Source: an uncultured Bacteroidota bacterium
GTDB lineage: Bacteria > Bacteroidota > Bacteroidia > 2-12-FULL-35-15
Reading direction: 5' to 3'
NCBI GenBank assembly: GCA_903847205.1
Contig: CAINDA010000056.1
Location: 62,001 to 126,000 of the forward strand
Length of the DNA: 64,000 bases
Below the pieces are notes generated by a model. That model ran no database searches. It was not told where the DNA came from and worked only from the letters and a program-made list of their open reading frames with translations. The stretch's first letter is position 1, and every line of letters begins with the position of its first letter. Shown in pieces: positions 1 through 64,000 of this stretch. The translations under genes were made by a program, and so were the position numbers.

Positions 1-632
1 ATTGAAACGATATCGCTTTTAATTTTCGCTAACATTTTTGCTTCTGCATCAAAATCATCATGCTGTGTAGAAACTACAATAGCATCAATACGTACAGGAA
101 CATTGTTATCATCATACTCCAATGTTACCTGAGATTTTGCATCAGGGCGGAGATATTTAATCTGTTTGTTTTCTCTGCGGATAGCCGCAAGTTCAATTAA
201 AATTTTATGAGCCAAATCCAATGCTAATGGCATATAATCATCAGTTTCGTTTGTTGCGTAGCCAAACATCATTCCCTGGTCGCCTGCACCCTGCTCTTCT
301 TTTTTCTTTTTATCAACTCCCTGGTTAATATCAGCCGACTGCTCATGAATAGCCGAAAGCACACCGCATGAGTTTGCTTCGAACATATATTCGCTTTTGG
401 TGTAACCGATTTTTTTAATCACATCACGTGCTATGGTTTGAACATCTAAATATGCTTTCGATTTTACTTCACCTGCAAGAAATACCTGCCCGGTTGTTAC
501 CAATGTTTCGCATGCTACTTTCGACTGAGGGTCAAATGCCAGAAAATTATCAATTAAAGCGTCAGAAATCTGATCAGCTACTTTGTCTGGGTGTCCTTCC
601 GACACCGATTCGGATGTAAATAAGTATGACAT
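1..632 (-). CDS. metK: S-adenosylmethionine synthetase, N-terminal part (cut by window edge)
   Basis: This gene makes S-adenosylmethionine from methionine and ATP. The minus strand reads in frame from an ATG at 632 to the window edge, about 210 codons. The N-terminus [20 protein letters not shown] is the highly conserved MetK start, including the GHPDK motif. Further on come a [10 protein letters not shown] stretch and the central-domain segment on the way to the missing C-terminal half. The 3' end lies outside the window. It is divergent from the acyltransferase at 987, with a repeat-rich 354-bp gap between them. Identification is secure from the motifs. Confidence 0.97.
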
Positions 633-670
633 GAATTTTTGTTTTTTTAGTTTAAAATTAACGGGCGCTA

Positions 671-944
671 AAGTACATAAAATGTATTAAGTACAAAGTA
701 TTATGTATTAAGTATTATGTTTTGAGAATTAAGTATTGAGTAGTATGTATTAAGAAACTATTCAAAGTTTACTTAAAAAATTACTAGTCAGTCTCCCCTC
801 TTTTCTCAACTCCGCTCGAAATGACACCGCCAAAGTCATTTCGAGCGGAGTTGAGAAAGCGCGCCGGGATAAAATATTGATTTTGAATAAAATCCCCCCC
901 CCCCTGCAAAGTACATAATACTTAATACATACTACTTTGTACTT
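671..944. repeat. Nested inverted-repeat element between metK and the acyltransferase
   Basis: Three layers are visible. Positions 671-751 hold about four tandem copies of an 18-21 bp AT-rich unit, each starting AAGTA and ending in ATT. The stretch 689-720 is the inverted complement of 913-944 with 31 of 32 positions matching. Between these arms lies a perfect 24-bp palindrome, 802-825 with 835-858, around a 9-base loop. Its core CTCGAAATGAC/GTCATTTCGAG resembles palindromes scattered through Bacteroidota intergenic regions. A run of 11 cytosines follows at 894-904. No open reading frame is supported here. The arrangement resembles a REP/MITE-like non-coding element, but that is inference. 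Confidence 0.8.
802..858. repeat. Perfect 24-bp palindrome with 9-base loop
   Basis: The left arm 802-825 and right arm 835-858 are exact reverse complements. The loop is 826-834. The GC-rich centre differs from the AT-rich surroundings. As a hairpin it could act as a terminator or mRNA-stabilising structure for either flanking gene. Its lack of an adjoining T-run and its place between two divergent 5' ends argue against simple termination. Confidence 0.9.
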
Positions 945-986
945 CATACCCATTTTTTTTACTAAATTTCCATCAAAAATTAAACA

Positions 987-2345
987 ATGCTCTATTCATT
1001 TCTAAAATTACTAATGCAGATTACCATGCGGGTGTTCTTCCGTTCCATCATGGTGCGCAATAAAGAACTTATTCCTGATAAAGGCCCATTGATAGTGCTG
1101 GCAAACCATCCAAGCACTTTTATGGACCCCATTGTAGTGGCTGCCATGCTTAACCGCGAAGTATATTTTTTGGGGAAGGGTGTATTATTCAGCAGCGGAT
1201 TTATGAAATGGCTGCTGCCGAAGTTTAATGTAATACCTATCTACCGCCAGCAGGACGACCCGGCAATGATGGCGAAAAACAAAGAAATATTCAATAAGTG
1301 TTTTGAACATCTCGAAAATGGCGGCATACTGGTTATGTTTCCTGAAGGCACCAGCATTACCGAACGCCGGCTGCGTCCCATTAAAACCGGTGCCGCGCGG
1401 ATAGCTTTAGGAGCTGAGGCCAGAAACGATTTTAAACTCGGAGTGAAAATAATTACCGTGGGGCTCAACTATGAAAACCCTCATAAATTCGACCGCGATT
1501 TATTTATTAATATCTACAAACCTATTACAGCAGGCGATTACAAAAATGATTACGCTGCTGATGAATTTAAAGCGTCAGAAAACTTAACAGAAGAAATCCG
1601 TAAACAGCTCGAAAAATCAATCATCGCCATTGAAGATGACAAAACAGATAAGCTGGTGAGAGATGTTGAAACACTCTATAAATATAAGCTTTCAAAAGAT
1701 CTTGGAATAGGCAGAAAAGATAAAGATGCAGATTTTACAATGACAAAAAATATTATTGAAGCAGTTAATTATTATAAAATACATGATCCTGCACGTGTTG
1801 AAAAAATACGTACTCGTATAAAGTGGTATATAAACAATTTAGATGCAGTGGGGCTGAAAGACAATGATATTGCGCGGAGCCAGAATAGCGGCTCATTCAT
1901 AGGCAGTAATCTGAAAGCCTTTTTTATTTTAATTTCAGGCTTCCCTGTTTATATTTACGGCTTAATAAACAATTATCTTCCTTTCGAAATACCTGCCGCT
2001 GCTGCGAAAAAAATAAGTTCGTCAATTGAATTCAGAGGTGCAATAGGGATGGTAGGCGGTATGTTTACTTTTATTATTTTTTATACCATCCAGATTATTT
2101 TAATGTGGAAATACACTCACGCCAGATGGCTCACAATTACTTACGGATTAAGCCTTCCCCTGAGCGGAATATTTACTTACTGGTATTATCACACAGTTCA
2201 CAAAATGCGCACTAAATGGATATTGATGACTTTATTCTATAAAAAAAGTGTATTCGTTTCCACACTTATTACCGAGCGCGAGGATATTATTGCCGAGCTT
2301 GATAAATCTAAAAATGAATACAAGGCTTTGATGCTGGGGAATTAA
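987..2345 (+). CDS. PlsC-type lysophospholipid/glycerol-phosphate acyltransferase with C-terminal membrane region
   Basis: This predicted membrane acyltransferase transfers a fatty acyl chain onto a lysophospholipid or glycerol-phosphate backbone. The LPLAT domain occupies roughly residues 15-220. It carries the catalytic NHPSTFMDP block (HX4D) near residue 40 and the substrate-binding FPEGT block near residue 120. The C-terminal third has two to three hydrophobic segments (about residues 310-420), giving 452 residues, longer than a minimal PlsC. It is the only plus-strand gene accepted in the window and converges with the barrel gene ending at 2364. The exact acceptor cannot be told from sequence. 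Confidence 0.88.
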   Translation: MLYSFLKLLMQITMRVFFRSIMVRNKELIPDKGPLIVLANHPSTFMDPIVVAAMLNREVYFLGKGVLFSSGFMKWLLPKFNVIPIYRQQDDPAMMAKNKEIFNKCFEHLENGGILVMFPEGTSITERRLRPIKTGAARIALGAEARNDFKLGVKIITVGLNYENPHKFDRDLFINIYKPITAGDYKNDYAADEFKASENLTEEIRKQLEKSIIAIEDDKTDKLVRDVETLYKYKLSKDLGIGRKDKDADFTMTKNIIEAVNYYKIHDPARVEKIRTRIKWYINNLDAVGLKDNDIARSQNSGSFIGSNLKAFFILISGFPVYIYGLINNYLPFEIPAAAAKKISSSIEFRGAIGMVGGMFTFIIFYTIQIILMWKYTHARWLTITYGLSLPLSGIFTYWYYHTVHKMRTKWILMTLFYKKSVFVSTLITEREDIIAELDKSKNEYKALMLGN

Positions 2346-2363
2346 AAACCTGATTAATTTTAA

Positions 2364-4202
2364 TCATTGATATGCAGCAACTGCAGGCTTTCCAATTTCA
2401 AAGTTTTGAAATCCAAAATCACCGGACTTTTCAGGATTGATTCTTAAAACATTATTGCCAATGCCTGGAATGGCAGGATAAAATGCAATTGAAATTTGAA
2501 ACGAATTAAAAACGAGAAACTCATTTTTGATTAGTAATCCAAAACCAAATTGTGAATATACCCTGCTGCTTTTAAACCCTGAAGTTTTATCTCCCAGCAT
2601 GCCAAGTGAATAGATCAGGTATGGTCCAAAGTGGAAACCGATTATATTCCAAGGCAGATATAACTGAGTTTGAAAAGTAAGGAGCAGCTTTTGACTTCCG
2701 GTTAACGTAGGGCTGTTAAAGCCTACGATACCATTCCCGTCATTAATGCCCAAACTTTCATTTGCCAAACGGTTTATTCCAATAGTGTATTGCGGCTTTA
2801 TGAATTGACGAAATTTAATATCACCCGCTTCAAGCAGTTCTGTATAATAATTTATCCCAGCCGAAAAAACGCCCTGAACTGAATGATAAGCTTCCAAGTA
2901 GGTGCCATATTGAAAATTTGTGCTTAGATAACCCCAGTCGTGATAATTTCCAAAAGAAGCTCTTGCACCTAAATATAACTGCCCCGAATTATTTTTTACA
3001 TTATAGCCTCCGGTTAATGAATAGACCATGCCTATGGGAACATCTTCAGTAAGTCCGTAATTAAAAACGTATTTATCCTGAACATATTTGCGTGTGGAGA
3101 TGCCTATGCTTGCTAAATAAAAATCATTTCCGGAATATAAGTGAAGGGTGTCGTAAATTTCAGGCGGGCCTTCAATATAACGGGTCCGCATAAAACGCCC
3201 AGCAGTTATAAGGTTTGTTACACGGGCATTTTCGGTATTGCCATTAAAAAGTTTATACGCATACCCTGCCCAATAATCCTGGCCATTGCTTTTAAAATCC
3301 TGCGGCTGATAAACGCCATTGGCGCCCTTTATCTGACCGTGGGAAAATTGCTGAGAGGCATATATCCCGGCAGCCCATTTTGCAAAAGGAGAATAAAACG
3401 GCCTGTCGATATTCAGATATTTAATTGAATTATTATTTTCATCTTTTTGATAATGCAATGTGCTGCTTATGTATGTATGGTCGATATTGGGAATGAAGTA
3501 ATTTGTATTAAGGGTGTTTTTTCCAGTGTTAATATTCGACGAGAAATTACCCTGCAGGTCGTGGCCTAATCCCGAAAAATTTTTTTCTTCCAGACTGACG
3601 GAAAAACTTGTCATAGAAATTGCACCGTTTGGTACTATGCTCCATGCATCCAGTACACGGATAAATATATCGACCGAATCGGAATTTACCCCTGTCTGCA
3701 CAATAGTAAATGCCACATCATGAACATAACTCTGGGCTCGAATTAAACGCTCGGATTCTTTTACCAAGAGAGAATCGAAAGGTTTGTTTTTGCGAATGAG
3801 CAGAAGATCGCGAATAGTGAGCAGCCGGGTTCGGATATGCAGACTGTTGCCGGCTTTGTATAATAAGTGATCTGGAACGGCATCAGCATCGCTTAATGAA
3901 TAACCGAATGGATTAAGTGTTGTAATGTTTATATAACGGATTATCTTTCCTTCATATACCGGACTTGATTTTTTTTTCTTTTTTTTTAAAGTCTTTGTGA
4001 TCACTGCAGGAACAGCTGTAGAAGCAACTGGTATAAAGAAAACGCTGTATATACGTTTATAAAGTTTTCTTTTTTTTGAAAACTCCTCAATACTTCTGTA
4101 GATTTTTGTTGAATCTTTTTTGGCGGGAGTCTGCTGACCAAATGCAAACGGGGTTGTACAGGCAGTAATAAAAATAAATATTATAACAAATTTTCGCCTC
4201 AT
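2364..4202 (-). CDS. BamA/TamA-like outer-membrane protein (POTRA-like region plus barrel)
   Basis: The 612-residue protein starts with a signal peptide ending near AFGQQ (residue 23). A charged segment with a lysine run (about 74-80) follows. Next is a POTRA-like region (about 84-185, with the IRYINITTLNPFGYS strand and an FTIVQTGVNSDSVDIFIRV strand), and then a long alternating-hydrophobicity barrel region to the C-terminus. It probably sits in the outer membrane. It lies 82 bp downstream of mlaD in the same direction, so it may be the last gene of the Mla-type operon and could serve the lipid path at the outer membrane; that link is inference. The C-terminus GKPAVAAYQ lacks a classical terminal aromatic. 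Confidence 0.72.
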   Translation of the reverse strand: MRRKFVIIFIFITACTTPFAFGQQTPAKKDSTKIYRSIEEFSKKRKLYKRIYSVFFIPVASTAVPAVITKTLKKKKKKSSPVYEGKIIRYINITTLNPFGYSLSDADAVPDHLLYKAGNSLHIRTRLLTIRDLLLIRKNKPFDSLLVKESERLIRAQSYVHDVAFTIVQTGVNSDSVDIFIRVLDAWSIVPNGAISMTSFSVSLEEKNFSGLGHDLQGNFSSNINTGKNTLNTNYFIPNIDHTYISSTLHYQKDENNNSIKYLNIDRPFYSPFAKWAAGIYASQQFSHGQIKGANGVYQPQDFKSNGQDYWAGYAYKLFNGNTENARVTNLITAGRFMRTRYIEGPPEIYDTLHLYSGNDFYLASIGISTRKYVQDKYVFNYGLTEDVPIGMVYSLTGGYNVKNNSGQLYLGARASFGNYHDWGYLSTNFQYGTYLEAYHSVQGVFSAGINYYTELLEAGDIKFRQFIKPQYTIGINRLANESLGINDGNGIVGFNSPTLTGSQKLLLTFQTQLYLPWNIIGFHFGPYLIYSLGMLGDKTSGFKSSRVYSQFGFGLLIKNEFLVFNSFQISIAFYPAIPGIGNNVLRINPEKSGDFGFQNFEIGKPAVAAYQ

Positions 4203-4284
4203 CCTTAATTACCAGTTTAAATGCCATAAGTCAGATATTAAAACCAGAAACAGAGACCGCCTTCAAGCAAGGGAATCACTTTCA

Positions 4285-5076
4285 TTATTTCTTCTTATCC
4301 GCCTCTTTTTTATTTCCCTCTTTTATCTTTTTGTCTTCTGCTTTTTTATCTTCTGCTTTTTTATCTTCTGCTTTTTTATCTTCCGCATCTTGTAACGCCA
4401 TTTTAGCCTTTTTTTCTTTTCTATTGAAATATCCTTTAAAAAGGAAATTATGTTTAGCCGCGTCCATATTTTGTTTGAACCCGCCTGTACCCTGCTTTAT
4501 ATTGACAACGGCCTCATCTATATTTTGAGCGAATGCGTTATCCATAAATAATTTACCAACTGTTCCTTTTCCTTCACGTATATTTTCAATGATTGCAGAA
4601 AGTCCGCCGGTAATATTTGCAGTGTTGTCGCTTGTTACCTTTACTTTCATTAAAATATCATCAATACTCACCGGCTTTGTTGTTTCAATAACATCGTTAT
4701 CCGCCAGCTGCAGCTGACCGGGCGTTCCAGGGGTTATTATCACAATTTTATTTCCCATGAGCCCATCGGTACCGATGATTGCTTTAGCATTTTTTTTAAT
4801 GAATTTTCTTGTACTCTCCACAATCAGCAGATCCACTCTAACGGCTGTATCAGTAATCTGCTGAATATTTTCAATGGTGCCGACATTGATTCCGGAAAAG
4901 CGCACGTTATTTCCCACCTGAAGTCCGCTGATATCTTTAAATACACCGCTGATATGAAATGTGCTGCTGAATAAAGCTTGTCGCTGCCCTATAAAATAAA
5001 TGCCGGTAATAAACAGCGTCATCCCTATCGAAACAAATATACCAAGCCTGATTTTATTTCCAGTTTTCTTTTTCAT
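4285..5076 (-). CDS. mlaD: MCE-domain (MlaD-type) lipid transport substrate-binding protein
   Basis: The protein is the periplasmic, membrane-anchored lipid-binding component of an MlaFED-type ABC system. It has an N-terminal transmembrane helix (about residues 11-30) and an MCE domain (about 35-115) with the typical GLQVGNNVRFSGINVGTI stretch. A helical tail follows, ending in a charged tract with four copies of the five-residue unit AEDKK before a lysine-rich terminus. The 15-bp DNA repeats at about 4331-4390 encode this tract. It is 29 bp downstream of the ATPase gene. Its 263 residues put it among single-MCE proteins. Confidence 0.9.
   Translation of the reverse strand: MKKKTGNKIRLGIFVSIGMTLFITGIYFIGQRQALFSSTFHISGVFKDISGLQVGNNVRFSGINVGTIENIQQITDTAVRVDLLIVESTRKFIKKNAKAIIGTDGLMGNKIVIITPGTPGQLQLADNDVIETTKPVSIDDILMKVKVTSDNTANITGGLSAIIENIREGKGTVGKLFMDNAFAQNIDEAVVNIKQGTGGFKQNMDAAKHNFLFKGYFNRKEKKAKMALQDAEDKKAEDKKAEDKKAEDKKIKEGNKKEADKKK
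4331..4392. repeat. 15-bp tandem repeat in the 3' end of mlaD
   Basis: About four near-identical 15-bp units lie in tandem and encode the AEDKK pentapeptide repeats of the MlaD tail. The unit is a multiple of three, so copy-number change by slippage would lengthen or shorten the charged tail without breaking the frame. Confidence 0.85.
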
Positions 5077-5105
5077 GTTTTTAATAATTAATTTATTTTA
5101 TATTT

Positions 5106-5834
5106 TTATTTGAAGAAAGAACTAACCCACTTATCGTCTGATTCTGATAATTCTTTAAATGTGCCTTCAGCGAAAGCTATCCCATCTTTAAGTATTATTA
5201 TGCGATTTGCCGTAATGCGCGCGCATTCTACATCATGGGTGATAATAATTGAAGCAGTATTGTATTTTTTCTGCACTTCTAAAATGAGTTCGCTGATTTC
5301 TTTTGAGGTGATTGGGTCGAGGCCGGTTGTAGGCTCGTCGTAAAGTATAATTTCCGGTTTTAAAATCAATGTGCGGGCTAGTCCTACCCGTTTTCTCATG
5401 CCTCCGGAAAGTTCAGAAGGCATTTTATCAATTGCCGCTTCAAGCCCGACGTGCTGTAAAGTGTCTAAAACCAGGGCATCTATTTCACCAGGGGTAATTG
5501 ATTTTGAATCACGAAGCGGGAATTCCAGATTTTCTCTTACTGTCATTGAATCATATAAAGCACCGCTTTGGAATAGAAATCCCACTTTTTTCCGCAGCTG
5601 GTTTAATGCGCTGTCATCCAAATCTAAAACATTTTCACCAAGTAAAACAACACTGCCTTCATCGGGCTCAATTAAGCCCACCAAACATTTAATGAGTACA
5701 GACTTTCCGCTTCCTGACTTGCCTAATACAACAAGATTTTCGCCCTTTTTAATTTTTAAATTGATATCCTTCAGCACACAATTGCTGCCAAAAGTTTTTT
5801 TTAAGTGTTCTATTTCAACAACATAATTTTCCAT
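5106..5834 (-). CDS. mlaF: ABC transporter ATP-binding protein (MlaF-type)
   Basis: This is the cytoplasmic ATPase of the MlaFED-type lipid transporter. Visible motifs are Walker A GKSGSGKS (about residue 38), the signature LSGGM (about 142), Walker B IILYDEPTTGLDP (about 161) and the switch histidine in IITHD. Its 242 residues match the family. It sits between the permease (7 bp gap) and the MCE protein (29 bp gap), a standard mlaE-mlaF-mlaD order. Confidence 0.94.
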   Translation of the reverse strand: MENYVVEIEHLKKTFGSNCVLKDINLKIKKGENLVVLGKSGSGKSVLIKCLVGLIEPDEGSVVLLGENVLDLDDSALNQLRKKVGFLFQSGALYDSMTVRENLEFPLRDSKSITPGEIDALVLDTLQHVGLEAAIDKMPSELSGGMRKRVGLARTLILKPEIILYDEPTTGLDPITSKEISELILEVQKKYNTASIIITHDVECARITANRIIILKDGIAFAEGTFKELSESDDKWVSSFFK

Positions 5835-5841
5835 TTTCTAA

Positions 5842-6702
5842 TCAGATAAAAAGACTTGATATCTGAACTGCTATCATGTCAATAATAAATACAGCTAATG
5901 ATCCGATTACTACGGCTGAGTTGGCAGATGCTCCCACACCTTCAGTTCCTTTTTCTGAGTTGAAACCTTTATAACAGCTGATCAATCCAATCGCAAATCC
6001 GAAGAAAAATGTTTTAGTAAATGCAGGAATAACATCAGAGAAGGAAAGTTTCTCAAAGACCTGCAAAAAGAACAAATGAAAACTTACATCGCCTTTTAGA
6101 TTTACACCAATATAAGCGCCATACAAAGAAACTGCATCTGAAAGAACAACTAAAATTGGAAGCATCAAAGCAGAGGATGTGATTCTAGTAACTACAATGT
6201 ATTTAAAAGGATTCATCCCAGAAACTTCCATTGCATCAATCTGCTCGGTAACTTTCATAGAGGCCAATTCAGCACCAATACCGGAGCCGACCTTACCTGC
6301 AAAAATCAACGCAGTTATTACCGGACCTATTTCGCGGATGATAGAAACAGCAACCATTGCCGGCAGCCATGATTCAGCACCAAACTCAGCCAGTGTAGGC
6401 CTGGACTGTATTGTTAATACCAGTCCCATAATAAAGCCTGTAATTGCAACTAAAGGGAAGGATTTATAACCAATTAAATAACTCTGTTTGAGTAGTTCGC
6501 TGAATTCGTACGGAGGTTTAACTGCTTCTTTAAAGAACCGCAGCGCAAACAAAGTTAATTTGGTGACATCTTCAAAAAAATCCTTTAATCTTTTTGTATA
6601 TGGATTTTCTGAAAAGACTTCCTCTTCTTCAACTGCTGCTTTATCTGCTGTTTTTAAATTGCCTTCCATTTTTTTTGATAAACCAACTATAAGTGAATTC
6701 AC
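5842..6702 (-). CDS. mlaE: ABC transporter permease (MlaE family)
   Basis: This is the inner-membrane permease of the lipid transporter. From about residue 70 it has the MlaE fold, with several transmembrane helices and the signature region FAGKVGSGIGAELASMKVTEQIDAMEVSGMNP split over about residues 134-165. The N-terminal 60 residues are hydrophilic. An internal ATG at 6669 is an alternative start that would remove 11 residues. It is the first gene of the operon mlaE-mlaF-mlaD, possibly with the barrel gene. The 128-bp gap upstream shows no recognisable element. Confidence 0.92.
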   Translation of the reverse strand: MNSLIVGLSKKMEGNLKTADKAAVEEEEVFSENPYTKRLKDFFEDVTKLTLFALRFFKEAVKPPYEFSELLKQSYLIGYKSFPLVAITGFIMGLVLTIQSRPTLAEFGAESWLPAMVAVSIIREIGPVITALIFAGKVGSGIGAELASMKVTEQIDAMEVSGMNPFKYIVVTRITSSALMLPILVVLSDAVSLYGAYIGVNLKGDVSFHLFFLQVFEKLSFSDVIPAFTKTFFFGFAIGLISCYKGFNSEKGTEGVGASANSAVVIGSLAVFIIDMIAVQISSLFI

Positions 6703-6830
6703 TGCTCATTGGTGTTTAGCTTATTCTGTATTAATATAAATTGCCAAAACTCATAAGCTGATTCCATGAATTGTTAACTAAGATTGTTATTTGCTGTTAA
6801 AAATTGACTTTACAGAATACCTAAATAAAA

Positions 6831-7304
6831 TCAGTTTAAGTATCTTCTGAGAATCCATGCCGTTGTTTCGTGCTGCTCCATCAAACCTGTTAGAAAGTCA
6901 GCCGTGCCGGCATCTTTGTCATTTTCTGCGCAGTCACATATATCACGGCGCAATTGAATGATAACTGTTTCGTGATCTGCTAGTAATTCTTTGAGGGTAT
7001 CTTTTGAAGAAGAATATTTTCCCGGACTTTCCTTAATCGACGAAAGTTTTGAATACTCCTGCATTGTTCCGATTGTTTTTCCGCCTAATTTCCCAATGCG
7101 CTCAGCAACTTCATCAATTGATTCTTCGAGCTGCTTGTATTGATTTTCAAATAGTTTATGCAGTTCCATAAAGCTGTCTCCTGTCACATTCCAATGTGCT
7201 TTTCTGGTTTTAATATACAAAGTCATTTCATCTGCTAAAACTATTGACAGAAGTTCTGCGCCGTTTTTTAAATTCTTTTCGGAAATACCAATGTTTGGTT
7301 TCAT
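6831..7304 (-). CDS. dps: Dps-family ferritin-like DNA protection protein
   Basis: This miniferritin oxidises iron with peroxide and protects DNA during starvation or oxidative stress. Its 157 residues match the family. The ferroxidase signature is intact: the KAHWNVTG block with its histidine near residue 38, the LHKLFENQYKQLEESIDEVAERI segment with the acidic ligands, and a second helix pair with the HETTAWILR end. It is 11 bp downstream of the AI-2E exporter gene, as the last gene of a run from 9154. The catalase at 32980 is another peroxide defence gene in the window. Confidence 0.95.
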   Translation of the reverse strand: MKPNIGISEKNLKNGAELLSIVLADEMTLYIKTRKAHWNVTGDSFMELHKLFENQYKQLEESIDEVAERIGKLGGKTIGTMQEYSKLSSIKESPGKYSSSKDTLKELLADHETVIIQLRRDICDCAENDKDAGTADFLTGLMEQHETTAWILRRYLN

Positions 7305-7315
7305 AATTTTTCACT

Positions 7316-8416
7316 TTAAGTTGATGATAATTTATTTTTTAGATTTACAAAAGAAAAGCGTGAGGCAGTAGGTACAATGTTTCCCAATAGAAATCCCCAA
7401 GGTTTTAAAGGCTCTATGTGATCAAAAACAACTTTAATAATTGCAGTTAAAGGAATGGAAAGAAACATTCCCGGTACTCCCCACAAGGCACTTCCGATCA
7501 AAACGACAATAACCGAAATGAGTGCGTTTATACGCACTCTTGATGCGACAATTTTAGGAATGATATAATGATTGTCGATAAACTGGATGAAGATGTACAC
7601 GCAGAATACAAGAACAGAATAACTGATTGAATCCTTGGTAACAAAGGCTATAATCATTGGTAATGCAATAGCAACAATGCCTCCGACATATGGAATTATG
7701 TTTACAATTGCTCCGGTAATTCCAAGAATAATGGCGTAATCAATACCAAGTATGAGAAGGCCGATTGAATTTAAAACAGCAATAATTATCATTTCGAAAA
7801 AAAGCCCAACCAAATAACTCTGAATAATATTTTTTGTATTTATCAGGATTTCTGCAACTGCTACATGATATTCAGAACGAAAAAGTTTACGGACAAATTC
7901 AAGCAGCAGGGGTTTATAGTAAAGAATCATAAATAAATAAACAGGCAGCAGCATTCCGATAATCATTATCCGGATCACTTCCGAAAGTGTTTCGCCGATT
8001 GCAAAATTACTTAAGGCTTTGCTTTCGCTGTCTTTTATCCATTCGTTTATTTTTGATTCAGGAGTATTTGTTTTTTGCGAAATCCATTGCACAAACTCTG
8101 TGCTTGTAATATTAAATTTTTGCACAAGCTGAGGATATGTTTTACTAAACATAGTAACTTGAGAAGAGACAACATAAAGAATTCCCATAACCACAAAAAT
8201 TGCAAAGATCACTGCAATTGAAATTGAAATTATTTTGTTCACATTTTTCCGCACTAAAAAATTAACCAAAGGGTTCAATAAAATTGCGAATATAGATGCG
8301 TATAGGATTGGAATAATAATATGCTGACCAACTTTCATAGTAAATACAAAAGCTAAAATTCCAATTAGAATGAGCGCTGTTTTAGCATAAAATGGTATTT
8401 TGAATGACGGTTCCAT
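7316..8416 (-). CDS. AI-2E family transporter (PerM/UPF0118)
   Basis: This polytopic inner-membrane protein of 366 residues has the family's two N-terminal helices, a soluble loop (about 65-145) and a helix bundle ending in the characteristic GVPGMFLSIPLTAIIKVVFDHI segment. Family members export small molecules such as AI-2 or act as ion antiporters, and the substrate is not readable here. Its start codon overlaps the stop of the preceding small gene by one base, so the two are translationally coupled. Confidence 0.9.
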   Translation of the reverse strand: MEPSFKIPFYAKTALILIGILAFVFTMKVGQHIIIPILYASIFAILLNPLVNFLVRKNVNKIISISIAVIFAIFVVMGILYVVSSQVTMFSKTYPQLVQKFNITSTEFVQWISQKTNTPESKINEWIKDSESKALSNFAIGETLSEVIRIMIIGMLLPVYLFMILYYKPLLLEFVRKLFRSEYHVAVAEILINTKNIIQSYLVGLFFEMIIIAVLNSIGLLILGIDYAIILGITGAIVNIIPYVGGIVAIALPMIIAFVTKDSISYSVLVFCVYIFIQFIDNHYIIPKIVASRVRINALISVIVVLIGSALWGVPGMFLSIPLTAIIKVVFDHIEPLKPWGFLLGNIVPTASRFSFVNLKNKLSST

Positions 8417-8805
8417 TAAACTTTCTCAGATTTACCTGTTAAAAGTTTTTTCATGATTATGCTGCCTAATGATTTAATTCCATCAGCATTTTTTACAGCT
8501 GAATTTGCCACAGCCATTTCCAGTATTACTCCTAATAATTTTGTTAAAGGATTATTCGTTTTTCCTATTAAGACCTTTTTTGCTGCGAATCCGGTGGCAG
8601 CACCAACAACCGCGTTGATAATATTTGTTTTTAAATCGGGTGATGAAATGATTTCTTTAAATTTTCTTTTAATTAAATTGAGAGGCTTCATTCCTTCATA
8701 AGAAGTGTGAAGCTGTTCCTTAAGCATCTGCCACTCGGCAGCCCGCTTAATCTCAAGAAAAATAATTGACTCTCTTAATTCGCCTATGGACGTTATTTTT
8801 TTCAC
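8416..8805 (-). CDS. Unrecognised 129-residue protein, translationally coupled to the AI-2E exporter
   Basis: I do not recognise this gene. Its first half is charged and helical (residues 1-55). Its second half has a glycine/alanine-rich hydrophobic stretch (about 62-105) that could be a membrane hairpin, and it ends in lysines. It lies 8 bp after the holin-like gene and overlaps the exporter start by one base. This gene order suggests a small membrane-associated partner in an envelope operon. Coding status is supported by spacing and codon continuity rather than homology. Confidence 0.7.
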   Translation of the reverse strand: MKKITSIGELRESIIFLEIKRAAEWQMLKEQLHTSYEGMKPLNLIKRKFKEIISSPDLKTNIINAVVGAATGFAAKKVLIGKTNNPLTKLLGVILEMAVANSAVKNADGIKSLGSIIMKKLLTGKSEKV

Positions 8806-8812
8806 TTTATTT

Positions 8813-9154
8813 TTAATTTAGAGTATGCAGTATGATTGTATTGGTATAACGTTTTTTTATCCAGCCGTGCAGAAAAAAATATAGTACCGCACCAATAACA
8901 CCATAAAATCCAGCGACACAGAAAAAACCGTAATAGACTTTGCCAAGTAAATCTCCCAGCCAAAGGGCCGCTCCAATACTTGTAAAAACAATAAAAATAA
9001 TCATGAAAAGTACTTCTGTAGAACGAGAAAGAAAGGTGGACAATACACCTGCTGTTTTATCAAGCGCTTTAAGTTTTAATAACTCAAAACTTGATTTTCC
9101 ATACTCTTCAACTCTTTCAAATAGCGGCTCGATAAAATTTATCTTTTCTTCCAT
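8813..9154 (-). CDS. Holin-X/YqjE-like small membrane protein
   Basis: The 113-residue protein has a charged N-terminal helix (EEKINFIEPLFERVEEYGKSS), two adjacent transmembrane helices (about residues 46-70 and 73-97), and a basic tail. This is the layout of the phage-holin-superfamily III/YqjE proteins found in stress operons of many bacteria, where they are not lytic. It is first in the run holin-like, 129-aa protein, AI-2E exporter, Dps. Assignment rests on architecture. Confidence 0.7.
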   Translation of the reverse strand: MEEKINFIEPLFERVEEYGKSSFELLKLKALDKTAGVLSTFLSRSTEVLFMIIFIVFTSIGAALWLGDLLGKVYYGFFCVAGFYGVIGAVLYFFLHGWIKKRYTNTIILHTLN

Positions 9155-9207
9155 AATTATTATTTTAACTTAATGTGCTTTTAAAAATTACTTTCTTAAA
9201 CAAATTA

Positions 9208-9264
9208 AAAATCAATGTTGTTTTTTATAGTCTATTACATTCTTGGAAAAACAACATTGATTTT
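9208..9264 (-). terminator. Perfect 18-bp inverted repeat, probable terminator after the YtxH genes
   Basis: Positions 9208-9225 and 9247-9264 are exact reverse complements with a 21-base loop. T-runs flank both sides of the arms. It follows the YtxH gene ending at 9273 and precedes the holin-like gene starting at 9154, so it should end the CsbD-to-YtxH transcript. Confidence 0.8.
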
Positions 9265-9272
9265 AAAAAAGC

Positions 9273-9551
9273 TTAACTCATCGCTGTTTTTACATCTTTT
9301 TTGATGTCTTCAGCTTTATTTTTTCCTTTTGTGTATAATTCAGCAGCTTCCACTTTTGCCAGTTCAAATTTTTCGGTTAGACTGGTAAGCAGTTCGTCAA
9401 ATTTTTCTTTCAGATCATCTGCGGAATCGCTGCCTTTTTTTAAAAGTTTCTCCCTAGTTTTTGCCCCTTTGTCTGGCGCCAATAATACACCAAGTAATGC
9501 GCCGGCCGCAACACCTGCCAATGCTCCTAATACGATTTTTCCTGTACTCAT
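9273..9551 (-). CDS. YtxH-domain protein, copy 1
   Basis: The 92-residue YtxH/gas-vesicle-like family protein has an N-terminal hydrophobic, glycine-rich segment (GALAGVAAGALLGVLLAPDKG, residues 8-28). A long amphipathic, lysine/glutamate-rich helix follows. Members are membrane-associated and commonly stress-induced, and their molecular function is unknown. It is a close paralogue of the gene at 9645 and a more distant one of that at 36712. It is the last gene before the inverted-repeat terminator at 9208. Confidence 0.9.
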   Translation of the reverse strand: MSTGKIVLGALAGVAAGALLGVLLAPDKGAKTREKLLKKGSDSADDLKEKFDELLTSLTEKFELAKVEAAELYTKGKNKAEDIKKDVKTAMS

Positions 9552-9644
9552 GATTTCTGTTTTTTTAAATGATTAATTGATTTATTTTAAATTAAATTTT
9601 AATGTATTTCAGTAGCTTACAAAACTAAAACTGTAAATTTCAGC

Positions 9645-9923
9645 TTAGTTCATTGCAGTTTTCACTTCTTTTTTAATTTCTGCAGCCTTATCTTTTCCCT
9701 TTTCATATAAGGTGCCGGCTTCTTCTTTTGCCGTTTCAAATTTTTTAGTCAGACTCTTCAATAACTCATCAAATTTATCCTGCATGTCATCAGCACTATC
9801 GCTGCCCTTTCTAAAAAGTTTTTTCCTTGTTTCCGATCCTTTATCCGGTGCAAATAATACACCTAATAACGCACCTGCAGCAATACCTGCTATTGCTCCT
9901 AATACAATTTTTCCTGTGTCCAT
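9645..9923 (-). CDS. YtxH-domain protein, copy 2
   Basis: The protein is the same length (92 residues) as its neighbour at 9273 and largely identical to it, with the LLGVLFAPDKGSETRKKL block and a C-terminal amphipathic helix. The two are adjacent, so this is a recent tandem duplication. The gene lies 40 bp downstream of a 50-residue membrane protein gene in the operon that starts with CsbD at 11586. Confidence 0.9.
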   Translation of the reverse strand: MDTGKIVLGAIAGIAAGALLGVLFAPDKGSETRKKLFRKGSDSADDMQDKFDELLKSLTKKFETAKEEAGTLYEKGKDKAAEIKKEVKTAMN

Positions 9924-9963
9924 GTTTTTTTGTTTTAATTGTTTAATTATTTGATTGTAAATT

Positions 9964-10116
9964 TTATACTGCTTTCCCGCTGATAATTCTTAATAATACA
10001 GCGATAATCGCAATAACAAGCAGGATATGAATAATGCCTCCGGCACTATAACCAATGAATCCAATTGCCCAGATAATAATTAGTACTACTGCGATGGCAT
10101 AAAGTAAATTTCCCAT
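9964..10116 (-). CDS. 50-residue two-helix membrane protein (lmo0937 family)
   Basis: A short gene on the minus strand starts at ATG 10116 (MGNLLYAIAVVLIIIWAIGF) and ends at TAA 9964-9966. It has two hydrophobic helices joined by GYSAGG, ending RIISGKAV. This layout is that of the lmo0937-type tiny membrane proteins often found with CsbD and YtxH genes. It lies between the barrel gene (116 bp upstream) and YtxH copy 2 (40 bp downstream), all on the same strand. Function is unknown. Confidence 0.88.
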   Translation of the reverse strand: MGNLLYAIAVVLIIIWAIGFIGYSAGGIIHILLVIAIIAVLLRIISGKAV

Positions 10117-10232
10117 GATTTTTTTGTTTAATAAAATTGTATTAATTTATTTTAATTCCTTCCCTTATATCTTCAAGAGTCTTTTTTTATAAATAGTTTG
10201 AATTAATATTAAAGTTTTATTACTATAAAATT

Positions 10233-10883
10233 TTATTTGTACAATTTAAATCCAACGGTGACCTGATACCATGCATTTTTATAACGAGGCGTTGCAACTG
10301 TTCCGTCACCTCTATTATTTTGGACATCCCAGCCGACTCTTGCCCCGATTGTAACATGCCTCAGATTAATATCCAATCCCCCCACAACCCCAAAAATGTT
10401 TTTGCGTAGATTTTCATTTTGAAATTGCTGCTCTTGAGCAATACTTGTTGTTGCGTTCGCAAATACATCGCGCTGATTGATAAGGTATGAATATTGAGGA
10501 CCGGCAACGATTGTTATAAATTCACTAGGTTTAAAGGCAAATTGAAGTGGAATATCTATGTAAGTTGTTGTTCTGGTAAAGTAATACATGTCGCCGAGTA
10601 TTAAACCACTTGCTTTAAATCCTTTTTGAGAAATCAAAACTTCGGGCTGAACCCCAAAATACTTACCGATTGGAATTTCTACAAATGCTCCACCTGCAAA
10701 ACCCAATTTAGGATCAGCATTAAACTTTTCGCCTTGAGCATCATACACATTAGAGTAATTTACACCCGCTTTCAGTCCAAACTCCATTTTTTCGCGGTTA
10801 TCCGTTCCGCCAATGTTTTCCTGTGCAATGCTAAAACTTGTAAGTGAAACAAATACTGCGGTAATCATCGTTAACTTTTTCAT
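10233..10883 (-). CDS. Outer-membrane beta-barrel protein (PorT/OmpW-like)
   Basis: The 216-residue protein has a signal peptide (cleavage near SIAQ, residue 20). Eight-strand-barrel-like alternation follows, beginning KMEFGLKAGVNYSNVYD and ending with the aromatic terminal strand NAWYQVTVGFKLYK. This is the Bacteroidota PorT-like/outer-membrane beta-barrel family, with no enzymatic motifs. It lies 25 bp after a coiled-coil lipoprotein gene, in the CsbD-led operon. Its role could be envelope stabilisation or passive transport. Confidence 0.82.
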   Translation of the reverse strand: MKKLTMITAVFVSLTSFSIAQENIGGTDNREKMEFGLKAGVNYSNVYDAQGEKFNADPKLGFAGGAFVEIPIGKYFGVQPEVLISQKGFKASGLILGDMYYFTRTTTYIDIPLQFAFKPSEFITIVAGPQYSYLINQRDVFANATTSIAQEQQFQNENLRKNIFGVVGGLDINLRHVTIGARVGWDVQNNRGDGTVATPRYKNAWYQVTVGFKLYK

Positions 10884-10908
10884 GGTTTCTTAATATTTTA
10901 TTGATTAC

Positions 10909-11343
10909 TTATTTTTTTGTGGTTAGATCTTTTAGTGACTTTCCTAAATCATCCATCTCTTTAGAAAATTCAGTTTTGAAAGTGGCCCATTTTTCACTTC
11001 CTTCTTCTTTGTAATTTTTCATTTTATCTTTCATAATGCTGTTTTTATCCTCTAATTCTGTTACCGCTTTTTCATATTTGGTTCTCATTTCTTTTTTCAT
11101 GTTTTTCGCATTTTCTTTTAGTTCGGCAATACCTTTCTCATTGGCCGCCAGCTTTTCATCGGTTTCCAATTTGAATTTATTATACTCTTTGGTATAATCC
11201 TGTTGCGCTTGATTTAAATTTTGCGAAGCCTCTTGTACATTTGCTTTTGCTGTTTCTACTTTTTTTGCTGATGAGTCACAGCTTGTAATGACTGAAACGC
11301 TTGCAAAGGCTGTAACAGCAATAGTAAAAATTGATTTCTTCAT
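10909..11343 (-). CDS. Coiled-coil lipoprotein, paralogue A
   Basis: The protein has a lipoprotein signal with lipobox ending ITSC (Cys22). A long heptad-type coiled coil (about residues 28-115) and a C-terminal amphipathic stretch EFSKEMDDLGKSLKDLTTKK follow. It is clearly homologous along its length to the 146-residue lipoprotein at 39836 and more loosely to that at 34995. Both close paralogues directly follow a CsbD gene. Likely location is the inner leaflet of the outer membrane or the periplasm, perhaps as a spacer or peptidoglycan-facing protein. That role is inferred. Confidence 0.8.
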   Translation of the reverse strand: MKKSIFTIAVTAFASVSVITSCDSSAKKVETAKANVQEASQNLNQAQQDYTKEYNKFKLETDEKLAANEKGIAELKENAKNMKKEMRTKYEKAVTELEDKNSIMKDKMKNYKEEGSEKWATFKTEFSKEMDDLGKSLKDLTTKK

Positions 11344-11397
11344 TTTATTATTTTTATTTAGTTAAAATTTATTGTATTGTTAATGGAGCTAAGAATT

Positions 11398-11586
11398 TTA
11401 TAATTCAGAAATTATTTTTTGTATTTCTGTCTTGGTTTTACCCAATTTTGTCTGTAACCGTCCTAACATTTCCTCTTGTTTGCCTTCTACTAAAAGTACA
11501 TCGCTGTCTGTGAGCAAGGCAAATTTCTGTTTCAATTTCCCTTTTGTTTCGTTCCAGTTTCCTTTCAATTCAATTAAATTTTTCAT
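11398..11586 (-). CDS. CsbD-family stress protein, copy 1
   Basis: The 62-residue protein begins [20 protein letters not shown], the CsbD-family core. It ends with the basic helix [20 protein letters not shown]. CsbD was described as a sigma-B-dependent general stress protein in Bacillus, and its mechanism is unknown. It is the first gene after a copy of the shared promoter element (11625-11690) and leads the operon CsbD, lipoprotein, barrel, tiny membrane protein, two YtxH genes. A diverged second copy is at 40327. Confidence 0.92.
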
Positions 11587-11624
11587 GATTTCTGTTGTTT
11601 AAATGTGAATTAATTTCCACTCTA

Positions 11625-11690
11625 CAAAGGTGGGGATGTAAAGAGCTATATGTGTTACAGAACTCTTGTAATAAGTTACATCATTCACAC
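11625..11690 (-). promoter_or_regulatory. Shared promoter element, site 1 (CsbD copy 1 operon)
   Basis: On the minus strand the order is GTGTGAA (11690-11684), TGTAAC (11680-11675), TGTAAC (11659-11654) and CCTTTG (11630-11625). The CACCTTTG block resembles the Bacteroidota -7 box TAnnTTTG, and the proximal TGTAAC overlaps where the -33 element should lie. The CsbD start is 38 bp further on. Confidence 0.85.
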
Positions 11691-11695
11691 ATTAG

Positions 11696-11903
11696 AATTT
11701 TTTTCATTAAATAATAGAAACGTGCTGATAGACCATTTTAATAGGGCAAACGGAGGATGGGTGGCATCTTGCCAAGGGAAACAGGAGCAAACAAAAAATC
11801 AATTTTTCTTCAAATCACGCAGAAACAGGGGCAAGAATATTGAACTTATTGTTTTTTTGAGGTTTTTATAATTGGAAGTCATTTCGTTTTATAGTTTGAT
11901 TGC
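11696..11903. other. Intergenic gap with nothing recognised
   Basis: Between promoter site 1 and the tamL stop I see no credible gene, repeat or clear hairpin. A 73-codon plus-strand reading frame here has no recognisable feature and runs against local gene direction. Confidence 0.5.
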
Positions 11904-14216
11904 CTAAAAAGGATAACCGATTGCAACATTCAAAACCAGGTTCTCGCTCCGCCAGGATGGGCTTTCAAAGTTTATTTGATCAACCGTCCAGCGGTGATTT
12001 TCTTCGAGCCATGGTTTTCTCAGAGGCACAGCAAGATCAAATCGTAAAATAAAAAACGAAACATCAAATCTAAGACCGACACCTGCTCCCACAGCAATTT
12101 CATCATAAAGTTTTGAAAAGTAGAACGGTGATACACTGCTGGCTGGATTTGATTTTAGAAGCCAAATGTTTCCGGCATCAGTAAATACTGCTCCTTTTAA
12201 AAATCGGAAAATATTAAAACGGAATTCAGCATTCATTTCAAGCTTTACATCTCCTCCTAATTGCAGGAACCCTTTATTATCTATATTTTGCTCTACTGTT
12301 CCAGGCCCGACAGAATTAATATTGAATGCCCTTAGACTATTAGGACCTCCGCTGAAAAACTGTTTGGTATAGGGCAGTATTGAAGAGTTTCCGTAAGTCT
12401 TACCCACCCCGGCAAACAATCTCAAGGCTAATTTATTTTTGTCTGCAAAGTTGTAATAACCGCGGCCGTCTAAACTTAGTTTAGCATATTGAGAATAGAC
12501 GGCCCCCAGAACCTTAGATGGATTGTCGGAAGATACTTTTTCCCCTGCTAATGATTTAGAAAGCGAAAAGGCATTGCCGGTAACTTCAGATGTTAAATGA
12601 AAAAAGTACTGCATCTTCTTTTCCGGAAGAACCTGCTCATTATAAGTATAGGAATAATTTCCGCCAGCTATAAATTGCTCTTCATAACTTTTTTTTAGAA
12701 ATGGATTTGATGCCAGCATGGCCTTGAAAGCAGCCGATTGATTACCTATTGAAGTATAACTTACACTTATCGGATTAAATTCATGTTCTGTTTTGATGTT
12801 TTTTTTCCATTTAAAACCATACGTAAATTGTGAGGTCCGCATATCGAAATAATTTATTCTTTTCAAAAAGTTGTAAGAGAGCGAAAAATGGGTTTTTGGA
12901 ACATACATGCTGTTTATTTTGATAATTTTAAAAGGGGTAAAAAATCCCGGGAAATACAGTTCAGCCAGCGGATTCAGAGAATATGAAAATAAGTTCTTGT
13001 CTTTCCCGCCCAACTGTGCTTCAAATGATCCCGCGATATTAAGATTTAGTAATTCTGCCCCGCTGAATGTATTTTTATTTAAATAAGTTAAATTCATTCT
13101 CGGTCCGGAATAATTATTTGATTTTGAAACCAGATCAACTTCAGCTCTAAAGCTTCGCACAGGCAATGGCGTCATTAATATGTTTACATCTAAAAATCCT
13201 GAAACAGATGTATCACTATCCGAAAATTTAATTCTGACAAATTTGAAATTGCCCATGGTCATCAAACGGTTAAGAGTATAGTTGTGATTTTTTCTGGAAT
13301 AGATTTCTTGTTTTCTTAAATAAACTGACCTCAAAATCACCTTCGGCCTGATTTTCATTTCTGTTTCTTTTGCCAAAAAAATAGTACTTTGAAATTTATA
13401 GGTGTCGTTTGTTTTGTCTGAACCAATACCATTTAAGGTATAATCCTGATCGATATATACATTGTTGATGCGGTAAACAGTTAAAGCATTTTTAGGGATA
13501 CTGTCTTTTAAAGACAGCCGCAAAGATACATTATGATTAACTTTTGAAGTGTCGGCCTTAAAGATTAAATAATCAGGATTGAAGTAGAAATATCCGTTAT
13601 CTTTTAATAAGTCATCAATCCGAATCCTTTCTTTTTTTAAATTATCAAGATTATAATCTTCACCCGGCAGGATGAGGGACTCTTCTTTTCCTGATAAAAT
13701 GAGCTGGAACAGATTGACATCCGAAATCGAATAGGTAAGTTCTTTAATTGTATAAGGCTTTTGAATATGTGAAGTGTAAATTATTTTTACGGAATTTTTA
13801 TTTTCATTAATTGTAAATTCAGTGTAACTATTAAAGATTCCAATATTAAATAGTTTAGCATCAATGAAAGCAGATACTGCTCCAGGCTTTACGCTGCTCA
13901 TTAATACAGGCGCTTCACCATTTTTTTTAAACCATTTTTTTAATTTGCTTTTCGGGGTTTCGCCTGCTGCCATATACATCCATAATTTAGGACGCATTCC
14001 AAAAATTGCTTTATTGGGTTTGGGACGAATCGCAATTTCCCCTGTTGTTTTAATATATGCTTTCTTTACTCTTTTAATTTTGTCAAAAGTTTTTAATTTT
14101 ATTTCTGCGCCGGTATATAGCTTTTCACCTTTAGGTAAATACTTTGTAACGCTGCATGCTCCTAAAACAAAGCAGAGAAAGAATAATAAAATATTATTTA
14201 ATATTGACCGGATCAT
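11904..14216 (-). CDS. tamL: TamL, lipoprotein BamA/TamA-family outer-membrane assembly factor
   Basis: This is the Bacteroidota version of TamA, a POTRA plus 16-strand barrel protein that works with TamB across the envelope. The N-terminus has a lipoprotein signal with Cys in VLGACSVTKYLPKGEKLYTG, the hallmark of TamL. POTRA-like segments span about residues 30-330. The barrel follows, with the surrogate FFSGGPNSLRAF loop motif (RGF-like) near residue 635, ending in the aromatic strand LNVAIGYPF. I prefer the ATG at 14216 (MIRSILNN) to one at 14243, because it gives a normal signal peptide. It still overlaps the tamB 3' end by 23 bp. Confidence 0.93.
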   Translation of the reverse strand: MIRSILNNILLFFLCFVLGACSVTKYLPKGEKLYTGAEIKLKTFDKIKRVKKAYIKTTGEIAIRPKPNKAIFGMRPKLWMYMAAGETPKSKLKKWFKKNGEAPVLMSSVKPGAVSAFIDAKLFNIGIFNSYTEFTINENKNSVKIIYTSHIQKPYTIKELTYSISDVNLFQLILSGKEESLILPGEDYNLDNLKKERIRIDDLLKDNGYFYFNPDYLIFKADTSKVNHNVSLRLSLKDSIPKNALTVYRINNVYIDQDYTLNGIGSDKTNDTYKFQSTIFLAKETEMKIRPKVILRSVYLRKQEIYSRKNHNYTLNRLMTMGNFKFVRIKFSDSDTSVSGFLDVNILMTPLPVRSFRAEVDLVSKSNNYSGPRMNLTYLNKNTFSGAELLNLNIAGSFEAQLGGKDKNLFSYSLNPLAELYFPGFFTPFKIIKINSMYVPKTHFSLSYNFLKRINYFDMRTSQFTYGFKWKKNIKTEHEFNPISVSYTSIGNQSAAFKAMLASNPFLKKSYEEQFIAGGNYSYTYNEQVLPEKKMQYFFHLTSEVTGNAFSLSKSLAGEKVSSDNPSKVLGAVYSQYAKLSLDGRGYYNFADKNKLALRLFAGVGKTYGNSSILPYTKQFFSGGPNSLRAFNINSVGPGTVEQNIDNKGFLQLGGDVKLEMNAEFRFNIFRFLKGAVFTDAGNIWLLKSNPASSVSPFYFSKLYDEIAVGAGVGLRFDVSFFILRFDLAVPLRKPWLEENHRWTVDQINFESPSWRSENLVLNVAIGYPF

Positions 14217-17200
14217 TACTTGTAATTTTATTTGATGAATCAATCTGCTGTTTTGGTTTTATAAAAAATTCTTTCCATAAGTTAAAATCGCGTACGTATA
14301 AAACACCTGCTCCGCTTTCAACTAATGACCCTTCAATTGCGCCTTCATATTGATTATGTCTGAACCCCTTAAGCCGGTATCGTCCGTCGTCAGTCATTTT
14401 GTACTCTAATGTAACATCGCTCGTAATATCGCTGGCGGAATTTTGTTTTGCTTTTTCGCCTTCCACATCTACAATACCGCCCACCTGCACTGTCAGCTTC
14501 TCTTTAAAAAGCTTCTTCTTTACTCCAATATCAACCTGTGTTCTGCCGGCAGCCTGCCCAGTTTGATAATCATCATATGACTGCACATCAAAATTTAATT
14601 CAACTCCGGGCACAGCTTTTGAACTCAGTTGATTTAACTGTTCGGATAAAAACTTTCCAACTGTTGTTCGGGCTGCCATGGCGGTACCATTCGTTTCGGT
14701 CTGAAGCGGATTTTCCTGAATAAATCTTCCTAATACTAATAATGCAAAAACCTGTTTGTTGAGTGCCGATGGGTCTTCATTTACCATACTTAATTTGGCA
14801 TTTACAGCTCCGCCTAAAATCCCTTTATTCTCCGGTGGTAATTGTATTTCAAAACTTATTTCAGGATGCGAAATTTCTCCGCGTAATTTTAGTAATACCA
14901 AAAAGGGGTAACGCTGCTTGTACTCATTTTGGTCTGTTTCACTCATACCATTCATTTGGTCGGCTATTAGGTCAATTGGCGAAGCCCGCACTGAATAGGT
15001 CGCATTTATTGAAATTTCAGCATCCATCGGCCCCCCGTTCCAGGTAATTGTGCTGCCTTGATCAATTGTAAATTTTCTTTTAATTACTGATTCTAACGAA
15101 ACAAGATAACTGCCTTCATTTATATTGTACCCCCCGGTGAGAGTCATCTTCCCGCTTCTGTCAATCGCAAAACTCAATGCAGCGTTGCCTTTAACAATTA
15201 ATGAGTCAGCTGATGAAGGATCCAATAATAATTTAAGCGAAGCTTCTTTGTCTATTTCTATAATTGAGGATAGATCGAATCCTGTGAATCCTGATTTTGT
15301 TTTTTCTTTTTTTTCATCTGCATCAAGTATGGGATTCAGTTTTTGCCTATTTTCAAATTCGACTACCGCCTCTCCCTTGTCGGTTGAAAGCTTTTCTTCA
15401 GGGACAGCAAAAATAAAGCTGGAACCTTTTTTCATTTTAATTTTTGCATTAATAACAGGGAGGGTCATCGGTCCGTTTAGATCGATCCTGCTGTCAATAA
15501 TCATTCTGCCGTAATATTCCTTATTGTTTTCAGAGGAAGTGTTAAATAATAGAAAATCTTGCGAGGACGCTTTTAATGCAAAAACAAAATCATGGAAGTG
15601 ATCCATCTTCACTGCCCCGTCTATTACAGCCGTGTGCATGCCGGCATCTAAAACTGTGAATGAATTAAAATAAAGGCCGTCTTTTTTTAGCTGAACAGTT
15701 TCATGTTTTAACTGGAGTAAATTATTTAAAGCTGCCGGCTTGAGGAAAGTATTATTGAATACTAATTCACCGGTTATTTCTGGAGACATTGTTTTGCCTT
15801 CTATTAAAAAGTTTCCGGTAAGATCTCCTGAAGATTCTGTTATTTGTCCAAAGGAAAATGCTTCAATAGTTTTCATGGAAAGGGATTGAATTACTGTTTC
15901 TATACTGATTGAACTGCTGCTGTCTTTCGCGATAAAATGCCCATTGGCAGAGAGCTTATTTCCTTCACCTAATAAATTGAGATCGATATTAAATCGTTCA
16001 GCTGTTGGATTTTCAGCTTTAAAGGATAAATTTCCAATTGGAACTTTACGGATATAAAGATTGGTTATGCCGGCATCTGCGATTATACCGTAATTATTAT
16101 TAACTCTTTTTAATAATACATTCCCGTCTAAATTTCCTTCAGCCAAGCCTGTATCTTTTTCTATAATTCTAGAAATCTCTTCAAGTTTGAAACCGTTGAC
16201 AGCAATGTTTATATCATCATTAAATTTGTCATGTGCAGAAGAAATACTGATCTGACTCTCCTTTTTATTTATAAACAGATGGTGGATCAAAACTCCTTTT
16301 TTTCCAAATTGTATATAATTATCTGCAGCAATGTCCCAGCGGTTATTCATCAGATAGAAATCTTTAGGATCAAGAGAAAGCCTCCAGCTTCCCTCCTCCT
16401 TTCTTATTTCAGTGCGGATCAAAAGTTTTTTATTTTGTTTGTTATCAATTGAAGATATGGTTGTATTTATTTTTTTATCTGCGAGTTGTCCTTCAGCCAA
16501 AAAATTGTCTAATTTAATTTGCGAGGATGCAATTTTACTGCATGAAATTTTATATTTTAATGTATTCGCATCTGAATTTATAAGAGCTGAAAGGTCTTTA
16601 ACTTCAGTTGTTCCGTAAATTAAGCTTTTCGCAGCAGCACTTATTTTCAAATCATCTGTTTTGCTGTCGTAACTTCCATTAATTACTCCTGATGAGAATT
16701 CTTTCAATTGCGGAAGCAGCACTTCTGAAATGATGGGATGATTATGCAGCTGTACTTCAAAATTAAAATTTTGCAATTCACTTTTCTTTTGCTGAACAGA
16801 ATCTGTAAACGGAAAATAATTGTTAATGAATCTGTTAAGTTCTGATGGAAGGCCGGCTGGTGATACAGCCCCTTTGTATTTGATTCCTACAAGTGCACTG
16901 CTGATATTTAATTCACTTTTTCCTGTTTCATTTATTGAAGCTAATAGTACAGAATCAAGAACATATTTTTTCCCTCTTGAAGCAATTTTTATTTCTGTTA
17001 TTCCTGCATTTCCGTTTAATTTGTCTGCTGATCCGCCTTTTAGATCAACCGCTGCAGTTAAACCTATTCTTATATCTTCAGCAGTGAAATTAAGTTTTTT
17101 AAGGTCAGCTCCCTGAATGTCCAAATTGAATTTATATTGTTCCTGTTTTGAATTAAGGTTGACAAGTCCGTCAAAAGTCGCAGCAGCGTTGGAATCAGCT

Positions 17201-19188
17201 AGATTTATTTTTCCTTCAAATGTTTTGCCGGTAATATTTCCATTTATATTAAGATGATGGTAATTGTATTTATTTAGATAAATCTGAGAAACTTCAGCAC
17301 TGATTTTTGCATTGATGGTTTCTTTATCTAATCCGTTTCCGTCTGCCTGGGCTGTTAATGACAGGGAGCCTAACATCGTTTTGTTTTTTATCAGGCTTCC
17401 CAGATCAAAATTTGTAATTGTGATTTCACTTTTAAAATTTTCTTTTTTGTCTATATCAGCAAAAATACGGGCTTGTCCATAACTGCTGCTAATACCTGCA
17501 GTTGATTCAAACGACTTTATCTTTCCTTTAAAAGAAATCTGCATACTTATGTTTTCCGGAAGTTCAAGGTGATTAGGAACATATGCTCCTGCAATCATTT
17601 TAATATCTTCCCTGCCTGATGATATTTTAAGATTTGGAAAATATAAAAAAGCAGTTTTAATATCAGGTAATCCGACAATGTTAAAATCAGTTTTTAAAAT
17701 TGTATTTATGCCGGTATGTAATATCAGATTTGTTCCCGTAAGATTATTAATTGGTCCTTTCACAGTGCCGCTGGCAGTGGTATTGTTAAACACATTTTTA
17801 AAGAATGACTGCTGGATAAGCTGGGGAGTAAAATATAAAATATCGGAATTTCGGATGCTCACATTTTTCAAATCTGCATTCACAAGCATAAATGCAATTG
17901 AATCTTTCAAGGATTGTAATGATGTGTATTTAATTTCTAAATCAGCTTCTATAATCGAATTAGATGTTTTGAGTCCGAGTTTTTTTGCGCAGATCGAATG
18001 CTTGTCTATCTTAAAATCAGTTGAAAATTTTACAATTGAAAAATTATTTTTATCAATTGCTTCAAATGTTGTTATTGATGTTTCTGTTTTATCGGCTGAG
18101 TAAAAAAAATCTGCGGCCATTAATGATACATGTTTATAATCCAGATGGGCGGCATCAAATACTTTTTTTATTTCCTTCTGCTTTTCATCTCTATAGGCAA
18201 ATGAATTGTCCTTCAGTTCAATTTTCCTCACTAAAACCTTCCAGTCACTTTTTTTTCGCGTTGGCATTTCTACTGATTCTGCAACAGAGCAAGGGAGGGG
18301 ATTTTTGGAATAATTAATTTTGCTATTCACTAAAGCAATATTGCCTAACAAAATAATTTGTTTTTGTAAGTCGATTGATGCATCCTTTAGGATTAGTTCA
18401 TTGATCCCGGAAGAGAGTGATTGTCCGCCTAATGAATCCTGAAAAATAAAATCCGTATTATTTACTAAGATTTTAGATGCTGTTATTTTTGGTAAAACGC
18501 CTGTTGTTTGTTTCTCTTTTATGTTACTTTTTTTTGTTATCAAAAGACTGGCATTTAGGTTTTCAACAAGCAGTTCCTCAATGTTATAAATTGACTGTGC
18601 TAGATTTAGCTCGTTAATTTTTAATTTTAGATTCTTCAAGCGGCCTAATAAAAGGGTGCCTCCAAATTCATCATTATAATTGAATTGAATGTTTTTAAAG
18701 CTAACGTTATCCAGTGCAAAAGCCCAGGACGATTTTTTTTTTGGCAGAGCTCTTGAAGCTGTAGAAGTATCGCTGAATGCGGTAATCAGGAAGTTATAAT
18801 TGAAAAGTGAATCTTTATCCGGGCGGTTTATAATGAGATTTACTTCTTCCAAAGAGAAAGAGCTGATGTGTATCTGATGATTAAACAGATCATTAAATGC
18901 AATGTTTATTTCTGCCTTCCCCGCAAATAATAATGTGTCCTTATTTTTATCCTCCAGGTAAATTCCTTCTATGACAACCGATTTTGGGAAGGCGATACTT
19001 ATCTTTTTAATATTTACAAGTGTATGAGTTTTACCGCTTACAAATGAAACTGCATAATTTACAATTTTTGTCTGTACGGAAGGTATTTGAATTAGTAAAG
19101 CAATGCCAATGAATAAAAGCATGAAAAAAGCTGTTATCCATAAAATCACTTTTAATGTTTTTCTTAAAATTTTTATTGCTTTGCTCAT
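14194..19188 (-). CDS. tamB: TamB, translocation and assembly module inner-membrane component
   Basis: This is a very large AsmA/VPS13-like bridge protein thought to move phospholipid between inner and outer membranes. One N-terminal transmembrane helix (about 20 residues after MSKAIKILRKTLKVILW) anchors it. A repetitive beta-rich body over 1,200 residues follows, then a C-terminal DUF490/TamB domain with the SFEIQLPPENKG block and a terminal PVNIK. I chose the ATG at 19188, which puts the helix at a normal distance from the start; the frame is open from an ATG at 19233. It precedes and overlaps tamL, the standard partner arrangement. Confidence 0.93.
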   Translation of the reverse strand: MSKAIKILRKTLKVILWITAFFMLLFIGIALLIQIPSVQTKIVNYAVSFVSGKTHTLVNIKKISIAFPKSVVIEGIYLEDKNKDTLLFAGKAEINIAFNDLFNHQIHISSFSLEEVNLIINRPDKDSLFNYNFLITAFSDTSTASRALPKKKSSWAFALDNVSFKNIQFNYNDEFGGTLLLGRLKNLKLKINELNLAQSIYNIEELLVENLNASLLITKKSNIKEKQTTGVLPKITASKILVNNTDFIFQDSLGGQSLSSGINELILKDASIDLQKQIILLGNIALVNSKINYSKNPLPCSVAESVEMPTRKKSDWKVLVRKIELKDNSFAYRDEKQKEIKKVFDAAHLDYKHVSLMAADFFYSADKTETSITTFEAIDKNNFSIVKFSTDFKIDKHSICAKKLGLKTSNSIIEADLEIKYTSLQSLKDSIAFMLVNADLKNVSIRNSDILYFTPQLIQQSFFKNVFNNTTASGTVKGPINNLTGTNLILHTGINTILKTDFNIVGLPDIKTAFLYFPNLKISSGREDIKMIAGAYVPNHLELPENISMQISFKGKIKSFESTAGISSSYGQARIFADIDKKENFKSEITITNFDLGSLIKNKTMLGSLSLTAQADGNGLDKETINAKISAEVSQIYLNKYNYHHLNINGNITGKTFEGKINLADSNAAATFDGLVNLNSKQEQYKFNLDIQGADLKKLNFTAEDIRIGLTAAVDLKGGSADKLNGNAGITEIKIASRGKKYVLDSVLLASINETGKSELNISSALVGIKYKGAVSPAGLPSELNRFINNYFPFTDSVQQKKSELQNFNFEVQLHNHPIISEVLLPQLKEFSSGVINGSYDSKTDDLKISAAAKSLIYGTTEVKDLSALINSDANTLKYKISCSKIASSQIKLDNFLAEGQLADKKINTTISSIDNKQNKKLLIRTEIRKEEGSWRLSLDPKDFYLMNNRWDIAADNYIQFGKKGVLIHHLFINKKESQISISSAHDKFNDDINIAVNGFKLEEISRIIEKDTGLAEGNLDGNVLLKRVNNNYGIIADAGITNLYIRKVPIGNLSFKAENPTAERFNIDLNLLGEGNKLSANGHFIAKDSSSSISIETVIQSLSMKTIEAFSFGQITESSGDLTGNFLIEGKTMSPEITGELVFNNTFLKPAALNNLLQLKHETVQLKKDGLYFNSFTVLDAGMHTAVIDGAVKMDHFHDFVFALKASSQDFLLFNTSSENNKEYYGRMIIDSRIDLNGPMTLPVINAKIKMKKGSSFIFAVPEEKLSTDKGEAVVEFENRQKLNPILDADEKKEKTKSGFTGFDLSSIIEIDKEASLKLLLDPSSADSLIVKGNAALSFAIDRSGKMTLTGGYNINEGSYLVSLESVIKRKFTIDQGSTITWNGGPMDAEISINATYSVRASPIDLIADQMNGMSETDQNEYKQRYPFLVLLKLRGEISHPEISFEIQLPPENKGILGGAVNAKLSMVNEDPSALNKQVFALLVLGRFIQENPLQTETNGTAMAARTTVGKFLSEQLNQLSSKAVPGVELNFDVQSYDDYQTGQAAGRTQVDIGVKKKLFKEKLTVQVGGIVDVEGEKAKQNSASDITSDVTLEYKMTDDGRYRLKGFRHNQYEGAIEGSLVESGAGVLYVRDFNLWKEFFIKPKQQIDSSNKITSNDPVNIK

Positions 19189-19271
19189 TTGTAAAAAATA
19201 ATTGTCTTGACCTATGATCAAGACATTTTTCAATTGGCTTTAAATGGAGGATTTATAGGCCGATTATTCTT

Positions 19272-19306
19272 AAAAAACCGCAGCCGAAAAACAGCAGCGG
19301 TTTTTT
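19272..19306 (-). terminator. Hairpin terminator after the membrane-tethered response regulator
   Basis: A 10-bp stem (19272-19281 with 19297-19306) has a CCGC/GCGG core flanked by A- and T-runs, the intrinsic-terminator pattern. It lies 20 bp past the stop of the regulator gene ending at 19326, and it separates that gene from tamB. Confidence 0.85.
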
Positions 19307-19325
19307 AAAATAGTCTATAGATATT

Positions 19326-19817
19326 TTAATACAGAAATTGTAATATGAAAAATACAGCTATACCCATTGTCAAGAAAGTCATTAGGAATATCGCCAGGAA
19401 TTTACTGATTCCAAATTCTCTTACCATTATCCTAATCGGGTATGTGAGAATATTATAAATAAGTGATGATATTTTCTTTTTGTCTTTTTCACCTTTAATA
19501 ACAAAATCAGCAGCCCCTTTACGGAAGGCATCAATTGCAACGCCGATATCCTCATTTGAAGACAGCATTATCACTTCTGTTTGGGGATTAATTGTTTTTA
19601 TTGATTGCAGCACGTCATTTCCGTTTTCGCCATCCAGGAAATAATCCAAAATAACAATTTTGGTGTTTTTGTCAACTTTGTTAAGCGCACTTTTTCCTGT
19701 GGAAAAAGTTGAAATATTTAGATGGGTCCCAAACCTAGTATGGAGGTAATTCCGCAACCCTGTCAGCAATAGTTGATTATCATCAATAATGAACAAATTA
19801 AGACCCTGAGTATTCAT
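19326..19817 (-). CDS. Response regulator receiver domain with a C-terminal membrane anchor
   Basis: The 163-residue protein has an intact receiver domain in residues 5-125: the acidic pair in FIIDDNQ, the phospho-acceptor Asp in VILDYFLDG (about residue 57), Ser in IMLSSNE and Lys in FVIKGEK. A short linker follows, then a strongly hydrophobic helix (about 143-162) to the end. It has no DNA-binding or enzymatic output, so it probably acts at the membrane as a phosphate sink or docking protein. It is a single-gene unit with promoter site 2 upstream and a terminator downstream. The regulator at 45937 has the same rare layout. Confidence 0.9.
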   Translation of the reverse strand: MNTQGLNLFIIDDNQLLLTGLRNYLHTRFGTHLNISTFSTGKSALNKVDKNTKIVILDYFLDGENGNDVLQSIKTINPQTEVIMLSSNEDIGVAIDAFRKGAADFVIKGEKDKKKISSLIYNILTYPIRIMVREFGISKFLAIFLMTFLTMGIAVFFILQFLY

Positions 19818-19877
19818 TTTATTTAAATTTAAGTTTGTGAATATTTTTCCGGCTTTCTATAGTTCCGTTTTCTGCAA

Positions 19878-19943
19878 CAAAGGTGGGGCGGCATAGAGTC
19901 GGAAACGTTATATAACTTTTGCAATTAGTTATATCATTCACAC
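19878..19943 (-). promoter_or_regulatory. Shared promoter element, site 2 (membrane-tethered regulator)
   Basis: On the minus strand: GTGTGAA at 19943-19937, TATAAC at 19933-19928, TATAAC at 19912-19907 and CCTTTG ending at 19878. The spacing is identical to site 1. The regulator start is 60 bp downstream. Confidence 0.85.
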
Positions 19944-20015
19944 ATTAGATTTTATAGTTTATTCAATCTGTCAGCGGAAAACAAAAAGAGCAGTTAAAGG
20001 GAGGGGGGATTTATT

Positions 20016-20543
20016 TTATCTGTTAAGATAAATTGTTCCTTTAAAAATTGGAGTACCGTCACCTAAATCAAGCACGTAGAAATAGGTGCCAATAGGCAAT
20101 TCATCACCTCCAACTCTTAAACCGCTTATACATCTGCCATCCCAGGAGTTCAAATATGGACTGGCACCAAACACTTTATTTCCCCAGCGATTGTAAATCA
20201 AAATTTTATTGTTTGGGTACTTTAATATTCCTCTTATAATGAAAAGATCATTGACAAAATCTCCATTAGGTGAAAATCCCTGAGGTATAAAAAATTCAAA
20301 TGGACTTATAATTATTTCTACTGATGGCTGGTGAAATCCCTGTGTGAAGAAATTATTTGACGAAGAGTAAGTTTCTATCGTCACTTCTCCTATTGTCCAA
20401 GCCATAGAGCCTCCAGGCGCTGCAGCGAATGTTCCGGCTGAACCAATAACATCTGTCGCAAAAGACTGTGCAGAAGCCGTGTTTACGATAGTTCCAAAAA
20501 AAAGGAACAGGAAAGCTGTTAATATTATGATTTTAATTTTCAT
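20016..20543 (-). CDS. Small T9SS cargo with type-B (gliding-motility-type) C-terminal sorting domain
   Basis: From the ATG at 20543 the product is 175 residues: signal peptide (ending TASAQ), a short domain with AWTIGEVTIETYSSSNNFF and TQGFHQPS, then the type-B sorting domain FIPQGFSPNGD ... IYNRWGNKVF ... GTYFYVLDL ... FKGTIYLNR. Such proteins are exported by T9SS and held at the cell surface. The frame is open to an ATG at 20612, but only the start at 20543 gives a normal signal peptide. It follows the collagen-like gene by 105 bp and probably shares its transcript. Almost all of the protein is the sorting signal plus a short domain. Confidence 0.9.
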   Translation of the reverse strand: MKIKIIILTAFLFLFFGTIVNTASAQSFATDVIGSAGTFAAAPGGSMAWTIGEVTIETYSSSNNFFTQGFHQPSVEIIISPFEFFIPQGFSPNGDFVNDLFIIRGILKYPNNKILIYNRWGNKVFGASPYLNSWDGRCISGLRVGGDELPIGTYFYVLDLGDGTPIFKGTIYLNR

Positions 20544-20648
20544 CTCTTTTTTTATATTATTAATTGAACTTTTCAATTTCTGCCGCAAAATATTTCTTTC
20601 CTTTTTTTTCAACTTTTTTTTAACAAGAAGGAAGTTTTTGCTGTAAAA

Positions 20649-23393
<2,745 letters not shown>

Positions 23394-23487
23394 TGATGTG
23401 TTTATTTGTTTTTGTAAGCTTTTATTCCATGAAGTTCAAAATGGATTTACTTTTATCGGGTGGATTTTCGAACTAAAGTTTAGACTG

Positions 23488-23553
23488 CAAAGTTGAAGAG
23501 TCACAGAGGTTTTTATGTTACATAAATTTTTAAGACATTTATATAATTCACAC
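23488..23553 (-). promoter_or_regulatory. Shared promoter element, site 3 (collagen-like gene)
   Basis: On the minus strand: GTGTGAA (23553-23547), TATAAA at the distal repeat (23543-23538), TGTAAC (23522-23517) and ACTTTG ending at 23488. The distances match the other sites exactly, and the distal repeat is weaker. Confidence 0.8.
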
Positions 23554-23649
23554 CTATCTGTTTTTGTTTTAATAAATTTTGAAGGATTATATCTATGGGC
23601 AGGCGAAGTTTTAGAATTCAAAGCTCTATTAATTTTTCATTTTTAAAAT

Positions 23650-23686
23650 AAAAAACGTCGTCCTCTTTTTAAGAACGGCGTTTTTT
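23650..23686 (-). terminator. Hairpin terminator after the OmpA-family gene
   Basis: A stem between 23650-23663 and 23673-23686 pairs A-runs plus a CGTCGT/GGCG core (two non-Watson-Crick or G-U positions) with a T-run on either side. It lies about 50 bp past the stop of the OmpA-family gene, ending the ice-binding/PorP/OmpA operon before the collagen-like gene's promoter. Confidence 0.78.
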
Positions 23687-23734
23687 ATTAATTCAACTAA
23701 TCAGAGCTTGATTAATTATGCAAAGCCAGTTTTG

Positions 23735-25726
23735 TTATTTCTTAGAAACACCTGCTTTATCGGTAAGCAATGGCATATCAATTTTTTTAATAATAATAAA
23801 TTCGGAGCGTCTGTCTTTCTGAAACTCTTCATCCGAACAGTTTGAAACCACTTTACCTTCGCATGCACAGCCGCTTACTAATTGTGTTTCACCGTAACCT
23901 TTACCATAAATGCGAGATGGTTTTGTTATTCTTTTCTTTACATACCCTGCAGTTGTAGCCGCTCTTTTCTCTGATAATTTTTGGTTAAAAGCTTTGCTTG
24001 CCCTGCAGTCGGTATGTGCACTTAACTGCACAACCATTTCGGGATATTCATTCATAACCTTAACAATTTGATCTAATTCAATTGCCGCATCGGGGCGGAT
24101 ATTGAATTTTTTGTAATCGAAATAAATAGCATTTAATGCTAATATTTTTCCCAGATCTGCTCCCACTTTTATTTTTTCAGCAATTGGTTCTTCTTTTTGA
24201 AGAAGCGTTACATCTGCTTTTATAATATACTCTTTACCAAAAGTAGTAACAGCAGTTTCACCATCGTTATAGTTTTCTTTTTTGCCGGTTAATTTATAAT
24301 ACTTATCCGAATCAGCTAAGAATGTATAAGCACCATCGCCTTTTGTAGTGAGCGAATCAATTGCTTGTCCTCTATTATCAAATAATACGATGGCTGTTTG
24401 AGGAATGACGCTTCCTTTATTATCTTTTGCAAAACCTTCAATTTTTTTGCCGATGTCTAATTTTAATAAGTCAACAGAATAAATATCATCAGCCCCGTTT
24501 CCGCCGTTTCTGTTGGAAGAAAAATATCCTGTTTTTAAATTTTCATCAACAATAAGCGCAAAATCATCTGATGAAGTATTTAATGGTGCCCCTGCATTAC
24601 GCACCGTTCCGAATTTAGAACCGTTAACAGCACAGCTGAAAATATCAAGCCCGCCCAAACCAAAACGTCCGTTGGAGGAGAAAAATAATACACCGTTTTT
24701 TTCTTCATAAAAAGGATACAGTTCATCGCCTTCCGTGTTTATTTTATCACCCAGATTTTCAGCTTTTCCCCAAGCTCCTTTTTCGTCTTTTGAAATTCTG
24801 TAAATATCTGCTCCGCCAAAACCGCCCGGCATATCACTTGTAAAATACATTGTGTTTCCGTTTGCAGTTAAGCAGGGATGTCCAACCGAATAGTCTTTAT
24901 TATTAAGTGCGAAAGGTTCCGGTGCAGTCCACTCTCCATCTTTTAATGTGCTGAAACAAATTTGAACTTTATTAACTCGTTCTTTTCTTTTAAGATCATA
25001 ATTGTTTCTGGTAAATGCCATATAAGTTCCGTCTTTATTGAAACTTGCAGGACCGTCGTGCAATTTGCCATTCAGATTTTTACCGAACTTCTCCGGAGCT
25101 TTTAATTGGCCGTTTTCTATTTCAGAAACATACATATCTAAAAATGGTTTGCCGTTCAAATTGTATTTTTTCTGCGTCCATTTTGGATTTGCTCCAGTAG
25201 ATGCAAATACAATTTTGTTTTTATAATAGCAGGTTCCGAAATCATCGGCATCAGTATTAACTGTCAACGTATTGATTTTGTATTTACCGTCGTCTTTTGA
25301 TAAACTGCTAAACTCAGTTTTATTTGCTGCATAATCTTTTACACGCAAATCCGCTGGTTTCAGAGCAGCAAATTTATCCATCCATTTACCTGACTCATCA
25401 AATTTGCCATTGGATTTTAAAACCATTGCATAATTGTAATAATCTTCAGGAAGTATTCCATTAGGTTTGGCTACGAGCACGGAGTAAGCTTCTTCCGATT
25501 TAATGTTTTGATTAATGCTGCGGTAACTCTCGGCCAGTTTGCGCTGCCCTTCAGTACTCAAGTGTTTTGTGCGGGTATAAGAATCAATCGCTTTGTCAAA
25601 AGAATAATTGAAAGCATATTTATCTCCTCTTTTTTCTTTGCACGCTTTTTTGGCTGGTGCTTCTTGAGCATTAAGGTTAAGGCCGATTCCGATAAACAGA
25701 ACAAGGGGAATATATAATTTTTTCAT
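23735..25726 (-). CDS. OmpA-family protein with WD40-like (PD40) repeats, PorE-like
   Basis: The 663-residue envelope protein has a signal peptide (cleaved near LNAQ), then a TPR-like helical region (about 30-140), a WD40/PD40 beta-propeller (about 150-420, with repeats such as GGADIYRISKDE and GLDIFSCAV), a carboxypeptidase-regulatory-like sandwich (about 430-520) and an OmpA peptidoglycan-binding domain (about 540-640, with FNIRPDAAIELDQI and LSAHTDCRAS). This layout is typical of PorE-like T9SS accessory proteins. It follows the PorP/SprF gene by 43 bp. Confidence 0.92.
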   Translation of the reverse strand: MKKLYIPLVLFIGIGLNLNAQEAPAKKACKEKRGDKYAFNYSFDKAIDSYTRTKHLSTEGQRKLAESYRSINQNIKSEEAYSVLVAKPNGILPEDYYNYAMVLKSNGKFDESGKWMDKFAALKPADLRVKDYAANKTEFSSLSKDDGKYKINTLTVNTDADDFGTCYYKNKIVFASTGANPKWTQKKYNLNGKPFLDMYVSEIENGQLKAPEKFGKNLNGKLHDGPASFNKDGTYMAFTRNNYDLKRKERVNKVQICFSTLKDGEWTAPEPFALNNKDYSVGHPCLTANGNTMYFTSDMPGGFGGADIYRISKDEKGAWGKAENLGDKINTEGDELYPFYEEKNGVLFFSSNGRFGLGGLDIFSCAVNGSKFGTVRNAGAPLNTSSDDFALIVDENLKTGYFSSNRNGGNGADDIYSVDLLKLDIGKKIEGFAKDNKGSVIPQTAIVLFDNRGQAIDSLTTKGDGAYTFLADSDKYYKLTGKKENYNDGETAVTTFGKEYIIKADVTLLQKEEPIAEKIKVGADLGKILALNAIYFDYKKFNIRPDAAIELDQIVKVMNEYPEMVVQLSAHTDCRASKAFNQKLSEKRAATTAGYVKKRITKPSRIYGKGYGETQLVSGCACEGKVVSNCSDEEFQKDRRSEFIIIKKIDMPLLTDKAGVSKK

Positions 25727-25769
25727 GGTTTTAGTTTTTAGTTTTGCGTTATTACGATCTTATGAAAAT

Positions 25770-26711
25770 TTAGAAATTTCTTGGAGAATGAATTTGTTTT
25801 TTACTAATCAATAGGAAATCATATCTTATAACAATTTCGTGGCTTCCCTGATTATACTTGGCTGTCTGCAGGCCAAACGACCAATCGTATGAATAACCAA
25901 TATGAAACTGATCTGTAACATCATATCCAACTAATGCACCGACAGCATCTCCTGTGCGGTACATAGCGCCAAGGAGTAATTTTCTCATGATTACAAATGA
26001 TGCTGTAAGATCTGCTTCAACAGGTGCACCTGCAGTTACTTTAATTAAAGTGGTTGGTTTGAAGGCAAGGTTGTCTGTTATTTTTAACATTGTTCCTGCA
26101 ATTAAAAAGTAATGTCTCTGCTCTTGCGCAACTAGTGTATTTCCGCTCTCCGCTTTTACTGAAGAATAATTATTCTGTAATAAATCGGGAACTGAAATAC
26201 CTGCATAAAAACGCTCTCTGGAATAATACGCTCCAAAACCGAAATTAGGAGTTGTATGATTGCTGATATTGTTTTGAAACACTGCATCGGTCTGCTGATC
26301 CAATTGAAGGGTATTTAAACCAGCCTGCCATATATTCAAGCCGGCACTTAAGCCAAGCGCTAATTTTGACTTAGGGGTTAAGTGCATGATGTATGCAAAA
26401 TCTGCAGTAACCGAAGTGTTATTGGTAGGTCCTATTTTATCATTCAACACTGAAAGTCCAACGCCGATGTGCTCGTTAGGCAGCGGCGCATGCATGGTTA
26501 AAGTCTGCGTCATTGGTGCGCCTTTAAAATCAACCCATTGCATGCGGTCGAGTGCAGTTACTGTTAAAGCATCCCTGCTTCCGGCATATCCGGGATTAAC
26601 TGCTAAGGTATTATTCATGTAATGAGTGAACATGGGTGCCTGCTGTGCATTCATGGTTAAACTCCCTGAGGCTAGAACCAATGTGAATGTTATATTTTTT
26701 AATGTTTTCAT
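25770..26711 (-). CDS. PorP/SprF-family outer-membrane protein
   Basis: The 313-residue T9SS-associated barrel protein has a signal peptide ending MNAQ. It then shows the family opening QAPMFTHYMNNTLAVNPGYAGSRDALTV, split over residues 24-50, and the C-terminal QFHIGYSYDWSFG and SHEIVIRYDFLL strands. SprF-type proteins help one dedicated large adhesin reach the surface. The adhesin is normally the gene immediately upstream, here the ice-binding/Ig protein with a type-B sorting domain 44 bp away. Confidence 0.94.
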   Translation of the reverse strand: MKTLKNITFTLVLASGSLTMNAQQAPMFTHYMNNTLAVNPGYAGSRDALTVTALDRMQWVDFKGAPMTQTLTMHAPLPNEHIGVGLSVLNDKIGPTNNTSVTADFAYIMHLTPKSKLALGLSAGLNIWQAGLNTLQLDQQTDAVFQNNISNHTTPNFGFGAYYSRERFYAGISVPDLLQNNYSSVKAESGNTLVAQEQRHYFLIAGTMLKITDNLAFKPTTLIKVTAGAPVEADLTASFVIMRKLLLGAMYRTGDAVGALVGYDVTDQFHIGYSYDWSFGLQTAKYNQGSHEIVIRYDFLLISKKQIHSPRNF

Positions 26712-26755
26712 TTTATTTTTATTTTTATTTCTTGTTAATTTTTTAGTTAATTAAA

Positions 26756-29700
26756 TTATCTATTTAGATAAATTGTTCCTTTAAAAATATCTGAACCATC
26801 ATTCAAATTAAGTATGTAGAAATATGTACCTACCGGCAGTTGATCCCCTCCTGCTCTTAAGCCCATTTCTGATCTGCCATCCCAGGTATTTTGGTAAGGG
26901 CTTGCTTCAAACACTTTATTTCCCCAGCGGTTAAAGATTACAAATGAATTGGCTGGATAATTTAAAATTCCTCTGATTACAAATAAATCATTTGTTCCGT
27001 CGCCATTTGGAGAGAAGCCCTCAGGAATAAAGAAATCAGTTGGGATTGGTTCTACTGAAGAAACATTGTTTGCCATAATAGGGTCAGCTTCGCTGCCATA
27101 TATAATTGCTGTATTCACATAATTCCCGCCTGCAATTACTCTTACCGTTACTGTTAATGTTGCAGAGGCTCCATTATTCAAAGTGCCTATTGTCCAAACA
27201 CCCGCTGCCTGATCAAAAGTTCCTGCTGTTGCAGATGATGAAACATAAGTGTATCCGCTTTGTAATACATCATTAACTGAAACGCCTGTTGCGTTATCGG
27301 GACCATTATTAGAAGCCGTAATTGTAAATACAATAATGCGTCCGATAAGCGGTGTTGAATTATTTACTGTTTTAACAATGCTTAAATCTGAAAGGCAGTT
27401 ATTAACTACAACCGGAATAGTTGAAGTGCCCGATGAACAGCCATTAAGTAAAACAGTTAAAGAATAATTACCTGCATCTGCAGTTGTTGGAGCCGGAATT
27501 ACAGGATTTTGCAATGCCGATGAAAAGCCATTTGGACCAGTCCATAAATATGATGCGCCCGTAACAGTTTGTGCTGTAAGGTTTATAGAGCTTCCTAAAC
27601 TTCCTGCACAAATTGGCGAGTTACTGCCTTCAATAGCCGGCGGTACTGGATTTACTGAAAGCGATACATTTACTGAAGCGGCATTTGGCGCGCATGCTCC
27701 GCTGATTACAACATTATAATTATATGCTGTATCAGATACACTCACAGGATTAATTGTAAGCACAGCAGAATTTGCTCCTGTAATATTTGATAATCCCCTT
27801 CTCCATTGATAAGTAAGACCGGTACCCGATGCAGTTACCGAAAAATTAACCGAAGTTCCTGCACATACTGTTTTATTAATTGGCTCGATGGTAATAGCAG
27901 GTGCCGTATTAACTGTCAAAGAAACATTTATTGATGTGTCTTTAAGAGTACATGTACCAGTAACAACAACATTATAGTTATAAGCTGTATCGGTAATACC
28001 AACCGGGTTAATAGTAAGCGAAGCAGTGTTTGCTCCTAAAATATTTGTTATGCCTTTTCTCCATTGATAGCTGAGACTTCCTCCAGAAGCAGCTGCTGAA
28101 AAAATTACGGAACTGCCAGCGCATACTACCTGACTTGCAGGCTGTGTGGTAATAGCAGGTGAAGTGCTGACAGATAAAGAAACATTTATTGAAGTATCTT
28201 TAAGTGCACATGTTCCTGAAACAACAACATTATAATTATAAGCTGTATCGGAGATGCTTACCGGATTAATTGTAAACGAAGCAGTGTTTGCTCCTAAAAT
28301 ATTTGTTATGCCTTTTCTCCATTGGTAACTAAGACCCGTTCCGGCTGCAACAGCTGAAAAACTTACAGAACTTCCAGGACATGCTGTTTGATTAGCAGGC
28401 TGCGAAGTAATGTTTGGAGCGCTATTTAGTCTTAAAAAAACATTTACCGATGTATCTTTCGGTGAACATGTTCCACTGACAACAACATTATAGTTATAAG
28501 CCGTATCCAAAATTCCTACTGGATTAATTGTAAATATTGATGCTGTTGCACCCAAAATATTTGTTAATCCTTTTCTCCATTGATAAGTGAGCCCAGACCC
28601 AGATGCAGCAACGGAAAAACTTGCCGAACCTCCCAGACATAACGTTTGATTAGCTGGCTGAGTGGTTATATTTGGAGCAGTATTAACAGTTAAGGAAACA
28701 TTTATTGAAGTGTCATTTGGCAGAAGAGAGCCGCTTACAATAACATTGTAGAAGGAAGATGTATCAGAAACATTCGCTGGAAAAATAACAAGCTTTGCAG
28801 AATCTGCCCCGGAAATATTTCCAGCATTGATTAAGTCAATATTTCCTTTTCTCCATTGATAAGTGAGACCAGACCCTGTTGCACTTACGGAAAAATTGGC
28901 AGTATCACCACTGCATACAATTTGATTAACCGGCGGTGTTACAATTATTGGAGAAGAACTGCAGCCTGGAGGCATTATAGCCACTAATCCGGTTGTTGTA
29001 ATTGCTCCGTTCATTGTAAATGCTCTGCCATCCAATACAACTCCTGTATTAACCAGGTTTATTGCACCCACCGGGACAATAATTGTTCCTCTGAAAACAA
29101 CGTAATTATTTATGTCCACATAACCGCCCTGCACCATCCAAAAAACATTTTGCGACTTGGTGCCGTTTATCAATTTAATGTTTGCATACGTACCGGTTGT
29201 AAGGTTGCCGCCGGTTATCTTAATCACAAATACTGCATTTGGATTACCTTCAGCATTAAGAATAAGTGTATCAGTGATAAATGCATTGCCTCCCATATGA
29301 TAAGTATGAGGCGTAAGAACTAGACTGTGACCAAGCTCCATAGGAGCTAACAGCTCAATATCAATTAGCAGAGCGTTAAGTGCATTATAAGCATTTGACA
29401 AATCAACTGCACACGCTATGGTAGAAGGATCCTGAATAAGATGCAGTGTACCCGTTACCATCCCGGCATTCCAGCCAGTAATAGAACCCCCTCCATTACT
29501 TCCAACATCACCAATGGAAGTAGAATTTGGTGCACCATTTACAAGTGCACCATTACTTGTAAAAATTGCATAGCAGGCTGCAGAATTAAGTGCAGGCGCT
29601 GCAGGTCCAGTAAGAACCATGCTGGCACAGCCGATTGGGGTATATACTAAAACGCCTGTAACATTGATTGCGCCGTTAATCGAGAGTGCCCTTCCTTCCA

Positions 29701-30331
29701 ATGAATCAAGAGTTGCCATGTTAATAGCTGCATTATTTGCAATAATAGTTCCTTTCATGGAAGTTTGTGTTGCCATATCAACAAGGCCTTCTACTTTCCA
29801 AAACACCTTACATGCCAATGCCCCGTTAATCAACTTAACTTTTGAACCAGCAGTTGTAGAAAATGCACCTTGCAACTGGAAAATAAATACTTTACTTGAA
29901 TCTCCCTGCGCGTCCAGAATAAGATTTTGATCCAATGTTATTGAAGCATTTGTTATGGAATATACACCTCCAAAAAGAATCTGCCCGGGTCCCGATCCGA
30001 GCAAAGGGGCAAGGGTATTGTTAGTTGGAGTCACTGCATTCAGCTGTCCATATGCAGCAAGCAGATCTGTTGCAGCCTGAGTGCTTAATGGGTCTGCAGT
30101 GTAGGCCATTACACCATCTACATTTCCGAAACCTGTAACAGGCCCTATGTTCGAACCAACATTACCCGTAATATGAGTAAGATAAGTTGTGCCTGTGTTT
30201 TTCACTAACCCATTAGTAGTGAAAAGCGCAAAATTAGCTGCAGTCCCTAAAGACGGCGCCTGCCCGAAATTTACATTCGGTATTAAAAACAGAGTAACTG
30301 CAGTTAATATATTTAGTAGTTTGTTTTTCAT
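26756..30331 (-). CDS. Giant surface protein: two ice-binding (DUF3494) domains, five Ig-like domains, DUF11, type-B sorting domain
   Basis: From the ATG at 30331 the order is: signal peptide (ending NFGQ), DUF3494 domain 1 (HITGNVGSN ... GRALSINGAINVTGVL), DUF3494 domain 2 (SIGDVGSNGGG ... GRAFTMNGAITTTGLV), five Ig-like repeats of about 85 residues each with a YQWRKG core, a PKD/Ig-like unit, a DUF11 domain (SDLSIVKTVNNSTPLIG) and a type-B sorting domain (FIPEGFSPNGDGTNDLFVIRG ... KGTIYLNR). DUF3494 proteins bind ice in cold-adapted microbes or act as surface adhesins. The open frame reaches 30370, but that start would lie inside promoter site 4, so 30331 is chosen. Confidence 0.93.
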   Translation of the reverse strand: MKNKLLNILTAVTLFLIPNVNFGQAPSLGTAANFALFTTNGLVKNTGTTYLTHITGNVGSNIGPVTGFGNVDGVMAYTADPLSTQAATDLLAAYGQLNAVTPTNNTLAPLLGSGPGQILFGGVYSITNASITLDQNLILDAQGDSSKVFIFQLQGAFSTTAGSKVKLINGALACKVFWKVEGLVDMATQTSMKGTIIANNAAINMATLDSLEGRALSINGAINVTGVLVYTPIGCASMVLTGPAAPALNSAACYAIFTSNGALVNGAPNSTSIGDVGSNGGGSITGWNAGMVTGTLHLIQDPSTIACAVDLSNAYNALNALLIDIELLAPMELGHSLVLTPHTYHMGGNAFITDTLILNAEGNPNAVFVIKITGGNLTTGTYANIKLINGTKSQNVFWMVQGGYVDINNYVVFRGTIIVPVGAINLVNTGVVLDGRAFTMNGAITTTGLVAIMPPGCSSSPIIVTPPVNQIVCSGDTANFSVSATGSGLTYQWRKGNIDLINAGNISGADSAKLVIFPANVSDTSSFYNVIVSGSLLPNDTSINVSLTVNTAPNITTQPANQTLCLGGSASFSVAASGSGLTYQWRKGLTNILGATASIFTINPVGILDTAYNYNVVVSGTCSPKDTSVNVFLRLNSAPNITSQPANQTACPGSSVSFSAVAAGTGLSYQWRKGITNILGANTASFTINPVSISDTAYNYNVVVSGTCALKDTSINVSLSVSTSPAITTQPASQVVCAGSSVIFSAAASGGSLSYQWRKGITNILGANTASLTINPVGITDTAYNYNVVVTGTCTLKDTSINVSLTVNTAPAITIEPINKTVCAGTSVNFSVTASGTGLTYQWRRGLSNITGANSAVLTINPVSVSDTAYNYNVVISGACAPNAASVNVSLSVNPVPPAIEGSNSPICAGSLGSSINLTAQTVTGASYLWTGPNGFSSALQNPVIPAPTTADAGNYSLTVLLNGCSSGTSTIPVVVNNCLSDLSIVKTVNNSTPLIGRIIVFTITASNNGPDNATGVSVNDVLQSGYTYVSSSATAGTFDQAAGVWTIGTLNNGASATLTVTVRVIAGGNYVNTAIIYGSEADPIMANNVSSVEPIPTDFFIPEGFSPNGDGTNDLFVIRGILNYPANSFVIFNRWGNKVFEASPYQNTWDGRSEMGLRAGGDQLPVGTYFYILNLNDGSDIFKGTIYLNR

Positions 30332-30367
30332 TTTATTTAAATTTATTAGTGAATTAATTTTACGATA

Positions 30368-30433
30368 CAAAGGTGGGGTGGTAAAGAAATAATTGTGTTA
30401 CAGAACTTTTTTAATAAGTTACATCATTCACAC
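30368..30433 (-). promoter_or_regulatory. Shared promoter element, site 4 (ice-binding/Ig adhesin operon)
   Basis: On the minus strand: GTGTGAA (30433-30427), TGTAAC (30423-30418), TGTAAC (30402-30397) and CACCTTTG ending at 30368. This is one of the best matches. It fixes the adhesin start at 30331, 36 bp downstream. Confidence 0.87.
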
Positions 30434-30830
30434 TTATGTTAAATTAAATTAATATTCACAAATAATAAAGTAATTGATTTAATCAGGAGCAATTGTTCCA
30501 ACACAATTAACGAGCTGTGCACAGCCAATAAATTCAGACCATTGGGGAGCATCGTTTTTTAATTCTTGACTTCAGAGGTCTATAATTATTTAACAAATTG
30601 AGCTGCCCGCAAATTTATTTGATCTTAATTATTCATGCTGAAATAATGGTATCTCTTTCGTTTCTTTTTCAGGCATTTCTAATTTTTTAGAAGTATTTTT
30701 AGGAAGACCTGTATATTTAAATTATTAAATAACCAATATTATTTTCGAGAAAAGATTGCTTAAAATAAGCATATACCAGTGCCTTTCCAGATTTGGTTTT
30801 ACATTTCAACTTCGATATTTTTTATAAAAA
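30434..30830. other. 397-bp intergenic stretch with no accepted gene
   Basis: The stretch is AT-rich. On the minus strand there is a 30-codon open stretch ending MPEKETKEIPLFQHE then stop (about 30640-30730), but it has no good start or recognised homologue. No repeats or structured RNA were evident to me. Confidence 0.5.
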
Positions 30831-30855
30831 AAATGACCTGTGGATCAGGTCATTT
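30831..30855 (-). terminator. Hairpin terminator after the LW-HIIWTR protein gene
   Basis: A perfect 10-bp stem (30831-30840 with 30846-30855) and a 5-base loop, preceded on the plus strand by an A-run that becomes the U-run of the minus-strand transcript. It lies 46 bp past the stop at 30901. Confidence 0.88.
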
Positions 30856-30900
30856 ACAGGTTTCAAAAAAAGTAACTTTAATTAAAAATATTGGGGGAAA

Positions 30901-31641
30901 TCATTTCTTAAATTTTTCTGGGAATTGTTTGACAATTGCGTCAGAAATGACATCCGACATTTTCAGAATTTGATTCTGAAGCTTATCATAAGAAATAATG
31001 TCGGAATCATAATCTTTTTTGATACGCTGCATCGCCTCATCAGTAGTAAGTTTGAGGTGATCATGCATCATTATCTTCATTTCAACTAATTCCAAATTTG
31101 GATTTGCTTTACTGAAGAAAACTGCGATTTCATCGGCGTTTGACAACCACTTTATATCTACCTTTTGAAGTATTGAAGGATCCCCTGAAGTTTCTGTTTT
31201 AACAACTTCTTTTGATGTATTTCTGTGTGCATACAACACTTCAGTATTAGCTTTTTTTGCTTCGCTAATTACTTCGGCAAAGATGTTTACGTGTTCATAC
31301 AAAAGACCTGTTATTTTTTTGGCTGCATCTTCTCCATAATAGGAATTAAGAACGAGGCCAATGTCAGTTTGATTTCGAAGCAGACGTTTTAGGGCCTGAT
31401 CCTTCCCTGGAAGTTCGTCAACAATGCAAAAAATAACATTGCGTGTCCAAATAATGTGTTCTACCCAAAGTTTACGCATGCTGATTTTCAATTCAGTTTC
31501 AGAAACTGCTTCCGTTGAAATTTTATCAATTGAATTTTCTTTGAAACCGTCATTCGCAGAATATGAGGAAAAGCCCAGAGGAATAACTATTGCCAAAATC
31601 AGGAAGAAGGCTGAAAAATAAATTTTTGTAAATATTTTCAT
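30901..31641 (-). CDS. Exported protein of the widespread MRKLWxxHIxWTR family, function unknown
   Basis: From the ATG at 31641 the product is 246 residues: an N-terminal hydrophobic signal/anchor (KIYFSAFFLILAIVIPLGFS), then a helical domain opening with the motif MRKLWVEHIIWTRNVI and continuing with RLLRNQTDIG and YYGEDAAKKITGLLYEHV. I recognise this motif set from a common family without a settled function, often labelled misleadingly in databases. Histidines and an arginine in the motif could bind a ligand. The upstream ATG at 31674 would lie at the promoter's start site, so 31641 is preferred. Promoter site 5 lies 40 bp upstream. Confidence 0.8.
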   Translation of the reverse strand: MKIFTKIYFSAFFLILAIVIPLGFSSYSANDGFKENSIDKISTEAVSETELKISMRKLWVEHIIWTRNVIFCIVDELPGKDQALKRLLRNQTDIGLVLNSYYGEDAAKKITGLLYEHVNIFAEVISEAKKANTEVLYAHRNTSKEVVKTETSGDPSILQKVDIKWLSNADEIAVFFSKANPNLELVEMKIMMHDHLKLTTDEAMQRIKKDYDSDIISYDKLQNQILKMSDVISDAIVKQFPEKFKK

Positions 31642-31681
31642 TGCTTTAAATTTTACCCGCGAAAGAAATTTCACGAGACGA

Positions 31682-31747
31682 CAAAGGTGTGCTGAATTAA
31701 AATTGGAAGTATTACATAACTTTTGGAATATGCTGCATCATTCACAC
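31682..31747 (-). promoter_or_regulatory. Shared promoter element, site 5 (gene at 30901)
   Basis: On the minus strand: GTGTGAA (31747-31741), TGCAGC at the distal repeat, TGTAAT at the proximal repeat (31716-31711) and CACCTTTG ending at 31682. The distal repeat is degenerate. Spacing is conserved. Confidence 0.8.
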
Positions 31748-31774
31748 ATTGGAAAAACCGTTTTAATAAATAAA

Positions 31775-31802
31775 AAAACTATTCCTTTTCAAGAATAGTT
31801 TT
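31775..31802 (-). terminator. Hairpin terminator after the 112-residue protein gene
   Basis: A 10-bp perfect stem (31775-31784 with 31793-31802) with an 8-base loop and flanking A/T runs. It lies 74 bp past the stop at 31876. Confidence 0.82.
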
Positions 31803-31875
31803 CTAAACCTGACAATATTAAAATTTAACAAAGCCCTAAAATTAGCAACCCGAGCCTAAAACTGTACGTCCCAAT

Positions 31876-32214
31876 TTAATCCATTTTTTCAGCCTTAACA
31901 GACTGTTCCAACACATATTTATCTAATGCTGAATTCAATGAATCATAATATAATTTTAAATTTTTTAATGATATTTCGGGACTTTTTTGATCCGGCATTG
32001 TTACTGCCATTTCATCTATGAACTTATATAATTCAGGATACTGCTCTTTTATTTTCATGGTAATTTTCAAAATTTTTGAATTCAATTCTTTCTTAGTATC
32101 CATTTTAACCTCAGTTTTATCGAAACTTTGTTCATAGAGTGCCGGTTGAATCTCCCTTTCGATTTTTTGGATCTTTTGGTTTAACTCTTCATTTGCCTTG
32201 GTATTAGTTTTCAT
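31876..32214 (-). CDS. Stand-alone copy of a helical domain fused to a response regulator elsewhere in the window
   Basis: The 112-residue protein is cytoplasmic and helical. Residues 1-38 form a charged, coil-like lead. Residues 40-107 (KKELNSKILKITMKIKEQYP ... LKNLKLYYDSLNSALDKYVLEQ) are clearly homologous to the C-terminal 70 residues of the response regulator at 60903, where the same block follows a receiver domain. It therefore looks like an output or interaction domain that also exists alone. Function is unknown. It is 138 bp downstream of the eRF1-like gene and probably shares its transcript. Confidence 0.82.
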   Translation of the reverse strand: MKTNTKANEELNQKIQKIEREIQPALYEQSFDKTEVKMDTKKELNSKILKITMKIKEQYPELYKFIDEMAVTMPDQKSPEISLKNLKLYYDSLNSALDKYVLEQSVKAEKMD

Positions 32215-32352
32215 AGTTTTAAGTATTTTAATTTCTGCCCCAATTTAAAAACATTTAGAAGCGGAATAATTTTAACATATTTTGTCGCTTGTAATTTGAA
32301 CCCATGCTATTGAGCGAATTTCCAAAACCATTTTGTAAGGAAAAATTCAAAA

Positions 32353-32736
32353 TTATTGTTTAGAAAAATAGTCCCTAACAAAAGCATGTTTCTGGTTCTC
32401 CGTCATTTTATCAGCTTGTTTAATTTCAATTTTTATTTTCGAAAAATGCGGATTCCCTTTTAAGAAATGAAACAATTCAACTTTTGCGTCTGTCGGTCCA
32501 AAGAGAATAACTTCATCTTGATTTTTTATAATCTCAGACAATTCTTTATAATATTCTGCCTGTTCATGCTGCTCTGCGTTATGCATTAGCTTTTCACTCT
32601 CGTTCAAAGTACGTTCTTTTTCCTGATGAGTAAATTTTGATGCCACAATGGTGGTTACAATGGGATCCTTTTTAAATTGAATTAAATGGGCATTTGCATG
32701 ATCCATCCAAATACCTAATTTTTTTGATGCTGTCAT
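32353..32736 (-). CDS. eRF1/host-attachment-like small protein
   Basis: The 127-residue protein starts with KKLGIWMDHANAHLIQFKKD, a pattern typical of a bacterial family related to the eRF1 central/third domain and often annotated as a translation-machinery-associated or attachment protein. A second conserved block, EVILFGPTDAKVELFHFL, follows near residue 75, then a lysine-rich tail. It probably acts on or near ribosomes under stress, but that is an inference from the fold family. Promoter site 6 lies 68 bp upstream. Confidence 0.72.
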   Translation of the reverse strand: MTASKKLGIWMDHANAHLIQFKKDPIVTTIVASKFTHQEKERTLNESEKLMHNAEQHEQAEYYKELSEIIKNQDEVILFGPTDAKVELFHFLKGNPHFSKIKIEIKQADKMTENQKHAFVRDYFSKQ

Positions 32737-32804
32737 TTTTGATTGTTTTAGGTTTACTTTATTAATTACATTACCAATATTTCTTTTAAGAATTAATTAT
32801 AGCG

Positions 32805-32870
32805 CAAAGATGAAAACTCTTGAAATCACAAGTGTTACATTATATTTAAAATTACTTACATCATTCCCAC
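32805..32870 (-). promoter_or_regulatory. Shared promoter element, site 6 (eRF1-like gene)
   Basis: On the minus strand: GTGGGAA (one change in the outer box), TGTAAG (32860-32855), TGTAAC (32839-32834) and TCTTTG ending at 32805. Spacing is conserved. Confidence 0.8.
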
Positions 32871-32889
32871 TTACTTCATGGTAATAAAA

Positions 32890-32916
32890 AAGCATCCCAT
32901 AATATAGAGGATGCTT
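32890..32916 (-). terminator. Hairpin terminator after catalase
   Basis: An 8-bp stem AAGCATCC/GGATGCTT (32890-32897 with 32909-32916) with flanking A and T runs, 64 bp past the catalase stop. The same GCATCC core occurs in the terminator at 40819. Confidence 0.85.
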
Positions 32917-32979
32917 AAAAATACCGTTTTGAAAATAATTTTTAATGAATAAAAAACAAAAGAACTTATTTCTTATGAG

Positions 32980-34467
32980 TTATTTTGCTTGAGCCATTGC
33001 CTTTTCATCAATGGAAACACCTAATCCATTTGAGATCGCCATTCCCAATTGAAAATCGGCACGAAAAAAATGACACAACTGGCGATTAATAATTTCATCT
33101 TTTTTTTCTGAGATTATACTACTCATTGAATTCACAATATTGGAAACTAAATTTTTTCTGTCCTGTTCGTTCAGAGCTTTACGATATAATATTCCCGGCT
33201 GGGTATAATGATCATTATCATTTTCGTTCCGGTCGAACCAATCCGCAGTGACTGCTTCCAACGGCACAGCCGACTGCTTGTAATTTTCATCAACAAAAAT
33301 AGTGTCATAGCTATTTGGCCGGTAATTAGGACTGTCATTCCCATTATCACCAGTCTGCATAGATCCATCGCGCTGATAATTTGCAACCATGTAAGGACAC
33401 TTATTTACAGGAATCTGCTCGTAATTTACACCCAAGCGATATCGATGGGCATCTGGATAAGAAAGTAAACGGGCCTGAAGTACCTTATCAGGTGAATAGC
33501 TTATACCATTAACAACATTAGCGGGAGAAAATGCTGCCTGCTCCACATCACGAAAATAATTCTCCGGAGTTTCATTCAGCTCCATTACGCCCACATCAAT
33601 CAACGGGAACTCTTGATGGCTCCAGACTTTTGTAAGGTCAAAAGGATTGAATTTAAATTTTTTGGATTGATCCTCAGTCATCACCTGAATTTTCATTGCC
33701 CAAGCAGGAAAGTCTTTACGATCTATGGCTGCCGCTAAATCTCGAACAGCATGATCAGGGTCTGTACCTCTCATTTCATTAGCTTCTTTGCGAGTGAAGT
33801 TTTTTATTCCCTGCAGCGAAACGAAATGAAATTTTACCCAAACCCTTTCATTGTATTTATTGTACATAGAGAAAGTGTGGCTTCCAAAACCATGCATGTA
33901 ACGATAGGAAAATGGAGTTCCGCGGTCGCTCATCAATATCAATACCTGGTGAAGACTCTCTGGATTCAGGCTAAAGAAATCCCAAACCATTGCAGGACTT
34001 TTGCAATTTGTTTTCGGATCCCTCTTTTGAGTATGAATGAAGTGAGAAAACTTTTTTGCATCCTTAATAAAAAAAATGGGCGTATTGTTTCCTACCAAGT
34101 CCCAGTTGCCATCTTCCGTGTAAAACTTAAGCGCAAAACCTCGCGGGTCCCTTTCGGTATCTGCACTTCCTTTTTCTCCGCCAACCTGTGAAAAACGGGC
34201 AAACATTTTTGTCTGTTTTCCTATTTCCGAAAAAATTATTGCTTTTGTGTAGCGGCTGATATCGTGCGTCACAGTAAATGTACCAAATGCTCCTGCTCCT
34301 TTAGCATGAACCACTCTTTCTGGAATTCGTTCGCGATTGAAATGGGCCATGTCTTCATGCAGAAAATAATCCTGCAGTAATATTGGCCCTCTGTTACCGG
34401 CGGTCATGGAATTTTCAAATTCGGTATAGGGGACGCCTCCAGCAGTTGTTAGCTTTTTCTTTTTCAT
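32980..34467 (-). CDS. katA: Catalase (clade 3-type, heme)
   Basis: This cytoplasmic heme catalase converts hydrogen peroxide to water and oxygen. Its 495 residues match the small-subunit clade. Catalytic His lies in RVVHAKGAGAFG (about residue 54), Asn in GNNTPIFF (about 127), and the proximal heme tyrosine in RLLSYPDAHRYRLG (about 338). It lacks a signal peptide. It is preceded by a 106-residue membrane protein gene (100 bp) in a run led by DUF4239 and promoter site 7. I see no separate OxyR-type operator. Confidence 0.96.
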   Translation of the reverse strand: MKKKKLTTAGGVPYTEFENSMTAGNRGPILLQDYFLHEDMAHFNRERIPERVVHAKGAGAFGTFTVTHDISRYTKAIIFSEIGKQTKMFARFSQVGGEKGSADTERDPRGFALKFYTEDGNWDLVGNNTPIFFIKDAKKFSHFIHTQKRDPKTNCKSPAMVWDFFSLNPESLHQVLILMSDRGTPFSYRYMHGFGSHTFSMYNKYNERVWVKFHFVSLQGIKNFTRKEANEMRGTDPDHAVRDLAAAIDRKDFPAWAMKIQVMTEDQSKKFKFNPFDLTKVWSHQEFPLIDVGVMELNETPENYFRDVEQAAFSPANVVNGISYSPDKVLQARLLSYPDAHRYRLGVNYEQIPVNKCPYMVANYQRDGSMQTGDNGNDSPNYRPNSYDTIFVDENYKQSAVPLEAVTADWFDRNENDNDHYTQPGILYRKALNEQDRKNLVSNIVNSMSSIISEKKDEIINRQLCHFFRADFQLGMAISNGLGVSIDEKAMAQAK

Positions 34468-34567
34468 TGTAAATTGAATTAAAAATATTTTATCAGATAA
34501 AAAATATTCATAAAGAAATCAAGAGTTTCTCGATGCAGGAATACCTAATTTCAGTAAATTCAAATTT

Positions 34568-34888
34568 TTAAAGCAAAATCACCAACAGGATAATAATAAG
34601 AATAAGTGCCCCTGCCGAAAGATACACTCCACCACCTAGTCCATCAAGCCGATGTCTGATTGAAAGCACTTCACCTCTAAGATTTTTTCTATCTGACGAT
34701 TTCAAATTTGATCTATCCATCTGATTTATTTCGTTCAATCTAAGCAACAGGGTTCTTGCTTGAGCAGCTTCTGTTGACTTTGAATCAGCTGTAAAAGATA
34801 CAGATTCTCTTGTAACGGAACTTGACTGCGCCGGGTGGAAGGTTAATAACAATCCTGTTGTCATTAAACAAAATGTGATTTTTTTCAT
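34568..34888 (-). CDS. Small exported protein with C-terminal membrane anchor
   Basis: The 106-residue protein has a signal peptide (MKKITFCLMTTGLLLTFHPA), a short charged helical middle (RLNEINQMDRSNLKSSDRKN) and a strongly hydrophobic C-terminal helix (GALILIIILLVILL). Many Bacteroidota carry such tiny proteins, and no function is established. It lies 106 bp after a coiled-coil lipoprotein gene and 100 bp before catalase, all co-directional, so it may share their transcript. Confidence 0.72.
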   Translation of the reverse strand: MKKITFCLMTTGLLLTFHPAQSSSVTRESVSFTADSKSTEAAQARTLLLRLNEINQMDRSNLKSSDRKNLRGEVLSIRHRLDGLGGGVYLSAGALILIIILLVILL

Positions 34889-34994
34889 AGTGTTAGGTTT
34901 TAATAATTAATAATAAAATTACTTCTCAAAATTATTTCTAAGTATTTACAAATTATTAAGATAAAGGCTCAATTAATTTACGGGCCGATACCTT

Positions 34995-35480
34995 TTATTT
35001 TTTATTACTTGATGCAATATCTTTCAGCTCGATGCTGATTTCATTTACATTATGATTAACCGCCGTTTTAAAGCTTTCCCATTTCACTTTCACTTCCTCA
35101 TTGTATTCATTCATCTGCCTTCTAAGGTCGTTATTGCCTTTCTCTAAATGGGCAGCCTTCTTGAGCAATTTAGTATTAGCGTTAGGAATGCTCTTTATCT
35201 CTTTGATTTTATTTTCATTAGCAATTATTTTCTTTTCAGTTTCTAATTTAAATTTGATCCATTCATCCACAACTTCAATTTTCTTAACAGGAAAAGTTTT
35301 CTTTTCCTCCTCAATTACCGGCATACCAATGTCCACGGTGTCTTTTGAGGCAAGCTTTTCAACCTTTACACGTTCATATGCTGCATCTGTTTTTTGTTCG
35401 TGTGATTCGCAAGAAGCTAAAATCAAAGCGGTAAAGCAAGCCATCATTAATGGTGTGATAAAATTTGAGTTAATAGTCAT
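34995..35480 (-). CDS. Coiled-coil lipoprotein, paralogue C (divergent)
   Basis: The protein has a lipoprotein signal with lipobox ending LASC (Cys24) and a coiled-coil body (about 70-135). The C-terminal EYNEEVKVKWESFKTAVNHN matches the same region of the lipoproteins at 10909 and 39836. It differs by a longer, acidic N-terminal insert (about 30-70). It lies 34 bp after the DUF4239 gene. The three paralogues suggest a small family of envelope spacer or stress lipoproteins. Confidence 0.75.
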   Translation of the reverse strand: MTINSNFITPLMMACFTALILASCESHEQKTDAAYERVKVEKLASKDTVDIGMPVIEEEKKTFPVKKIEVVDEWIKFKLETEKKIIANENKIKEIKSIPNANTKLLKKAAHLEKGNNDLRRQMNEYNEEVKVKWESFKTAVNHNVNEISIELKDIASSNKK

Positions 35481-35514
35481 AGAATTAATTTAAAAATATT
35501 TTTCAATACTAAAT

Positions 35515-36333
35515 CTAAATTGCTTTTTTTGAACGAAGGTCGTTGACCTGTTGTTCCAAGGTAAATATTTGTTTATAGGATTTAGGTTTGATCCCCAAAG
35601 TGCCTGTATATGGATGGTCGAGCATAATAATTATAAACAGGAGCATGCCAATGAATGTGCCAAGCAGCGCATTTAATGTGATATGCATGCGCGTATGTTC
35701 TATATCTAATAGTACAGCACAGATAATAGTTATAATTGCGCCAAGCATAATAGGCAGCCAAAGAGGAGGAGGAATTTCCGCTTCCATTGATGCAGTTCGA
35801 AGTCCTCTAAATGCTGCCAGCTGGTTCAGATGCCCAAACATCTCAGCGACCAGTTGTATTTGAAATTGGTTTTTTGGATTAAGCCGTTCCATCTTATAAA
35901 AGACTTTGTTAAATGATTCCGGCGTTTTAAAAGCAGGCTTCATGCTTTCCATATTTGGGAACTCTTCGTCTACAACATTATAAACAAAATCAAGGTAAAC
36001 TGTCATGAGTTGTTTTGATTCAAGGGTATCAGGATAAAATTTTATATCACGGTATAAACCCATCGCTGAACTACCCTCTTTACTTACATTATCCTTTGAT
36101 TCGTTCAATTGAGTCCATACCATAAAAACAACAAAACTTAATAGCAATGCATAAAAGCTTGCAATGGCTAAAAAAAGGAAACCCGTAACTTCATTATGCG
36201 CTCTGAGTATTTTAATATTGATGTATTTCCGAAAAAGAAAGGTTGTAAGGCCGGCAAAAATTGCTCCAAAGCAACAAATCAAAATAAAAAGCAACAATGG
36301 AGGTATTTGAAGCATGTAAAAGGTAATCGCCAT
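35515..36333 (-). CDS. DUF4239 (bestrophin-like) membrane protein
   Basis: The 272-residue protein has two N-terminal transmembrane helices (about 10-32 and 45-70), a periplasmic or cytoplasmic helical middle, and two C-terminal helices (about 190-235). The loop-helix pattern and the PPLWLPIMLGAI segment match DUF4239, a bestrophin-like family with possible ion-channel function. It begins the operon DUF4239, lipoprotein, small anchored protein, catalase under promoter site 7. Confidence 0.85.
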   Translation of the reverse strand: MAITFYMLQIPPLLLFILICCFGAIFAGLTTFLFRKYINIKILRAHNEVTGFLFLAIASFYALLLSFVVFMVWTQLNESKDNVSKEGSSAMGLYRDIKFYPDTLESKQLMTVYLDFVYNVVDEEFPNMESMKPAFKTPESFNKVFYKMERLNPKNQFQIQLVAEMFGHLNQLAAFRGLRTASMEAEIPPPLWLPIMLGAIITIICAVLLDIEHTRMHITLNALLGTFIGMLLFIIIMLDHPYTGTLGIKPKSYKQIFTLEQQVNDLRSKKAI

Positions 36334-36379
36334 TATTTAAAAATATTTATCGTAATGAATTAATGTTTAATGTCCTCTG

Positions 36380-36445
36380 CAAAGGTGTACATGTTTCAAT
36401 AAGCTGGTGTTACATAACTTTCAAAAAAATTTATATGATTCACAC
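36380..36445 (-). promoter_or_regulatory. Shared promoter element, site 7 (DUF4239 operon)
   Basis: On the minus strand: GTGTGAA (36445-36439), TATAAA at the distal repeat, TGTAAC at the proximal repeat (36414-36409) and CACCTTTG ending at 36380. The start of DUF4239 is 46 bp downstream. Confidence 0.83.
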
Positions 36446-36608
36446 TTTACACAATAATTTCCATTGAAATATTTGGCGGATTTTTGAAAATCCGATAGGG
36501 CCAATCTAATATTGAAGAACAAGATTGAGCATTTTTTGAAAAATCCTGAGCCGTATGCGCCAGAGTTTTATAAAAGCAAAATTTGTATAAAAATTAAACT
36601 CTTCAAAA
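36446..36608. other. Intergenic stretch with nothing recognised
   Basis: The stretch lies between promoter site 7 and the imperfect terminator hairpin at 36612. No plausible gene, repeat or operator was seen. Confidence 0.5.
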
Positions 36609-36611
36609 ATT

Positions 36612-36667
36612 AAAAAAAGCCGCAAATGAGAATACCAATTTTTTTCGGGTGCTGACATTCACGGCTT
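36612..36667 (-). terminator. Imperfect hairpin, probable terminator after YtxH copy 3
   Basis: AAAAGCCG near 36612 pairs with CGGCTTTT near 36660, and the inner AATG/CATT pairs extend the stem. The loop is about 33 bases. It is flanked by A/T runs and lies about 45 bp past the stop at 36712. It is weaker than the other terminators because of internal mismatches. Confidence 0.6.
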
Positions 36668-36711
36668 TTAAATTAATTATGACCTGGAATTCTTATTTAG
36701 TAGAGATAAAT

Positions 36712-36981
36712 TTATTTAATTCTCTCCGCTTTTGATGCCTGGCCATCTTTCATAAATTCACTCGATTTGTTCTTAACAATTTCTGCCTCTTTGTTTATTC
36801 CCTCAAGGAACTCCGCAAATTTTTCTTTCATTGAATCAACCAGATCTTCGGTCTGTCCGGAAATATTTTTTCGTGTTTCTGATCCTTTTCGCGGTGCCAA
36901 AAGAACCCCGGCGATTCCGCCTATGGCTGCTCCCAATAGAATTGCTCCAATAAGTTTTCCTGTGTTGTTATGATTTTCCAT
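36712..36981 (-). CDS. YtxH-domain protein, copy 3
   Basis: The 89-residue protein has the glycine-rich membrane segment AILLGAAIGGIAGVLLAPRKG (residues 12-32), then a charged amphipathic helix. It is more diverged than the tandem pair at 9273/9645. It is the last gene of the YceI-led group (YceI, phasin-like, 130-aa, 80-aa, YtxH), 100 bp after its neighbour. Confidence 0.88.
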   Translation of the reverse strand: MENHNNTGKLIGAILLGAAIGGIAGVLLAPRKGSETRKNISGQTEDLVDSMKEKFAEFLEGINKEAEIVKNKSSEFMKDGQASKAERIK

Positions 36982-37081
36982 TATTTTATATTTTTATTTG
37001 ACGATTAATATTTGAAAACACATTATTTTTTAACTGCAACTAGCAAAAAAAAATATTTTCTCGGAAGAATAGGGTGTTAAG

Positions 37082-37324
37082 CTATTTCCTTTTTGGCTGA
37101 ATAGGAAATGTTTCTTTTTTTGTCTTATCCGCTTTTGTATCTATCCCTGTTGAGTCAGGATCAATTTCCAACTTAGATTTGAGGGATTTGTTTTTTTTTA
37201 CTGTTTTATCAGCGTCATTATCTGCGCCGGACTTGTCAGAGTCAATTTCAGGACTAGTGAAATCAGCTGAGCGATTTCGACTATTTTTTCCAATACTTTT
37301 TTTCGGGATTTCCAAATTTTTCAT
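37082..37324 (-). CDS. Highly charged 80-residue protein of low complexity
   Basis: I do not recognise this gene. It is almost entirely charged and polar (K, D, S, T), without hydrophobic segments. It has two related acidic blocks, PEIDSDKSGADNDADKTVKK and EIDPDSTGIDTKADKTKKE, which look like an internal duplication and could bind cations. It is likely disordered. It is 8 bp after the 130-residue secreted protein gene in the YceI-led group. Confidence 0.6.
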   Translation of the reverse strand: MKNLEIPKKSIGKNSRNRSADFTSPEIDSDKSGADNDADKTVKKNKSLKSKLEIDPDSTGIDTKADKTKKETFPIQPKRK

Positions 37325-37332
37325 TTTTTCAT

Positions 37333-37725
37333 TTATTTATAATTAGCTAATTTAATTGCTTCTGTATTTGTGTATGCATTAATGGAATCTCTAACATTCC
37401 GCTTTCTCCCTAACATCATTTCTTCGCTGTGAATACAAGCACTCTCATTTTCATTTTCTAAAGCTTTAATATATACTGCTAATTCAATAACTTCGAAATC
37501 AGTAAATGAATGGGTATGATCGTTAAGCAGTTCATCAATTTGTTCTTTTGCAATTACAGCGTATTCGGAGGATGTCCGGGCAGTATTTCTGTTTTCAAGG
37601 TCAATTATATAAGCCGAAAACTTTTTTATTTCCGCTATAGAATAGTGATGCGCCGAATCTATCTGTGCAAAGCCGAATGACACAAACTGAAGAATAAACG
37701 CCGCTAAAAAAAATGTTCTTTTCAT
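37333..37725 (-). CDS. Small exported helical protein, unrecognised
   Basis: The 130-residue protein has a clear signal peptide (MKRTFFLAAFILQFVSFGFAQ). A helical, acidic body with no cysteine pairs or enzyme motif follows. It contains a repeat-like pair, VIELAVYIKALENENE and EAIKLANYK, and several N/E-rich helices. It is 38 bp after the phasin-like gene and 8 bp before the 80-residue gene, so these are co-transcribed. Function is unknown. Confidence 0.7.
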   Translation of the reverse strand: MKRTFFLAAFILQFVSFGFAQIDSAHHYSIAEIKKFSAYIIDLENRNTARTSSEYAVIAKEQIDELLNDHTHSFTDFEVIELAVYIKALENENESACIHSEEMMLGRKRNVRDSINAYTNTEAIKLANYK

Positions 37726-37763
37726 TTAAATTTTACAATTTGCTTCTTATGAATAATACCCAA

Positions 37764-38375
37764 TCAACTTTTAGCAATTTCTTTTTTATCTTCTTCTTCT
37801 TGCTTCCACCAATCAGCTGCCCAGATAGTAAATTTGTTCAATCCTTTGTTTTGTAAAATGAAAAGAGACTCAATTTGTGCGTTTATGCTCTTGCAGAATT
37901 TCTGATTAAAACTTACTGCAAGGCTTGTATGCTTATTATAGAAATCAAGAATTTCTTTTGTGTTTTTAATTGTCAGCTGGTGTGCATCATGAAAATTCCC
38001 ATGAATTAATTCTAATACTTCTTCAGGATGCAATAGATTTGCTGATTTGATTACATCAACCAGCTTTGTATTAAAATCAACAGTCATCTCCATCTGCTTG
38101 GTATATGCGTTAATAATACTATCGAGAGCATCTTCGGCTAGTTCTATAGATTTCCCAAAGGTACTATTCATTGATTCTGTGACAGAATCTTCAATATCCT
38201 GATTATTTAGTTTTTCCTTTATTGAATCGACAATTATTCTATTTGAATCCAAAGCATCACCAATATATTTATTATTTGAAGAAATCATTTCCCTTATAGT
38301 TTCTTTTGACTTTTCCGCAGTAACGTTGATACTGTCTTTTATTCTGTCTGATTTTTCATTTAGTGTATAGTTCAT
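37764..38375 (-). CDS. Phasin-like helical protein
   Basis: The 203-residue cytoplasmic protein is nearly all amphipathic helix, with a phasin-type C-terminal half (FNQKFCKSINAQIESLFILQNKGLNKF). Phasins coat polyhydroxyalkanoate granules, but many related proteins are stress-linked without any granule. No PHA synthase is present in this window. It sits 72 bp after YceI, in the same direction. The call is from composition and helix pattern only. Confidence 0.6.
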   Translation of the reverse strand: MNYTLNEKSDRIKDSINVTAEKSKETIREMISSNNKYIGDALDSNRIIVDSIKEKLNNQDIEDSVTESMNSTFGKSIELAEDALDSIINAYTKQMEMTVDFNTKLVDVIKSANLLHPEEVLELIHGNFHDAHQLTIKNTKEILDFYNKHTSLAVSFNQKFCKSINAQIESLFILQNKGLNKFTIWAADWWKQEEEDKKEIAKS

Positions 38376-38447
38376 TTTTATTGTTTTTATATTATTTTTA
38401 AAATTAGATCTTTAAAACTGTCATTAGTTTACGTTAGAGGGCCTAGC

Positions 38448-39041
38448 TTATTTAACAACGGCCTTGTCTGCTGAATTTTTCAATTCCATTGTTAAATCTT
38501 TTTGACCGGCATTGATAAGTTCTATCTCGCATAAGATTGTTACCTCATCACTCACCATTAAGCCGCTTTTTTCGATTGATGCATTCCAAACAAGCCCCCA
38601 ATCACTTCTGTTGATTTTTCCAGTTACAGTAAAACCAGCTTTTTCATTCCCCCAAGGATCATTTATTATCCCTCCGAATTCTACAAATAATTGTACGTTT
38701 TTAGTAACTCCTTTAATCGTGAGACCTCCCCACATTTCATGATTACCATTCTTGCCTGATTTCTCAATAGTGGAAGCCGTGAACGATATTTGTTTATGAT
38801 TTTGTGTATCCAGAAAATCGGCTCCTCTTAAGTGCTCATCACGTTTCACATCACCCGTACTTATAGAAGCCGCATCAATCCAAAGGTCTATTTCAACCGT
38901 TGTAAAATCTCTAGCCTCTGAATAGATGCTTGCATCAAATGTTTTGAAACTACCTTTTACATTAGCTATCATTAAGTGTTTCACTCTAAAAGAAATTTCG
39001 CTGTGGGCTTGGTCTATTGACCATTTTGTTTGATTTGTCAT
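38448..39041 (-). CDS. YceI-family lipid-binding-type protein
   Basis: YceI proteins form a lipocalin-like barrel that binds isoprenoid-type lipids. From ATG 39041 (MTNQTKWSIDQAHSEISFRV) the product is 197 residues. It has the family's SFRVKHLMIANVKGSF start, the DEHLRGADFLDT motif and the FTVTGKINRSDWGL segment. No signal peptide is present, so it may be cytoplasmic. The frame is open back to an ATG at 39092, but that start would lie inside the promoter. A truncated relative lies immediately upstream (39156-39323). Promoter site 8 is degenerate. Confidence 0.9.
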   Translation of the reverse strand: MTNQTKWSIDQAHSEISFRVKHLMIANVKGSFKTFDASIYSEARDFTTVEIDLWIDAASISTGDVKRDEHLRGADFLDTQNHKQISFTASTIEKSGKNGNHEMWGGLTIKGVTKNVQLFVEFGGIINDPWGNEKAGFTVTGKINRSDWGLVWNASIEKSGLMVSDEVTILCEIELINAGQKDLTMELKNSADKAVVK

Positions 39042-39089
39042 GGATTGATATATAAAATTTATTATTAATTTATTACAATAAGATGAATA

Positions 39090-39155
39090 CATAGATCAAT
39101 GCTGAGAACTATAAATTTGTTATACAATTGTAAAAACAGTTTATAAAATTCACAC
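39090..39155 (-). promoter_or_regulatory. Shared promoter element, site 8 (YceI; degenerate -7 box)
   Basis: On the minus strand: GTGTGAA (39155-39149), TATAAA at the distal repeat and TATAAC at the proximal repeat (39124-39119). The CTTTG box is not recognisable at the expected place. The upstream block keeps the same spacing as the other sites. Confidence 0.6.
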
Positions 39156-39323
39156 TTATTTATTTTCTGAAAAGATAATGTTTGCAATCTTTAAGTATTT
39201 TGAAATACTAACTGGATCATTCGTTTTGAACGCATCTTTAACATTAGCAATCATTAGCTGACCTACATTATAAGCAATTCCGCTTTGGGTGGGGGCTGTT
39301 ACCCGATTTTGTTTGTTTGTCAT
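39156..39323 (-). pseudogene. Truncated YceI-like remnant (55 codons)
   Basis: A minus-strand ORF starting at ATG 39323 reads MTNKQNRVTAPTQSGIAYNV, then GQLMIANVKDAFKTNDPVSI, and ends KYLKIANIIFSENK before TAA. Its first 40 residues align with the start of the YceI gene immediately downstream (MTNQTK ... HLMIANVKGSFKTFDASI), and then homology stops. It therefore looks like a truncated tandem duplicate. Its stop codon touches promoter site 8. It could be translated as a short peptide, but no function is suggested. Confidence 0.72.
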
Positions 39324-39445
39324 TGTTTATATTTTAAACTGTTTATTAGTGTTTTACCGCCTTCAAAGGGAGGAGCCCACTTTCATTTTGCTTCAATTCC
39401 GCATGATTTAAAGCAGTGTAAATTCCTCCACACCCGCAGATGCAA

Positions 39446-39778
39446 TCATTTAACAACAATTACATACTGATTTGTTAATCGATAATGATAAAAGTTTTCT
39501 TTAGAAAAATAATTGCATTTCCCAACATCTGCAGTCAAGCAGAACCTGTTTGTACTTGCTGAATAGTTCCGGTCAAATAAAATTATCTGCCCTTTTAAAA
39601 CTTTATAAGGTTTACCTGGAAAAAGAAACTTGTTTTCAGAATCATTTAATATTGTTCCATACACACCCAATGAATCTGAAGTAAATATTAGGTAAATATT
39701 ATCAATATCGGCCTCACTTTTTTCATAGGAAAAGGAAGACAAAATGATTAAAGAAACAAGGAGGAGAAGTAATTTCAT
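39446..39778 (-). CDS. Small exported protein, unrecognised
   Basis: The 110-residue protein has a signal peptide (MKLLLLLVSLIILSSFSYEK) and a beta-rich body with two cysteines (FCLTADVGKCNYF) that could form a disulfide. It resembles no family I know. It follows the lipoprotein gene at 39836 by 57 bp in the same direction, so it may belong to the second CsbD operon. Confidence 0.65.
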   Translation of the reverse strand: MKLLLLLVSLIILSSFSYEKSEADIDNIYLIFTSDSLGVYGTILNDSENKFLFPGKPYKVLKGQIILFDRNYSASTNRFCLTADVGKCNYFSKENFYHYRLTNQYVIVVK

Positions 39779-39835
39779 AACAAATTAAATTTCAAAAAAC
39801 TGTTATTTATATTTTTCAGAAAGATTTACATTATA

Positions 39836-40276
39836 CTATTTAACTGAAGGAATTGCAAGGTCTTTAAATGCTTTACCTAACTCATCCATCCCTCTGCTGA
39901 AATCGGCCTTGAATTTTTGCCATTGCTCTTTTCCTTCAGCCTTATAATCATCCATTTTCTTTTGGGAATCACTGTTTTTTTGTTCTAATTCTGCAATCTT
40001 TTTTTCCGAATCCATTTTAATATTATTTTTTTCATGCTCTATCCTTTCTTTAAACTGCGAAATGCTTTGGTTGTTGGCCTCAATCTTATCTGCAGTTTCT
40101 TTCCGGAAATTCTTAATGTCAGTGAGGTATTCTTCATTAGCTTTATCCAAATTTTTATTCGCCTCTAAGACATTTTTTTCTGCCGTATCAACTTTCTCTT
40201 CAGGACTGTTACAGCTTATTAAAAATATGGTTGAAGCAAATAGTGATGCCGTGAGTACAAAAATTATTTTTTTCAT
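39836..40276 (-). CDS. Coiled-coil lipoprotein, paralogue B
   Basis: The 146-residue lipoprotein has lipobox ending LISC (Cys22). A coiled coil (about 30-115) and a C-terminal FKADFSRGMDELGKAFKDLA follow, nearly the same end as paralogue A at 10909 (FKTEFSKEMDDLGKSLKDLT). Like paralogue A it lies just after a CsbD gene (50 bp), repeating the same two-gene order under the same promoter type. It is probably an envelope spacer. Confidence 0.8.
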   Translation of the reverse strand: MKKIIFVLTASLFASTIFLISCNSPEEKVDTAEKNVLEANKNLDKANEEYLTDIKNFRKETADKIEANNQSISQFKERIEHEKNNIKMDSEKKIAELEQKNSDSQKKMDDYKAEGKEQWQKFKADFSRGMDELGKAFKDLAIPSVK

Positions 40277-40326
40277 TTTTTATTGTTTTAAGTGATTAAT
40301 AATTAACTTTTTTTCAGATCTGAAAT

Positions 40327-40512
40327 TTATAGTTCAGAAATAAGTTTGAAAATTTCTTCTTTTGATTTGCCAAGTTTAGCCTGAAGCCGATCTAACATTC
40401 CATCCTGTTTGCTATCTGCGAGCAAACCCGACACTATAATAGAAATTGAAGAAATATCTGATGCTTCTCTCTGCTTGTCTTCTGAAGACGATAAATCACT
40501 TTCTGGATGCAT
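40327..40512 (-). CDS. CsbD-family protein, diverged copy 2
   Basis: The 61-residue protein's last 28 residues (SKQDGMLDRLQAKLGKSKEE and onward) match CsbD copy 1 closely. Just before them, LLADS lines up with LLTDS of copy 1, but seven residues (DVLLVEG, 21 bp) are missing. The CsbD core [13 protein letters not shown] is absent and replaced by a serine-rich stretch. Only half of the family fold is therefore recognisable. It sits under promoter site 9 ahead of a lipoprotein gene, as copy 1 does. Confidence 0.7.
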   Translation of the reverse strand: MHPESDLSSSEDKQREASDISSISIIVSGLLADSKQDGMLDRLQAKLGKSKEEIFKLISEL

Positions 40513-40615
40513 GATGTATTTTGTTTTAGTTTGTTTGATTCTTGAACCCTTGCGGCTATTAATTCAACTTTACTTTTATGATTTATTCCTGCGAATTTGA
40601 ATTTGTTTTCTGAAG

Positions 40616-40681
40616 CAAAGGTCGATAGTTAAGTATCTTTTTGTGTTACACAACTTTTTCAATTAGTTACAACATTCATAC
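40616..40681 (-). promoter_or_regulatory. Shared promoter element, site 9 (CsbD copy 2)
   Basis: On the minus strand: GTATGAA (one change in the outer box), TGTAAC (40671-40666), TGTAAC (40650-40645) and ACCTTTG ending at 40616. The start codon of CsbD copy 2 is 103 bp downstream, the longest leader among the single-start genes. Confidence 0.83.
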
Positions 40682-40818
40682 ATACATTTAAGTATTACGT
40701 TAACCTTATTCTAAATACTGAAGTGATCAATGAGGGTGATTTTATCCCTCAAATCTTTGCGCAGGCCAAGCCAGCCTTCTTTGTTCCAACAGTTGATGTG
40801 AATAAATGAGCGTAAAAA
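40682..40818. other. Intergenic stretch with nothing firmly recognised
   Basis: Between promoter site 9 and the terminator at 40819, the minus strand has an open stretch containing WNKEGWLGLRKDLRDKI, but it runs across the terminator hairpin and has no identifiable relative. I do not accept it as a gene. Confidence 0.5.
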
Positions 40819-40844
40819 AAGCATCCAGATCTTGCTGGATGCTT
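40819..40844 (-). terminator. Hairpin terminator after the second ice-binding protein
   Basis: A perfect 10-bp stem AAGCATCCAG/CTGGATGCTT (40819-40828 with 40835-40844) with a 6-base loop and an A-run before it on the plus strand. It lies 121 bp past the stop at 40966. Confidence 0.88.
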
Positions 40845-40965
40845 GAAAATAAAAATATAAAAGAATCGTATTTGCTTTTGCTAAGTTTACCTTTCCTTCC
40901 AAGAAATTTACCTTATGCACTAAGAAAAAAACATATTGTGTACCGCATTTTTTCCAAATACATTT

Positions 40966-42594
40966 TTACCGCTGCGAAATCAATTTACCTGATTGTATTA
41001 TTTGACAGTTGTTGATTACTTTATAAAAATAAATGCCGGTTGGAAGCATACTTGTTTCCAAAACAGTCAATTGTTTTGTAATTGTTGTACGCAGTACTTC
41101 TGATCCTAAAACATTAAAAATTCCTACCTCAGTTTGGTTTTCTTGAGCAGGATCATTTATACGAATACAAACAGATGTACTAAAGGGATTAGGATAAATG
41201 GAAGCAGTTTCATTACTAGTTTCAGCATCAAGAGAGGAAACACCTGTTGTTAAAGGGGTGCAGGGAGATGGCATAACAGCTGTAATCGCAGATGTTGATA
41301 ACGCTCCTGTGGTGGTTAGAGCTCTTCCATCAAGTGTAACTCCAGTATTTAATGCTCCCAAAGCTCCATTGTTACAAATTAGATTCCCGCGGAAAACAGA
41401 AAAATTATTAATGTCAACTGCTCCCTCAATTTTCCAAAACACATTTTTTGACTGTGCTCCGTTAGTAAGGATAACCTGCGAATAAGTACTTGTTGAAAGA
41501 GCACCGTTGATCTGTATAACGAATACAGCATTTGAATTCCCCTGAGCATTCAAAAAAAGAGTATCAGTAAATGATGCTGCCCCGCCCATAAGATAGGTGT
41601 GCGGAGTAAGTACCAAATTATTTCCAAACGCTGCAGGATATAACAATTCAATGTCATAAGGAAGTGTGTTTAAATAATTATAAACATTTAGAAGATCCAA
41701 AGCACACTGAGCAGTAGAGCCATCAGGAATTGTATGAAGAGTACCAGTTATGAATAATGGATTGAAGCCGGCAGCAGATCCATTATTACTGCCAACATCG
41801 CCTGTAATATGTGTTATACCAGAATTTGTAACAGCTCCGTTAGTAGAAAAAATTGCATAACAGGAAGTGGCTGCCAAATTTGGAGCCGCTGGCCCCATAA
41901 GAACAGGGCTTCCACAGCCAATGGGAGTATATGCTGATACACCGTCAATAGTTATTGCGCCAGCTGTTGATAATGCCCTGCCTTCAAGTGTACAGCCTGT
42001 ATACATATTAATCGCAGCGTTGTTTGCAATAACTGTACCTTTCAAGGAAGTCCCGGAAGCCATGCTTACCAGGCCTTCTACTTTCCAAAACACATTACAT
42101 GCCAAAGCTCCGTTAACCAATTTAATTTGAGAAGATGCGTTAGTTGAAAAAGATCCTTGAATCTTAAAGATAAATACCGCATTCGCATTGCCGTTAGCGT
42201 TTAAGTAAAGATTCAAGTTTAATGTACTTGAACCTGAGATTGCATATACTCCAGCAATAAGAGTGTCGCCATTTCCAAGGAGGGGTGCGTGGCTGAAAGT
42301 GGACGTTGTGCTGTTTAACTGATTATAGGCAATCAGCAAATCTGAAGCGCATTGAGCACTTGTACCATCGCCATCATGCATAACACCGTTAACATTTCCA
42401 AAGGCTGTGCTTGAACCATTATTAGTTCCAACATTTCCCGTAATATGTGAAATCCCGGAGTTACTCACTGCTCCATCAGTTGAAAAAAGTACAAAATTTG
42501 CTGCAAGTCCTAAAGGAGGAGCCTGTGCAAAATTTAATGTAGGAATCAAGAACAGTATAACTGTAGTTAATTTAATGCATAGTTTAGTTTTCAT
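40966..42594 (-). CDS. Surface protein with two ice-binding (DUF3494) domains and a type-A T9SS sorting domain
   Basis: The 542-residue protein has a signal peptide (ending LNFAQA), DUF3494 domain 1 (SHITGNVGTNNGSSTAFGNV ... GRALSTAGAITIDGVS), DUF3494 domain 2 (THITGDVGSNNGSAAG ... GRALTTTGALSTSAIT), a short linker and a type-A sorting domain (SIYPNPFSTSV ... MLPTGIYFYKV). Domains 1 and 2 match the paired arrangement of the giant protein at 26756, without the Ig and DUF11 parts. It is surface-exposed and possibly ice- or substrate-binding. Promoter site 10 lies 40 bp upstream. Confidence 0.93.
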   Translation of the reverse strand: MKTKLCIKLTTVILFLIPTLNFAQAPPLGLAANFVLFSTDGAVSNSGISHITGNVGTNNGSSTAFGNVNGVMHDGDGTSAQCASDLLIAYNQLNSTTSTFSHAPLLGNGDTLIAGVYAISGSSTLNLNLYLNANGNANAVFIFKIQGSFSTNASSQIKLVNGALACNVFWKVEGLVSMASGTSLKGTVIANNAAINMYTGCTLEGRALSTAGAITIDGVSAYTPIGCGSPVLMGPAAPNLAATSCYAIFSTNGAVTNSGITHITGDVGSNNGSAAGFNPLFITGTLHTIPDGSTAQCALDLLNVYNYLNTLPYDIELLYPAAFGNNLVLTPHTYLMGGAASFTDTLFLNAQGNSNAVFVIQINGALSTSTYSQVILTNGAQSKNVFWKIEGAVDINNFSVFRGNLICNNGALGALNTGVTLDGRALTTTGALSTSAITAVMPSPCTPLTTGVSSLDAETSNETASIYPNPFSTSVCIRINDPAQENQTEVGIFNVLGSEVLRTTITKQLTVLETSMLPTGIYFYKVINNCQIIQSGKLISQR

Positions 42595-42634
42595 TTTATT
42601 TAAATTTACATTGTGAATGAATTTTCACATCCTG

Positions 42635-42700
42635 CAAAGGTGCGGTGGTATGGTCTCGTAGATGTTACAGAACTATTGTAATAACTTACAACATTCACAC
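42635..42700 (-). promoter_or_regulatory. Shared promoter element, site 10 (second ice-binding protein)
   Basis: On the minus strand: GTGTGAA (42700-42694), TGTAAG (42690-42685), TGTAAC (42669-42664) and CACCTTTG ending at 42635. Spacing is conserved. Confidence 0.85.
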
Positions 42701-42966
42701 ATTATTCAACATAATTTTTATCAATTACTGTTCCTCATTGAAAATCATAAAATACAAAACATTTTTTTCAAGTTTATAGCATAATAAATTTAGCATTTAC
42801 CTTCCCGAAAGGAAGTAAAATCGATGCTTAGATTGCAGTATCATTGATAAAAAAAATCCGCCATATGACGGACCGAATAAAATAATATATAAAGTTAAAC
42901 CGTGACCTTTGAATTTTAACAGCGCTAAGTTTACCGTTCAAGTTTTGAATTGCAATTACAAAGCCC
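42701..42966. other. Intergenic stretch after the universal stress gene
   Basis: The stretch is AT-rich, with a small imperfect hairpin (TCCG...CGGA around 42850-42866) that could be a weak terminator for the universal stress gene. I see no gene here. Confidence 0.45.
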
Positions 42967-43863
42967 TTAACTGATACCAAATCCAGGTGTATCAATACTG
43001 TAATGACCTTCGGAATGCTTGAAACTCAAAACAGGAACTTTAGAATGATTTACGATTTGCTGTGCAAATCCGCCAAGAAAAATACCAGTACTCTTTGACT
43101 CATGACCGGTGTTTATTACAATCAAACTGCATTTATTTTTAGAAGCATAGCGAAGTGCAGCAGCAGCAAGGTTTTCTCCGCCCGCTATAGTTGTTTTACA
43201 AGGCAACTTATCCGCATGCACAATCTTTTCAACTGATTCACATTTAATTTTAAATCTATTCAGATCCAATTTATCCTTTGAGGGAGGAAGACCAACTATA
43301 TGAATTTTAGATCCAAACACATTCGCTATAATCATCGCTAAATTCACCTTTTCACGGCTATGAAGCGAATTATCAATAGGAATCAAAATATTCTTAAAGC
43401 GCAATGCCCGAGCATTTTTCTGCAATGTTAAAACGGGAACTTCTGAAAGAGTAACAACCCGCTGTGCATTACTTCCAGTAAACAATTCTTTATAACCAGA
43501 TACACCGTGTGTTCCCATCACGATCAGATCGATTTTTTTCTTCTTAGAATAATCAATAATTTCAGTATGGATAAGTCCGGATGCAATATATATTTTTGAT
43601 AAAATGCCGAACCTTTTCTTAATGTCTGATCTCATTTTATCCAATTTTTTCTCAACTACTGTCTTCAGCTCCATGAGCGGTGGATATATTATGTCTGTTT
43701 CAGGTGTCATAGAAAAATGATACCCGTTAAATTCAATAACATGAATTAGAAATAGATCCGCATTTAATAAACGAGCCAATGTTACTGCGTTGGAAACTGC
43801 CACGTCAGAATGTTCTGAGAAGTCAACAGGAACAAGAATTTTTGTAATTTCAATTTTTTTCAT
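42967..43863 (-). CDS. Tandem universal stress protein (two Usp domains)
   Basis: This is a cytoplasmic two-domain Usp. Domain 1 (from KILVPVDFSEHSD) keeps the nucleotide-binding loop VMGTHGVSGYKELFTGSNA; domain 2 (from ILIPIDNSLHSREK) has a degenerate loop (INTGHESKSTGIFLGG). Such tandem Usps bind ATP or act in stress tolerance. I chose the ATG at 43863; the upstream in-frame ATG at 43893 would add 10 residues. It is the last gene of the long signalling operon, 30 bp after the REC-phosphatase gene. Confidence 0.92.
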   Translation of the reverse strand: MKKIEITKILVPVDFSEHSDVAVSNAVTLARLLNADLFLIHVIEFNGYHFSMTPETDIIYPPLMELKTVVEKKLDKMRSDIKKRFGILSKIYIASGLIHTEIIDYSKKKKIDLIVMGTHGVSGYKELFTGSNAQRVVTLSEVPVLTLQKNARALRFKNILIPIDNSLHSREKVNLAMIIANVFGSKIHIVGLPPSKDKLDLNRFKIKCESVEKIVHADKLPCKTTIAGGENLAAAALRYASKNKCSLIVINTGHESKSTGIFLGGFAQQIVNHSKVPVLSFKHSEGHYSIDTPGFGIS

Positions 43864-43893
43864 GATAATAAGTCTATTTGATTTTTTGCACAA

Positions 43894-45315
43894 TTACAGC
43901 CGCACCCCTATTACTAAAATATCGTCAACCTGTTCCTCACCAGCCTTCCAATTTTCTATAAAGCTGTTTAAATGATTTTCCTGCTCCAGCATCGGCTTGT
44001 GTTGAATTTCAAGCAAAATTTCCTTAAATCTTTTCGTCAATAATTTTTTTCCGCGCGACCCGCCAAATTGATCTGCGTAACCATCAGTAGAAATGTAAAA
44101 AGTATCTCCTTTCTGCAATTTTAATTCGTGACTGTCGAAATACTGATTTTCATCAGTAAAACCACCTATTCCTTTTTTTGTTCCTTTGATTTCTTCAACC
44201 ACTGATTTTCCTTTTCGGATAAGCCAAAGCGGTCGGTTAGCGCCGGCATATTTTATGATTCGATTATCCAAATCTAATGAGCAAATCGCTATGTCCATCC
44301 CATCTCTGGTAGATTCTTTACCGCGGGTTTGGTGCAACGAATTTTTGATGCCGATATTTAAGTGTTTCAAAATTTCAGATGTATCCGTGCTTTTGGCAAC
44401 TGCTTCTTCTAACTTTCCTGATCCAATCATACTCATAAATGCACCGGGTACTCCATGTCCTGTGCAATCAGCAGCAACAATAAATAGAACATCACCTTTT
44501 CCAGTTTCAAATCTATTAGTTGATTTATGAAAAAAATAAAAATCACCGCTAACAATGTCTTTCGGTTTAAAAAGGATAAAACTTTGAGAAAGTGCAGCAT
44601 ATATATCTTCTTTCCGGGGCAATTTTGCAAGCTGTATTCTTTTTGCGTAATTTATACTGTCAGTAATATCTTTTACTGTTTTTTCAACAAGAAGTTTAGA
44701 CTTTTCAATTTCTGCTTTTTGAATATTAGCAATAAGTAAACCGGTAGCCAACTTTTCTTTTTCGGCATTTTGCCTCTCAAGTAATTTGCATGCAATAATG
44801 GATTCAGCAGCACGCTTTTCTTTTTCTTTTCTTTGAAAACCCAATTCCTTATCAGCCATAATCAAATCCACAGCGTGTTTTTCTTTTTCAATATTTTGAA
44901 AAGCAAGTTCTTTCTGAGCAAAAATTTTAGAAATAGATTCATTAATTGTTTTGAATTGACTTTCTGCTTTGAGAATATAATCTGAGGCTCCGTGATGAAA
45001 TGATTTTAAGGCAATTTCAATTTGATGATTGCTTGTGAGCATAATTACGCTTGTATCAAAGTTGATTAGCTTTATCTGATCTAAAACCTGGAGTCCGTTG
45101 GCTGCGCGTAAGGAATTGTTGTTTAGGTTATAATCCAAAATAACAAATTCAGGTAATATTTGAGCAAATTGTTGCATGCATTTTTCGCCAGTTTCAAATG
45201 AATATATTTTAATTAATCTATTTTGAAAAGCCGTCTCGATATATCCTTTAAGTGCCAAGGCAAAAATTGGATTATCTTCTACAATAAAAATATTTGTTTG
45301 ATTTTTTGATTTCAT
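43894..45315 (-). CDS. Response regulator with SpoIIE-type PP2C phosphatase output
   Basis: The 473-residue protein has a receiver domain at 8-125 (FIVEDNP, phospho-Asp in VILDYNLN, MLTSN, ILKAES). A coiled coil of about 130-215 follows, with three EKEKRAAE-type repeats. A SpoIIE/PP2C serine phosphatase fills about 225-473 (SGDFYFFHK, VAADCTGHGVPGAFMSMIG, ISTDGYADQFGG). Such proteins dephosphorylate anti-anti-sigma factors, but none is encoded here. The coil shares repeat units with the PAS protein at 48902. It lies in the operon just before the universal stress gene. Confidence 0.93.
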   Translation of the reverse strand: MKSKNQTNIFIVEDNPIFALALKGYIETAFQNRLIKIYSFETGEKCMQQFAQILPEFVILDYNLNNNSLRAANGLQVLDQIKLINFDTSVIMLTSNHQIEIALKSFHHGASDYILKAESQFKTINESISKIFAQKELAFQNIEKEKHAVDLIMADKELGFQRKEKEKRAAESIIACKLLERQNAEKEKLATGLLIANIQKAEIEKSKLLVEKTVKDITDSINYAKRIQLAKLPRKEDIYAALSQSFILFKPKDIVSGDFYFFHKSTNRFETGKGDVLFIVAADCTGHGVPGAFMSMIGSGKLEEAVAKSTDTSEILKHLNIGIKNSLHQTRGKESTRDGMDIAICSLDLDNRIIKYAGANRPLWLIRKGKSVVEEIKGTKKGIGGFTDENQYFDSHELKLQKGDTFYISTDGYADQFGGSRGKKLLTKRFKEILLEIQHKPMLEQENHLNSFIENWKAGEEQVDDILVIGVRL

Positions 45316-45391
45316 GATATTTGGCTGTCCGCTGCAAAATCTATCCGAACATTTATTTTTTAATTTACTAAAATCCCTTGCTTGTGGAGTT

Positions 45392-45823
45392 TTAATTTTC
45401 GCGGTTAAAAATACTTTTAATTAAAGCTTCAACTTTGTAAAATGAATGCTCGTCTTTTTGCAGATAGATGCAGCCAAATTTTGCTATTGATTTGCCTACA
45501 ACATCAAATTCCTTTTGCGAACTGAGCAGAATAACATTAGTTTTGGAGCTCACAGATTTAATATTTTTTATTGTTGAAAGAGCCGTTGGTGCGCTGCTAA
45601 TATTTTTTTTTATGAGGTCATCCATTATGATTACGGTTGGGTTTTGTTTGAGTTCCAGTAAACAAGATTCTCCATTTGAGAAAATTTTTATATTGTTAAA
45701 CTCGGGGAGACGTGTTATTAAAAATTTTTCTAATGATTTTGCATACAAATCATTGTCTCCAAGTATAAAAATGGTTTTTTCTCTTGACCCTACTCTCTTA
45801 AACATTTTAGCGAACATATTCAT
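45392..45823 (-). CDS. Receiver domain with a damaged acidic pocket
   Basis: The 143-residue protein aligns throughout with the REC protein at 46532. The first strand reads IFILGDNDLYAKSL instead of IFIVEDSEVYAKSL, so one of the two acidic magnesium ligands is glycine. The phospho-acceptor position VIIMDD keeps its Asp, and the Lys in LQKDE is kept. Phosphorylation may be weakened, and the protein could be a constitutive or competitive partner. No output domain follows. Confidence 0.8.
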   Translation of the reverse strand: MNMFAKMFKRVGSREKTIFILGDNDLYAKSLEKFLITRLPEFNNIKIFSNGESCLLELKQNPTVIIMDDLIKKNISSAPTALSTIKNIKSVSSKTNVILLSSQKEFDVVGKSIAKFGCIYLQKDEHSFYKVEALIKSIFNREN

Positions 45824-45936
45824 AGCTTCAGAGTGTTAATGTGTTAAAATATATTATTTGCTGATTTGTTTCATCTATAACTTTTAAATGCCTTTTTTAA
45901 AAATTTAAGTATTATACTACCTCTCTCACTTTACCA

Positions 45937-46521
45937 TTAAGGCGCTCCGTGCGGGGCGAACATCTGAACGACTTTAATACCGGCCATAAAAATTAAAACG
46001 AAGAAAAACAAAACAAAAAGGAGGCGTTTATATCTTCTTGCTTCTGTTTTAGCTTCCCTTGTTTTAAACAGGTTTAACAAAGAATAATTTATTTTTTTGA
46101 ATTGCGTTTCGGTTTTAACAACGTAATCTGAAGCTCCATGTTTTAATGATTCCAGGGCAATATCAATATGGTCATTGCTGGTAAGCATTATCACATCGGT
46201 TTTATTATTTTCTTTTTTAATCCAATCTAAAACCCTAATTCCATCTACAGCGTCGGCTATTTTGCTGTTTAAATAAAAATCCAGGATTACTAATTCAGGC
46301 ATCACTCTTCTGAACCTTTCTATGCAGCTTTCACCAGTTTCAAATGTGTATATCTTTATAAACATATTTTTGAAAGCCATTTCAATATCAGCTTTCAGTG
46401 CCAGAGTAAAAACCTTATTGTCATCAACAATAAAAATATTAATTTGATTTTTTGTATTCACGCTTATTATTTTTTGTGTGTTAGCAGAGGGCTCAGATAT
46501 TTTTGAATAAATAAAAATCAA
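45937..46521 (-). CDS. Response regulator receiver domain with C-terminal membrane anchor
   Basis: The 194-residue protein has an intact receiver (about 27-145: FIVDDNK, phospho-Asp in VILDFYLNS, IMLTSND, YVVKTET). A basic linker (REAKTEARRYKR) and a hydrophobic helix (LLFVLFFFVLIFMAGIKVVQMF) then anchor it near the C-terminus. A GTG at 46461 would remove 20 leader residues and gives an N-terminus similar to the other REC genes; the choice is open. The layout matches the regulator at 19326. It lies 10 bp after the REC protein at 46532 in the signalling operon. Confidence 0.88.
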   Translation of the reverse strand: MIFIYSKISEPSANTQKIISVNTKNQINIFIVDDNKVFTLALKADIEMAFKNMFIKIYTFETGESCIERFRRVMPELVILDFYLNSKIADAVDGIRVLDWIKKENNKTDVIMLTSNDHIDIALESLKHGASDYVVKTETQFKKINYSLLNLFKTREAKTEARRYKRLLFVLFFFVLIFMAGIKVVQMFAPHGAP

Positions 46522-46531
46522 GCCTTTCCCT

Positions 46532-46981
46532 CTAATTCAGAGATTCAATTGCTGGGAAATTGTTTCGATTAAAAATTTGGCTGATCAAATGCTCAACTTT
46601 ATTAAATGCATTTTTATCTTTTCTGATGTAATAACAATCGGTTTGTTTTACTGTTTCTAAGGCAACTTCAACCTCCTCTTGTGCACTTAAAACAATTATG
46701 TTTGTGAAGGGTCTTTGTGTTTTAATCCGCTTAATTATTTCAAGCCCATTATCAGCAGCTTTATATTTTGAATTCAAAAAATAATCCATAATAACGATAC
46801 ATGGATTATGATGTAATTCCATTAAACACATTTCTCCTATGCGGAAAGTTTTTATCTCTTTTACATCTAGGAACCGATTTTGAATAAATGTCTGAAGTGA
46901 TTTTGCATAAACTTCACTGTCTTCCACGATGAAAATTATTTTTTCTTCCGGGCTCATGCTTTTAAAAAATTCCGTTTCCAT
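46532..46981 (-). CDS. Single-domain response regulator
   Basis: The 149-residue protein is a receiver domain with a short tail. It shows the acidic pair (IIFIVEDSE), phospho-Asp (IVIMDYFLN), Ser (IVLSAQE) and Lys (YIRKDKN), all in place. It has no effector domain. It lies 20 bp after the HPt gene and may be the relay's phosphate acceptor. It is closely related to the protein at 45392. Confidence 0.92.
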   Translation of the reverse strand: METEFFKSMSPEEKIIFIVEDSEVYAKSLQTFIQNRFLDVKEIKTFRIGEMCLMELHHNPCIVIMDYFLNSKYKAADNGLEIIKRIKTQRPFTNIIVLSAQEEVEVALETVKQTDCYYIRKDKNAFNKVEHLISQIFNRNNFPAIESLN

Positions 46982-47001
46982 TTATTTATGGTTTAATAGT
47001 T

Positions 47002-47379
47002 TTAAACATAACTATGTTTCGCAGTTTCAATTTCTGAAATTGCGCGCATACATATCTGATTGAGTTTTAGATTGAGTCCTTTTATTTTTTCAATATTTTC
47101 AGCCTCTTTTGCCAAATCAACCATTTCCTGCAAAATCGGTCCCAAAATAGAAATACCCATTATTGAAACTGAGGATTTCATTGTGTGTGCAAGGCTTTTT
47201 ACAATGGGATAATCAGCTTTGGCAACGGAATCGTTTATACATTGAAGTTCTTCGGGTATCTGTTTTAAAAAAACATCCATTATCTCTTTGATCAAATTTT
47301 TTTTTCCGCCCATTATCTCCGAAAGATAACTTAGGCTGCATACATTTTCTGTTCCGCTTTCTGTCTCGTCAGTTTTCAT
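47002..47379 (-). CDS. Histidine phosphotransfer (HPt) protein
   Basis: The 125-residue HPt protein is a four-helix bundle with the phospho-accepting His in VKSLAHTMKSSVSIMG (about residue 62). It shuttles phosphate between the receiver of a hybrid kinase and downstream receivers. It lies 4 bp after the hybrid kinase gene and 20 bp before the REC gene, as expected for a split phosphorelay. In the hybrid kinase at 61770 the same domain is fused at the C-terminus. Confidence 0.93.
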   Translation of the reverse strand: MKTDETESGTENVCSLSYLSEIMGGKKNLIKEIMDVFLKQIPEELQCINDSVAKADYPIVKSLAHTMKSSVSIMGISILGPILQEMVDLAKEAENIEKIKGLNLKLNQICMRAISEIETAKHSYV

Positions 47380-47383
47380 TGCA

Positions 47384-48856
47384 TTAAGAATTAAGTGTTA
47401 ATTCATATATTTTATCAAAAAGCAAGTTGGCATTTATTGGTTTTGAGATATAATCGCTCATTCCTAAACCCAGACATTTTTCCCTTTCACCTGCCATTGC
47501 ATGCGCTGTCATTGCAATGATTGGAATTGGATTTTTTAATTGCTTCCGGATTATTGTAGTAGCCTCATAGCCATTCATCACAGGCATTTCCATGTCCATC
47601 AAAATGATATCAAATGATGAAAGCTGCGGACTGGAATCATTATTTTCCATAAGTTTTTCGATTCCAACATTTCCGTTCTCAGCAACTTCAACTTTTAGCT
47701 TGTTTTCAGAAAACAAACTGTAAATTAATTTTACGTTCAATAAATTATCCTCAACAAGCAATATTTTTAATTTGCTAAGATCCTCCATTGTATATTTTTT
47801 TGCTGCAATTACAGGGGCTGCCGGAACAATCTTTGATTTTTTATAAAGTATATGAAATGAAAAAACTGAACCTGAATTAAATTCACTTTTGACTGACAAT
47901 GTGCCTCCCTGAAGTTCCACCAGCTGTTTCGCAATACTTAATCCAAGGCCTGTGCCCCCGTATTTTCTTGTGGTATGTGACTCCGCCTGACGGAACCTCT
48001 CAAAAATATTTTCTAACTTATCCTCCGGTATCCCTATCCCAGTATCTTGAATCAAGAATTCCAATAGGGTATTGTCATCAACTTTGCTGCTATCAGTGAT
48101 TTCAGCATTTTTCAGAACTTTAACATTCACTTGTACTTTTCCTTTTTGTGTGAACTTAATTGCATTTCCTGTAAGGTTGATTATTATTTGAGTAAGCCTT
48201 GTGGAATCACCAAGCAGACTTTCCGGAACATTATCATCTATACTGAATGATAATTCAAGATTTTTTTCTTTGGCTTTTCCAATAAGCATTCCATTAATTG
48301 ATTTGAAAATTTCCTTCACACTGAAGGTATGTTCTTCAAAAGTCATCATGCCCGCCTCAATCTTTGATATATCAAGTATATCGTTGATAATTGTCAGTAG
48401 ATTTTCTCCAGCTAATTTTATTGTTCTTACATATTCTTTTTCCTTTTCGGCAAGTTTCCCTTTGGAAAGGATATCCGAAAAACCAATAATTGCATTCATC
48501 GGTGTACGGATTTCATGGCTCATGTTCGCTAAAAATGCCTCTTTTAATTTGGTTGCTTCCTCAGCTTTTTCTTTTGCCTCACTATAATCTTCAAGAATAT
48601 TAAGAACCGCACGCTGCGTGTTTTCCATATTTATTTTTTCTTCACTGTAATCGTCCAATATATTCAATAGAGCTCTCTGCGCATCTTCTGAGTGATATTT
48701 TTCTTCTGAGTAATCATCCAAAATATTCAGCAGTGCCTTTTCTGTTTCCTGAAGATCAATTTTTTCATCCGAAATAAATTCTTTATTCTCCGGTGAATTA
48801 TTTACATTTTCCCATGGGTTATAATCAACTTTGGTATTTTGTAAAGAAGATTGCAT
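47384..48856 (-). CDS. Hybrid histidine kinase with three 21-residue N-terminal repeats and no sensor domain
   Basis: The 490-residue protein begins with three copies of a 21-residue coiled repeat (ALLNILDDYSEEK core, about 38-100). HisKA follows (ANMSHEIRTPMNAII, His near 113), then HATPase_c (DTGIGIPEDKL, GGTGLGLSIAKQ) and a C-terminal receiver (ILLVEDN, ILMDMEMPVMNG, AMTAHA, SKPI). It has no PAS, transmembrane or periplasmic sensor of its own, so it may take its signal from the PAS protein encoded 45 bp upstream. The HPt gene is 4 bp downstream. Confidence 0.94.
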   Translation of the reverse strand: MQSSLQNTKVDYNPWENVNNSPENKEFISDEKIDLQETEKALLNILDDYSEEKYHSEDAQRALLNILDDYSEEKINMENTQRAVLNILEDYSEAKEKAEEATKLKEAFLANMSHEIRTPMNAIIGFSDILSKGKLAEKEKEYVRTIKLAGENLLTIINDILDISKIEAGMMTFEEHTFSVKEIFKSINGMLIGKAKEKNLELSFSIDDNVPESLLGDSTRLTQIIINLTGNAIKFTQKGKVQVNVKVLKNAEITDSSKVDDNTLLEFLIQDTGIGIPEDKLENIFERFRQAESHTTRKYGGTGLGLSIAKQLVELQGGTLSVKSEFNSGSVFSFHILYKKSKIVPAAPVIAAKKYTMEDLSKLKILLVEDNLLNVKLIYSLFSENKLKVEVAENGNVGIEKLMENNDSSPQLSSFDIILMDMEMPVMNGYEATTIIRKQLKNPIPIIAMTAHAMAGEREKCLGLGMSDYISKPINANLLFDKIYELTLNS

Positions 48857-48901
48857 TTGGCTTTGAATTAATATTCGTTTAAAAACAAAGATTTTTACTA
48901 A

Positions 48902-51034
48902 TTAAATTTTACTTTTTAAAACTTCGATTTCTTTTTTCAATTCAATCATTTTTAATTCCCGGCCCACTGTTAACTTTCTGAACCGCTCTAACTCTTCAAT
49001 TCTCATTAATTCTTTTTCACGTCCTGCAATTTCTCTTTCAGCAAGCTGTTTTTGTTCAGTAATATCTCTTGCAACTACCACCGCACCAAGCACGTTTCCT
49101 CTGTCATCTTTATAAACGGAACCGTTAAATAATACATCGGTAAGCTTCGCATCTTTATGACGCAGTGTAAGGGGGGAATCAGCAACTGAACCTTTTGCAT
49201 ATACTTCCTGGTAAACCTCCCGAGCTTTTTGCGGTTCAGTGAAATAATCAAAAAAGTCTGAGCCGATCAATTTTTCCCGTTCTATACCTGTAATGTTTAC
49301 TGTTGCCTCATTCATGTCAGTTATTTTGCCGTCTGTATTTATTGTAAATAATGGATCAAGACTTGCTTCAATCAAACTAAGTGAATATTTAGAAAGTAAT
49401 TTTTGGGCAGTTACGTCTCTTGCTACAATAACCACCCCTAGTACATTCCCTCTGTCATCTTTATACACTGAGCCGTTAAATAAAACATCTGTAAGTTTTC
49501 CATCCTTGTGGCGAAGCGTAAGCGGGGAATCGGCAACAGATCCTTTTGCAAAAACCTCCTGGTAAACCTCACGCGCCTTTTGCGGCTCAGTAAAATAATC
49601 GAAGAAATCGGAACCAATTAATTTCTCCCTCTCAACCCCCGTAATGTTTACCAATGCTTCATTCATATCTGTAATTTTCCCTTCTGTACTGATAGTCACC
49701 AAAGGGTCTAGACTTGCCTCAATCAGGCTAAGGGAATATTGAGAAGCTAATTTTACAGAATAACTGAAAGCTTCTAATTCTTTATTCGCAATTTCACGCT
49801 TTTCTTTTTCCTTATTTTGAAAATCAAGTTCAATGTCAGCAATGACAAGCTCTGCAGCACGTTTTTCTTTTTCTCCAGTTTGAAAAACCAGTTCCTTGTT
49901 TGCTATAAATAACTCTGCTGCCCTCTTTTCTTTTTCATTATTTTGAAAAGCAAGTTCTTCGTTTGCTATGATTAACTCTGCCGCTCTTTTTTCTTTCACT
50001 TCGTTTTGAAAAGCAAGTTCCTTATTTGCAATTACTAATTCTGCTGCTCGTTTTTCTTTTTCATTGTTTTGAAAAGCAAGTTCTTCATTGGCAATTACTA
50101 ATTCTGCTGCTCGTTTTTCTTTTTCATTGTTTTGAAAAGCGAGTTCTTCATTGGCAATTACCAATTCTGCTGCCCGCTTCTCTTTCACCTGATTTTGAAA
50201 TGCGAGTTCTTTGTTAGCTATAACTAACTCTGCTGCTCGTTTTTCTTTCTCATCATTTTGAAAAGCCAATTCCTTATTTGCAATGACTAACTCCGCTGCA
50301 CGTTTTTCTTTTTCATCATTTTGAAAAGCAAGTTCTTTGTTAGCAATGATTAATTCTGCAGCCCGTTTTTCTTTTTCAGCGGCTCGTTTTTCCTTTTCTT
50401 CATTCTGAAATGCCAGCTCTTTGTTTGCAATAATTAATTCAGCTGCACGCTTTTCTTTTTCTTCGTTCTGAAATACAAGTTCTTTATTTGCGATAATTAA
50501 TTCTGCCGCCCGTTTCTCTTTTTCATCATTTTGAAAAGCAAGTTCCTTATTAGCAATACGCAATTCTATCGCCCATTTTTGTTCGGCGACATCTCTTGCC
50601 ACAATCACCACTCCAAGAACATTTCCCTTGTCATCTTTATAAACGGATCCATTAAATAAAACGTCAGTAAGTTTTCCGTCCTTATGTCGCAGTGTAAGCG
50701 GGGAATCTGCAACTGATCCTTTTGCAAATACTTCTAAGTAAACTTCCCGTGCTTTTTGCGGCTCAGTAAAATAATCAAAGAAATCTGTGCCGGTTAATTT
50801 TTCTCGGGTCAAGCCGGTAATGTTTGCCAAAGCCTCATTCATATCTGTAATTTTTCCTTCGGTGTTTATGGTGACCAAAGGATCCAAGCTTGCTTCAATC
50901 AGGCTTCGCGCATATTCTGAGGATTGCTTTTGTGCAACAGAATCAATTGCGACGATTATGCTACTCATCCCAACTATTGGTTTAATTTTTTGTGAAGACT
51001 TTGCCATAATATTTATTATTGGATTATTCAGCAT
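48902..51034 (-). CDS. PAS-only signalling protein with twelve 21-residue coiled-coil repeats
   Basis: Three near-identical PAS domains carry the EASLDPLVTINTEGKI and ALxNITG patterns. The first is separated from the other two by twelve copies of a 21-residue unit built on IANKELAFQN-EKEKRAAEL, with one 7-residue insertion. No kinase or cyclase domain follows; the end is EELERFRKLTVGRELKMIEL then lysine-rich. It has no transmembrane helix. The frame is open to ATG 51118, but promoter site 11 requires a later start, ATG 51034 or 51007. It leads the signalling operon. Confidence 0.85.
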   Translation of the reverse strand: MLNNPIINIMAKSSQKIKPIVGMSSIIVAIDSVAQKQSSEYARSLIEASLDPLVTINTEGKITDMNEALANITGLTREKLTGTDFFDYFTEPQKAREVYLEVFAKGSVADSPLTLRHKDGKLTDVLFNGSVYKDDKGNVLGVVIVARDVAEQKWAIELRIANKELAFQNDEKEKRAAELIIANKELVFQNEEKEKRAAELIIANKELAFQNEEKEKRAAEKEKRAAELIIANKELAFQNDEKEKRAAELVIANKELAFQNDEKEKRAAELVIANKELAFQNQVKEKRAAELVIANEELAFQNNEKEKRAAELVIANEELAFQNNEKEKRAAELVIANKELAFQNEVKEKRAAELIIANEELAFQNNEKEKRAAELFIANKELVFQTGEKEKRAAELVIADIELDFQNKEKEKREIANKELEAFSYSVKLASQYSLSLIEASLDPLVTISTEGKITDMNEALVNITGVEREKLIGSDFFDYFTEPQKAREVYQEVFAKGSVADSPLTLRHKDGKLTDVLFNGSVYKDDRGNVLGVVIVARDVTAQKLLSKYSLSLIEASLDPLFTINTDGKITDMNEATVNITGIEREKLIGSDFFDYFTEPQKAREVYQEVYAKGSVADSPLTLRHKDAKLTDVLFNGSVYKDDRGNVLGAVVVARDITEQKQLAEREIAGREKELMRIEELERFRKLTVGRELKMIELKKEIEVLKSKI
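49770..50560. repeat. 63-bp coding repeats (21-residue coiled-coil units)
   Basis: Twelve approximate copies of a 63-bp unit encode the IANKELAFQN-EKEKRAAEL coil of the PAS protein. Each is three heptads long, and one unit has a 21-bp (7-residue) insertion. Related units occur in the REC-SpoIIE gene (about 44690-44930) and in the kinase at the right end (from about 63780). The repeats preserve coil register and reading frame. Confidence 0.9.
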
Positions 51035-51115
51035 TAGGAAATCTCTTAATTTTATAGTTAATTTTTTCAAACAATCCTTTTTTAATGTCTTATCCGGCGA
51101 TTTGCTTTTGTTAAA

Positions 51116-51181
51116 CAAAGGACGTTACTTATACCGCCCTATGTGTTACACAACTTTGAAAAGAAGTTACATCATTCACAC
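51116..51181 (-). promoter_or_regulatory. Shared promoter element, site 11 (phosphorelay operon)
   Basis: On the minus strand: GTGTGAA (51181-51175), TGTAAC (51171-51166), TGTAAC (51150-51145) and TCCTTTG ending at 51116. It shows that the long-frame start at 51118 is not used. The PAS gene starts 81-108 bp downstream. Confidence 0.84.
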
Positions 51182-51218
51182 CTTTTTATGGAGAATATGG
51201 CTTTAAGAATATAAAAAA

Positions 51219-51247
51219 AAGAGCACTGCTTAATAAGCAATGCTCTT
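51219..51247 (-). terminator. Strong hairpin terminator after the cyanophycinase-like gene
   Basis: The arms 51219-51232 and 51234-51247 pair over 11 or more bases around an AT-rich tip, with A- and T-runs on both sides. It lies 104 bp past the stop at 51351 and divides the metabolic cluster from the signalling operon's promoter site 11. Confidence 0.88.
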
Positions 51248-51350
51248 ATTTTTACCCATTAAAGGTTAAGTAATTTTAGGGTTTTAAGTATTCAGGTATT
51301 TCGAATTAATTAAATTGAAATACATTTCTCTTTAGTCCAAGTTCAAAAAT

Positions 51351-52202
51351 TTAAATCAGAAATTTTCTTTCTTTAAATAAATAACGGCTGCCCTCAGCAA
51401 TTATGCTGACGTTTAAATTTTCAATAACAATTGGAGTTAAATGATTAACAGCTGCAATGTTGGTGTTGTCAATTTTACTTCCGTCGATAAGAATTACCAT
51501 ACCCGACCCAATACATTCCGCATGGTTTCCTTCTGAAATTACTAAAGCTGTGTTTTCCTCTAATCCTATCCCAAGGCTGGAGGGATTCAAGGCAACAGCA
51601 TGTGCTAATCGAGCAAATCGGCCTCTTTTAATAAAATGAGTGTCAATAATTACATCATTTATTAAATTAAATCCTTTGCCAATTTCAATATCATCCTTGA
51701 AAAGAGCCTCTCTTATTAAGCCGCCGGTAATAATTGTTTCTGACATAACCATTGCTCCTGCGCTTGTTCCGCCAACAATAAAATTTTTATCAGAATAGTA
51801 TTTATTTTTTATTGCACTTAGTAATTCTGTTTGCCCTATCATTGATACAAGTTTAGACTGATCTCCCCCGGTAAAAAAAACGGCATGGGCGCTTTGGACT
51901 CGTTTTATTGAAACGAGATTACAAGCATCCTCTATACTTTCTACTTTTATAATTCCAACATGAGTAAAACCTTCGCGCTTGTAGGAGTCAATGTACATAC
52001 CTTCCATTTCCACCGGAATAGAGGAAGCGGATGCAATAATCTCAATGATATGATGTGCTCTGGGAATCCTTGAAATAAGAGTTCCTAATATTTCAAAATG
52101 CGATTTCGAAATCTTTTTTTTATGAATCGTAAGGTTTTCGCCGCTAATATCTCCTTTGTCTTCGTGCCCTCCGACAATTAGTAATTTCCCTTTAGGTACC
52201 AT
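51351..52202 (-). CDS. Cyanophycinase-like serine peptidase (peptidase family S51)
   Basis: The 283-residue protein has the cyanophycinase/peptidase E layout: GKLLIVGGHEDKG at the start, HAVFFTGGDQSKLV, and the nucleophile-elbow GGTSAGAMVMSE with the catalytic Ser. It has no signal peptide, unlike secreted CphE forms. Cyanophycinases release beta-Asp-Arg dipeptides from cyanophycin, and relatives cleave other Asp dipeptides. I see no cyanophycin synthetase here, so the substrate is unclear. Its start overlaps the aminotransferase stop by 11 bp, so the two are coupled. Confidence 0.86.
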   Translation of the reverse strand: MVPKGKLLIVGGHEDKGDISGENLTIHKKKISKSHFEILGTLISRIPRAHHIIEIIASASSIPVEMEGMYIDSYKREGFTHVGIIKVESIEDACNLVSIKRVQSAHAVFFTGGDQSKLVSMIGQTELLSAIKNKYYSDKNFIVGGTSAGAMVMSETIITGGLIREALFKDDIEIGKGFNLINDVIIDTHFIKRGRFARLAHAVALNPSSLGIGLEENTALVISEGNHAECIGSGMVILIDGSKIDNTNIAAVNHLTPIVIENLNVSIIAEGSRYLFKERKFLI

Positions 52203-53466
52203 GCTGCCTATGCGATTTAATTAATTCGGTGATGCGTTCAAGCCCCATCTTTAAATTTTCTTCTTCCGGCCCGAATGAAAATCGGACATACTGGTTAAAG
52301 TTAAACTCTTTTTTTTGACTGCCGGGATGTATATCAAAAATATTACCAGGAACTGTTATAACCTTATGTTTGAGCGCTTCTTTAAAAAAGCAATCTGAAT
52401 TATTCAATGGTGGCGGCAGACGGCTGATATCAGCCCAGATATAAAAAGTACTTTCAGAATCATCGGAGCAGATAATTCCGTTTTCTCTCAGGGTGTTTAA
52501 AATGATGTTTTGCTTTCTTGCAAATACTTCACGCAAAGCATTAGATTCCTGATCTGCCCTTTCAGGTTCGAATAATTGAATGGCAGCTCTTTGGATTGGA
52601 AGGCTCGGCCCTCCGTCAATCGCGCTTGCTGCACACCCAATATCTTCTATCACTTTTTCCGGACCGAGTATCCATGCGAGTCTCCATCCTGGATATCGGA
52701 AGGATTTGGTTAAACCATCGACAATTAAAATGGAATCTGAATTGACATCTTCTACAAATGCAGCAGATGAAACTGGACCATCAGCTGGCTTTCCATTCTC
52801 ATAAATAAAATGCGAATATACTTCATCCACTATAAGAGTGCAGTTTTCTTCTTTTGCAATTTTCAAGTATTCATTCAACTCTCCGTCTTTTATTACATGG
52901 CCGGTTGGGTTGCAGGGGTTGCTAAAGAGGAACGCATCCAAATGATATTGCTTAACCGCCTTCTTAAATGAAACGGAAGGAATTGAAAAATTATTTTGTT
53001 TTTTTGAAAGAATGCACACAGGTGTAATTCTATCCAGCTGGTAATTTAGCATATCTTCATAAGCAGGATATTCTGGAGTTTTATAGCCCAGCCGGATTTT
53101 TCCCAATATTGTAAAAATGCGTGTAAGGGCAAGCCGGCCCCCCATCGCGATACTCACATTCCCGGCAGTGTATTTCGAGATTTTATTTTTTCGATACAGC
53201 CTATTGTAATGTTCAGCAATAGCCTTTCTCAATTCAAGCATTCCATTTAATGGGCCGTATCTGTCATCATTGGGTTCGATTGAAAACTGTTTAATACGCT
53301 CCGGCGCTCCTTTCATTTCCCCAACCTCCGGCTCACCTTGTCCAAGGTTTGCCCATTCTGGATTTCCATTGTAAAAGCCAATTTTTTTAGCTTCATCCAT
53401 TACCCATATTACACCAATATCATTGACTTCAATAAATGCGCATCGGGCTGTAATTAATTTTTCCAT
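52192..53466 (-). CDS. PLP-dependent class I/II aminotransferase
   Basis: This is a fold-type I enzyme of 424 residues. SNPCNPTGHVI binds the substrate carboxylate region, DEVYSHF carries the PLP pyridine Asp-Tyr, and the catalytic lysine lies in DGLTKSFRYPGWRLAW. Substrate specificity cannot be read from the motifs alone. It lies 70 bp after a small membrane protein gene and overlaps the cyanophycinase-like gene, within a five-gene amino-acid cluster. Confidence 0.9.
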   Translation of the reverse strand: MEKLITARCAFIEVNDIGVIWVMDEAKKIGFYNGNPEWANLGQGEPEVGEMKGAPERIKQFSIEPNDDRYGPLNGMLELRKAIAEHYNRLYRKNKISKYTAGNVSIAMGGRLALTRIFTILGKIRLGYKTPEYPAYEDMLNYQLDRITPVCILSKKQNNFSIPSVSFKKAVKQYHLDAFLFSNPCNPTGHVIKDGELNEYLKIAKEENCTLIVDEVYSHFIYENGKPADGPVSSAAFVEDVNSDSILIVDGLTKSFRYPGWRLAWILGPEKVIEDIGCAASAIDGGPSLPIQRAAIQLFEPERADQESNALREVFARKQNIILNTLRENGIICSDDSESTFYIWADISRLPPPLNNSDCFFKEALKHKVITVPGNIFDIHPGSQKKEFNFNQYVRFSFGPEEENLKMGLERITELIKSHRQHGT

Positions 53467-53536
53467 TATTGAAATCTTCTTTTGTGTTTAGGATCAGAGA
53501 GGTTTTAAAATTTGCAGTATAAATTTTGTCACTGAT

Positions 53537-53989
53537 TTATAATTTTTTGTTAAGCTGTTTTAATTCGTAGCTGAGTATTACCAAAATATAAAAAGTAAAA
53601 TCGCCGGCAATCTTTCCAACAAGAATTCCAAGCGGGAAATTTTTCAAATAAATGGGAAAGAGATACATAAAAAACGGCCGAAGAAACAGCCCGTCAAGAA
53701 GACCGGCAGGTCCAAATTCTAAAACAATATTTGTTATAATCTTAGGGAAATTTAAAAATGAGAATTTTATATTCTCCGTCTTTTTCTTCTTATAAACAAT
53801 TAAAATGTTTTGAATAAAAATGGTTGAGTAGAAACCAATTGCCTCGCCTAAAGACCCTGAATATGCTGTAATAACAGGGTTTACATAAAACATATGGGTT
53901 ATGCCGGCAACACTAACAGCTGTTATTGTACCAGCGATTTCTGCAGGTAAATATCTTTTTATCCATTCCTTAATTTTTCTCTTTATCAT
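53537..53989 (-). CDS. Small polytopic membrane protein, unrecognised
   Basis: The 150-residue protein has three to four hydrophobic segments (about residues 17-37, 45-65, 88-110 and 120-142), basic ends and a conserved-looking EFGPAGLLDGLFLRPFF loop. I do not recognise the family. It lies 16 bp after the PsiD-like decarboxylase gene and 70 bp before the aminotransferase gene. A transporter or anchor for the product of the cluster is one possibility. Confidence 0.7.
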   Translation of the reverse strand: MIKRKIKEWIKRYLPAEIAGTITAVSVAGITHMFYVNPVITAYSGSLGEAIGFYSTIFIQNILIVYKKKKTENIKFSFLNFPKIITNIVLEFGPAGLLDGLFLRPFFMYLFPIYLKNFPLGILVGKIAGDFTFYILVILSYELKQLNKKL

Positions 53990-54005
53990 TACTATTGATG
54001 ATAAC

Positions 54006-55151
54006 CTATATCACTGGAAATGCCTGGGCGATTTTAGTTCCCATCTTATAATGTAAAGTTTTCTGGCAAGTGAAACTCACATTGCTTGCGGATTCAAACA
54101 GAACAATAATATCGGAGCCCCCAAATTGAAAATACGATAACTCTTCTCCTTTGCGGACAGTTACACCTTCTTCGGCTGTAATGATAACCGAGGAAACCTG
54201 CGACATTCCAATTGGTAAAACAGCCACAAGACCTATAGGAGTGTCAAGAACGATCAATCCTCTTGTCTGAGCAAACTGGTACCCTGGTATGTCAAACGAA
54301 TCGTAATTTCTTTTAAGATGTAAAGTATGTTTTACGGAATTTTCATCAATTACTCTTGCTTCTACCTCCTGATATACCTGCCCTTGAATAACCCTTGCTT
54401 CAATAACTCTGCCTCCTACAGGTGCATGCTGGCGGTGATAATCTGTGGGGCCGAGATAAGAATGCATAAATAGTCCGTTTTCAAAACGGTCTTTGTACGG
54501 GCTTCCTTCAAGCAATTCGCTGACTTTCCAATTTAAATTTTTTACAGTTACATTTGAATCTTTTCTGATTTCCCACTGCCCCCCAAACGTTGAATCTGCA
54601 GGCATCACAATTATCGATTGATCGGATATTGCAGCAATAGGACGGTACCCAGGTTTAAAGTGCCGTGCAAAAATTTGGTTAAAGGTGCTCCATCCTCCAT
54701 GCGGCCTTGTATATTCATGCATGTTGTAATAGGGAGAATCGTAAAATGTTTTTTCCGATGCTTTGGTTAATGATTCAGGAGTGTCGAGGAATTCACCCAT
54801 TGCATTAGCATATTTTACAAGCCATTCAGAAAAGGGGGTGAGTCGAAGTGCTTTGTCATAAGGGATAACTTTGTTCTGCAGCGACAAAACCGGTTCTTGA
54901 TCTGCAATAAAATAAAATGCACTGAGATGATCGTTGACGTTTTGCCCAGATGAATTTTCAGTTGGAACCCAATACAAAAATGCATTGATCCAATCCAAAT
55001 ATTGATCAAGAGTTTTAACATTCTCTAATAAGGGTACATTTTTACTATGTGCTTTTTTTATCGCATTTTCAAAACCCTTTTTCCAATTGTTTACCGTAAT
55101 CATTTTAACCAAAATCTCCACCACGGGATGATATATTTTTTTTTGTAACAT
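54006..55151 (-). CDS. PsiD-like decarboxylase (phosphatidylserine decarboxylase family with PF12588-type N-terminal region)
   Basis: The 381-residue protein has the N-terminal region of the soluble PSD-like enzymes (DHLSAFYFIADQEPVL ... PFSEWLVKYANAMGEFLDTP). Then comes the PSD fold (FNQIFARHFKPGYRPI, SYLGPTDYHRQHAPV) with the C-terminal self-cleavage site FQFGGSDIIVLFE, where serine becomes the pyruvoyl group. It has no transmembrane segment, unlike true PSD. Fungal PsiD decarboxylates tryptophan, so an amino-acid substrate is plausible. It follows the group II decarboxylase gene by 204 bp. Confidence 0.82.
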   Translation of the reverse strand: MLQKKIYHPVVEILVKMITVNNWKKGFENAIKKAHSKNVPLLENVKTLDQYLDWINAFLYWVPTENSSGQNVNDHLSAFYFIADQEPVLSLQNKVIPYDKALRLTPFSEWLVKYANAMGEFLDTPESLTKASEKTFYDSPYYNMHEYTRPHGGWSTFNQIFARHFKPGYRPIAAISDQSIIVMPADSTFGGQWEIRKDSNVTVKNLNWKVSELLEGSPYKDRFENGLFMHSYLGPTDYHRQHAPVGGRVIEARVIQGQVYQEVEARVIDENSVKHTLHLKRNYDSFDIPGYQFAQTRGLIVLDTPIGLVAVLPIGMSQVSSVIITAEEGVTVRKGEELSYFQFGGSDIIVLFESASNVSFTCQKTLHYKMGTKIAQAFPVI

Positions 55152-55355
55152 TTTTTATAGATTTATTATTTTGAGTTTTCGGATTCCTGATTTAATTATT
55201 GACGAAAATATTTTACAAATTGCAACAGCGAAACATTACTGAACTAAAGGACTTACATGATGACTCAGATCTATCAGATATAACTCAGGCCGATCAGCTT
55301 TTTAAAGGTTGAAAAATCTTGATTAATAAAATAAATGAGATACTCTCGAAAGCAA

Positions 55356-57122
55356 TTATACCAGCTCTTTCTTAATTGGCTTAATAATCGTCACTTCATC
55401 CCTTGCTGCAACAATACATTCCAGAACATGGTCCATTATTGCAGGAGTTATATTTACGTTCATTGGAAACATTTTAACAGCATAAATTACGGCTTCACTG
55501 TCTTTCATATCTCTATTATATTCAGTAGTGCGAAAGCCTGTACTGAAGCTTAGGTAAGGGGTGCATTGTCCGTTAATTTTTTTGCCGGAGCGAAACCATT
55601 CGAATAATTTATCGCCAATTGCATGGGTCATTTTGTTATGTTTGATCAAGGCTCCCCGAAACGCAGGGTCATGCAGTTCAGAGTTGAACTGAGCGCGTGC
55701 ATCCATACCTTTGGGATATATTCGCAGCAATGTTACTAATCCATAATCAGAAGGATTAACACATACCATTTCGAATTTTTTTTCAATTTGATTTTTCAGA
55801 TATACTTTGTTTTCAAGTATACCGCCTAATACAGACTGGAATCCTTCATGACCGAAAAATTTAAGTGTTGCCCATCCTGCAATTGAGCCTGTTGCAGCTC
55901 TTGAAACTTCTAAGGTATAATTTAGGGGATTGTAAGGCGAACGCGGCTGGAGATAGGCTGAAGCTCCTCTCGAAAGCAATGTTTCAAACTCTTTTGCATT
56001 TTTATAAACGAAAGTACTGCTGATATAAGGCGAAAAACCGGTTTTATGAAAATCAACTCCGAAAGCATCAGCATAAAAAATTCCCTTTATTGCATTGTAA
56101 TTTTTTTCAATGTAAGGCAGTACTGTTTCAGAAAAACCTAGCGGATTTTTTTTGAAATCATAATTTTTAAAAGCAATCCATGACCAGCCGATAACTGAAT
56201 CACAGTATAGCAGGGACTTTCCATATCCTTTTGGGTTTGGATACTTGTCCATTAATTTTCTTACCTCTTCTACTGGATCAAATGCGTTTGCATCCGTAGT
56301 TCCCATTGTACAGACAACCGATGCAACAGGAATATTTTTTGCCTGGCAATCTTTCAAAACTATTTCAAGATGCTTTGTATCCATTGCATTTGTATCAGAA
56401 TCTGTTTTAATTCGAATAATGTTATCCATGCCTAAACCCATCCAGTCGGTACTGTTAAGCATGGTATAGTGAGCCTGCTGTGAGCAGATAACTTTTGCAT
56501 CTGTCCGCACTCCTTTATATCTTGAATCGGGAAGTACCCGCGTAAGAGCATATTTTAAATGATAAGTCCAGCAGCCTGAACCGCCGTAAGTATAAATACA
56601 TCCTGCTTCCTTTGGTTTCCAGCCTGCAAGGTTCGCTAATATTCCAGCAGATTCTAATTCAGCCTGATGCGTATTCCATGCATATTCTCCTTCAAGAATA
56701 TTGGGCGCAAATATTTCTGATAAAATTGCCGCAACTATTGCAACAGTGTTTCCCTGAGGGTTTACATTATTCATTGTAAGCGGATGCCCCCAGTTAGGCA
56801 TGCCTTCGAACAATTTTATAACTTGCTTAATTACTTCATCAGAAGTACTCATCTTTGGATTTAGAGAAGAATCTTTTACATTTTCAAAATCAATGGTCAA
56901 TGCAGGATTAGTACCAAGAAAAGCTGCGCCTCCTTTTTTTTTCGGTTTGAGCTTATCCAGCTGTCTTATGGCTTCATTTATGCCGTCAGCCAAAGAATCT
57001 CCTCCCCCCCTATAGGGAGAAGGAAATGATTTAGCCATCTCTGAACGAAACTTTGCGCGTTTCGGCATTATATGGCTGTTTAATCCATCTTCCTTTAAAA
57101 ACTCTTTTGATTTCTTTTTCAT
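55356..57122 (-). CDS. Group II PLP-dependent amino-acid decarboxylase
   Basis: The 588-residue protein is of the glutamate/aspartate/aromatic decarboxylase fold. The PLP lysine lies in DAFGVDFHKTGFSPYISS (about residue 350), a conserved histidine stacking region is QAHYTMLNSTDW, and TMGTTDANAFDPVEEV carries the PLP-pyridine aspartate. It is longer than a typical 480-residue enzyme because of N- and C-terminal extensions. The substrate cannot be told from sequence. It is the first gene of the metabolic cluster; no shared-element promoter was found upstream. Confidence 0.9.
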   Translation of the reverse strand: MKKKSKEFLKEDGLNSHIMPKRAKFRSEMAKSFPSPYRGGGDSLADGINEAIRQLDKLKPKKKGGAAFLGTNPALTIDFENVKDSSLNPKMSTSDEVIKQVIKLFEGMPNWGHPLTMNNVNPQGNTVAIVAAILSEIFAPNILEGEYAWNTHQAELESAGILANLAGWKPKEAGCIYTYGGSGCWTYHLKYALTRVLPDSRYKGVRTDAKVICSQQAHYTMLNSTDWMGLGMDNIIRIKTDSDTNAMDTKHLEIVLKDCQAKNIPVASVVCTMGTTDANAFDPVEEVRKLMDKYPNPKGYGKSLLYCDSVIGWSWIAFKNYDFKKNPLGFSETVLPYIEKNYNAIKGIFYADAFGVDFHKTGFSPYISSTFVYKNAKEFETLLSRGASAYLQPRSPYNPLNYTLEVSRAATGSIAGWATLKFFGHEGFQSVLGGILENKVYLKNQIEKKFEMVCVNPSDYGLVTLLRIYPKGMDARAQFNSELHDPAFRGALIKHNKMTHAIGDKLFEWFRSGKKINGQCTPYLSFSTGFRTTEYNRDMKDSEAVIYAVKMFPMNVNITPAIMDHVLECIVAARDEVTIIKPIKKELV

Positions 57123-57292
57123 ATTATTCCACTGAGTTATAAAATTATTTTATTTTAATCACGGGCAATACACAAGACAAAACACTACTATAACTAGAAT
57201 AAATTAATAATGTACTGCCTTTTGATCTTATACCGCATTAAAAAAATTACATCATCCTATCCATTCGTATTTTTAATTGTACTTAAAAATAT

Positions 57293-57445
57293 TTAAGAAG
57301 CAATCACTTTTGCTTCAGGATATCTTCTAAGCCATATCTCTAGGGATGCCTTGCGCGATAGAGTTATAACTGTTTTATAATCCAGCTGAACCTTAATTGA
57401 CTCGAGGCCTGAAGCTGCTGTGTACTCTTTGATTTTATTTTTCAT
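57293..57445 (-). CDS. 50-residue unrecognised protein directly under a shared promoter
   Basis: The minus-strand ORF starts at ATG 57445 (MKNKIKEYTAASGLESIKVQ) and ends EAKVIAS then TAA at 57293. It is a small soluble protein with a helix rich in lysine and a terminal RRYPEAK. No family is recognised. It starts 32 bp from a well-formed promoter element (site 12) and has no other gene between. It is the most strongly promoter-supported of the small genes. Confidence 0.78.
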   Translation of the reverse strand: MKNKIKEYTAASGLESIKVQLDYKTVITLSRKASLEIWLRRYPEAKVIAS

Positions 57446-57477
57446 TTGTTTTATATTTTTTAGATTTATTTATACGG

Positions 57478-57543
57478 CAAAGATAGATTAGGTGATTGCG
57501 ATGGGTGTTACATAAATTTTGAAATCTGTTACATCTTTCACAC
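57478..57543 (-). promoter_or_regulatory. Shared promoter element, site 12 (50-residue gene)
   Basis: On the minus strand: GTGTGAA (57543-57537), TGTAAC (57533-57528), TGTAAC (57512-57507) and TCTTTG ending at 57478. Spacing is conserved. Confidence 0.84.
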
Positions 57544-57722
57544 ATTTTTTACGATAAAATTCAGTTAGAAAAACAGTTTTCGATTGCTGCAGAGAATGTT
57601 TTGAGACAGGGCTTCAGGAAAATTTTGCAGGAACGTTATATAACTAATATAATCTAAATATTAAACTATGATAAATTAAATAAATCCATTTGCGAATTTT
57701 ATCTATATCGCCTGGAGAAATA

Positions 57723-58304
57723 TTAATGTAAGGGATATACCGATTTAGAAAATTCATTCATTGGAACCCTATCTAATTTGCTGTTTATTTCATTGAGCAA
57801 GGAAAATTGTTTTTCCTGAGAATTAAAAAGGGTTTTGATTTGTTCTTCTAATAACAAGTCCATTTTTTGATGCAGGCTGCGGATTTGCATCTCAGCTTTA
57901 AGATTTATCAGGTAATCGTTTTCGCTTCTCATTCTGTCTTTTTCTTCCTTTCTGTTTTGGCTCATCATAATGATTGGGGCTTGCAGGGCAGCAATACAGG
58001 AGAGAATCAGGTTCATTAAAATGAATGGGTAGGGGTCAAACATGAATTTTGAAATAACTGCAACATTAAAAATAATCCAGAGAGTTAATACTACCCCAAA
58101 TAAAATAATAAAGCGCCAGCTTCCTCCGAAGCGGGCTACTTTATCTGAAATTTTTTGTCCATGAGTAAGTGTTTCTATCGGCGGATTCAATAGATTATGA
58201 ATAATAAGCTCTTCCGCTTCAAGCGTGTCCTTCACAATTTGATGCAGTCTTTCAAGGTGCTCATTCTCATCAAATAAAAGCCCGTCAATATCGCTGTCAG
58301 CCAT
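57723..58304 (-). CDS. DUF1003 membrane protein
   Basis: The 193-residue protein has a cytoplasmic N-terminus, two transmembrane helices (about residues 73-92 and 103-122), and the DUF1003 signature GQKISDKVARFGGSWRFI ... QAPIIMMSQNRKEEKDR. A long soluble helix follows (EMQIRSLHQKMDLLLEEQIK). The role is unknown in the family. There is no shared promoter element immediately upstream; the 105-bp gap holds the terminator of the next gene. Confidence 0.92.
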   Translation of the reverse strand: MADSDIDGLLFDENEHLERLHQIVKDTLEAEELIIHNLLNPPIETLTHGQKISDKVARFGGSWRFIILFGVVLTLWIIFNVAVISKFMFDPYPFILMNLILSCIAALQAPIIMMSQNRKEEKDRMRSENDYLINLKAEMQIRSLHQKMDLLLEEQIKTLFNSQEKQFSLLNEINSKLDRVPMNEFSKSVYPLH

Positions 58305-58364
58305 AAACTTTTTAATTAGTCAATAAAAAATGCAATTATAATTACTAAATTTATTAAATAGAAA

Positions 58365-58390
58365 GAGCGCCTGAATTAATCGAAGCGCTC
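58365..58390 (-). terminator. Hairpin terminator after the third ice-binding protein
   Basis: GAGCGC (58365-58370) pairs with GCGCTC (58385-58390), followed by an AT-rich tract. It lies about 20 bp past the stop at 58410, so it ends the transcript before DUF1003. Confidence 0.72.
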
Positions 58391-58409
58391 CTATTTTGAT
58401 ATTGATATT

Positions 58410-59150
58410 TTACTGGCATACGATGGTATTGCCACCCATAACAACCGCACCGGTTCTTGCCAATCCTTTGCCATCAAGCGTTGCACCAGTATTGAAAGTG
58501 ATAGACTGCATTACCATAACTGTACCTTTAAAAACAGAAGTCGTTCCAAAAGTTGCAGAACTGCCTACCTGCCAGAAAATATTGGATGCCAATGCGCCTC
58601 CGCCAAGTATTACTTTACGGCCGGATGTGGCGGTGAGAGTTGATGCAATTTGAATTATAAACACAGCATCTGAATTTCCTTTAGCATCGAAAGTAAGATC
58701 GCCCGAAGATACAGCAAGCGAGGATGTTGATTTATAAAGTCCCGGCGTAAGTGTAAGGCCGCCGATATTTCCTGATAAAGTAACAATATCTGTGCAGGTT
58801 CTTCCTGCAGCATCATTATATGCTGCAGTTAAATCTAATTTAGCCTGAACAGCAATAGGATCGTTGATGTGTTTGGTTCCGATTAAAATGCCCGGAGGAA
58901 AGCCGCCAATTGAAGAACCTGGGCAAAGCCCAATGTCACCTGTAATTGTAGTAGCTCCTGTGCTGCTAATTGCAGAACCGGCAAGAATTGCGAGGTTTGA
59001 TAAACCGGAAAGGGCCACTCTTGCCTGCACTGTTGTTTGAAGCGGGATTGGAGTTAAATTGACGGGAGTTGGCTCATCTTTTTTTTTGCACCCGGCAATT
59101 AAAACAATGGCTGCTATTACAAAAGTTGATAGTAGTTTTTTCGTTTTCAT
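58410..59150 (-). CDS. Ice-binding-type (DUF3494) lipoprotein
   Basis: The 246-residue protein has a lipoprotein signal ending LIAGC (Cys21). A single DUF3494 domain follows (AGSAISSTGATTITGDIGLCPGSSIG, PGLYKSTSSLAVSSGDLTF, GTVMVMQSITFNTGATLDGK ... VVMGGNTIVC). It is the smallest of the three ice-binding-type proteins here and is held by a lipid anchor instead of a T9SS sorting domain. Promoter site 13 lies 59 bp upstream. Confidence 0.93.
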   Translation of the reverse strand: MKTKKLLSTFVIAAIVLIAGCKKKDEPTPVNLTPIPLQTTVQARVALSGLSNLAILAGSAISSTGATTITGDIGLCPGSSIGGFPPGILIGTKHINDPIAVQAKLDLTAAYNDAAGRTCTDIVTLSGNIGGLTLTPGLYKSTSSLAVSSGDLTFDAKGNSDAVFIIQIASTLTATSGRKVILGGGALASNIFWQVGSSATFGTTSVFKGTVMVMQSITFNTGATLDGKGLARTGAVVMGGNTIVCQ

Positions 59151-59209
59151 TTGTTTATCGTTTCTATTTCCGCCGATGGCGGGTCAGATGAAAATTATTT
59201 TTCACACTG

Positions 59210-59275
59210 CAAAATTGAGTATCATAAGAATTTTATGTGTTACACAACTTTTATAATAAGTTATAAGATTCCCAT
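59210..59275 (-). promoter_or_regulatory. Shared promoter element, site 13 (ice-binding lipoprotein)
   Basis: On the minus strand: ATGGGAA (two changes in the outer box), TATAAC (59265-59260), TGTAAC (59244-59239) and TTTTG ending at 59210 (CTTTG in the others). Spacing is conserved. It is a weaker match than most. Confidence 0.72.
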
Positions 59276-59303
59276 ATTGGGAATTACAAGAGGCTTTAAA
59301 ATA

Positions 59304-60212
59304 CTATAAAATATTTTTAACTTGGGCTAAAGTATCGGATTTAGCAAGTTCAGTCGGGGGCACTTTGCCCGAATACATAGCTGCATAGGCTGCAGTAAAT
59401 TCGGCTCCAAAAAACAAAATCATAGATGAATACGATACCCACAAAAGAATTAATATTACAGAACCGGCTGCGCCATACCCAGAGGCCGGCTGCGCTCTTC
59501 CAAAATAAAATGCAAGAGCTGTTTTTCCCATTGTAAATAATAATCCAGTAACTAATGCTCCAAGCCAAACATGTTTCCATTTGATTTCCGCATCCGGCAG
59601 AATTTTGAAAATGAGCCCAAAAAGAATTGATATTACTGTTAAGGAAAAAATAAAATTGAGGCCGGCAAAAAACAAGGTTGTTAAAGCATTTGCATCACCT
59701 TTAATCCAATTGCTCATTGCAGCAATTACTGTAGAGATAATAAGTGAGATTAAAAGTAAAAAGGCGATTGCCAAAATTAATCCAAAAGAAAAAAGCCGCG
59801 CTTTTAAGAAAAGTAAAATTCCTTTTTGAGGAAGCACTTTCACCTGCCAAATTGTGTTTAATGTTTTTTGCAATTCTACAAAAACTCCCGTTGCTCCTAC
59901 AAGAATGGTTGCAATGCCAACGATTGAGCCCCACATTGTGGATTTAACCTGACCAGCACCTGCCAGCAATTCTTTTATCTGCGCAGCAGTATCAGCCCCC
60001 ATTGTTCCTGATACTTGTGCTAATATATTTTGATCAACCGCCTCTTTTCCAAAAAAATATCCAGTGAGGGTTATTATGAGAACTAATAATCCAGGCAGAC
60101 TGAATATTGCATAGTAGGCAATAACAGCGCTTTGCCTGAATGGATCCTTCTGATTCCATTCTTTAAAGGCTGCTTTAAACAATTTCCATAAATCACCAAA
60201 TCTAAGCTGCAT
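59304..60212 (-). CDS. YihY/BrkB-family membrane protein
   Basis: The 302-residue protein has the YihY (formerly RNase BN) layout of six transmembrane helices, with the N-terminal KDPFRQSAVIAYYAIFSLPG block and the C-terminal ILLWVSYSSMILFFGAEFTAAYA block. It is not an RNase; the family function is unsettled. It is 148 bp after the REC gene at 60361 and is the last gene of the right-hand signalling group. Confidence 0.93.
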   Translation of the reverse strand: MQLRFGDLWKLFKAAFKEWNQKDPFRQSAVIAYYAIFSLPGLLVLIITLTGYFFGKEAVDQNILAQVSGTMGADTAAQIKELLAGAGQVKSTMWGSIVGIATILVGATGVFVELQKTLNTIWQVKVLPQKGILLFLKARLFSFGLILAIAFLLLISLIISTVIAAMSNWIKGDANALTTLFFAGLNFIFSLTVISILFGLIFKILPDAEIKWKHVWLGALVTGLLFTMGKTALAFYFGRAQPASGYGAAGSVILILLWVSYSSMILFFGAEFTAAYAAMYSGKVPPTELAKSDTLAQVKNIL

Positions 60213-60360
60213 ATTGTAAGCTGATTATAAAATATTTTATTTTGAGGTTTTAAAAAACAGCAGGCGGGAGAAAAACAAATCCCCTAATAAACTGGGATTT
60301 GAGCGAACGTTTTATAATTTACACTTGTAACATCTATAAAATAAATTTGCAATTTTATAC

Positions 60361-60804
60361 TTACCAATCCCAGACAATTAACTCCTTTTCTTTAGAGAAT
60401 ATTCCTAAAATTTTTTTTATACAGGCCTTCAGTCGAAAAAAAGTATTTAGGTTTTTTACAACGTAATCAAATGCGCCGAGTTTAAGGCTTTGGGTTGCAA
60501 CATCAATGTATTCCATTGCTGATAACATTATAACCTGGGTATTGGGCAATGTTTCTTTTATTATTGCCAATGTTTGCAGACCATCCAAAGCCCTTATGTT
60601 TACTGATGATAAAATGTAATCAAGTATAATGACATCGGGTTTCAAAATTAAATTTTTAATACAGTCTTCCCCGGTTAAAAATGTTTCGATTTTAAGATTA
60701 GGGTTTTGACTGAACTGAAGCTCTAAAGATTTCAAATACAAAGCATCATCATCAACAATAAAGATGAGAATACTTTTTTGATCCGGCTGGATTATGTCTT
60801 TCAT
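60361..60804 (-). CDS. Single-domain response regulator
   Basis: From ATG 60804 the protein is an intact receiver domain of 147 residues, with acidic pair FIVDDDA, phospho-Asp in IILDYIL, IMLSAME and YVVKNLN. No effector domain is present. The upstream ATG at 60846 would add 14 residues of no known motif. It lies 98 bp after the REC-plus-domain gene in the right-hand signalling group. Confidence 0.9.
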   Translation of the reverse strand: MKDIIQPDQKSILIFIVDDDALYLKSLELQFSQNPNLKIETFLTGEDCIKNLILKPDVIILDYILSSVNIRALDGLQTLAIIKETLPNTQVIMLSAMEYIDVATQSLKLGAFDYVVKNLNTFFRLKACIKKILGIFSKEKELIVWDW

Positions 60805-60902
60805 ATCAATAATTCCGGAATTTGGTAATTTATGCACTGGTGTCATAGGTTTAAGTCTGATTTATCTTGAAAATAATTCTTAATTAAATAATAGCATCGC
60901 TG

Positions 60903-61511
60903 TTATTTAACGATGATGTTATGTTCCAAAATGTATTTATTCAACATTGAATGAAGTGAATCATAATATGCTTTTAAATTTTGAAGCATCATTCCGGAAT
61001 TGTTTTCATCTTGAATTGATTCAGGCATTTCTTCAATATATTTATACAGTTCAGGATATTTTTCCAGTATAGTCATTGTAATTTTCAGGATTTTAGAATT
61101 CAATTCTTTCTCAATACTATTTTTAAGAATGTTCTGAGTCCGAATCAATGCTGTTTCGCTTTTTACAACATATTCATAAGCTCCATTTGAGATAGAGTCG
61201 GTTGCAATTTTTATTTTATCTTCTGAAGACAGCATGATGACAATCGTTCGAAAATTAATTTCTTTAATTTTTTTCAAAACTGCTATTCCGTTCATGGCAT
61301 TTTTAGACTCTGTATTTAAATGATAATCCAGTATCACTATATCCACCCCTTCAGGACTTTGCTTAATTTTTCTTAAGCAGTCTTCCCCAGTCATAAATGA
61401 TTCAATTTGGATTTCTGATTTAAAACGTTCATTCAAAGAGAGCGCAAGTGTTTTAAGAAACACTTCATTATCATCTACTAAAAAAACTGATATATTATTT
61501 TTCGAACCCAT
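60903..61511 (-). CDS. Response regulator fused to a conserved helical output domain
   Basis: From ATG 61511 there is a receiver domain (residues 5-125: VFLVDDNE, phospho-Asp in VILDYHLN, IMLSSED, YVVKSET). A C-terminal block of about 70 residues follows, starting KELNSKILKITMTILEKYPE and ending YYDSLHSMLNKYILEHN. This is the same domain as in the stand-alone protein at 31876. The upstream ATG at 61568 would put the start inside promoter site 14, so 61511 is chosen. No DNA-binding domain is present; the output domain is of unknown function. Confidence 0.9.
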   Translation of the reverse strand: MGSKNNISVFLVDDNEVFLKTLALSLNERFKSEIQIESFMTGEDCLRKIKQSPEGVDIVILDYHLNTESKNAMNGIAVLKKIKEINFRTIVIMLSSEDKIKIATDSISNGAYEYVVKSETALIRTQNILKNSIEKELNSKILKITMTILEKYPELYKYIEEMPESIQDENNSGMMLQNLKAYYDSLHSMLNKYILEHNIIVK

Positions 61512-61553
61512 TTTTTTGCTGTTTAGTATTAATATTTGATTTTCGTAACACTG

Positions 61554-61619
61554 CAAAGATGGCTGCATTAAAAGCCTGATGTATTACACAACTTTTTAAA
61601 TATGCTGCATAATTCACAT
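61554..61619 (-). promoter_or_regulatory. Shared promoter element, site 14 (right-hand response regulator operon)
   Basis: On the minus strand: ATGTGAA (one change in the outer box), TGCAGC at the distal repeat, TGTAAT at the proximal repeat (61588-61583) and TCTTTG ending at 61554. Site 5 has the same two repeat variants. Spacing is conserved. Confidence 0.78.
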
Positions 61620-61703
61620 GTTTGTTTTGAATTATTATATTTTTTAATTCCACTAAAAATTATTTAACCCACATCGGATTATACTTCTCATAATCTATAT
61701 AAC

Positions 61704-61739
61704 AAAAAGAGCGCAGCATAAATTTGCTGCGCTCTTTTT
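61704..61739 (-). terminator. Strong hairpin terminator after the right-hand hybrid kinase
   Basis: A perfect 15-bp stem, 61704-61718 with 61725-61739, with GCGCAGCA core, 6-base loop and long A/T tracts. It lies 31 bp past the kinase stop, so the kinase and the REC genes beyond it are separate transcripts. Confidence 0.92.
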
Positions 61740-61769
61740 TATCATGCTAATTTTATCAGTTTACATCCA

Positions 61770-64000
61770 TTAATAATTTTTAAGGGTATCAAATTCTTCT
61801 TCCAATTCTGCGCATGCCTGAGCACAAATATTTCCGAGCTGTAAAATCAATGCTGGTAATTCACTTTTATGTTCCTTGCTGATTGAATATTCATGAATTT
61901 TTTTCGCTGTATTTTCAAAATCTATACTCATTCCTACGATCGAAAAGGAGGGAATCATTTTATGGGCTGCTGCATGCATTGAGTCCCAGTCTTTATTTAG
62001 AAGGCTTTGTTTAATGGAATTGATTAACGAGGGTGTTTGTTCCAGATAAAGCGATATCATTTCCCTGAGCAGTTTGGGGTTGGATTTTGTACGCTGACGT
62101 AAATAACTTAGGTCGGTACATTTGGATTTTTTAATTTGATTGTCAGGATTTTCTTTCAGCTGGGCAATCACTGCAGGTTTCTTTAAAATCCCTACAATTT
62201 TACTGTACAATAATCTTTCGTCAATTGGCTTTGCAATATAATCAGTCATACCCACAGCTTTGCATTTTGCTAAATCAACAGTTGTTACATCGGCTGTTAA
62301 AGCAATGATGGGGATCTTTGACTTCAGCGTGTTTCGAATATAGTCTGTGGCTTCAAACCCATTCATTACGGGCATCTGCAAATCCATTAAAATAATGTCG
62401 TACGATTTAGTCTGCAGTTTTTCAATGGCCATTTTTCCATTAGAAGCAATATCGCGCTCGAAACCAAACTCATCCAGCAGGGTTTTCATCAATAGCTGAT
62501 TGAGTGCAATGTCTTCCACCACCAGTACTTTTATGTTTTTAATTTCAGCATCCAAATCCACTATTCCTATTTCTATTTCTGCTTCAGCGACAGATTTTTG
62601 AAAACTTAAAATAAAACTAAATGCTGCGCCTTCACCCATCTTACTTTTTACATTAATTGTCCCCCCCTGGGCTTCTACCAGCTGCTTAACAATGGCGAGC
62701 CCTAATCCTGTGCCGCCGTATAACCTGGAAGTATCGCTTGATGCCTGCTGAAAATTTTCGAAAATGGAGGCAATTTTATTTTCTGGTATTCCAATTCCTG
62801 TATCTGTAACAGCAAAGCCGATATTTACATTCTCCTCATCTTCGTTCAATAAATAAACGCTTACGGTAATTTTTCCCGTTGTTGTAAACTTAACTGCATT
62901 ACTCACCAAATTTAATATTATCTGGTGCAGACGCATAGGGTCGCCGACAAGTACTTCAGGAATTTTGCTGTCGTATTTTTTAACCAGCTCTAAATTCTTT
63001 TCCTTAATTTTTGTCTCAAATATATTAAGCATGGCTTCGATGGATGATGCCATTTTGAAAGGTGTTTTCTCAAAGGTCATTTTTCCAGAATCCACTTTTG
63101 CAAGATCGAGAATATCATTTATGAGCACTATTAACGCGTCGCCGCTCACTTTAATTGCGGCTAAATATTCTTTTTGTTTAACTGTCAAATCTGTTTTCAA
63201 TACCACTTTTGTAAATCCGATTATTGCATTCATCGGCGTACGGATTTCATGGCTCATGTTCGACAGAAACTGCTGTTTAGCTTTTACTGCATCTTCGGCA
63301 ATTAATGTTAAACTTTCTGCTTTTAATTTTGCATCTTCTGCAATCTCAGTTGCCTGCTCAGCAAACAGTTTTGCCTCCAAAAATTCTTTTTCAATTCTAT
63401 TTCGATCAGTAACATCGCGCGCAGCAGCAAAAACGCCGAGAACGCTGCCATTGTCATCTTTATAGACGGAAGCATTGTATAATACATCCGTTAAGTTTCC
63501 ATTTTTATGTTTTATTGTCAAAGCATAATCTGAAACAAATCCTTTATCAAAAACCTGGCGGTAGCCTGCCTGAGCTTTTTCCGGCTCTGTAAAATAATTT
63601 GAGAAATCGGTGCCAATAAGTTTTTCTCTGCGGATACCTGTAACTTTTATTGATGCTTCGTTCACATCTGTTATTTTTCCCTCAGCGTTTATAGTTACCA
63701 GCGGGTCTAAACTTGCTTCAATCAGACTGCGGGAATACTGCGAAGCGGCTTTTATAGAAAAGTTATATGCTTCTAATTCTTTGTTTGCAATTTCTCGTTT
63801 TTCTTTCTCTTTGTTCTGAAATTCAAGTTCTATGTCAGCAATGGCTAACTCTGCAGCGCGTTTTTCTTTTTCACCGGTTTGAAATATTAATTCTTTATTG
63901 GCTGTGAATAATTCCGATGCCCGTTTTTCTTTTTCTTCATTTTGAAAGGCTAATTCCTTATTCGCAATGATTAACTCGACTGCCCGTTTTTCTTTTTCTT
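61770..64000 (-). CDS. Hybrid histidine kinase with PAS, coiled repeats, receiver and HPt (N-terminus outside window)
   Basis: The frame is open from 64000, about 743 codons. Order: coil repeats of the EKEKRAAEL/IANKELAFQN type, a PAS domain (EASLDPLVTINAEGKI ... VARDVTDRN), a second coil (FLEAKLFAEQATEIAE), HisKA (SNMSHEIRTPMNAIIGF), HATPase_c (DTGIGIPENKI, GGTGLGLAIVKQ), a receiver (VLVVEDIALNQ, ILMDLQMPVMNG) and an HPt domain (MHAAAHKMIPSFSIVG). It is a complete relay in one chain, against the split version at 47002-51034. The PAS and coils are near-duplicates of the left-hand sensor. Confidence 0.95.
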   Translation of the reverse strand, partial: EKEKRAVELIIANKELAFQNEEKEKRASELFTANKELIFQTGEKEKRAAELAIADIELEFQNKEKEKREIANKELEAYNFSIKAASQYSRSLIEASLDPLVTINAEGKITDVNEASIKVTGIRREKLIGTDFSNYFTEPEKAQAGYRQVFDKGFVSDYALTIKHKNGNLTDVLYNASVYKDDNGSVLGVFAAARDVTDRNRIEKEFLEAKLFAEQATEIAEDAKLKAESLTLIAEDAVKAKQQFLSNMSHEIRTPMNAIIGFTKVVLKTDLTVKQKEYLAAIKVSGDALIVLINDILDLAKVDSGKMTFEKTPFKMASSIEAMLNIFETKIKEKNLELVKKYDSKIPEVLVGDPMRLHQIILNLVSNAVKFTTTGKITVSVYLLNEDEENVNIGFAVTDTGIGIPENKIASIFENFQQASSDTSRLYGGTGLGLAIVKQLVEAQGGTINVKSKMGEGAAFSFILSFQKSVAEAEIEIGIVDLDAEIKNIKVLVVEDIALNQLLMKTLLDEFGFERDIASNGKMAIEKLQTKSYDIILMDLQMPVMNGFEATDYIRNTLKSKIPIIALTADVTTVDLAKCKAVGMTDYIAKPIDERLLYSKIVGILKKPAVIAQLKENPDNQIKKSKCTDLSYLRQRTKSNPKLLREMISLYLEQTPSLINSIKQSLLNKDWDSMHAAAHKMIPSFSIVGMSIDFENTAKKIHEYSISKEHKSELPALILQLGNICAQACAELEEEFDTLKNY

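Follow-up and report, generated by a model that had tools for sequence, protein, structure and literature searches.

A five-gene operon with two decarboxylases and a second cyanophycinase, predicted to belong to a stress regulon of an uncultured Bacteroidota bacterium

Five neighbouring genes in the window (the whole 64-kb stretch of DNA analysed here) look like one operon, a single transcription unit, which most likely belongs to a stress regulon with a shared operator and which, in a tentative reading that we place somewhat short of an even chance, would mobilise cyanophycin nitrogen through amino-acid decarboxylation with pH and stress protection. The preliminary description had claimed five co-directional genes, an 11-bp overlap and a terminator, and all of this is borne out by the ORF positions, with five ORFs confirmed on the minus strand between 51351 and 57122, and by a 13-pair terminator. 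The overlap joins the aminotransferase and cyanophycinase genes, one island operator/promoter stands 5' of the first gene and the terminator 3' of the last, and no internal operator was found within the five-gene cluster; the 204-bp gap from the PLP decarboxylase gene to the PsiD-like gene counts against our favoured reading. The features are as follows.

59210..59276, minus strand: operator/promoter of the upstream DUF3494 gene (59150-58410)
57478..57544, minus strand: operon promoter, operator TGTGTGAAAGATGTAACAGATTTCAAAATTTATGTAACAC with -7 box TATCTTTG (PWM score 45-49)
57293..57445, minus strand: possible 50-aa leader ORF in the promoter-decarboxylase interval (mechanical ORF from translation)
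57122-55356, minus strand: group II PLP decarboxylase (588 aa; PF00282 59 bits, cut-off 27)
55151-54006, minus strand: PsiD/PSD-like pyruvoyl decarboxylase (381 aa; PF02666 160 bits)
53989-53537, minus strand: small integral membrane protein (150 aa; no family)
53466-52192, minus strand: class I PLP aminotransferase-fold enzyme (424 aa; PF00155 134 bits)
52202-51351, minus strand: cyanophycinase, second paralogue (283 aa; TIGR02069 193 bits)
51247-51219, minus strand: intrinsic terminator of the operon (13-pair stem, then a T run)
51116..51182, minus strand: operator/promoter of the next downstream gene, encoding a PAS-repeat protein (51118-48902)
11625..61620, minus strand: span of eleven further operator/promoter sites (PWM scan), six starting at 61620, 42701, 40682, 39156, 36446 and 32871 and five at 31748, 30434, 23554, 19944 and 11691

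The cluster sits in an island of more than 85 kb with catalase, a universal stress protein, kinases, response regulators and DUF3494 proteins. A 40-bp operator is common to 14 co-directional promoters in the window, one of which drives the five-gene operon; it consists of ATGTAAC repeats 21 bp apart at a constant distance to a TTTG box, the box lying at a single fixed distance in 34 of 39 operator sites, and at the operon promoter it scores 45-49 on the PWM, where shuffled or Markov-generated copies of the window reach 6.7 at most. Besides the five-gene operon, at least 13 island genes or operons are preceded by this operator. The 64-kb window contains 14 sites and the adjoining 33 kb another 6. 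Outside the island, where about 0.77 Mb of the genome was scanned, 373 kb contained none and a further 397 kb contained 2, and unrelated loci totalling 1.5 Mb gave a single weak site. In nine further Bacteroidota contigs the operator precedes the decarboxylase gene, at a distance of about 40-350 bp. An AraC-type gene (G000:C56:147048-147626) shares 82% identity with the island AraC genes of L026 and L030, and the operator motif stands upstream of the AraC-type gene in two genomes (G000 and L030); from this position and the 21-bp repeat spacing, we infer that the AraC-type regulator is the candidate switch of the operon. A literature search on the island or the operator found no report. The operator would define a Bacteroidota stress regulon open to searches in more genomes, and marks further genes of unknown function as putatively co-regulated. 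The first description of the cluster as an undescribed amino-acid or amine pathway overlooked this setting in a stress-regulon island with a common operator.

Parts of the cluster recur together in other Bacteroidota, and therefore the gene set appears to go beyond chance, which agrees with the initial claim that the genes belong together. The cyanophycinase gene adjoins the PLP decarboxylase gene in two other Bacteroidota MAGs (L025 and L026), with a PsiD-like gene 6 kb from the pair in L025, and the congener G021 has a membrane protein-aminotransferase-cyanophycinase run. The complete five-gene set was present in one of 36 congeners, which counts against the favoured reading, and no second complete set was found in the 36 congeners or in 247-395 genomes of the phylum; thus the proposed search for the same set elsewhere found it whole only here, with its parts recurring in shuffled order. 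Such shuffling of gene order between islands would also be expected if independent stress genes had merely been gathered under shared control, with the decarboxylase, the PsiD-like enzyme and the cyanophycinase acting separately, and in other loci the PLP decarboxylase mostly lies beside different genes, for example catalase in L030 and L035. We regard this explanation as unlikely, given the single promoter common to the five window genes and the adjacency of cyanophycinase and PLP decarboxylase in two MAGs with a different arrangement.

The cluster peptidase exceeds the cut-off of the curated cyanophycinase model (TIGR02069, 193 bits, cut-off 126.6). In an alignment with 3en0 it keeps the Ser-His-Glu catalytic residues (S147, H189, E216), the three substrate-binding arginines and the motifs GTSAGA, DTHF, RGRFAR and LEENT, with Thr in place of the Gln before the His; the roles of these residues follow the Synechocystis work. 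Judged from sequence, it probably cleaves cyanophycin to beta-Asp-Arg. The preliminary description had seen no cyanophycin synthetase, which is correct for the window but not for the genome: the genome search that it had proposed found a full-length synthetase (1259 bits) on contig C49, adjoined by a divergent cyanophycinase copy with 45% identity to the cluster enzyme. Because the synthetase has its own cyanophycinase elsewhere in the genome, the cluster cyanophycinase is a second, distinct paralogue, and the presence of the synthetase was counted for an explanation that uses cyanophycin. The earlier suggestion that the peptidase handles another Asp peptide, argued from an absent synthetase, is not supported, as the genome has a synthetase and the catalytic and substrate-binding residues are kept. 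A synthetase combined with no conserved linkage had been named as evidence against the proposed pathway; the synthetase is indeed present, but partial linkage is conserved.

The PLP decarboxylase is a PF00282 member with invariant catalytic K360, H218 and D308 in a 71-member alignment, and its AlphaFold model (pLDDT 89) has the fold of GAD/CSAD/GADL1. It misses the equivalogue cut-offs for DABA decarboxylase (68 of 900 bits), PanP (66 of 606), TyrDC (61 of 905) and GAD (14 of 380), and its active-site loop HPLTMNNVNPQ found no match among known types. By these sequence comparisons, it belongs to a separate, widespread, uncharacterised subfamily (366 related stretches in the search of genome contigs) that ranges over fish-associated and enteric gammaproteobacteria, cyanobacteria, methanogens and Bacteroidota. 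Most homologues have no nearby cyanophycinase, which counts against our favoured reading. At 65-67% identity, homologues in Edwardsiella stand before two GadC-type antiporters, one above and one just below the Gln/GABA antiporter cut-off, and in Photobacterium before glutaminase and GAD as well; an adjoining GadC-type antiporter is present in L036, L037, L039-L041 and L045. We counted the Edwardsiella and Photobacterium antiporters for the favoured reading, and they would also suit a GadBC-like acid resistance in which decarboxylation of an imported amino acid by the PLP enzyme takes up protons, the other genes being incidental. That explanation seems quite improbable, since no antiporter is found in the window operon or beside the decarboxylase in the other Bacteroidota loci; its absence from the window operon counts against the favoured reading too.

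The PsiD-like protein has the PSD catalytic domain, and its alignment with homologues shows D186, H239/H242 and, in the GGS self-cleavage motif, S346 to be invariant. Its model aligns with PsiD 8zia over 299 residues (model 5-344, Z 23.5, VIA-align) and with arginine decarboxylase 9jer (residues 5-344, Z 22.4), so that the N-terminal helical domain is included, while E. coli PSD, next in the ranking (Z 17), aligns mainly from about residue 110. The model therefore supports a PsiD/amino-acid-decarboxylase architecture and not the plain PSD type. Of the domain pair first described, PF12588 plus PSD, the PSD domain (PF02666) and a PsiD-type N-terminal fold stand, whereas the PF12588 HMM had no match to the protein at E 0.1 and none in a genome search, which had no positive control. 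The view that the enzyme is a genuine phosphatidylserine decarboxylase, active in membrane-lipid remodelling during stress, could draw on the 160-bit PF02666 match and on the rank of E. coli PSD; we consider it very improbable in view of the PsiD-type N-terminal domain, the missed PSD cut-offs (TIGR00163, 84 versus 112; TIGR00164, 31 versus 230) and another PSD on contig C67 of the same genome. Both decarboxylases fall outside every described equivalogue family, a point in favour of the first description. Elsewhere, homologues of the PsiD-like protein occur singly, and some of them seem to carry signal peptides; this counts against the favoured reading.

The aminotransferase, 75% identical in the congener G021, has GntC of guanitoxin biosynthesis (NF041364) as its best NCBIfam match, and together with the PsiD-like architecture this would fit the amine pathway first proposed, taken as a dedicated natural-product route in which two amines are joined or modified to a secondary metabolite. 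Such a pathway is rather improbable, as the GntC match reaches 150 bits against a cut-off of 415, the cluster has no ligase, NRPS, methyltransferase, oxygenase or typical exporter, and it stands in a stress island under a shared operator. The membrane protein matched neither a Pfam nor an NCBIfam family; one of its homologues comes after a DABA aminotransferase/decarboxylase operon, and since seven others are located beside sensor kinases or unrelated genes, amine export by it remains a guess.

In the mobilisation reading that we favour, stress would lead the AraC-type regulator of the same island to activate the operon. Stored cyanophycin would then be cut to beta-Asp-Arg by the second cyanophycinase, and peptidases encoded elsewhere would release Asp and Arg. 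Of the two decarboxylases, the pyruvoyl enzyme (PsiD-like) would act on one amino acid (arginine to agmatine as a first guess) and the PLP enzyme on a second, acidic or neutral one; both reactions would use up protons and give amines. The aminotransferase would recycle amino groups, with a possible role of the small membrane protein in amine export, so that mobilisation of a nitrogen store would be coupled to pH and stress protection. In L071 both decarboxylases stand beside a PF04371 (agmatine-deiminase superfamily) gene, which was counted for this reading, while the protein matched no agmatine deiminase equivalogue, which counts against it. A stricter form, a stress-switched cyanophycin-to-amine module under AraC-type control with a dedicated cyanophycinase and one decarboxylase per cyanophycin amino acid (arginine for the pyruvoyl enzyme, and either aspartate or the dipeptide for the PLP one), has a small chance in our judgement; if true, the nitrogen store would absorb protons inside the cell and supply amines. 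Further, the proposal gives a testable reason for a cyanophycinase to exist apart from cyanophycin synthesis, and draws attention to bacterial PsiD-type enzymes.

Compared with known systems, the PLP decarboxylase is similar to GAD/CSAD/GADL1, DABA decarboxylase and tyrosine decarboxylase in fold (Z about 39) and in catalytic Lys, His and Asp, and differs from them in sequence (16-19% identity) and in missing all equivalogue cut-offs; active-site residues have also been described for the valine decarboxylase VlmD (PMC7794544). The PsiD-like enzyme shares the PSD core, the GGS site and the N-terminal helical domain with PsiD, the Psilocybe L-tryptophan decarboxylase (8x4q/8zia), and with the Aspergillus oryzae arginine decarboxylase (9jer/9jf5), but is only 18-24% identical, is unmatched by the PF12588 HMM, is bacterial and lies in an operon. 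Previous studies described GadB/GadC and glutaminase acid-resistance systems (PMC6250119); the gammaproteobacterial homologues of the PLP decarboxylase stand likewise before GadC-type antiporters, whereas the window enzyme scores 14 bits versus 380 on the GAD models and its operon has no antiporter. In cyanophycin-degrading loci, cphB or cphI occurs with cphA1, iadA or iaaA (PMC10206079); the cluster copy has no cphA1 or dipeptidase gene and is accompanied by two decarboxylases instead, but like those loci it passes TIGR02069, keeps the catalytic residues and belongs to a genome that encodes the synthetase.

The five genes at 51351-57122 all lie on the minus strand, as described from the sequence, in the order:

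57122-55356, minus, PLP decarboxylase (PF00282)
55151-54006, minus, PsiD-like gene (PF02666)
third gene, minus, membrane protein (no family matched)
fourth gene, minus, aminotransferase (PF00155)
fifth gene, minus, cyanophycinase (TIGR02069/PF03575)
51247-51219, strong terminator

The intergenic distances are 204 bp, 16 bp and 70 bp, followed by the 11-bp overlap, which was present, as was the terminator, whereas the PF12588 domain claimed for the PsiD-like protein had no match in the family search.

An operator first spotted in the decarboxylase leader is common to the gene after the operon, and a matrix built from ten sites found 14 sites in the window, between 11625 and 61620, each on the minus strand and a short way upstream of a gene or at its mechanically called start, with scores of 15-57 versus at most 6.7 in shuffles. 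The refined consensus of the 40-bp operator (39 sites) is tGTGTGAATnATGTAAcTtaTTncaAAAgTTaTGTAACAc, with two copies of ATGTAAC at a spacing of exactly 21 bp; TTTG follows the repeats at a single fixed distance in 34 of the 39 sites, which fits the Bacteroidota -7 element, TAnnTTTG. At a score of at least 12, we counted 14 sites in the window, 6 in the next 33 kb of the contig, 0 in 373 kb elsewhere in the genome, 2 in a further 397 kb, 29 in Bacteroidota island loci and 1 in 1.5 Mb of other loci. The scan took in about 14% of the genome beyond the island, where the operator is almost absent; many genes of this stress island stand behind a copy of it, and it recurs in other Bacteroidota MAGs. 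It was present upstream of the decarboxylase in nine related loci (L023, L024, L025, L027, L028, L029, L031, L034, L035), was not found there in L026, L030, L032 and L033, and had no match upstream of the ten decarboxylase homologues tested that come from other phyla or do not lie in the island. Since the best score within the five-gene cluster was 6.7, a single promoter is the simplest reading for the cluster, and judging from these sites the operon very probably stands under one promoter of a shared regulon. A 50-aa ORF (57293-57445) lies in the leader, between operator and decarboxylase. Two outlying sites are on contig C64 of the same genome (L213:15538 and L214:9499, both minus); the genes downstream of the first encode, as judged from inspection by eye, small twin-arginine-like proteins and a membrane protein.

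From about 6.8 kb onward nearly all genes of the window are on the minus strand. The family search identified a universal stress protein, BrkB/YihY, a SpoIIE-type phosphatase with receiver, PAS proteins, a hybrid kinase, DUF1003 and DUF3494, and annotated homologues or translations judged by eye added catalase, bestrophin-like, YceI-like, Dps-like and YtxH-like proteins. Entire stretches of this island were found again in L023, L025, L026 and L029. Three ice-binding-like (DUF3494) genes are under the shared operator (26759-30370, 40969-42594, 58413-59150), and the PAS proteins at 48905-51118 and 61773-63998 carry long near-perfect repeats of about 16-20 residues (EKEKRAAELIIANKELAFQN), whose number differs among paralogues.

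An AraC-type HTH protein is encoded in the L026 (1-327) and L030 (8748-9392) islands, and an 82% identical gene lies about 21 kb past the window end (C56:147048-147626; L187:2048-2626). Regulators of the AraC family often recognise direct repeats with a spacing of about two helical turns, and we infer that this protein may be the regulator acting through the operator. Moreover, an operator lies about 100 bp upstream of the C56 gene and another upstream of the L030 copy, which suggests possible autoregulation.

A profile of the PLP decarboxylase, run against 84,980 genomes, gave 366 related stretches, and the best 80 included 13 Bacteroidota contigs (74-86% identity), Edwardsiella, Photobacterium and Plesiomonas (65-67%), and cyanobacteria and methanogens (near 50%). 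The decarboxylase occurred in 1 of 36 genomes of the genus, a pattern that points to horizontal acquisition or to loss on several occasions. The chief rival to a common pathway is that the genes have only their control in common. Parts of the cluster were linked elsewhere, a partial but conserved linkage: the island cyanophycinase immediately precedes the decarboxylase in L025 and L026, with the PsiD-like gene (79%) 6 kb beyond in L025; L071 has the decarboxylase, then a PsiD-like gene and a PF04371 protein; and a 3.1-kb contig of the congener G021 keeps the window's order for three genes, the membrane protein, the aminotransferase (75%) and the cyanophycinase (76%), with a response regulator after them. 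The relatives are mostly MAG contigs with short flanks and mechanical ORF calls, so absent partners often reflect contig ends. In the congener G002, a diaminobutyrate aminotransferase and decarboxylase pair is followed by a homologue of the operon's membrane protein (L106:7979-11492).

The preliminary description saw no cyanophycin synthetase, but a full-length one lies on contig C49 (1259 bits, cut-off 850) of the genome, which is 100% complete at 5.49 Mb in 72 contigs; a divergent cyanophycinase adjoins it. The cluster cyanophycinase, in which the catalytic residues are preserved, is 45% identical to the C49 copy and 69-77% to those of G021, G012, L025 and L026, the best other matches in 395 genomes of the phylum being only about 45%; it therefore belongs to a separate island clade. 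A common pathway would then run as follows: stress would induce the operon, its products would open the cyanophycin reserve, and amino acids would be decarboxylated, consuming protons and forming amines. We regard this use of cyanophycin together with decarboxylation under stress as tentative, at somewhat less than even chances: the active-site residues are in place, but substrates, regulator and physiological role are inferred. In its predicted structure (pLDDT 89) the PLP decarboxylase shares its fold with GADL1, GAD65, CSAD and others, which score equally at Z about 39, and the protein fell below every equivalogue cut-off of the curated family models; the nearest family model for the aminotransferase was GntC, yet far under cut-off. 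A second PSD gene, on C67, can serve lipid synthesis.

In a published survey, cyanophycinase clusters with cphA1 in 81% of the genomes that carry both genes (PMC10206079), unlike the window copy. In Edwardsiella and Photobacterium two GadC-type antiporters come after the decarboxylase (L036, L037, L039-L041), an uncharacterised enzyme distinct from GadB; in Photobacterium iliopiscarium a third GadC, a glutaminase and a glutamate decarboxylase follow as well. The predicted fold of the PsiD-like protein (mean pLDDT 80) gives no substrate; from residue 5 on, the model can be superposed on PsiD at Z 23.5 (299 residues, rmsd 3.6) and on the arginine decarboxylase of Aspergillus oryzae at Z 22.4 (296 residues, rmsd 3.5), whereas its match to E. 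coli PSD (Z 17) starts mainly at residue 110.
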